Of a stretch of 30,010 nucleotides of DNA, positions 1 to 30,010 are shown one piece after another. Source of the stretch: a virus. Location of the stretch: positions 1 through 30,010 of IMG/VR virus record IMGVR_UViG_3300010354_000391. One strand, written 5' to 3'. Position 1 is the stretch's first letter. Each line of letters starts with the position of its first letter. Below the pieces are notes generated by a model. The model saw only the letters and a list, made by a program, of their open reading frames with translations. It did no database searches and was not told where the DNA came from. A program made the position numbers and the translations under genes.

Positions 1-2
1 AG

Positions 3-2795
3 AAGTTCTACCCCACCATTGACGCGCTCATCCATGCGGCTCACAACTTGGACGGTGAAGGATTCGATGCGTATTTTGCACTTGGCACGTTTGACGAGGC
101 GGGGTCTCGTGAAGCTGGTCACGTAAAACAACTCAGGGCATTTTTCCTAGACCTAGACTGTGGGCCGACAAAACAATATGCGACGCAAACCGCTGCGCTG
201 ACAGCGTTGCGTACATTCTGTAAACAAACAAAGCTACCACGCCCCACCCTGATCAACTCAGGTCGTGGCGTCCATGTGTACTGGCGGCTCAGCGCCCCTG
301 TTTCACGTGAAACATGGCACCCGGTAGCGGACAAACTAAAGGGGTTGTGCAAGCGAAACGGACTCAATGCTGACCCGGTGGTAACCGCCGATGCCGCTCG
401 GGTGTTACGGATACCGGGTACTCACAACCACAAAGATGATCCCCCCAGTGCAGTTGTGTTGGTTGGTGAGATGGGGGCGACGGTGGACTTCGACGCGTTC
501 TCGGCACTGCTGGGGGACGACATCCCGGATTTCTTAAACGCCCCCAAAAAATATGTTCCACGTGAAACAGATGCGGTGATGCAAGCCCTGTCTGGCAGCT
601 TCGTCAGTCGGTTCAAAACCATCATGATGAAGACGATTGCCGGGAAGGGGTGTGCGCAGTTAGCTGATGTAGTAACCAATCAGGCAACCGCCTCAGAACC
701 CCTATGGCGTGCCGCGCTGTCGATTGCTAAGTTTTGTGTTGATGGTGGTAAGGCGATACACCGCCTGTCTGATAAGCACCCGGAGTACAACGCCGAGGTG
801 ACCGAACAAAAGGCCAGCCTAATCAAAGGCCCGTACCTGTGCGAACGGTTTGACGAATACCGCCCGGGAGTATGCACCGCATGCTCTCATTGGAAGAAGA
901 TCAAGTCCCCTATAAGTCTTGGCCGTGAGGTTGAAGAAGCCGATGAGGCTGACAACATCGTGGTGCAGAAACCGCTTGGGGTAATCGATGCGGTACCGAT
1001 TCAGTACGTAATCCCCAAGTACCCGCAGCCCTACTTTCGAGGTAAAACGGGCGGTGTGTTCAAGCGTGGCAAACAAGTCACGGACAAAGATGGCAACGTG
1101 GATGAGGAAGCCTCCAGAGACAAGCTGGTGTACTTCAATGACATCTACGTAGTGCGCCGACTCAAAGACCCGGAAACGGGCGAGGCGCTTGTGATGCGTT
1201 TGCATTTACCCAAGGACGGCGTACGCGAGTTCACGATACCGCTGACTGCCGTGGGTTCTAAGGACGAGTTTCGTAAAAGTCTTGCCATGCAGGGAGTGGC
1301 GGTCTTAAACGTAACGGAATTGATGGAGTACACAATGAAGTGGGTAAACGAGTTGCAGTTTCAGACCGAGGCTGAAGAAGCCTGTCGGCAGTTTGGTTGG
1401 CTAGATGATACGGGCACGGCGTTCGCGCTCGGCAACATGATGGTCTACAAAGATCGGGTGGAAGTTAACGCACCGTCGGGTGCCACAGTTGGACTGTTCC
1501 CCTACTTCCAACCCAAAGGCACATTGGCTGGGTGGAAGGAGACCATGAAGTTCTATAAGCGCCCGGGCATGGAGCCGCATCAGTTCATGGTGGGCCTTGC
1601 GTTTGGTGCGGTGCTTATGGAATTTCAGCCGATCAACGCCGCCGCTTTCCACCTGTACAGTAAAGATTCAGGGCTTGGCAAGACTACGGGCATGCTGGCC
1701 GGAGCGTCTATATGGGGCGACCCTGATCTGCTGATGATGCAAGAGCGCGATACGTTCAATTCCAAGATGAACCGGGCTGAGGTGTACAAGAACATCGTCT
1801 GCTACATGGACGAGTTGACCAACACGAGGCCGCAAGATTTGTCAGATTGGGCGTATCAACTTCCCAGTGGGCTACAGCGTAACCGCATGGGGCCAAAAGG
1901 TAACGTCGAACGTGTGAGGGGGAAGCCATGGAAGACCTTGTTTGGCACCACTGGCAACACATCCATGATCGAACGTATTTCGCTGTACAAAGCACTCCCC
2001 AAAGCGGAGGCCCAGCGAATTCTGGAACACCGAGCCGAGCGTTTAGAGTTCACCAGTAAATCAGAAACTGACGCGTTCGCTGCCGCCGTGAAGGAAAATT
2101 TTGGTCACGCTGGGGTGCCGTACCTTCAGTACGTGATGACCAACCTTGAGGCAGTCAAGGAACTTGCTAATACAACTCAGCAGAGGATTGACCAAGCGGC
2201 TAGCTTGACCGCTGAGAACCGCTTCTGGTCGGCGTTGGTGTCTCGCACCATCACGGGTTTGTTGGTGGCGAAGAAAGCTGGCCTGATCGATTGGCAAATT
2301 GGCCCTATCGTGGCGTGGGCGGTCAAGGCGATGCAAGGTGCACACACCATGGTGCGGGAGATGAACGCCGACGTGGAAGGCATCCTGACCGACTACTTGG
2401 CTGAGCACTACGGAAGCATGCTCCGTATCAAGTCAACCGATGACGCACGCAAAGCCATGACCGGCATAGATCATTTGATCGTGCCGGATGCTATACCCCG
2501 AGGCAACTCGTTTATAGCGCGGTATGAATATGATATTAAGAAACTGTATCTGTTGCCAAAGCCGCTTAAAGAATGGTGCGGAAAGCAACAAATTAACTAC
2601 AGCGGCTTTGTAGAAGGACTCAAGACCGGGCGTACCAAAGCAACCAAAAGCAAAATGCGGTTGTCCAAGGGTACCCAGATGAACCTTCCTCCGGCTGACG
2701 TTCTCGTAATTGACTGCACCGAGTTTATGGACGATGAAACTGAGCAGGTTATGGCTACAACCGCCGCGCTGTTTCAAAAACAGGATTCGGCTTGA
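3..2795 (+). CDS. Phage primase-helicase (AEP-like primase plus P-loop ATPase), 5' truncated by window edge
   Basis: Replication protein that probably primes DNA synthesis and unwinds the fork. Residues are numbered from the TTG at 48, but the frame stays open to the left edge (FYPTIDALIHAA precedes it), so the true start lies outside. Residues 31-37 (FFLDLD) give the DxD metal motif of archaeo-eukaryotic primases. SGRGVHVYW (71-79) and ARVLRIPGTHNHK (117-129) match their second and third motifs. Cys265, Cys276 and Cys279 form a probable zinc knuckle. The C-terminal half is an ATPase: Walker A SKDSGLGKTT (538-547), Walker B NIVCYMDEL (582-590) and a GTTGNTS sensor-like stretch, resembling DUF927-type helicases. 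Two parS-like palindromes lie within the coding sequence. It is the only large + strand gene and faces the late operon. Primase-helicase is a firm call; exact biochemistry is inferred. Confidence 0.88.
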   Translation, partial: KFYPTIDALIHAAHNLDGEGFDAYFALGTFDEAGSREAGHVKQLRAFFLDLDCGPTKQYATQTAALTALRTFCKQTKLPRPTLINSGRGVHVYWRLSAPVSRETWHPVADKLKGLCKRNGLNADPVVTADAARVLRIPGTHNHKDDPPSAVVLVGEMGATVDFDAFSALLGDDIPDFLNAPKKYVPRETDAVMQALSGSFVSRFKTIMMKTIAGKGCAQLADVVTNQATASEPLWRAALSIAKFCVDGGKAIHRLSDKHPEYNAEVTEQKASLIKGPYLCERFDEYRPGVCTACSHWKKIKSPISLGREVEEADEADNIVVQKPLGVIDAVPIQYVIPKYPQPYFRGKTGGVFKRGKQVTDKDGNVDEEASRDKLVYFNDIYVVRRLKDPETGEALVMRLHLPKDGVREFTIPLTAVGSKDEFRKSLAMQGVAVLNVTELMEYTMKWVNELQFQTEAEEACRQFGWLDDTGTAFALGNMMVYKDRVEVNAPSGATVGLFPYFQPKGTLAGWKETMKFYKRPGMEPHQFMVGLAFGAVLMEFQPINAAAFHLYSKDSGLGKTTGMLAGASIWGDPDLLMMQERDTFNSKMNRAEVYKNIVCYMDELTNTRPQDLSDWAYQLPSGLQRNRMGPKGNVERVRGKPWKTLFGTTGNTSMIERISLYKALPKAEAQRILEHRAERLEFTSKSETDAFAAAVKENFGHAGVPYLQYVMTNLEAVKELANTTQQRIDQAASLTAENRFWSALVSRTITGLLVAKKAGLIDWQIGPIVAWAVKAMQGAHTMVREMNADVEGILTDYLAEHYGSMLRIKSTDDARKAMTGIDHLIVPDAIPRGNSFIARYEYDIKKLYLLPKPLKEWCGKQQINYSGFVEGLKTGRTKATKSKMRLSKGTQMNLPPADVLVIDCTEFMDDETEQVMATTAALFQKQDSA
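299..314. promoter_or_regulatory. parS-like centromere site 1
   Basis: The sequence TGTTTCACGTGAAACA is a perfect 16-bp palindrome and an exact match to the chromosomal parS consensus (TGTTNCACGTGAAACA) bound by ParB/Spo0J. It lies inside the primase gene and encodes the end of a Pro codon followed by Val-Ser-Arg-Glu-Thr. No parB is in the window. The match is direct observation; ParB binding is inference. Confidence 0.7.
554..569. promoter_or_regulatory. parS-like centromere site 2
   Basis: The sequence TGTTCCACGTGAAACA matches the parS consensus at every fixed position; the single difference from site 1 is at the degenerate fifth base. It begins 255 bp from the first site, in the same codon register (Val-Pro-Arg-Glu-Thr), in a linker of the primase that does not look catalytic. 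Two consensus matches so close together are very unlikely by chance. Confidence 0.7.
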
Positions 2796-2997
2796 CGACC
2801 TTGCCCCGGACGGTGTGACTGTCCGGGTTGTATGGGACAAATTCGTGCCCGGGGCGTCGGTGTTCGTCCCGTGTATAAACACGCTAGAGTGCGTACGGCA
2901 GTTCCACCAGATTGCTCAGTCCAACGATTGGGTGTGGGATTCCCGTATTGGGATTGAGGGCGGCAGATGGGGGGTTCGCTTTTGGCGGGTGCTGTGA
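2734..2997 (+). CDS. Small unknown phage protein overlapping the primase-helicase end
   Basis: Not recognised with a function. The segment from about 2785 onward reads like a compact folded domain (VRVVWDKFVPGASVFVPC, then WDSRIGIEGGRWGVRFWRVL), with alternating hydrophobic and aromatic residues and no low complexity. The start is uncertain: ATG at 2734 is used here, ATG at 2710 and GTG at 2815 are in the same frame, and none has a strong Shine-Dalgarno sequence. The overlap with the primase end implies translational coupling. It is the last + strand gene, 60 bp before the terminator, and was probably co-transcribed with the primase. A replication accessory role is a guess from position only. 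Confidence 0.6.
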   Translation: MKLSRLWLQPPRCFKNRIRLDDLAPDGVTVRVVWDKFVPGASVFVPCINTLECVRQFHQIAQSNDWVWDSRIGIEGGRWGVRFWRVL

Positions 2998-3057
2998 TAG
3001 CATCGTCCCTGACAGTTGTTGCCTGTCATCTCGTTTCTCCTTCAAGAAGTAACTCCT

Positions 3058-3086
3058 CCCCCCGGCCACAAACCGGGGGGTTTTTT
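3058..3086 (+). terminator. Rho-independent terminator of the + strand replication module
   Basis: CCCCCCGG (3058-3065) pairs perfectly with CCGGGGGG (3073-3080) around a 7-base loop and is followed by six T residues (3081-3086). The T run is only on the + side, so it stops + strand transcription before it enters the late operon. The last bases overlap the stop codon of the - strand polyvalent gene. Confidence 0.88.
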
Positions 3087-6000
3087 ATTCTTCGGAGAGA
3101 TTGAGCCCGTCGTCAAACTCGGCGGCGTTGCGCAGCAACTCACCACGCATCAACTTGTTTAGCGTTATGCCGTGATACATGGTCGCGCTAGTACGCATGT
3201 GCTGTTTCATCGACCGCTGGATCGTATCGGGTGTAACGAGGCCGGGGTGCTTGCGGTTCAACTCCAGCAAGTCTTTCAAGTTCTCACGTGCACCTTCCCC
3301 GTCTCCCGAACGCATGGCGATGTAGTACTTACGGAGCAACTTGGTGCGATCTTCCAGCACACGGCGTTCGATGTTCTTGAGCGACGCATTGATCTCAAGT
3401 TGCCGGGTGTACTCGGCAGGGGCGAAACCGAACGCTTGGGCCAGTGAGTGCACGGTGCCAACGTCTCCAACGATGGGGTCGCCGCGCAGGGTGTTGGCAC
3501 CTTCGGTTGCGAATCGGTACCCCTTCATCACGTTGCCGAACGCGGCGGGCATCACTTGTTCCAAGCCACGCTGGACTTCGCCGTCCATGACCATCTTGCC
3601 ACCACGCATCAGACGATCTGCTACCCCATAGACTGGGCCACCTGCCAGTTGCAAGAAGCTGAGCACGGCGTTGTCTTGGTCGCGGTAGCCGGTGCTGTGC
3701 AAGAGCAGGTCAGTCAGACCGATACGGTTGGCGACTGCGGTGCCAGTCAGATAGTTGAGTGCACCGTTGAACATGCCCTCACCCATGTACTTCCGGGCGG
3801 CGGTCTCAAAGTCGTCTTCGTCGTCCTCTTTACCAAACAAGTTGTACAGGGCAGCAGCAATACCAAACATCGGAATGCCCTGCACCCCTGCCAACAGCGC
3901 GGAGGTTGCGTACACCCCAGCGATCTGACGTTTAGCGGCCGCCCGAACTTGTGGGTCTTCGGCTGACATCGCATCACGTGTGGTCTTGAAGAGCATGTAG
4001 TACATCGACACGCCGTATCGTTTATACATGAACACAATCTTGCCGAGTGAGTTCTTCGCCAGCAGCGGTGCACTGTTAGCCGACGCACCGCCGTTGAGCA
4101 GTTCCGTAACACGGATGGCTTCTTGTGCCGCCGCCTGACGATCCTCAGTGGTCAACTCCTTACCATCCTTGCGCAGCCGGTCGAGTTCCAACTTGTACGC
4201 CGAGATAAGAGACACTTGACGGTTCATGCGTTCGCCGTGATGGAAGATGAAGCCCGACCAGTTGTTGATGCGGGTCAGCACCGAGTCGTCTTTGTTCATC
4301 TCCAAGATGTCACCAGCTACGGAGCGACTGAGGAGGCCGTACTTGCTGGAAATCTCGGCGAGTTCGCGCAGGTCTTTGATGTCCTGTGGCAAGTCTTTGG
4401 CATCAAAGTCGTAGTTGTCGAGCGAATACCCGGCTTTGAGTTCGACCGTCTCGTCAGAACCCGTCATCTTTGCTTTGCGTTTGAGCCCACTCCCAAAGAA
4501 CGCACGGGTTGCGAAACCAATCGCTTTGTTCGCATCGGTGAATCCGTACTTACCGCCAAGGTAAGGCATCACCACCATGGGCAACTGAGTCGTGTTGACC
4601 AAAGCAGAGGAGATGTTGAAACCCAGCGTGAAGCCGAATGCGGTGGATGTAGCGACCTTTGACCACGGTGCAATGTCCGGGGCTACCATCGTTTGGATGT
4701 GCCGGTCGAGCGTGTCGAACAACATCCGTGCTTCTTCGGTCTTGGCCTTCGTGTTGACGTGTTCCTCCATCTCGTCGCGCAACTTGTACATCTTGGCACC
4801 GTACTCAAGGTTGCCCAGTTGATGTGCCATGCTGATCGACTTGGTGTAAAACACTTGGGTTGCGTCGGTGTCGAAGCCGAGCGTACCCATACGCGAACGG
4901 AATGCTTGTGCAAACGAAGACTCGGGCAGCGTGTCGAGGAACACCCGCATGATGTCATCGGTCACTGCACTGTCCACCTTGTTGGCTTCCAACACCCGCA
5001 GAATGTTGTTCACGAACGAAGTGGGGGGAGCGTTTTTATAGTTGCGTTTACTGGCGGGTGACGATTTCTGTATCGACTTTACTTCGACATCGGGGTCAGT
5101 CTTCAATGCGCGAATGGCACGGTCACGTTCAACCGAAGTCTTGAATGCCATCTTGTAATACTCCAAGTTGCCATCTGGCCCCTTGGCGTTGAATGTCACC
5201 CAGTAGTCGCCCTGACGCATCAACGGGAAGTAAGGCTCAATCTTGCCCTTGATGGAAAGCCGTTTGTAAATCTCCGTCTTCAGGTTCTTGGCTTCTTCGG
5301 GATCAGTCACCGACGCGTCGATACGGTTGAATAGCAGGTCGAGCAACTTCTCATGGGACTCGGCGTAGGAGTCGCGCATCTGGTTATATATGGCTTGCCC
5401 TTCACCTTCAAGCGCGGTCCACTTCGGCTGAAGTTCTTTCCAGATAGCCTCTTTGTCGGCACCGCTCTTGGAGGTCTGCCCTTTGTAATCACTCATGGGC
5501 TTGCTGGGGTCAACCTCTTCCCGAGTGGACTTGGCGATTACGTCGTTGAGCAGTGCTTCTTTCTCGGGGTTACCTTTGATCCACTTTTGGATACGCTGAT
5601 ATGTGGCATCCACTGCGCGACGGCGCTCGTCAATCACGCCGTTCCACTGCTTCTCCAGCGTGTCAAGTTGCTTAGCCATTGGGATGTCTTTGGCAGCAAC
5701 TTCGGTCAGCGCGTTTAGCGGCAAGCTGCGGAGGATGACCATCTTTGTGAGATTCGGAATCTTCTCCCGCAAAACTTCGTAGACGCCCCCAACAAACTGA
5801 TTGTCCATACCGGGCATCTTGATGATCTTGGCATCAAGCGCCTTGAACACATCCTTGGCAGTACCCAGTACGGAGGCTTGGTACAGAGTGCCGTTACCCA
5901 AAGCCGACATGCCCGGGGCAAGAATGTTGCCGATCAACACGTCAGCCGAGTCGAGCGCAGAGTCCAAACCTTTAGGTGACAACCCCACCATGCGGCGCAG

Positions 6001-9000
6001 CATGTTACCCACGGCGTTGAAGAATCGGCGCAGTGCACTGATCGGCTCACCCTTGGGGTTAATCTGTGCTAGCCGCTGTTGGAAGTCAGGATTGCTGAAC
6101 GCTTCTGATACAAACTCATCTACTGACTTTGCACCGTACGCGCTATCGAGCGAATCTTTAACGGCTGTGAATAACTCGTTGAGTTGACGAGTCATCGGGT
6201 GCGACGTATTGGCAAGCGTCTTTAGCACCGCCGCGTGTGTTGCTTCGTGGAGCAACGCGTGGGCGTTTGCACCTTCTTTGTCGTCTAACCTGATTGTGTT
6301 GGTGTCAGGGTTGTAGTCCCCAGCCAAGGGACGTCCTTCAGCAGTCTTAAGGTCTTTGACAAATTCAACTTTGACGCCGGGCAGCGCTTTACCAAGCATC
6401 TCAGCAATCTTGGCATTTCGACCTGACATGTATTTTGCCAAAACGCCAAGCGCATCTGCCGCGTTGCCGGTGCGGAGCGCATCCATAACTTCTGGGTGCA
6501 GAGGTGCGAACACACGCACGGCCTCACGAGCCAACTCGGGGTTATCGTCTACCTGTTCCTGCACGGCCTTATCAAGGGCTTGCTTGGCGTTGAACCAATC
6601 CATACCCCGGCGCGTTTGCGCTTCGGCAGTTATGAAGAAATACTCCAACCGTTTTTGGAGTTGTTTCTTTTGGTCGGCGTTCAGGGAGTTGTAGTATGCC
6701 TCGGCGTACTTGCCCCCGGTGCCAGCGATAAAGTCATCACCGCCGGTCTTGCCGAACTTGATGGACGGCATCTCACCACGCCCCAGCGCGGCGGTAATCT
6801 CGTTCAGTTCTTTGGATACGTTCCGTTGCGGATACGTGGCCATGTAGATGTCGTGAGCTAGCGACTCCAACGCAAGATCAGGATTAGAAGAAGTCAGCCC
6901 TTCATACGCACCGAGGTTACCCTTGGATTCAGTCTTCTTGGGCTTCTCGGCTTTTTTGGGCTCCTCCCCCTTGACTTTGGTCGACTCTTTCTTCAGTGTA
7001 CTTGGCTGAGCGCCTGTTCGTTTTCCAGTGTCAGCAACAGGTTCCCCACGATCTCCCAGTCCAGCGGGCTTAGGTGCTTCAGTTCGTTTGGTATCAATAA
7101 CGGTAGGCTCTCGTCCCCCCGGTCCTTTGCCTTCTCGTACGCTCTCTTTGCCACGCACAGCGCCAGTTCGATCTCGTGCAGTGACATCTCTTGCGTCTTC
7201 ACCACGTCCTCTTGGTTGTCCACTTGGTTCCCCTTTCGCAGGCTGAGTAGTCTTCGCACGTTGCTTACCCTCCGGGAACATATCTTGCTGTTTAGATAAA
7301 CCCCCAAACGCCTGCATTGCCATACGTTCAATGGCGTCCTTCGTTCCTTGCGTGACATTCGGATTAGCGCGAACCTTCGCAAAGATATTAGCCACTTCCG
7401 GCTGTTGTGCCGGATCAGCCATGTCCATGTCAAGCAATTGCCTGTAGAACCCGGACTGCTTGGGTAAGCCCGTCTGTGCCAACACATCTGCTGTCAACTT
7501 AGTGGCAAACGGCTTCTCTTCCTGCTGCGCCAACTCTGCTTCAGAAAACGCCTCGGGAGCTTTACCTTTGGGTTTGCCCATGCCGGGCAGACTGGGCTGC
7601 TCAGGCGGGCGTTGAGTTTTCTTCTCCGGGATAAGCGACTCCATCGCTGCGTTTTCCGCAGGTGCTGAAGGCTCAATACCAAATTCGGTCGGCTCAGGTT
7701 TTTTCGTAAACAGGCGGTCGATGATGCCGTTAATACGGCGGCGCTTTACCTCAGACTCTATGACCGCACGTTCTTGATTAGTGGGGGTAGTGTCCGTGAA
7801 CCCCGCATCTTGTAAGTTCTTTACAAACTTCTGCTCTATCTTTTCGACATTAGGAACCGTTGACTCCACCACGGGTGTGAGCAACGCCATGCGATCCGCT
7901 TTGGTGCGATTCTTCTGAGCTTCAGCAACACGCTTGTCTGTCTCTGCAATTGCCGCATCCCGCTCTTGAATGAGCGTACGCAACTCAGCCGACTTGTCGT
8001 CTTCGACCATGCGCTGAATATCAGCGGTCTCCAACTCCTCAACAAGGTCACGTGTTTTTGTATCGCGCTCTGACTTCACATCAGGTGCGGTCACATCCAA
8101 ATCAGATAGCAGCTTACGTACTGCATCGAAATCTTCAGGTTCAACACGCAAGTCGCCTGTGACCGGATCAAGCGTGGTTTTGAAGTTTTCCTGAATCAAC
8201 CCACGCACGGCTTCTTGCTCTGCGTCGGGGACGCCGCGCAGAGAGATCGGTTTTGTTTCAGTGACTTGTTCTGGCCTAGTCGGCCCCACCATGCCTTCAG
8301 CAGTGGTGCGAGCTTCCGCAAGTTCGCTGGGGAACAAATCACCTTGTGGGGCTTCAGGGGTTGGCCCGGCTGGCGGTTGCCCAGTAGGGGCACCTTCAGG
8401 GGCAGCACCTTTAGGTTCGGCAAACGGCGTAGCGCCGCGACGACGCCCCGGAATAGCCATATCCAGAATCAAACTGGCTAGCACGCCAACTCCAGCACCG
8501 GTGGCTCCAGCTTCACCCGCGCCTTCAATAAGTTCTTGCCCGGGTTTGTACACCCCTTTTGCAATAGCGTTTTGAGCAACTTCCTGTGCGGCCTCTGTTG
8601 CACCTTCTACGCCACCTGAAATCAGAGCACGTTTGACAAACCCGATAGCGCGACCTGCGCCACCCGGGAAGGCAGCGAGTGCCATGTCAATTGCCGTATC
8701 AAACGCACCGGGGATTGTGCCCAGTGCTGTAGCTGTGCTTCGCTGGTCGGTAGATGCTCCACCTCGTTCGGCACGCTCACGTGCTTCACCTGCGCCAGCG
8801 GCCACACCGACGCCCACACCGGCAGCAATACCGGGCGCACCGAGCAAGCCCAGCGGAGCGACGGGTAGGAACGAGCCGATACCTTCGCCGAGGCGACGAC
8901 CGATGGAGCCTTCGTACCCTTCAGCCGCTTCAAACGGCTTCTTGGCTACCCCAGCAATCTCTTTGATCTTCTCGCGTGCGGCCTTTTCTGTGTCTTCCGG

Positions 9001-9276
9001 CAAGAGCGCACTGATACCAGTTCCTGCGGTTTCGACAAGACCAACTGCACCGGGGATGACGCCTTTGAAAAATTCTTTGACGTTACCGCCAACCGTAGTC
9101 TCCGGCGTAGGGGCGGGACGTTGGCGTGCCTCAGCTAAACGTCGCTGAATTTCAGCACTGCGTTGCTCGCGCTCATACCGCTTGGCGGCGAGGATCAGGC
9201 TCTGTTGAGAGGCACCTTCCGGCCCCTCAATCTCATAAACGGAGCCGTCCGGTGCGGTGATCTCATACAGCGGCAT
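3085..9276 (-). CDS. Giant polyvalent phage protein with HEATH metallopeptidase motif; probable ejected internal virion protein
   Basis: A 2063-residue protein, last gene of the late operon, probably packaged in the virion and injected with the DNA (inference from size, position and composition). It opens with the short beta module MPLYEITAPDGSVYEIEGPE seen at the start of many phage structural proteins. A Gly/Ala-rich hydrophobic part (about 60-280) contains VEGATEAAQE. Charged low-complexity linkers follow (about 280-770). HEATH at 1010-1014 is a zincin HExxH motif, and Glu1058 in FVSEAFSNPDF is a plausible third zinc ligand. The C-terminal third has hydrophobic helices (around ATSALLAGVQGIPMFGIAAA) and resembles the end modules of large polyvalent phage proteins. 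AAGGA precedes the ATG. A nested frame lies at 6993-7223. Confidence 0.82.
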   Translation of the reverse strand: MPLYEITAPDGSVYEIEGPEGASQQSLILAAKRYEREQRSAEIQRRLAEARQRPAPTPETTVGGNVKEFFKGVIPGAVGLVETAGTGISALLPEDTEKAAREKIKEIAGVAKKPFEAAEGYEGSIGRRLGEGIGSFLPVAPLGLLGAPGIAAGVGVGVAAGAGEARERAERGGASTDQRSTATALGTIPGAFDTAIDMALAAFPGGAGRAIGFVKRALISGGVEGATEAAQEVAQNAIAKGVYKPGQELIEGAGEAGATGAGVGVLASLILDMAIPGRRRGATPFAEPKGAAPEGAPTGQPPAGPTPEAPQGDLFPSELAEARTTAEGMVGPTRPEQVTETKPISLRGVPDAEQEAVRGLIQENFKTTLDPVTGDLRVEPEDFDAVRKLLSDLDVTAPDVKSERDTKTRDLVEELETADIQRMVEDDKSAELRTLIQERDAAIAETDKRVAEAQKNRTKADRMALLTPVVESTVPNVEKIEQKFVKNLQDAGFTDTTPTNQERAVIESEVKRRRINGIIDRLFTKKPEPTEFGIEPSAPAENAAMESLIPEKKTQRPPEQPSLPGMGKPKGKAPEAFSEAELAQQEEKPFATKLTADVLAQTGLPKQSGFYRQLLDMDMADPAQQPEVANIFAKVRANPNVTQGTKDAIERMAMQAFGGLSKQQDMFPEGKQRAKTTQPAKGEPSGQPRGRGEDARDVTARDRTGAVRGKESVREGKGPGGREPTVIDTKRTEAPKPAGLGDRGEPVADTGKRTGAQPSTLKKESTKVKGEEPKKAEKPKKTESKGNLGAYEGLTSSNPDLALESLAHDIYMATYPQRNVSKELNEITAALGRGEMPSIKFGKTGGDDFIAGTGGKYAEAYYNSLNADQKKQLQKRLEYFFITAEAQTRRGMDWFNAKQALDKAVQEQVDDNPELAREAVRVFAPLHPEVMDALRTGNAADALGVLAKYMSGRNAKIAEMLGKALPGVKVEFVKDLKTAEGRPLAGDYNPDTNTIRLDDKEGANAHALLHEATHAAVLKTLANTSHPMTRQLNELFTAVKDSLDSAYGAKSVDEFVSEAFSNPDFQQRLAQINPKGEPISALRRFFNAVGNMLRRMVGLSPKGLDSALDSADVLIGNILAPGMSALGNGTLYQASVLGTAKDVFKALDAKIIKMPGMDNQFVGGVYEVLREKIPNLTKMVILRSLPLNALTEVAAKDIPMAKQLDTLEKQWNGVIDERRRAVDATYQRIQKWIKGNPEKEALLNDVIAKSTREEVDPSKPMSDYKGQTSKSGADKEAIWKELQPKWTALEGEGQAIYNQMRDSYAESHEKLLDLLFNRIDASVTDPEEAKNLKTEIYKRLSIKGKIEPYFPLMRQGDYWVTFNAKGPDGNLEYYKMAFKTSVERDRAIRALKTDPDVEVKSIQKSSPASKRNYKNAPPTSFVNNILRVLEANKVDSAVTDDIMRVFLDTLPESSFAQAFRSRMGTLGFDTDATQVFYTKSISMAHQLGNLEYGAKMYKLRDEMEEHVNTKAKTEEARMLFDTLDRHIQTMVAPDIAPWSKVATSTAFGFTLGFNISSALVNTTQLPMVVMPYLGGKYGFTDANKAIGFATRAFFGSGLKRKAKMTGSDETVELKAGYSLDNYDFDAKDLPQDIKDLRELAEISSKYGLLSRSVAGDILEMNKDDSVLTRINNWSGFIFHHGERMNRQVSLISAYKLELDRLRKDGKELTTEDRQAAAQEAIRVTELLNGGASANSAPLLAKNSLGKIVFMYKRYGVSMYYMLFKTTRDAMSAEDPQVRAAAKRQIAGVYATSALLAGVQGIPMFGIAAALYNLFGKEDDEDDFETAARKYMGEGMFNGALNYLTGTAVANRIGLTDLLLHSTGYRDQDNAVLSFLQLAGGPVYGVADRLMRGGKMVMDGEVQRGLEQVMPAAFGNVMKGYRFATEGANTLRGDPIVGDVGTVHSLAQAFGFAPAEYTRQLEINASLKNIERRVLEDRTKLLRKYYIAMRSGDGEGARENLKDLLELNRKHPGLVTPDTIQRSMKQHMRTSATMYHGITLNKLMRGELLRNAAEFDDGLNLSEE
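6993..7223 (-). CDS. Candidate nested overlapping gene (76 codons) inside the polyvalent protein gene
   Basis: In another - strand frame of the polyvalent gene, a GTG at 7221-7223 is preceded at normal spacing by AAAGGGGA, a good Shine-Dalgarno sequence. The product is 76 residues, ending at a TGA, and looks like a real small helical protein: SLHEIELALCVAKRAYEKA, then LIPNELKHLSPLDWEIVGNL. A second start, ATG at 7185-7187, is available. The host frame here is a Lys/Glu/Pro/Gly linker (about residues 685-761) that could tolerate a second code. Function unknown. It could still be a chance frame. Confidence 0.45.
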   Translation of the reverse strand: MDNQEDVVKTQEMSLHEIELALCVAKRAYEKAKDRGDESLPLLIPNELKHLSPLDWEIVGNLLLTLENEQALSQVH

Positions 9277-9285
9277 GGCCCATCC

Positions 9286-11253
9286 TTACTTGGTTTCTTT
9301 CTTGCGAACAGTGTACCCACCAGTACCTACACCAGACTTGCCGTACAGTCGGGATTCAACTACCGCTTTGGCGTCGTCAAAATCCTTAGTCACTTTATCT
9401 ACTTCTGCTTCAATCTGTGTTAGGAGATTGTCGCGTTCTGTTTTTAGTTTCTTATCGTTCGGTGCCGCTTGCAACTGCATATTCAACATTTCCAGTTGAG
9501 ATGCAAAACGCTTACGAGCGGCCTCCTCTGCACGAGCGCGAGCAGCCACAATAGTATTGAGGTGCCCCTGCATGCGCGAGAAATCCAACGCCTCACGCTG
9601 TACAGCATTCGCGGCTTCTTGTGCTCTGGCTTTAGCCACCTCAACCTCACGGTTGAGCGCCTCATCACGTGATTTAACGTCCGTACCATACCGACTGGTA
9701 CCGGCTTGCACATCCGCACCATATCGGCTGGTGTCAGCAGTGTATTTGCTGGACGCGGCTGTAGACTCAGTGCCAAAGATGTTGGCACCTGATGCCTGAC
9801 CTTGGCGGCGCAGCCCGCCAGCAACCTCTAGCCCTTTAATGCCACCTTCGATGGCGGGCTTGATACCTTCGCGTTCCAGACTGACTAACCCCTCACGGGC
9901 CTTTTGCGTTGCTTCAAAATCCCTAAGTCGCGCCTGTCGCTGACCTTCGTCATAAGCCATCGCAGCACCGGCACCGGCACCGAACTCTCCGTAGCGACGA
10001 CCCCCGGCCCCAATCAGGAACCGCTTCAAACCTTCCCGACGTTGACGTTCAGGATCGTAGGCTTCATCAAACATGCGCTGACGTTGAGCAATACCTTGCT
10101 CGTATACGGCACGCTGCTCGGGGCTCAACTCAAACATTCTACGGATGCGCTCTTCTTGCGCACGCTGCGCAGCCTCGGGATCACGTGCGACATCGGCTTG
10201 AATAGACGCTTGTAACCCGGGGATCATTGACGCTGCATTCATGGTGGGCGCAGCCGGAGCCGCTGGAGCCGCTGGAGCAGCCGGAATAGTCGGAGCCGCT
10301 GGAGCGGTCGGAGCGGTCGGAGCAGCCGAAATGGTAGGTGTTTCACTAGTCGGCGCAGCAGGGGGCGGGGCCGCAGATACTGCCGGAGACTCAGTTGCTT
10401 CGGGTAGTGAACGTATCCCGGCAGCAGTACGTCGCATTACCTCATCCGGGTAGACATCAGATACCGGAGGTGCAGCGGCAGCATCCTCTGCACGCTGGAA
10501 ACGCCCCGTAGCCCCAATGTCTTCTCGGCGTGTCACGGGGCGATCAAGCCCCGCCGCAGAGATTTCAGATTGATAAACTTTCTCAGCGTCTTTAAGCGCA
10601 GCTTCGGCTGCACGAAGTTCTGCCTGTGCAGCTTTGAATCCTTCGGGATCATTACGCTGTTGACGAAACCCAAACTTATATAGCGCTTCTTGTGCGTTAC
10701 GGCGACGCTCTCGTGCTTGGTCTAAGGCAGTACCACCGTTAGCAAAAGCAACAATACCCCCCGACGCCATCAATTTGGGTTGCGCAGCAGCTTGCGCTCC
10801 GGGCGCACGGGCAATACCACTTAACAACTTTTGCATGTTGTCTTGTTGTTGCTCGGTTTGCTGCTGTGCGGTCTCGCCACGCTGTTGAGCCAACTCATTC
10901 TTAGTCAAGTCCATGACTTCTTTTTCGCGCTGTTGCGCAATCGTCATGGCTTCCGCACCTTGAGAGGCTTGCTGCTGGGCCATCTGCATTTGCATCTGAC
11001 GTGCAGCGGCTTCCTTCTCGGATTTGATCTTTTGTAACGCAAGTAGATCAAGCAAGTCTTGCGACATAGCGTACCGTTGCTGCAACGGAGCCGGGTTGCC
11101 TCGATAGGCCGCGACGCGATCTTCAACCGAACCGAGGCTAGCCATCGGACTTGCCTTCATAGGAGAAGGCATAGGTTGCTGTGGCTGCTGGGGGGTACGG
11201 CCTTGCGCCATTAAGCCAGCTAGTCCCTGCGCGTTAGGTGCTTGCATTTGCAT
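9286..11253 (-). CDS. Gln/Ala-rich internal virion protein
   Basis: Unknown function; 655 residues, probably a structural or ejected virion protein from its place among such genes. The N-terminal 150 residues are rich in Gln and Met. LMASGGIVAFANGG (161-174) is a short Gly motif related to ones in two neighbouring proteins. A Pro/Ala-rich linker made of 9-bp repeats follows in the middle. Further on lies YEQGIAQRQRMFDEAYDPER, then short repeats of the type TSRYGADVQAG/TSRYGTDVKS, then a long charged helical C-terminus. There is no signal peptide or clear membrane span. It starts 3 bp after the upstream gene stops, and its stop is 9 bp before the polyvalent gene. Confidence 0.75.
   Translation of the reverse strand: MQMQAPNAQGLAGLMAQGRTPQQPQQPMPSPMKASPMASLGSVEDRVAAYRGNPAPLQQRYAMSQDLLDLLALQKIKSEKEAAARQMQMQMAQQQASQGAEAMTIAQQREKEVMDLTKNELAQQRGETAQQQTEQQQDNMQKLLSGIARAPGAQAAAQPKLMASGGIVAFANGGTALDQARERRRNAQEALYKFGFRQQRNDPEGFKAAQAELRAAEAALKDAEKVYQSEISAAGLDRPVTRREDIGATGRFQRAEDAAAAPPVSDVYPDEVMRRTAAGIRSLPEATESPAVSAAPPPAAPTSETPTISAAPTAPTAPAAPTIPAAPAAPAAPAAPTMNAASMIPGLQASIQADVARDPEAAQRAQEERIRRMFELSPEQRAVYEQGIAQRQRMFDEAYDPERQRREGLKRFLIGAGGRRYGEFGAGAGAAMAYDEGQRQARLRDFEATQKAREGLVSLEREGIKPAIEGGIKGLEVAGGLRRQGQASGANIFGTESTAASSKYTADTSRYGADVQAGTSRYGTDVKSRDEALNREVEVAKARAQEAANAVQREALDFSRMQGHLNTIVAARARAEEAARKRFASQLEMLNMQLQAAPNDKKLKTERDNLLTQIEAEVDKVTKDFDDAKAVVESRLYGKSGVGTGGYTVRKKETK
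10244..10330. repeat. 9-bp tandem repeats coding a Pro/Ala/Thr linker
   Basis: Degenerate copies of GGAGCCGCT, GGAGCAGCC and GGAGCGGTC follow one another. On the - strand they encode repeated Ala-Ala-Pro and Thr-Ala-Pro triplets, a flexible hinge in the 655-residue virion protein. Length variation between relatives would be expected. Confidence 0.7.
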
Positions 11254-11256
11254 CGT

Positions 11257-12369
11257 TTACCCCGGAATAGTTGTAGTAGAGCCTGTGCCAGAAGTCGCTG
11301 TACCAGAGGCTGCTGTACCAGAGGTTGCTGTACCAGAAGTCGTCGCAGCGGGGGGTGTCCACACTTTTTCACCTTTGTAATAGTATTCACCCGTCGGCGC
11401 AATCGCGGTACCGTCTGTGTAATATCGCCATCCATATCCCGGCTGACCTTCAGTCGCAGGGTTAGCAATCAATGTCGGACCCCCTTCGGCGCCGCCAGAA
11501 CCGCCAGAACCGCCAGAACCACCAAAGATGCGGTCATACAAATCCATGAGGCCGCCCGATTGGTTAAGGATATTTGAAAGCGTACTAGGTTGCGAATATG
11601 AATATGTTTGCGCGGCCAACGGTAATCCTTGCAGCAACGACTGTTGGTACTGCACTTGCTTGTATGGGAAGTCCCGTTCTTCCTTGAACTGAGCAATGTC
11701 GGCTGCAATACCTTCGGACTCAATTGCCCGTTGCTGTGCGCCGAGATCGGCCTGTTTCTGCAACGCCGCAAGCCCGTAATCTTGCGCAGCTTTAGTTGCA
11801 GACAGCCCTAAATCTTGCTCTCGGTTAAACTGCGCCATCGCTTGATCGTATGCAGTCTGGTACCCTCTACCGGTAATGTTGGCCAGATTAGTTTGCAGAT
11901 TACGTTGAGCTTCTGACTCCATCAACGCACCGCGACCGCCACCGAAAGCGCCCGCTTTAGTTAGAGCCGTGCGGTTCTGTAGGTTTTGAATTTGTGATTG
12001 ACGCCGAGCCTCTGCAATCTGAGGATTGAGCGCCGCTTCAAGGTAGGGGTTCATAAGCCGACTGGCGTCTTCAGCAGTAAATTGCTGCGGCGTAAACGCC
12101 TTCATCTGCTCAGTAGGTATAGTCAACCCCGCAATACCTTGGAACGCCGTTTGCTGTACCGGAGATGCTCCTGCGGTAAGCGGTCCGGTGTAGGCTTGAT
12201 AGTCACTTCCGGCAAGCGCCTGCCCTTTGGCAAGCATGTCCGTTACATACGGACCTGCCCAGTTAGATAGTGATGACTCGGTGCCCGTTTGCTGACCTAC
12301 CCCCGAATTAGCGGCATTGGCGGTATTAGCAGTGGAATTGGTTGTGGCGGCGGTTGCGGTCGTAGTCAT
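11257..12369 (-). CDS. Internal virion protein with Gly/Ser linker and repeat tail
   Basis: A 370-residue protein of unknown function in the ejection-protein cluster. The first 30 residues are almost only Thr, Ala, Asn and Ser. The body is helical and rich in Gln, Ala and Arg, with NPYLEAALNPQIAEARRQSQ and the Gly-rich turn KAGAFGGGRGALMESEAQRN. A GGSGGSGGSGG linker follows, then a small Tyr/Trp-rich module (YGWRYYTDGTAIAPTGEYYY), and the tail is TSGTATSGTAASGTATSGT repeats. GAGG precedes the ATG. The Gly/Ser linker suggests a tethered C-terminal module, which is inference. Confidence 0.75.
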   Translation of the reverse strand: MTTTATAATTNSTANTANAANSGVGQQTGTESSLSNWAGPYVTDMLAKGQALAGSDYQAYTGPLTAGASPVQQTAFQGIAGLTIPTEQMKAFTPQQFTAEDASRLMNPYLEAALNPQIAEARRQSQIQNLQNRTALTKAGAFGGGRGALMESEAQRNLQTNLANITGRGYQTAYDQAMAQFNREQDLGLSATKAAQDYGLAALQKQADLGAQQRAIESEGIAADIAQFKEERDFPYKQVQYQQSLLQGLPLAAQTYSYSQPSTLSNILNQSGGLMDLYDRIFGGSGGSGGSGGAEGGPTLIANPATEGQPGYGWRYYTDGTAIAPTGEYYYKGEKVWTPPAATTSGTATSGTAASGTATSGTGSTTTIPG

Positions 12370-12377
12370 GACTTACC

Positions 12378-13364
12378 TCACGCAGGCAAAAATTTATCAG
12401 GGTTGATTTGCTTGCCCTGCTTGGCAGTGCCAGTGCGAGCCTTTCGAATCTTGTCCATCATGGCGTACAGTCTTTGTGCGCCAGCCTCGGAGTTACCGTT
12501 ACCAAGGTGACCGACCACATCGGCGGGGATGACAAACTCACCATGACTCAACCGGGCCTCCTGTTTTCCGTCAATTCGTGCCGGAATTTTATCAGCCATA
12601 CCATCGGTTGCGCCACCTAAATATCGACCTTGCGCCAGTGCAGTAATGCCCCCATCGGCGAAAGTAGGCACCGGCATGGTCTGGGCAACGGAAGAAGCGG
12701 GACGCCCTTCGCGCACATTGGAGGATTCGGCCCCGCTAGTGACTGCTTGCATCGTAGGATTAGCGGGCCGTTGGCTAGCAGGATTTGCACGATTTAATGT
12801 TGCCAGCCCCGCAGCTTCTTCTTTTGCCGCCACCCGTGCAGTTTCAGCAGCTTCTCCGGGCGCAGAGTATTTTGTGTTTGAAAAATAGCGTTGCCCACCA
12901 CTACCGGGGCGACGATTAGGATCGTACTGGGCTCCGGGCACGGCCTCCCGCACCATGGAGTACGTTGGGATTTTGCCTTGATACCCAGTCTGTTGTGGGG
13001 CGCGGTTACTTTGAGACAGTCCGTAAAGACCCCCAGCAGCGGCGGCAACTTTGCTCCAATCCGTTTTACCGTTAGTGGTAAATGCACTTTTCAGGGAATT
13101 AAACGCAGAAGTGCCTAGACGAGTTAAAAGCCCCCCTATATCAATACCACCGCTAGTTGCAACCGCATTATCTGTAGCCGGAGTGGACCCAACGATATTG
13201 CCTTGCAAGTCCATGATGAGCGTAGACCCATCATCGAAGACTTGTGTACGGGTGTAGTCCCCAATGGCACGCGTACCGGACGTATTGTCCAAGGGGCCAG
13301 ATACCTGACCTACATCACCTGTATCGATGTATTGCCCAGTGATCTCGTCGTAATAGCCTGCCAT
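12378..13364 (-). CDS. Virion protein with GEFVIPADVV C-terminal domain
   Basis: A 328-residue structural protein. ATG at 13362-13364 is chosen because GAGGGG lies 7 bases upstream and MAGYYDEITGQYID is a natural start; a TTG two codons earlier is the alternative. It begins 2 bp after the stop of the 1982-residue gene. Residues 235-328 form the recognisable part: FADGGITALAQGRYLGGATD, then ARLSHGEFVIPADVVGHLGN, then a helix ending near KFLPA. The GEFV(I/V)PADVV module recurs in phage structural proteins and tape-measure ends (established pattern); its function is not known to me. The first 230 residues are low-complexity and poorly defined. Confidence 0.75.
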   Translation of the reverse strand: MAGYYDEITGQYIDTGDVGQVSGPLDNTSGTRAIGDYTRTQVFDDGSTLIMDLQGNIVGSTPATDNAVATSGGIDIGGLLTRLGTSAFNSLKSAFTTNGKTDWSKVAAAAGGLYGLSQSNRAPQQTGYQGKIPTYSMVREAVPGAQYDPNRRPGSGGQRYFSNTKYSAPGEAAETARVAAKEEAAGLATLNRANPASQRPANPTMQAVTSGAESSNVREGRPASSVAQTMPVPTFADGGITALAQGRYLGGATDGMADKIPARIDGKQEARLSHGEFVIPADVVGHLGNGNSEAGAQRLYAMMDKIRKARTGTAKQGKQINPDKFLPA

Positions 13365-13366
13365 TA

Positions 13367-16300
13367 TCAACCCCTCAAAATTTTAAGCAATTCGTCATTT
13401 ACGTCGTCAAGTTCGCTGCTAACTTGGCCCCCTTGTGCATAGGGGGTGACGAACATCTTTTCCTGCGCCGGATTCGCAAAGATGCTGCTCCAGTCATAAA
13501 TGTACCCAATCTTGGCAGGATCGGGGGCTTTTACAGAAACTTGCTGGCCCCCAACGTCCGGTGACTGACTCACCATCTGCATCATGGTATTCAGGTTGCC
13601 AAGCCGTTGAGTCTTTAGCGCGGCTGCGTTTTGTGCTGCACGAGTACGCGCCGCTTGGTCAGAAATCAGCGCAGCCTGATCCGCAAATGCTTTTTCAGTT
13701 GCCGCCCGATCAGCCTCCATGGCCCCAAAAATGCCAGTGGGTGCCCACTTTGACCCCGCAGCCGGTGCATAACGGAAAGGCTGGTTTGGATCAGGTTTGT
13801 AGTCAGGCTGCTGTGACCGCAAAAACTGTTCAATTGCAACGCGGTCTTTTTGGTCGATTACGCGGTCAGCGTTGTAATCCAAAGTTGGGTCATACGCACC
13901 TTGGGTTTGCAGCAAGTTGATGATTGCATCGAGGTCTTGCTGTGTAGCGGGTGTAGTTTGCCGACCAATTGTGGCTTCCAGCCCGCTAATTTGTCCTTGT
14001 AGTTGTGTTTTAACCGTGTCGATTGCGGTGTTGAGGTCTACCCCTTGAGCAACCAATCGATCAGTTAGCGCCTTTTGATCGGCTGTAAGCGTTGCATACT
14101 TTGTTTGTATGTCTTGCTGCAACCCTGTGATTTGGGTTTGCGTTTGTTGTTGGGCCTGTTGAATTGCAGTGTTTAAGTCAGCACCCTGCTGCACCAACTG
14201 ATCAGCCAAGGCTTTTTGCTGTGCGGTCAGTGCGTTGTATTTAGCTTGCACATCAGCAGTTACAAGCCCCAGTTGCTGCTCAAGTCCTGCTTTTAGGTTC
14301 GCCTCTGTGGTGCCAAGTTGCGCTAACAGATCGGCTTTCGTGGTGCCAAGTTGCTGCGAAACGCTAGTAATTGCCAACGACAACGCATCGTCTCGGGCTA
14401 CCCCCGCTTGCTCGTACGCCGCCATCTGATTAAGGATGGACCGTTGTACCTCACCCAGTTGTGTTTGCACCCCACCGATTTGGGTAGCAAATTCTTGCCG
14501 AAGCGCTGTTTCCGTAGTCCCAAGCTGTGCAAGCAAGTCAGCCCGAGTCGTTCCAAGATTTCCAGCAACGGTGTTAATCGCGGCTTGAAGGGCTGCATCT
14601 CCGGCTAACCCCGCAGCTTTTGCATCAGCGATAGCTTGCGTAAGTGCAGCTTCAACTCCACTAATTTGTGTTTGCACCCCACCGATTTGGGCCGCAAATT
14701 CCTGACGGAGACCAGATTCCGTAGTCCCAAGCTGCGCCAACAGATCGGCTTTCGTAGTGCCGAGGTCACCCGCAACTGTGTTGATTGCCGCCTGTAGAGC
14801 GGCATCCCCTTGGAGCCCCGCAGCTTTCGCATCAGCGATAGCTTGCGTAAGTGATGTTTGAACGTCCGTAATTTGCCTAGTAACGCTACCCGACAAACCT
14901 TCAAGTTTTGTCGTAAAGTCTGCGCCTAGATCAGAAAGTTGGACGCCAAGTTCGGACAGCGCTTGGGTAGTCGCATCTTGATACGACCTACCTTGTGCCA
15001 TGAGGGCTTGCACCTTGGCATCAAACGCTTCAGATTGTTCGCCAAGGGCGGTTTTTAACGATGTTTGTACATCCCCAATTTTAGCTTCTAGGTTTGTACG
15101 CAACTCGCCAAGCGCCGTCGTATTACCTTGCGCGGCTTCTGTCAACGCCGTTCTAAATTGCGAAGAAAGGTTCGTACTGGACTGCGTGACAATTGATTGC
15201 ACCTGCTCGGTTGTCAATCCGGCTGCTTTTAGATCGGCAATCGCTTTATCGACATCACCAAACCGTGCTGTGTTACCACGCTCTACCGCTGCAATTGCTT
15301 CAGTGAGACTTTGTTTTGCAGTGGCCACATCACCAGATAGCTTCGTTACATCGCCACCCAGCGCGGTAATCTGTGCATTTAGGTCTTGTTTAACTTTGGC
15401 AATTGCGTCAAGCGTCTCTTGACTTGCGCCAACGGTCAGCCCATCAAGTTGTTCCATGATGGAGTTGTATCGAGCCGAGTCAAAATTAGCCTGAGCTTTC
15501 CCTGCCAATTCCGTTTCGGCGTATTGCCCCATCAATTTACGAACGTCTTCTTGCGTCGGCTTTTTCAGCCCCAGTGCTTCGTACGCCGCACGAGCCTCTT
15601 GCTCATCGACCAAGCGTGGGTCTACGTAAGCACCAATAGCGGTTTGTTGTTGCCGTTCGTTTGTTGCGGCAACAAACTGGCGAATCTCAGCGTCGCTAGG
15701 TTTATACCCAAGATCGGATAGGTACTTTTTAGCTTCATCAAACGTAACGGTATTTTCACCAACATAGCCAGTGATAGCTTGCTGCTGTGCAGCCTCTTGC
15801 ACCTGCCCAACAAATTGTTGAACTTGTGCCGCAGTTGGCGTGACGTTGAACCCAAGCGCTTTGTAGGAATCCGCGAGGTACTTAGCGGCTTCTTCAGTTG
15901 TTACCGCCTGTGGGTCGTATTGGGCACGCGCTGCAAGAGTTGCAGCGGCTTCGTCTTTTTGCCCAACCAACGCAGCAGCTTGTTCGTCCGTAAGCGTGTA
16001 CCCTTCTGCGGCGGCAGCAGCTTTGGCTTCGTTAATGTCAAACACACGCGGATCAACGTAGCTTTCAACCGCCGCATCAAGATTAGAATTTGGCGTAGCC
16101 CCAGTAAGTGCTTTTACATCGGCATCGGTGTATGCGTAGTCAGACCGTTTTGCAAGCGCAGTTTGCGCTTCATTACTACTTGTGTATTGCGAATCGTACT
16201 TCGTGTTCAACAAGTTTGCTTGCGTTCCGGCGTCTGTAACGCCAAGGTTTTGCAAAGCGCTTGTTGCCGCAGCAGCGTTGGGGGCAGTTTGAATGGTGTC

Positions 16301-19300
16301 CGCAACCATAGGGTTAGCAAGCAACGCATTAGAAATTACATCGCCTGCGCGGGATGCGCCATACGCACCGCCAGCAATTGGTCCACCAGCAATCGCACCA
16401 AACGCAGCGGCGGCTGTGATGTTGCCTGCCACATCTCGTGTTGGATCGAGCTTATAGAGTTGCGTTTCAAGGAAGGCTTGAATGACCGCTTCTTCACCTG
16501 CTTCGGTGGTACCTTCTTTGATGGCAATTTTGGAACCGGTCTTTGCAAAATCTCCCATTGCTTGCAGCGCATCGCCAAGACCCGTCCCAGTTCTACCAAT
16601 CAACGCTTTTTCAAGCGCCGCACCGCCAATACCCATGGTGACGGCAGTTGTGCCCGCAGCAACCAATGCACTACGCTGCGCAATATCGATAGCAATCTTG
16701 TCTGCATCGGCTTCAGATTTACCCGCTTTGCGGGCGGCGGCGTACGCTTCATCGTACGCATTCTTTGCAGAACCCCCTGCCGACTCAATGATGTCAGTGG
16801 TCATGGCAGCAGTCATACCCGCAGCCGTGCCGACCCGTTGACCAACCGCCTGTCCGTACTTGAGCGCTAACGTAGCGCCCTTTGCACCTGCCGAGGCAAC
16901 CCCACCAATCAAAAGGGGTGCAACCTCCTGTATACCTTCAACACCGACGTACTCGGCCAAGAACTCCAGCGGGGCAGATTTGAACGCGCCGTAAATAGCT
17001 TTGAGCGTGCCACCAACACCCTTGGCTTCGCCAATCATTGACTGCATGTTCTTGATTGCAGCTTGGTATTCGGTAGTGTTTCCAGCCTTCCCAATACCTT
17101 GCAACGCTTCGGCAAACTTACCCAGCGCCGTATCTTTTGGCGCGGCTCCAACCAGCACCGAGATACCGTTGATGGACTCAAGGAAACCACCACCGGCTTT
17201 GATGACGTTTGCCGCTGTATTAATAAGCGTCGAATTGCCTGTGTCTTTAGCCCAGTTCACCAATGTCTGGGCACCGTCCACAATTGCTTTACCAACAACA
17301 CTCGTCCATGAACCGGGATCAGCCCCATACGCCAACAACTTATCAACTTCTGTTGGACGTTTACCAGTAACAACGACTGGCGCAAGTGTAGTTGTGTACG
17401 ACCCGGTAGCGGCATCCCAATTTTGTGGCGCAGTTTTTGGGTCTTCTATGACCCAGACAGGACGACCGTCTGTAGTACGCACGAGCTTGGCGCTATCATT
17501 GTTAAACTCTTCCGCCGTTGCGTAGCGAAGCCCTGCGGGCAATGAAAATTTATCTGCGGGGGGTTCTCTCCACGCCCCATAAGCAGTACCTGATACTTCA
17601 ATACGAATAACACCGTTTTGCTGGTCATCCAACATTCTGGTGACCATAGTGTAGTTATCGCTCAAAACGCTTTGCGCAGTTGCCGTACGGAGTGCAGCCA
17701 CATTATTACCGTACTTTGCATCGAGGTTGTCGATGATTTTTCCCATCTGCGCAGGATCAGCAGTTGAAGTGTTGACGCCTTTTAAGGCAAGTGCTTCTTC
17801 TAAAAGCCTTGTACGCTGCGAAACGATTTCGGCTTGGGCTGCTTTGAAGTTTGTTGGTGCGTTTTGAAATTGCCCTTTATCCAGAAAGTGTTCGTACGGG
17901 TCTTCGGTACTCGCCAACCCATTCAACTTACGATATTCCTCCGCGTTAAACCCCGGACTCATTACCTCGACAAATGCACGGTTGGATGTAAAGTACAGAG
18001 GGTCTAATAGCGAAGTAAGTTTGTCAGTGCTTGTTGCAAAGGATTTGATAAAGGCTTCGTAGTCGTTCGTCAACAACGCGTGGTTTTGCTTAAGTTTGTC
18101 GAGTTCCCCACCGTACTTTTCTAAGTTTGGTCGAAAGTACTCCGCGTAGTCTTTGTTTAGCGACGTGATGTAGCTATCCGCAGCCTGCTTTGCAGCGACC
18201 GCAGCGTTGTATTTTTCTTCGTTTGTATTGTCTGCTTCTAATGCGGCGCGAGTATCATTTGCAACTTTAATTAGACGATTTTGCTCGTCGATACGTCCTT
18301 GTAGTTGGTTACGTACACTGTTGTAGTTGTCAACGGCGGTACGTTGCGTTGCTTCATTAGCTTTGATTTCCTCAGCTTTGGTATCTGCTTTTTGATACGC
18401 AGCTTTAGTTTCAGTAGTCGCAGTCTTAAAAGCACCGGTAATCATGTCACCAAGGGCTTTAGACCCAGCGGTCATCATGGCCGCGCTGACGACGTTTGAT
18501 GGATTTCCATTTGTAAGCGCAGCGGTTGCTGTACCCATCAAGATGTCGGTAACGATTGCACGTTGTACGTCATCGAGCTTGCTACCTGATGGGTCAAATG
18601 ACTTTAGCGCTCCTGTTACAACCCCCGAAGCGGCGATGGTGGCACCAATAGTGGCAGCGGTTACGTTCTGCCCAGAAAGTTCGGCTGTAACCGCAGCCGA
18701 GATAACGCGTTGTGCTGAACCGGGAAGTTGTTGGAACCCTGTGACTTGTCCTAACACTGCCGGTACTGCTGCACCGACGCCGCCGGTTATAAGAGCTTGA
18801 ACCGGGTCTCTACCCGCAACAACTGCAACTGCTGCTGAACCCGCAGCCGCGCCAACAATGTCGCTAGCAATAGCGGAAGCAGTTCCCATTCCTGCTTCTT
18901 GCGCGGCCAACATTGCAGCCTGCGTACCAGAAGTACCATATTGCGCACCTGCTGCCGCTTCACCTGCTGCCGCTCCAGCGGCTTTGCCAACATACGACCC
19001 GACCTGCTGCATGACGTATGCTTTGGCCGTAGCCTCTAACACATCACCAACATCGCCGCCTGCAATTGCAACATCTGCCCCTTCAATGAGTGGTAACGCC
19101 CAATACTGTTGGGTAGCTATAGCGGCAACTTGTGCAATTGTCTTGATTGGGTCGTTAAGTGCGCCTTCAATAACTTTACCAACTGCCCTTCCTACTGGGG
19201 CAACAATCTTGTCGGCAACGAAGTCAACTACGTCAACGACAGCATTGCCGACGGACTCAATGACATCGCCAACGGCTTCACCAATCGCTTCAATGGCGTT

Positions 19301-19315
19301 AATGACGGCCGACAT
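13367..19315 (-). CDS. Giant internal virion/ejection protein with helical repeats, coiled coil and dockerin-like loop
   Basis: A 1982-residue protein. Residues 1-60 form an Ala/Val amphipathic helix that could insert in membranes. Residues 60-310 and about 700-1010 are Gly/Ala-rich and hydrophobic, with EGTTEAGEEAVIQ shared in type with the polyvalent protein. FNAEEYRKLNGL (from 456) plus DPYEHFLDKGQF resembles NPDV-type repeats. Four 46-51-residue helical repeats fill 1087-1279. A long coiled coil with three 69-residue repeats follows. A loop DYNADRVIDQKD (1813-1824) fits the dockerin/EF-hand calcium pattern. The end holds KIGYIYDWSSIF and YAQGGQ. It probably forms an ejected channel or scaffold (inference). 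A tape measure is the alternative. Confidence 0.8.
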   Translation of the reverse strand: MSAVINAIEAIGEAVGDVIESVGNAVVDVVDFVADKIVAPVGRAVGKVIEGALNDPIKTIAQVAAIATQQYWALPLIEGADVAIAGGDVGDVLEATAKAYVMQQVGSYVGKAAGAAAGEAAAGAQYGTSGTQAAMLAAQEAGMGTASAIASDIVGAAAGSAAVAVVAGRDPVQALITGGVGAAVPAVLGQVTGFQQLPGSAQRVISAAVTAELSGQNVTAATIGATIAASGVVTGALKSFDPSGSKLDDVQRAIVTDILMGTATAALTNGNPSNVVSAAMMTAGSKALGDMITGAFKTATTETKAAYQKADTKAEEIKANEATQRTAVDNYNSVRNQLQGRIDEQNRLIKVANDTRAALEADNTNEEKYNAAVAAKQAADSYITSLNKDYAEYFRPNLEKYGGELDKLKQNHALLTNDYEAFIKSFATSTDKLTSLLDPLYFTSNRAFVEVMSPGFNAEEYRKLNGLASTEDPYEHFLDKGQFQNAPTNFKAAQAEIVSQRTRLLEEALALKGVNTSTADPAQMGKIIDNLDAKYGNNVAALRTATAQSVLSDNYTMVTRMLDDQQNGVIRIEVSGTAYGAWREPPADKFSLPAGLRYATAEEFNNDSAKLVRTTDGRPVWVIEDPKTAPQNWDAATGSYTTTLAPVVVTGKRPTEVDKLLAYGADPGSWTSVVGKAIVDGAQTLVNWAKDTGNSTLINTAANVIKAGGGFLESINGISVLVGAAPKDTALGKFAEALQGIGKAGNTTEYQAAIKNMQSMIGEAKGVGGTLKAIYGAFKSAPLEFLAEYVGVEGIQEVAPLLIGGVASAGAKGATLALKYGQAVGQRVGTAAGMTAAMTTDIIESAGGSAKNAYDEAYAAARKAGKSEADADKIAIDIAQRSALVAAGTTAVTMGIGGAALEKALIGRTGTGLGDALQAMGDFAKTGSKIAIKEGTTEAGEEAVIQAFLETQLYKLDPTRDVAGNITAAAAFGAIAGGPIAGGAYGASRAGDVISNALLANPMVADTIQTAPNAAAATSALQNLGVTDAGTQANLLNTKYDSQYTSSNEAQTALAKRSDYAYTDADVKALTGATPNSNLDAAVESYVDPRVFDINEAKAAAAAEGYTLTDEQAAALVGQKDEAAATLAARAQYDPQAVTTEEAAKYLADSYKALGFNVTPTAAQVQQFVGQVQEAAQQQAITGYVGENTVTFDEAKKYLSDLGYKPSDAEIRQFVAATNERQQQTAIGAYVDPRLVDEQEARAAYEALGLKKPTQEDVRKLMGQYAETELAGKAQANFDSARYNSIMEQLDGLTVGASQETLDAIAKVKQDLNAQITALGGDVTKLSGDVATAKQSLTEAIAAVERGNTARFGDVDKAIADLKAAGLTTEQVQSIVTQSSTNLSSQFRTALTEAAQGNTTALGELRTNLEAKIGDVQTSLKTALGEQSEAFDAKVQALMAQGRSYQDATTQALSELGVQLSDLGADFTTKLEGLSGSVTRQITDVQTSLTQAIADAKAAGLQGDAALQAAINTVAGDLGTTKADLLAQLGTTESGLRQEFAAQIGGVQTQISGVEAALTQAIADAKAAGLAGDAALQAAINTVAGNLGTTRADLLAQLGTTETALRQEFATQIGGVQTQLGEVQRSILNQMAAYEQAGVARDDALSLAITSVSQQLGTTKADLLAQLGTTEANLKAGLEQQLGLVTADVQAKYNALTAQQKALADQLVQQGADLNTAIQQAQQQTQTQITGLQQDIQTKYATLTADQKALTDRLVAQGVDLNTAIDTVKTQLQGQISGLEATIGRQTTPATQQDLDAIINLLQTQGAYDPTLDYNADRVIDQKDRVAIEQFLRSQQPDYKPDPNQPFRYAPAAGSKWAPTGIFGAMEADRAATEKAFADQAALISDQAARTRAAQNAAALKTQRLGNLNTMMQMVSQSPDVGGQQVSVKAPDPAKIGYIYDWSSIFANPAQEKMFVTPYAQGGQVSSELDDVNDELLKILRG
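13844..13879 (-). other. Dockerin/EF-hand-like calcium-binding loop
   Basis: This segment encodes DYNADRVIDQKD, residues 1813-1824 of the giant virion protein. Asp, Asn, Asp, Asp and Asp fall at loop positions 1, 3, 5, 9 and 12, with Ile at position 8, exactly the EF-hand/dockerin ligand spacing. Helix-like sequence flanks both sides. Only one loop is visible, whereas true dockerins carry two. Confidence 0.55.
14250..14870. repeat. Three 207-bp tandem repeats coding a coiled coil
   Basis: Matching blocks recur with a 207-bp period: AACAGATCGGCTTTCGT at 14325 and 14739 (414 bp apart), and ATCAGCGATAGCTTGCGTAA at 14624 and 14831 (207 bp apart). Each unit encodes 69 residues, including LGTTKADLLAQLGTTE and AALTQAIADAKAAGL. 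The two copies nearest 14870 are the most alike, which suggests recent duplication. Confidence 0.8.
15478..16057. repeat. Four divergent 46-51-residue helical repeats
   Basis: Protein-level repeats in the giant virion protein (residues 1087-1279), starting at VDPRV, DPQAV, VGENT and VDPRL. Each has an EA-rich helix, an LG(Y/F/L)xPT-like turn, and most have FVGQ or a relative. They are diverged at DNA level, so older than the 207-bp repeats. Confidence 0.65.
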
Positions 19316-19318
19316 CTA

Positions 19319-19774
19319 TCATTGCCCTTGTTGCATAACAACGTAGGCCCGCATGCTGCCATCCGGTTTTTTGTACACTTTCATCCCCCAATGTGAAAAT
19401 TCAGGGCGGTTGGCAATAGACTTGAACAACTGCAAAATACGTTTGTCGTTGAAGTCACTAGTCATCCGTGCCACACCGGATTCGGCTAGACGCGTTACAT
19501 AGGCAATTGAATTGTCGAGGTAGTTGCGAGCCGTATCCAAATTCATCGCCCGCATCGCAACTTCTAATTTATCCTCGCTATAGTGGGTAATGAACACAGT
19601 ATTGCCAATCTGCTCAACCGTTGCGTTTGGTAGTGACCCCTCACTGACAACACCAAGAATCGCAGCTTGTAGCGGCATGTCTCCAAGCAAATTGGCTTTC
19701 TTTGCATCCGCCAATGCGCCCGCAATGATGTCAGAAATTGGCAGCTTTTTCTCTTTACTGTTTGTAATCGGCAT
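19319..19774 (-). CDS. Unknown protein downstream of the ketoacyl synthase
   Basis: A 151-residue protein with no function I can name. ATG at 19772-19774 is preferred because it lies 1 bp after the ketoacyl synthase stop and begins a natural sequence (MPITNSKEKKLPISDI); an in-frame start at 19831 would overlap the synthase by 56 bp. The protein looks soluble and mixed alpha/beta: ISDIIAGALADAKKANLLGD, then GNTVFITHYSEDKLEVAMRA, then a C-terminal strand pair, MKVYKKPDGSMRAYVVMQQG. The spacing implies coupled translation with the ACP/KAS genes, so a linked role is possible. It equally could be a structural protein of the late operon. Confidence 0.75.
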   Translation of the reverse strand: MPITNSKEKKLPISDIIAGALADAKKANLLGDMPLQAAILGVVSEGSLPNATVEQIGNTVFITHYSEDKLEVAMRAMNLDTARNYLDNSIAYVTRLAESGVARMTSDFNDKRILQLFKSIANRPEFSHWGMKVYKKPDGSMRAYVVMQQGQ

Positions 19775-19775
19775 C

Positions 19776-20882
19776 TTAGTTCCCCACCGAAAAAATGGCG
19801 GCTGAATAGACGTTTCCCATACCCGCCGCAAGCGAAAGCAGCAACCCCTCTGGCCTTGGCTGGGCGTCAGACAAAAATACGGTGTCCGTTTCTGTCCTGT
19901 TTGGGATAGCGGGAATCACCCCCGCGTGCATATCCTGCGCCATAAGGCAAGTCTCCAACAGCCCACTAGCCCCCATTGTATGCCCTATGACAGGTTTATA
20001 GGAAGTAGCTACGAACCCATCTGGCAACAAATGAGCTAAGGCAGCGCGTTCTGCCATGTTGTTCGATGCGGTTCCAGTGCCGTGGGTCTTAACAACTCGC
20101 ACATCCCAAGCGTACACTTGAGCCATCTGCATGGCCCCTTCCGCCGCCCGTACAAACCCCAACCCAGAATCAAGCTGTCCAAGGGGGTTATCGCACGGCT
20201 CACTGGCAGTGTACGCACCCCGCAACCGAGCTTTTGCTGCCGAATCGGTATGGTCAGCCTCAAAAACGGCAAAAACCGCCCCCTGCCCTACGTAGAAACC
20301 CTGATTTTTGGCGTCAAACGCCGACGGTACGGTGCCTTCTTCGGCCTCGCGTTTCTTAGTCAAGCAGGCTTTGGCTTCCCCAAAGAACTCCAATACGAGA
20401 TTACTTACCGCGTCTTCGACTGATAAGACAACCACCCGTTCAAATCCATAGTACCGGATGAGCGTCTGCACATCCATGAGCACCTTGAGGCTACTGGCAC
20501 ACGCCGAAGAATCTGTAACCACATGATCCGTAGCCCCGCAGGCTTGCGCGACCCGCCCGGCGTAAACCTGAGTAAGGGTCATCGGAAGAAAACGGTAGTT
20601 GTAAGTTAACCGGGACTCGCGGGGAGATGGGGGGATTCCGGCAAAGTGCGCGTTACCTGCGGCAAGAATAAACGCTGACTTCTTTACAGGTCTGTCCCGA
20701 AGCGACTTCAAAAATTCAGCGTCTAGCACTTTGTCGGCTAGCCGATGCGGCGGGTACGTCAACCCCGTCTTAACCCGAGCGTACGTGTCGGGGAACCAAT
20801 GCACCCTTTGCGGGAACGTAACGTCCTCAAGAAGTTCAGTTTGTGTTGTGAAGGCCGTGCGGAAATCAACGAGCTTCACCAT
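19776..20882 (-). CDS. Beta-ketoacyl-ACP synthase, KAS I/II (FabF/FabB) type
   Basis: Predicted to condense an acyl thioester with malonyl-ACP in fatty acid or polyketide chain extension. The full active site is visible: nucleophile Cys128 in TDSSACASSL, His267 in KTHGTGTASNNMAE, and Lys296 with His301 in KPVIGHTMGASGLLE. FDAKNQGFYVGQGA (189-202) matches the conserved FDxxRxGFxxGEGA region, with Gln200 in place of Glu. Cys-His-His marks KAS I/II rather than FabH (Cys-His-Asn). At 368 residues it is shorter than bacterial FabF (about 410) and lacks the usual N-terminal VVITGxG segment. The C-terminal gating GFGG is replaced by GMGN. The ATG overlaps the ACP stop by 7 bp, with GGAG upstream, so translation is coupled. 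Fold and catalytic set are sure; substrate is unknown. Confidence 0.92.
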   Translation of the reverse strand: MVKLVDFRTAFTTQTELLEDVTFPQRVHWFPDTYARVKTGLTYPPHRLADKVLDAEFLKSLRDRPVKKSAFILAAGNAHFAGIPPSPRESRLTYNYRFLPMTLTQVYAGRVAQACGATDHVVTDSSACASSLKVLMDVQTLIRYYGFERVVVLSVEDAVSNLVLEFFGEAKACLTKKREAEEGTVPSAFDAKNQGFYVGQGAVFAVFEADHTDSAAKARLRGAYTASEPCDNPLGQLDSGLGFVRAAEGAMQMAQVYAWDVRVVKTHGTGTASNNMAERAALAHLLPDGFVATSYKPVIGHTMGASGLLETCLMAQDMHAGVIPAIPNRTETDTVFLSDAQPRPEGLLLSLAAGMGNVYSAAIFSVGN

Positions 20883-21160
20883 TGCACGCGCTCCATGGCC
20901 TCGTCTTCAGACGTAGGCTCTTGCGTTTTGTGCTGCAACATAAGCTGCAACATCTCCGCCGGAGTCTGCGGGGTCATCTCTTTGACAAGGGCTTCAGGCA
21001 CCCCATAGATGTCTGAATAGAAGATCGACAACATCAAGGTGTCCATGCTGTCGAGGCCAGTATCTGGCCAAGAGATGTCCATTGTCGTCAATGGCGTGTA
21101 ATCAGTGTGTGCAGGCCGCGCCAGTCGTGCAAGGCGGTTAAATAAAGCAAGATCGTCCAT
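20876..21160 (-). CDS. Acyl carrier protein
   Basis: A 94-residue carrier protein that should hold acyl chains on a phosphopantetheine arm. DTGLDSMDTLMLSIF (33-47) is the ACP signature, with Ser38 as attachment site, compared with the usual DxGxDSLD. Helix II and the following YGVPEALVKEMTPQTPAEML fit helices II-III. The C-terminus (about 80-94) is a short acidic tail beyond the usual ACP length. GAGGT lies 7 bases before the ATG. It is the first gene after a 92-bp gap holding a candidate promoter and overlaps the ketoacyl synthase start by 7 bp. No phosphopantetheinyl transferase is in the window, so the host's would be needed (inference). Confidence 0.88.
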   Translation of the reverse strand: MDDLALFNRLARLARPAHTDYTPLTTMDISWPDTGLDSMDTLMLSIFYSDIYGVPEALVKEMTPQTPAEMLQLMLQHKTQEPTSEDEAMERVQW

Positions 21161-21188
21161 GAGCGCACCTCAAAATGAAGGGACTCAT

Positions 21189-21217
21189 AGTATCCTGTAG
21201 CGGGCGCTACGAATCAA
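21189..21217 (-). promoter_or_regulatory. Candidate sigma70 promoter for the ACP-KAS genes
   Basis: On the - strand, TTGATT (21212-21217) and GATACT (21189-21194) are separated by exactly 17 bases, each matching 4 of 6 consensus positions. It lies about 30 bp before the ACP start in the only long gap of the late operon. No transcript evidence is available. Confidence 0.4.
21197..21210. promoter_or_regulatory. Palindrome in the promoter spacer (possible operator or hairpin)
   Basis: GTAGCG and CGCTAC are perfect inverted arms around a GG centre, filling the spacer of the candidate promoter. It could be a repressor/activator site or an RNA hairpin in read-through transcripts. The rest of the gap (21161-21252) shows no other clear element. 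Confidence 0.4.
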
Positions 21218-21252
21218 CCTTAAACAGTACGACGTTATACAACATCAGGCCA

Positions 21253-22635
21253 TCACTGCGTCAGGTCATAAAACGACAAAGACCCAACCGCGTCCCCGGT
21301 CGTGGCCCCCGAAACAGTCCGAATAGCAACCGTATATATGTCACTGACACCGGCGATTGACACGCCTAGTTGTAGATCAAAGTTGTACCCAGTCGGCGCA
21401 GCCAACCCCGGAGCACCCCCTGATCCAGAAGCCGTTGTGTAGTCCGTCTGCACGATGGAGCCGCCAGCCACGCCGGTGGAGGCAACGTCATATTCCACGT
21501 TTGCATCCGTTGGCACCGGCACCCATGTTGTTGGTCCCGTCAGTGCCGGATTTTTGATGAGCGCCACTTCGTAATTTTGGCTGGTGGTAGGCAAAACTTG
21601 GATACGATTTGGCAACACAACTGCTCCTGTCCTTGCCGCCGCCAAACGAATCGAAACCAACGGCAAGAAGGTATTGCTGATCGTCCCCAAAATTGAAGTG
21701 CGTCGCGCTACGTGGTCAATCGATGTTTGCTCAAATCCACCTTCAGAGACTACTGAACAACAAATTGCCTTCATCGACGCTGCCACCGCCGCAGTGGCTG
21801 ACACAATTTCATACCGCACCGGCAAGATGGCCGTAGTCATGTAGACCGAACTGCCGTAGACGTTGGCAGTGTTGAAGGTGTGGCAGACGATGTATTCGCC
21901 GTTGATGATAAATCCGCAACGAACAGAACCCACTCCAAGCCACTCAAAGTCCATCCACAAAATTTGTGGGTGGGACAAATCGAGCGTCAACCCCGAAGCG
22001 CCAGTACCGTCAAGTTTGTCACCGTTCCAATCGGCTTGGTTTACAAAGCGGGCATCGGACGCCGTACCCGACGTATAGGTGCGCATGACAAACGATAGGG
22101 TGGAACCATTCTTTTTGAAGAACACGCCGTTCTGGGCGTTGTAGTACCCCACTTGCTGCGTAAGATTAGTGCTTGTGCTGGTATCCATAACGAAGGTTGC
22201 TAGAAGCAACAACCCTTTACCCGGCTGATACGGAAACGAACGGTATGACTGGCGGATCACGGAGCCTACGCCCGCACCAGTGACCTCCATCTTGACGGCG
22301 GCTTCGTTAGGCAAAAATGTGGTTGTACCTGTACCGGTCGTCGCAACATCAAACTGATTGTCGGCTGCATAACGATTCTGGCTGTCAAATAATGTATAGG
22401 GTTGGCTTACACGCAACCGCCCGAAAGCGTCTGTATTAGTGCCACCAATTGATACCGGTAACGTGTCCATGTTTGTCATAAGCTGCCCCAGAATGCTGTT
22501 CAAACGGTTGAAGTACAACCGCAGCACGTTGTTGAATTGGTCTTGGTAGTCTTTGGAATACTGGAGCGTGGCTTGAGGGAGCGCAGGTGGCGCTATGCGT
22601 TGAAGTTCATAGTCCGTAGTAACAATAAACGTCAT
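21253..22635 (-). CDS. Virion structural protein, probably tail
   Basis: A 460-residue protein with no specific family I can name. The first 60 residues are helical with YSKDYQDQFNNVLRLYFNRL. The rest is Ser/Thr/Gly-rich beta structure: AFGRLRVSQPYTLFDSQNRY begins a sandwich- or lectin-like domain with WMDFEWLGVGSVRCGFIING. A second beta domain ends at GDAVGSLSFYDL. The pattern of an N-terminal helix then beta domains suits a tail-attached fibre or appendage (inference). The ATG overlaps the stop of the nozzle gene by one base (TGATG), a coupled arrangement. It is the last gene before the 92-bp gap and the ACP-KAS pair. Confidence 0.75.
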   Translation of the reverse strand: MTFIVTTDYELQRIAPPALPQATLQYSKDYQDQFNNVLRLYFNRLNSILGQLMTNMDTLPVSIGGTNTDAFGRLRVSQPYTLFDSQNRYAADNQFDVATTGTGTTTFLPNEAAVKMEVTGAGVGSVIRQSYRSFPYQPGKGLLLLATFVMDTSTSTNLTQQVGYYNAQNGVFFKKNGSTLSFVMRTYTSGTASDARFVNQADWNGDKLDGTGASGLTLDLSHPQILWMDFEWLGVGSVRCGFIINGEYIVCHTFNTANVYGSSVYMTTAILPVRYEIVSATAAVAASMKAICCSVVSEGGFEQTSIDHVARRTSILGTISNTFLPLVSIRLAAARTGAVVLPNRIQVLPTTSQNYEVALIKNPALTGPTTWVPVPTDANVEYDVASTGVAGGSIVQTDYTTASGSGGAPGLAAPTGYNFDLQLGVSIAGVSDIYTVAIRTVSGATTGDAVGSLSFYDLTQ

Positions 22636-24482
22636 CAGCGTCTCCCATCTTTACGCATGTCCAAACGTGGAGAGCCAAGCTGCCATGCGACCCCAAGACC
22701 AGAGGAAGACACCTTCAAAATCATTTGCCGTCCACGCACCTTCACAAAGACCTGCCCAGTAAACTTCTCAATAGGCACCGTGGCCGACCGTACGACGGGT
22801 GTGACGTTTGTTCCACCAACAGAAGCAGGAGTGGTGTACCCCGCACCCGAATTGACCATAGGCAGCAGCGTCATCGTAACCGCCGGATTAGCGGCGTTTG
22901 ACCCACTGAAGTTCATATCTGGAAGCATGCGCCAGATGTACATAAAGTTGTGACCGTCGTCCAAGTCAAACTCTGACGAAGAAATAAAGGCTTCGATGGC
23001 TTCGACGTTATCTGTTTCAGCGTTGTCGTTACCAACTTCATGCGCCACTAAGTTGTGGTTGTATGTTGCTGCAATTGGGTTGTTGACAATGCCTGAGTCA
23101 ACCCACGCGGTTCGAGCCATTGAGCCGTAGTACCACACATCTTCGGCATAGTTATAGACGACGTAGCTGTTAATGGCTGTACTCGACCCAGAGCAATAGA
23201 ACCACCAAATCTCGTTAAACGCTTCGTTCGTACCTGCAAAAATTTGCGTGTACTGGTCCATGTTTAAGTTGTTAAAGACGAACTGCCGCAGATCACAACG
23301 TAGAGTTTGTGTACGCCCATCGTACTTGTAAAACTTGTCCACACCCATCCAGTACGCTACGCCGTTGGCGTATGCCACGGCATTCTCACTTGCGATAGAA
23401 GTGTTCTCGCCCACCAACTGCGCAGACCACACAATCGGTGCACCGACGTATTGCAGCGAATAAAGCGATGTATCCGTCCAGACCAAGATTTCCTGACGAG
23501 ACTGCGTAGCAGTCACGATCTCTGACCCACGCGACAAGCGTAAGAACCCCGCTTGGTTTGTCGGAGCCGGGGTCCAATTTGTGGCGTCTTCCTGATCGGA
23601 CCAACGAATCAGCATGGCATCGAAGGTGCCATCTTGCTCACACCCCAGTGCAAAGACAAATCGGCTTACATCCGACACGAGCAAAAAATTCTGTTGAGTT
23701 GGGACGCCGGATGCGCCCATCATGTCAGCCAAAGCAACAGCGCGGGTGTTCAAACCCGCCGACGCATCCCAGTAGTAAATTGCACCTCCACGTGGACCAA
23801 AGATCAAATCTTCACCAAAATTTGATTGGCTCCATAGGCGCAAGGATTTTGTAGAGGGCTGTCCAATACCCCATGGGCCAGACCCCCATGTAGAAGACCC
23901 CCACCCTACCAACGGGACGGCAATTGCGGCCCCCGTGTTGATTTGATATGCAGCGGTCACCGTTCCACCGCCGTTAGCGGTTGCAGACGCTGGAGTTCCA
24001 GCATCTATAGTGAACGTAGTAGTAAGTTGATCGACGGAAATGATTTCGTATTCGCCACTTATGGTAAGCCCACCTACGGGTGCGGCCCCGCTAAAAGTTA
24101 CGAAATCTCCGGCCAACAAATTGCCCATGCCCGCATCGGTCACGGTCACAATACTGTCACCACTTACCGTATCAAATGGGTTAGTCAGGGTGTTGGTTTC
24201 TTCGATAGGGGTGATGTCGTAATACGCACCACCACTCTCAACATAAAACTTGAGGTTGGTACCGACCCCGGTATAAATCAGCCCATCTAGCGTGCTCCAC
24301 TGATGCAGTGACCGGCACACCCCCAAAAAAGTGTTTTCAGAAATGCGTTCCCACCCGCCAATCTTCTCGGGGGTACCTTGACGAAAGCGCACCTTATCGG
24401 ACTCATACCAGCCCCCCTCGGTCGTGTATCGAGTGTTCTCCCGGTTTACCCCGGGACGCAATTTCAGTTTTTGTAACGGCAT
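22635..24482 (-). CDS. Tail nozzle / DNA stabilisation protein, P22 gp10-like
   Basis: A 615-residue beta-rich protein. The opening LRPGVNRENTRYTTEGGWYE followed by VRFRQGTPEKIGGWERI (31-47) is the hallmark of phage stabilisation proteins like P22 gp10, which plug the short tail and keep packaged DNA in. Repeated beta segments with GVGTNLKFYV, FIFxGxNE-like and WSxxxxNW-like stretches, such as WSDQEDATNW, fit a propeller-type fold. An acidic helix precedes a C-terminal beta domain ending near GVAWQLGSPRLDMRKDGRR. The AGGA box is about 9 bases before the ATG. This gene is the main support for a podovirus-like tail. The family call is by pattern; T7 gp12-like nozzle is the close alternative. 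Confidence 0.72.
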   Translation of the reverse strand: MPLQKLKLRPGVNRENTRYTTEGGWYESDKVRFRQGTPEKIGGWERISENTFLGVCRSLHQWSTLDGLIYTGVGTNLKFYVESGGAYYDITPIEETNTLTNPFDTVSGDSIVTVTDAGMGNLLAGDFVTFSGAAPVGGLTISGEYEIISVDQLTTTFTIDAGTPASATANGGGTVTAAYQINTGAAIAVPLVGWGSSTWGSGPWGIGQPSTKSLRLWSQSNFGEDLIFGPRGGAIYYWDASAGLNTRAVALADMMGASGVPTQQNFLLVSDVSRFVFALGCEQDGTFDAMLIRWSDQEDATNWTPAPTNQAGFLRLSRGSEIVTATQSRQEILVWTDTSLYSLQYVGAPIVWSAQLVGENTSIASENAVAYANGVAYWMGVDKFYKYDGRTQTLRCDLRQFVFNNLNMDQYTQIFAGTNEAFNEIWWFYCSGSSTAINSYVVYNYAEDVWYYGSMARTAWVDSGIVNNPIAATYNHNLVAHEVGNDNAETDNVEAIEAFISSSEFDLDDGHNFMYIWRMLPDMNFSGSNAANPAVTMTLLPMVNSGAGYTTPASVGGTNVTPVVRSATVPIEKFTGQVFVKVRGRQMILKVSSSGLGVAWQLGSPRLDMRKDGRR

Positions 24483-24497
24483 GGTGATATTTTCCTG

Positions 24498-25001
24498 TTA
24501 CGACAGAAAAAGAGCAATCTCAGCTTTGCGTCTACGCACCAGCCCGGGCAACTCCTTACCGCCACCTTTTGTCCACGCTTCAAATGCCTCTGCTGCCCCT
24601 TCCCAATCACCTCGATTGGCACGCATCCGAACCTGACTGCGTTGAAGATTACCCAATCCTACGTTAAAGGAAAAGCTGACCAAAGCGTCAAAGCTGCCTT
24701 GACGGCCAACCACGCCGGGAACAAGTCGAAGAACACCACGTTCAAAATCTGCGACATCAACACGGAATAGTTCGTTGATCTCTTCCTTACTCCAGACACG
24801 ATTATCCTCCGGCCTCAAGGGGAACTCAGAGCGCAACATCCCGGTGTAGCCGTCCTTTCGGACAACGGGGAGCCTGATTTGTTCTTGATATAGGACATGG
24901 CCATAGCCAATCGTCCAGATGTGCGCAGGGCACAAATAGGGTTTGCTGCGAAACCCTTCAAAGCGGTGCATCAAATCTTCGCCCGCTTTGCTTAACTTCA
25001 T
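24498..25001 (-). CDS. Endolysin, GH24 lysozyme (muramidase)
   Basis: Cleaves peptidoglycan glycan strands at lysis. HRFEGFRSKPYLCPAHIWTI holds catalytic Glu15, Cys24 and Thr30 with T4-lysozyme spacing (E-x8-C-x5-T), followed by the GYGH turn at 32-35. Cys replaces the Asp of T4, as in several phage lysozymes. An extra stretch of about 30 residues follows the GYGH turn. SFDALVSFSFNVGLGNLQRS and a C-terminal LVRRRKAEIALF helix match the family; 167 residues is normal. There is no signal or SAR anchor, so it should need a holin. The start overlaps the upstream holin stop by 4 bp (ATGA). Confidence 0.9.
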   Translation of the reverse strand: MKLSKAGEDLMHRFEGFRSKPYLCPAHIWTIGYGHVLYQEQIRLPVVRKDGYTGMLRSEFPLRPEDNRVWSKEEINELFRVDVADFERGVLRLVPGVVGRQGSFDALVSFSFNVGLGNLQRSQVRMRANRGDWEGAAEAFEAWTKGGGKELPGLVRRRKAEIALFLS

Positions 25002-25501
25002 TTTTTAGCCCACTGCCGGGAACCAAACCAGAAGCCAATGATGCCGCCAAGCATGGCCATCTCGTCAGAAGAAAAGATCAACTCAGAGTAGCGGACTACA
25101 TCATCAATCGACTGAATCATGTTGGGGTGTTGCCATAGATAAAGCGCCATAAACCCGTTGATCAGCAACAATTCAATAACGAAGATGTACGTCACTGTCG
25201 GTCTGACTGTCCCAACATAGTTGGCTACCCAGCGCGAGGACTTCTCTAGCACCTTTTGGTCATGCGCCAAGGCGGCTTCGGTCATCCGGGCATCGGTTTC
25301 CATTGCCACTTGTTCGGTACGAATCTCCTCCAAACGCGCTTGTGCAGCAAACCCGGCAGCGGCCAGAGCAAGCTCTTTCTCCTTTTGGAGCGCCATAATG
25401 GCCAGTTCGTGCTTCTGATCCGCCTTACTTTGGAAGAACTCAAGGAGCTTGGGCAACCCACTGATAAGCAAACCACCAAGTGTTGAAATCAGGGAAAGCA
25501 T
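24998..25501 (-). CDS. Holin, 3-TM gene-transfer-agent-release type
   Basis: Predicted to form the inner-membrane lesion that releases the endolysin. A 167-residue protein with an N-terminal hydrophobic helix (3-23), a long charged coiled coil (25-90), a transmembrane segment after Arg-Pro (100-123), an acidic loop, and a final hydrophobic segment ending in GFWFGSRQWAKK (155-167). The RP before the second helix and terminal GFWFGSR match the 3-TM holin family known from gene transfer agents. It overlaps the endolysin by 4 bp and sits 3 bp after the neighbouring membrane protein. The call is by pattern and context. Confidence 0.8.
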   Translation of the reverse strand: MLSLISTLGGLLISGLPKLLEFFQSKADQKHELAIMALQKEKELALAAAGFAAQARLEEIRTEQVAMETDARMTEAALAHDQKVLEKSSRWVANYVGTVRPTVTYIFVIELLLINGFMALYLWQHPNMIQSIDDVVRYSELIFSSDEMAMLGGIIGFWFGSRQWAKK

Positions 25502-25504
25502 CAG

Positions 25505-25921
25505 TCACTCCTTAGAAGTTGTTACCACATCATCGCCTTTGGACACAGTAACGCGCCCATCCGTAACATCAACTTTCATCGGCGGCTCTTTACGGTCGAG
25601 CTTATCGAGACGTTCGATCAGGTTCTTGATGACTTCAAACTCAGGCTTTTCTTGTTTTGGCATGGCACCCGCGATGCCATTGAGCATGCTGATCAAAGCG
25701 GTCAATGCTGCGCCCAACAGCCCCATGACGGCGGCGATTTTTTCGTTCTCTAAGACGATAGACGCCCCAACACCGATCACTACAATGAGCGTGATGTAGA
25801 AAAGCCCGTGTTTACCGATAGCCTTCCCCGCTACCTCCTTTGCAGGGGAGTTAGCCTCCAACCTTTGCAGTTCGGCTTTGGCTTGCGCCTTGAGAAGTTG
25901 AATATCGGTAAGCTCAGGCAT
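25505..25921 (-). CDS. Two-TM membrane protein, possible second lysis protein
   Basis: A 138-residue protein with two hydrophobic helices, ITLIVVIGVGASIVL (43-57) and IAAVMGLLGAALTALISMLN (62-81). They are separated by a very short ENEK turn, so both ends lie on the same side of the membrane. The N-terminal 40 residues are a charged helix; the C-terminal 50 are charged, with LIERLDKLDRKEPP. It directly abuts the fibre gene upstream and the holin downstream. Position and topology suggest an antiholin or second holin, but it could be a structural membrane protein. No family is recognised. Confidence 0.75.
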   Translation of the reverse strand: MPELTDIQLLKAQAKAELQRLEANSPAKEVAGKAIGKHGLFYITLIVVIGVGASIVLENEKIAAVMGLLGAALTALISMLNGIAGAMPKQEKPEFEVIKNLIERLDKLDRKEPPMKVDVTDGRVTVSKGDDVVTTSKE

Positions 25922-26821
25922 TTACACCTCCGTCGAAACCATTACGGCGTCCCAGACAGTTGCGGCGTTGTTGTACACCAATTGAACGTACGTCGTTTTA
26001 TTCGCTACAGTGGTTGAAGGAAGCCCAGAACCGAACCCACGATAGCCGCCCGCGCCTGAAGCCCACGTAATTGGTTGCGCCACCCCAGCATCTTTGATGC
26101 GTATCGTCAACCGTTGACCATCTGTTGGCGTACCACTTGGCGCAGCAAACGTAGCAGGCTCTGCAAGTGCAGTAATGTTGTATTGATCAACAACATCGCT
26201 CGTAGGAGTGACCGTTGCAGCGGTAAGAATGCTATTAACACGAGCCGTTATCCGTTTATTGCTGAGCGTCTGGATGTCGGTCGTACCGACTACATCTCCC
26301 GCCGGAGCGGCAACCGCCGTCATGGCGCTAGTGCCCGAGGCTTTGACAAGACCCGTCAGCGTCGTTGCACCGGTTCCCCCGCTGGACACAGCAAGTGCAG
26401 TACCCAACGACAAAACAGGAACAAACGAGTTTGCCGCAACAAAGTCAGCCCCGTTCCATGCAACGATACATGCCTTGTTTGCAGGGATCGTAACGCCGGT
26501 AGTCGGGCCAGCACCACGAAGCACAATAGACTGTGTGCCCCCGGTTTTGTTAATGACAATATAGGGCTTACTTTGCGCCGGGGCCGTGATGTTACGGGTT
26601 ACAGTTCCCGTTGCAGTCCACAAGATGACGGGCTGTCGCGCTTCGTTTGCCACCAACGGGTTGGCGGTCAGAATGACATCCGCATCTGCCGTCAGTTCAG
26701 TCGTACCTGCAATGGCAGAGTCCAACAACTCCGTCAACTGGGTGTTGATGGTCGTTCCCCACGTACCGTCAAGTGAGCCGGTCGTAGGAAGAACGAAGCC
26801 AAGGAGAGTTGTGTTTGCCAT
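25922..26821 (-). CDS. Tail fibre-like structural protein
   Basis: A 299-residue protein. The start, LLGFVLPTTGSLDGTWGTTI (5-24), followed by LTELLDSAIAG, is the WGxxxN...LD..I N-terminal module common in phage tail proteins. A small beta domain follows, with VILWTATGTVTRNITAPAQS and KPYIVINKTGGTQSIVLRGA. A Gly/Thr-rich hinge (LAVSSGGTGATTLTGL) and QTLSNKRI come next. The C-terminal beta domain has GQRLTIRIKDAGVAQPITWA and ends WDAVMVSTEV. The hinge GGTGATT motif and IRIKD-type end are typical fibre or baseplate-appendage features. The start is 3 bp after the assembly chaperone gene. Receptor binding is inference. Confidence 0.78.
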   Translation of the reverse strand: MANTTLLGFVLPTTGSLDGTWGTTINTQLTELLDSAIAGTTELTADADVILTANPLVANEARQPVILWTATGTVTRNITAPAQSKPYIVINKTGGTQSIVLRGAGPTTGVTIPANKACIVAWNGADFVAANSFVPVLSLGTALAVSSGGTGATTLTGLVKASGTSAMTAVAAPAGDVVGTTDIQTLSNKRITARVNSILTAATVTPTSDVVDQYNITALAEPATFAAPSGTPTDGQRLTIRIKDAGVAQPITWASGAGGYRGFGSGLPSTTVANKTTYVQLVYNNAATVWDAVMVSTEV

Positions 26822-26824
26822 GTG

Positions 26825-27175
26825 TTACTCCGGTTTTACGGGCCACTGTACATTACGAGGGAACCCAGCTTGCTGTGGAACGTCGCGCAAGGCTTGACGA
26901 TATGCACTCCATGCTTGCTGTTGATCAGAGGTCATAGCCGCCCAACGATCCGGCAAAACATATACATCTGACGCAACTAGTTTGGCATCACGCTCTGCGC
27001 GAACAATAGTTGCCTCGGCAACAAGATCAGGTGGAGGCGCGGTAAACCTACTACCATCATAAACCCACCCCGGCCCGGCCTCTTCAGTTGGAATCCACTT
27101 GTTTGCACGCCCCGTTACTTCATCAGCAACAACGACGTTGGTAACAACTCCGTTTTCTATAATCGCGTGGCGCAT
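26825..27175 (-). CDS. Phage tail (fibre) assembly chaperone-like protein
   Basis: A 116-residue protein. ATG at 27173-27175 (MRHAIIENGVVTNVVVADEV) is preferred because GAGGGA lies directly upstream; an in-frame start at 27226 would overlap the fibre gene. The N-terminus is a small beta unit of the IIENGVVTNVVV type. The C-terminus, with LPDRWAAMTSDQQQAWSAYR then QALRDVPQQAGFP and VQWPVKPE, is the tail assembly chaperone signature (YRQALRD...WP). It lies directly downstream of the Gly-rich fibre, as fibre chaperones usually do. It probably helps fold or attach that fibre. Confidence 0.82.
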   Translation of the reverse strand: MRHAIIENGVVTNVVVADEVTGRANKWIPTEEAGPGWVYDGSRFTAPPPDLVAEATIVRAERDAKLVASDVYVLPDRWAAMTSDQQQAWSAYRQALRDVPQQAGFPRNVQWPVKPE

Positions 27176-27182
27176 ACATCCC

Positions 27183-29102
27183 TCACCATGAAGTAACTCG
27201 AACCATCCCACCAGCGCCAGCCCCACCTACCCCCCCGGTGGTACCAGTGCCCCCCGCACCACCACCGCCACCGGGATACCCCCCCGCGCCACCAGCGCCA
27301 CCAGCGCCATAGCTAGTAAACGTGGTGGCGGTCCACGTCCCGCCGGGTGTAGTAGCATATATAGCTACGGTTGATGTTGTAGAAGTACTGAGCAGCGTAT
27401 ATTTAGAATCGGCAAAAATAACCAATCCATAGTTATTAGTAGTTCCATCCGTAGCAGTGGCCCAAGTAGCGCCGTCTGCGGAATACCATAAATTTGATTG
27501 GTACGAAGCAATAAAATTAGTACCCACGTAGCTAAGAGTTTCGAATTTATTTGGGTTAGCGCCAGTTACAGTACCTGTGGCTAATGTCCATGCACCGCCC
27601 CCAACATCACTATAGTAAATATATGGGCTTGCTGCGGTGTTTTGCGCCACTAATCTAGTTCCGTTTGTTGTGATACATTGAAATGCTCCGGTTAACCCAG
27701 TCGTGCGTAACGACCAAGGCCCAGCTATATTTGAAGCAACTTGTAAGTTTGTAGTTGATGTATTACCGTTAGCTTTTGCAATGTATTCTCCATTACAAAA
27801 ACAAATTTGATATGAATAGACATTTGCACTATTTGGTGCTGTATTAAAGTTTGCCGCAGACCAAGTAATTAAATCTGAAGAATACATATACGTGGTCGTA
27901 TTATTACCTACGTGGTACACATAATACCCATTAACAATAACCGGCCATCCGTACAATAATCCACCAGCAGTACCAGTAATGCTAGAAAAATAAGTCCACG
28001 TCGCGCCATCAGTTGATGTGTAAAAATCTAATCGGTTAAGTCCGGGTATAGTGGTAGAACCACGAGTAAAAGCCGTTGGGTTAACAATTCCGTATAAGTT
28101 GGAGTCCGCACCAATAAATACGTAAAGTATTTTTACATTTGTGGTTACATAATTCCAAGTGACCCCATCTGTACTACGAAGAATAATGTTATATAAAGTA
28201 GCAGAAGCAGGTCCGTTAGTAGTAAATTGAGGGGTGGGGCATATATAATATGTACCGTATTTGACTATACTTGTATACGAAGCGCCATCATACACCGCAG
28301 AATGCCCACCATAACCCCCACTACCGTTTACCCCCGGTACACCTGCACCGCCCAGAGTATACGACCCGACCCATTGTGGAGTTATGTTGCCGCTTTGCCC
28401 ACCACAGGTTGAACCGGGTAAAATAGTGTTTGCCCCATAAACAGAGCGAGCCGGGACACCACCTCCGCCTCCTCCGCCAAGCAACGACGACGTACCCGAA
28501 AAAATACTTACCCCACCTCTACCACCACCCCAACCACTACCTGTTGTGAATTGGGTCGATGGGATACTATAATTGGAATCATTACCCCCGCCAAAATGTC
28601 CTTGGGCTGTAGTGGTAGTGGGTTGTCCAGAACTACTACCAGCAGCAGCGTTAAACACGCCGCCGCCACCACCCCCAGCAGATGAGGTTGTTGTGGACAC
28701 ATTTCCGTAGCCACCACCGTACCCTGCTAAAAATGTTCCAAAATATGAATCACCACCGTTAGTTCCTATAGCCCCGTTGCCAGAGCTAGTAGATGAACCA
28801 TTACCACCAGTACCGCCCGCGCCGATAGTGACCGCCACCGTACTCGGTAAATCACTTGCGCGAAATAGCCGCGTAGAGTATCCAGCGCCGCCACCACCGG
28901 ATGCCCCTGCCGTAGATGCCCCACCGTAGAGATACCCTGTTCCTCCCGCGCCACCGCCACCACCGCCAATACACTCTACTTGCACCATATTCGCGCCAGC
29001 AGGCTTAATCCATGTGCCCGATGACCTAAATTCTTGAACATCAGTATCCGCCGGGGAGGGCGCTGCGTAATTAAACGCAGACTTAATTGTGGGGCCAGAC
29101 AT
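27183..29102 (-). CDS. Gly-rich tail fibre with inserted beta-propeller-like receptor domain
   Basis: A 639-residue putative adhesin. Residues 20-50 (VQEFRSSGTWIKPAGANMVQ, then VECIGGGGGG) begin a Gly-rich domain of the kind found in phage fibres. It runs to about 270 and resumes at 598-639 (YGAGGAGGAGGYPGGGGGAGG). Between them, 270-597 hold Asp-box-like motifs spaced about 40-55 residues apart: STDGVTWNY (310), STDGATWTY (363), SSDLITWSA (408), YSDVGGGAWTL (497), YSADGATWA (540) and TPGGTWTA (585), as in BNR/sialidase propellers. The insert (27311-28295) is clearly more AT-rich than its flanks. The assembly chaperone follows 7 bp downstream. Receptor or glycan binding is inferred; catalysis is not claimed. 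Confidence 0.8.
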   Translation of the reverse strand: MSGPTIKSAFNYAAPSPADTDVQEFRSSGTWIKPAGANMVQVECIGGGGGGAGGTGYLYGGASTAGASGGGGAGYSTRLFRASDLPSTVAVTIGAGGTGGNGSSTSSGNGAIGTNGGDSYFGTFLAGYGGGYGNVSTTTSSAGGGGGGVFNAAAGSSSGQPTTTTAQGHFGGGNDSNYSIPSTQFTTGSGWGGGRGGVSIFSGTSSLLGGGGGGGVPARSVYGANTILPGSTCGGQSGNITPQWVGSYTLGGAGVPGVNGSGGYGGHSAVYDGASYTSIVKYGTYYICPTPQFTTNGPASATLYNIILRSTDGVTWNYVTTNVKILYVFIGADSNLYGIVNPTAFTRGSTTIPGLNRLDFYTSTDGATWTYFSSITGTAGGLLYGWPVIVNGYYVYHVGNNTTTYMYSSDLITWSAANFNTAPNSANVYSYQICFCNGEYIAKANGNTSTTNLQVASNIAGPWSLRTTGLTGAFQCITTNGTRLVAQNTAASPYIYYSDVGGGAWTLATGTVTGANPNKFETLSYVGTNFIASYQSNLWYSADGATWATATDGTTNNYGLVIFADSKYTLLSTSTTSTVAIYATTPGGTWTATTFTSYGAGGAGGAGGYPGGGGGAGGTGTTGGVGGAGAGGMVRVTSW

Positions 29103-29584
29103 TAGTAATCTCCTCCAACAGCATTCAGCGCAATTGCAATGTTCGTACCGCCCGCAGCTACAGTCAGCCCCGCATAGATACGGTAACTCGCGGGAATGTT
29201 TAGCCCGCCTGTCGGGAGCGTTGCAAAGTAAACAGTTAACGCAGAGGTACCAAGCGCCGTTACCGTTGTCGCGGGTATGGCTACTTCACCAAGGAAAATG
29301 TTATTCCCCGCAGTGGTATTTGCGCTGCCATTATTTATCCAAAAACGCACGACAGTTGCGTTTGATGTGCCAGACGCCGTAGCCCCGTTCGTAGAAGCAA
29401 ACCGGCAAGTCATCTGATCGATACGCGATCCGTTTGCACCTGCGGTGTAGACCAAAGCCATCGCGGTGCCAACTGCCTGTGTTCCATCGAAAGCCGTTGT
29501 GTTGGTCATCGCCGTCGATACAATTGCGTTGAGCGCCCCAACATTAGGCGTCTGCGCAAAAATTGGGGTTGCAGTTACGGGCAT
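29102..29584 (-). CDS. Virion structural protein of unknown role
   Basis: A 160-residue, Ala/Thr-rich, probably all-beta protein. It starts MPVTATPIFAQTPNVGALNA, continues with SRIDQMTCRFASTNG, TVVRFWINNGSANTTAG and NNIFLGEVAIPATTV, and ends LNAVGGDY. The composition and strand pattern look like a capsid or tail decoration protein or a small fibre subunit. No membrane segment or catalytic motif is seen. It overlaps the downstream fibre gene by one base (TAATG) and lies 2 bp after the partial gene upstream, so it is in the same operon. GGAGG (on the - strand, in the end of the upstream gene) gives its ribosome binding site. Confidence 0.75.
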   Translation of the reverse strand: MPVTATPIFAQTPNVGALNAIVSTAMTNTTAFDGTQAVGTAMALVYTAGANGSRIDQMTCRFASTNGATASGTSNATVVRFWINNGSANTTAGNNIFLGEVAIPATTVTALGTSALTVYFATLPTGGLNIPASYRIYAGLTVAAGGTNIAIALNAVGGDY

Positions 29585-29586
29585 GA

Positions 29587-30010
29587 TTAAAATCCTCCGA
29601 GGTTATTTGCCAAGTAGATGTTAGCGCCAGTAGCGCCACCGGACACCGGCTCCCATGAAGGCGCTACACCGGTACCATTACTCATTAAAAATTGCCCCGC
29701 TGTACCGGGATTATCCGACGCAACAATAGCCGTGCCAGCCGGATAGGTGACAAAAACGTCTTTAGTACCCGCGCTGAAATTAACTAGATTGCCAGAATTA
29801 CTGGAGGCAAGAACACTATCCCGCGATAGCGTAGTTCCGACAGAGGTATACGTCCCAATACCAACTTCCCACTCACCGGGAGTTTGTGCAACGATGGCGT
29901 AATAAGTTGTGTTTCCGTTTCCAATAACAGAAAACGATTGAAACCCAGCAACCGCTCCCGCAAGTGTGACCGTGCCTGTACCTGCCGTCGTGGTAGTTTC
30001 TTTTACGCGA
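29587..30010 (-). CDS. Partial tail protein (C-terminal 140 residues), cut by right window edge
   Basis: The - strand frame is open from the right edge to a TAA at 29587-29589, so only the C-terminus is present and no start is visible. It reads TVTLAGAVAGFQSFSVIGNG, then YYAIVAQTPGEWEVGIGTYT, then LSRDSVLASSNSGNLVNFSA, GTKDVFVTYPAGTAIVA, and ends GANIYLANNLGGF. The AGFQSF...GN..YY.I....WEVG.GTYT...TLSRD pattern is a common phage tail/fibre beta module. It is the most upstream visible gene of the late operon. Confidence 0.8.
   Translation of the reverse strand, partial: RVKETTTTAGTGTVTLAGAVAGFQSFSVIGNGNTTYYAIVAQTPGEWEVGIGTYTSVGTTLSRDSVLASSNSGNLVNFSAGTKDVFVTYPAGTAIVASDNPGTAGQFLMSNGTGVAPSWEPVSGGATGANIYLANNLGGF

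Follow-up and report, generated by a model that had tools for sequence, protein, structure and literature searches.

The window, meaning the whole stretch of DNA analysed here, is a linear IMG/VR virus record of 30,010 bp. It encodes an acyl carrier protein (ACP) and a divergent beta-ketoacyl-ACP synthase (KAS) in a run of same-strand virion genes (Table 1). The initial annotation had described a carrier protein with a DSM site at Ser38, a synthase with Cys128, His267, Lys296, and His301 intact, a 7-bp overlap between the two genes, and same-strand virion genes on both flanks. Each of these observations was borne out: the residues lie at the positions given, and the flanking context was confirmed because the neighbouring genes match phrog_1645 and phrog_3287 upstream and, weakly, phrog_4287 downstream. 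The nozzle-type gene has an orthologue annotated as “phage stabilization protein” in phage record MW202545. The 1982-aa protein has no PHROG match.

Table 1. Features of the ACP-KAS locus and its surroundings in the window.
Feature	Coordinates	Strand	Basis or key residues
Acyl carrier protein (ACP), 94 aa	20876..21160	−	Phosphopantetheine Ser38 in D-S-M-D
Beta-ketoacyl-ACP synthase (KAS), divergent, 368 aa	19776..20882	−	Cys128-His267-Lys296-His301
ACP/KAS overlap, 7 bp, translational coupling	20876..20882	−	Sequence
GNAT-fold protein, 151 aa, probable T7 gp13 / P22 gp14 counterpart	19319..19774	−	AF2 + Foldseek
Virion structural protein, upstream of ACP-KAS	21253..22635	−	phrog_1645, E 1.7e-100
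Virion/tail nozzle-type protein (packaged-DNA stabilisation family)	22635..24482	−	phrog_3287, E 5.5e-71
1982-aa protein, inferred ejection-protein position	13367..19315	−	Follows GNAT-fold gene in nearly all loci
Ejection-protein homologue	11257..12369	−	Weak match to phrog_4287 “DNA ejection protein”, E 1.4e-4

Adjoining the ejection genes, a 2063-aa protein (3085–9276, minus strand) contains LPD39 as a domain and is matched by DarB-like antirestriction polyproteins. On the strand opposite to the virion operon, a 930-aa ORF with DUF927 (helicase/primase-like) runs off the contig end (3–2795, plus strand). Scans of the operon for regulatory signals were uninformative, because promoter-like sites did not exceed chance and the 14 terminator-like sites (shuffle mean, 7.2) were scattered and mostly within genes. 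A search for defence genes with PADLOC returned no match for the ACP, the KAS, or the 151-aa gene, and a defence role for them was rejected on this ground.

The 151-aa protein downstream of the pair is predicted with high confidence (AF2 pLDDT 92.1) to adopt a GNAT fold, with GNAT acetyltransferases as its Foldseek matches in the PDB (best E 1.5e-4) and an “Internal virion protein A” and a DUF2824 protein as its structural matches in BFVD. It matched no PHROG at E ≤ 0.01. By its position, the gene presumably corresponds to T7 gp13 and P22 gp14. The GNAT fold and the place between nozzle and ejection genes are common to these genes and the 151-aa gene (for ejection-gene order, see PMC8954989), and the relation is drawn from fold and position, there being no sequence-profile match. 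The 151-aa protein resembles internal virion proteins of podophages. In addition, phrog_5838 (1106 aa) matches the virion protein upstream of the pair as well as, at a weak E of 0.054, the GNAT-fold gene. This hints that phages lacking the cassette have these two genes side by side or as one fusion.

Identity and distribution of the ACP-KAS pair

The KAS scores above the Pfam cut-offs for PF02801 (58 vs. 20.8 bits) and PF00109 (42.5 vs. 20.8 bits), and its four catalytic residues are invariant in all 65 distinct relatives. Its predicted structure (AF2 pLDDT 90.9) resembles the actinorhodin ketosynthase, FabF, and KasA in Foldseek searches (TM ~0.8, E ~1e-21) at only 16–21% identity. By its Pfam scores, catalytic set, and predicted thiolase fold, the protein is a member of the beta-ketoacyl synthase superfamily. 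The thiolase fold and the Cys-His-His-Lys set are common to it and to FabF/KAS II, FabB, KasA, and type II PKS ketosynthases, and with the FabF/KAS II group it also has the GHxxGASG and HGTGT motifs in common. However, it differs from that group in several respects. It is 19–23% identical to E. coli FabF and FabB and to a Streptomyces ketosynthase, whereas FabF and FabB are 39% identical to each other, and it falls far below the FabF equivalog cut-off TIGR03150 (99.5 vs. 493.75 bits). Its N-terminus is shorter than that of FabF by about 38 residues and lacks the VTGxGxxSPxG segment, GMGN replaces the gatekeeper GFGG (GFGGTN) of FabF, and it belongs to a viral clade of its own.

The ACP is recognised mainly through its relatives. 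The window member has no Pfam match when searched alone, but a profile built from 38 ACP relatives finds solved ACPs (best E 1.4e-5), and 15 of the 38 match PF00550 at E ≤ 0.1 (best 6e-4; the window member is not among them). Its PHROG matches are phrog_28189 and phrog_5934, “acyl carrier protein”. Residues D37, S38, D40, and K60 are invariant, and the phosphopantetheine site D-S-[LM] is kept, in 60 of 60 distinct relatives. Helix II carries a charge of −2 (range −3 to −1, n = 60) compared to −6 in E. coli AcpP, and this lower acidity points to less exchange with FAS partners of the host and, through it, to a dedicated acyl pool. A small phage ACP with a phosphopantetheine serine is likewise found in Erythrobacter phage vB_EliS-R6L (ORF32), for which the accessible text of the report describes no coupled KAS (PMC5463345), whereas the ACP and KAS of the window form a cassette.

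A scan of viral contigs with a single protein recovered 82 relatives, and a profile scan found KAS encoded on at least 572 IMG/VR contigs; these contigs are fragmentary, come from overlapping samples, and are not independent, and the counts are uncorrected for sampling. A KAS tree, as proposed in the initial annotation, grouped all 90 viral KAS representatives in one separate clade, which has a support of 0.90 and a stem 3.8 substitutions per site long. A pattern-based scan of 84,980 prokaryote genomes with two peptide patterns retrieved a single close relative, which lies within a MAG on a contig that carries this phage operon, and plasmid ketosynthases reach 27–31% identity to the KAS at best. 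Among 50,697 phage records, the only close relative was found in MW202545 (Caudoviricetes sp. ctpbd312), which has the same gene order as the window, a KAS of 66% identity annotated as 3-oxoacyl-ACP synthase, and an ACP of 41% identity annotated as “hypothetical”. On the evidence of these sequence comparisons, the ACP-KAS pair of these uncultured phages is a large virus-specific family, so far found only in phages.

Recent capture of a host gene, or an artefact of assembly or contamination, might be suspected from some Enterococcus, Listeria, and Staphylococcus “phage” records that resemble bacterial FabF carry-over, but is contradicted by the separate viral clade with its long stem, the number of carrier contigs, the conserved gene order, and the fact that the one close match in prokaryote genomes is a phage operon. 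The order of ACP, KAS, and the 151-residue gene, which the initial annotation had suggested searching for, was found in nearly all contigs with enough flank, and its recurrence across contigs excludes chance or an assembly artefact. The annotation had also named two findings that would speak against it, namely absence of the genes from all related phages together with identity to a host locus, and loss of the catalytic residues in close relatives; both were looked for and neither was observed. For the window locus, capture or artefact is regarded as refuted, as the scan found no close cellular relative, and its probability is negligible. Because they probably stem from bacterial FabF carry-over, the KAS matches in the unannotated Enterococcus, Listeria, and Staphylococcus entries were left out of account. 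Several deposited phage records (hits H2–H12 and H25–H49 of the phage collection) have FabF/FabB-like matches that resemble bacterial sequence. A contig filed under a Balneolaceae MAG (L083) is a phage contig with the ACP-KAS operon, and its host assignment is unsafe.

Both KAS and ACP are under purifying selection, with a median dN/dS of 0.079 and 0.213, respectively (0.097 for the 151-aa neighbour), and the G+C content of the cassette tracks that of its carrier phage. Of 211 loci, 166 have a 4-bp overlap between ACP and KAS and a further 11 a 7-bp overlap, making 177 loci with either arrangement. Pairwise distances of KAS and ACP are strongly correlated (r = 0.80; partial r = 0.76 with nozzle-gene distance controlled for, p = 0.001 by permutation), compared to r = 0.44 for KAS and the nozzle gene. 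The distances of KAS and the GNAT-fold gene also co-vary (partial r = 0.55), which adjacency alone could explain.

Two genomic sites and joint gain and loss

In most loci the pair is found at a virion site with the order nozzle gene, small or tail gene, ACP, KAS, GNAT-fold gene, and ejection genes. In two separate clades it occupies a replication site, with an SNF2-type helicase on one side and a 105-aa gene on the other, in the surroundings of a D5-type primase, DUF2800, an Enc34-type ssDNA-binding protein, and ribonucleotide reductase. A scan seeded with the helicase yielded 11 loci with the pair and 26 in which the helicase is directly next to the 105-aa gene. The locus L254, which has the pair, and the loci L256 and L257, which do not, are 99.3–99.5% identical over 1.7–3.1 kb of upstream DNA and 92.9–94.8% identical over 3.6–8.6 kb downstream, and the difference between them is exactly 1,395 bp (L254 11378–12772) comprising ACP and KAS.

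Presence and absence also vary at the virion site. Among 80 loci found with the 151-aa gene as seed, 61 have both genes, four have KAS but are truncated at the ACP end, five have ACP only, eight have neither gene, and two are uninformative. In the ACP-only loci (L190, L194, L195, L204, and L211), ACP lies directly before the GNAT-fold gene, and KAS is absent throughout these records. In the 68-kb record G029, the virion site is occupied by the pair (L109, L296) and the replication site is empty (L288), and three replication-site relatives with no KAS in the record (G048, G050, and G053) have the same nozzle gene with an empty virion site. No record has two KAS copies; each carrier record has one. 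Within a single phage lineage, two unrelated operon sites have gained or lost ACP and KAS jointly.

The late location of the pair had led the initial annotation to propose membrane remodelling at assembly or lysis, or acylation of a virion protein. This proposal was not supported, as the same pair occurs in a replication/nucleotide operon in two clades, comes and goes there as an exact two-gene unit, and is missing from the virion site of similar phages. Since the same unit works from the replication operon, the argument for late assembly is weakened, and a virion function cannot be read from a place among late virion genes alone. A virion-linked role, whether acylation of virion or ejection proteins or membrane remodelling at assembly or lysis, with the GNAT-fold neighbour as a possible acyltransferase, could draw on the location of the pair between nozzle and ejection genes in most loci and on the fold of that neighbour, whose distances track those of KAS more than the nozzle distances do. 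However, the pair in the replication operon lives without the GNAT-fold neighbour, and the neighbour is not specific to the pair, being accompanied by neither gene in 8 of 80 loci. Moreover, by inspection of its alignment, the neighbour lacks the RxxGxG/A CoA-binding motif and has RALNADTA after the strand at residues 71–78. Because the motif is missing and the gene occurs without ACP-KAS, the 151-aa protein is not counted as a partner acyltransferase; an ACP-KAS-transferase trio with an HlyC-like acyltransferase was likewise rejected, as gene and pair each occur alone and the protein has no CoA motif. A dedicated acyltransferase was not recognised, the searches for companion enzymes being directed at PPTase and ketoreductase. 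A virion-linked role is thus considered improbable. Because the unit is gained or lost at two different sites, it probably serves metabolism in the infected cell and is not a part of the virion.

Possible role of the pair in the infected cell

KAS and ACP together are the minimal chain-elongating core of fatty acid synthesis, and with the residues intact the window pair agrees with the condensing core recognised in the initial annotation. The accompanying view that host enzymes are needed for the cycle is also supported, as neither PPTase (PF01648) nor ketoreductase (PF13561) was detected in any of 42 related virus records, of which 29 bear the KAS, in a search directed at these two families. 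The explanation that we favour, with a little better than even confidence, is that ACP and KAS may form an accessory cassette for a dedicated condensing pair, which would draw on the PPTase, malonyl supply, and reductases of the host and would not belong to the virion machinery. A host PPTase would add phosphopantetheine at Ser38 of the ACP, and the host malonyl-CoA:ACP transferase (FabD) would load malonate onto it. Cys128 of the KAS would then accept an acyl group and condense it with malonyl-ACP, with His267 and His301 serving decarboxylation, and host reductases may complete the cycle. In this way, the pair could hold its own acyl pool and make or divert a specific acyl product during infection.

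Among the usual marks of an auxiliary metabolic gene (AMG), recent homology to a host metabolic gene was not found, there being no close cellular relative, and an accessory nature is evident, with ACP-KAS present in some phages and missing in close relatives. Viral AMGs of the fabF and fabG types have been reported from lake sediment and the deep ocean (PMC12783922, PMC10653327), and acpP-fabF-fabG has been reported from Rhodobacteraceae prophages (PMC8224337). These are precedents for a role in bulk auxiliary metabolism, in which the pair would raise elongation flux into host FAS II for membrane or energy, with KAS and ACP as the elongation core and the remaining steps left to host enzymes. 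In the Rhodobacteraceae prophages, ACP and KAS are likewise reported as AMGs, but fabG is included and the order is host-like, whereas the window pair is without fabG and its KAS is remote from host FabF. Such a booster would more likely be expected as a recent host-like copy, and this expectation is at odds with a KAS of about 20% identity to FabF/FabB that scores well short of the FabF equivalog, and with an ACP without a strongly acidic helix II. Bulk supply is therefore held to be unlikely. A dedicated pair with its own acyl pool seems the likelier of the two arrangements, in view of the weakly acidic ACP helix, the reshaped N-terminus and gatekeeper of the KAS, and the strong co-variation of ACP and KAS.

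The ACP-only loci fit strict orthogonality of the pair less well, because an ACP without KAS implies that its role can be completed by host enzymes. That the ACP can be useful without its own KAS also accords with a different possibility, in which it would act on host lipid synthesis, or on ACP-sensing proteins such as SpoT, as a decoy or regulator, and the KAS would be a sink for malonyl- or acyl-ACP, slowing lipid synthesis or signalling. Presence/absence variation is typical for host-takeover genes, and an interaction of ACP with SpoT is known in E. coli (PMC3340395). On the other hand, the invariant catalytic residues and low dN/dS of the KAS argue for a productive enzyme, and a less acidic helix II would weaken many contacts of the ACP with host partners, so that a decoy role has little likelihood.

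A description of a phage-encoded ACP-KAS cassette was not found in the literature searched. Earlier reports describe phage ACPs and fabF-type genes singly as AMGs, with no tested function; here, a coupled pair with catalytic residues intact forms a large virus-specific family for which the scans retrieved no close cellular relative. Near-isogenic phages that differ by exactly ACP and KAS offer a natural comparison by which the function of a lipid-type phage gene is directly testable. More tentatively, the virus-only KAS lineage and an orthogonal ACP might constitute a minimal viral synthase of a dedicated acyl or polyketide-like product, and not of membrane fatty acid; we consider this possible but doubtful. 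If true, the product would be used by the phage against or inside its host. As the pair lies at the virion site in most known carriers, late expression would be common, though not universal.
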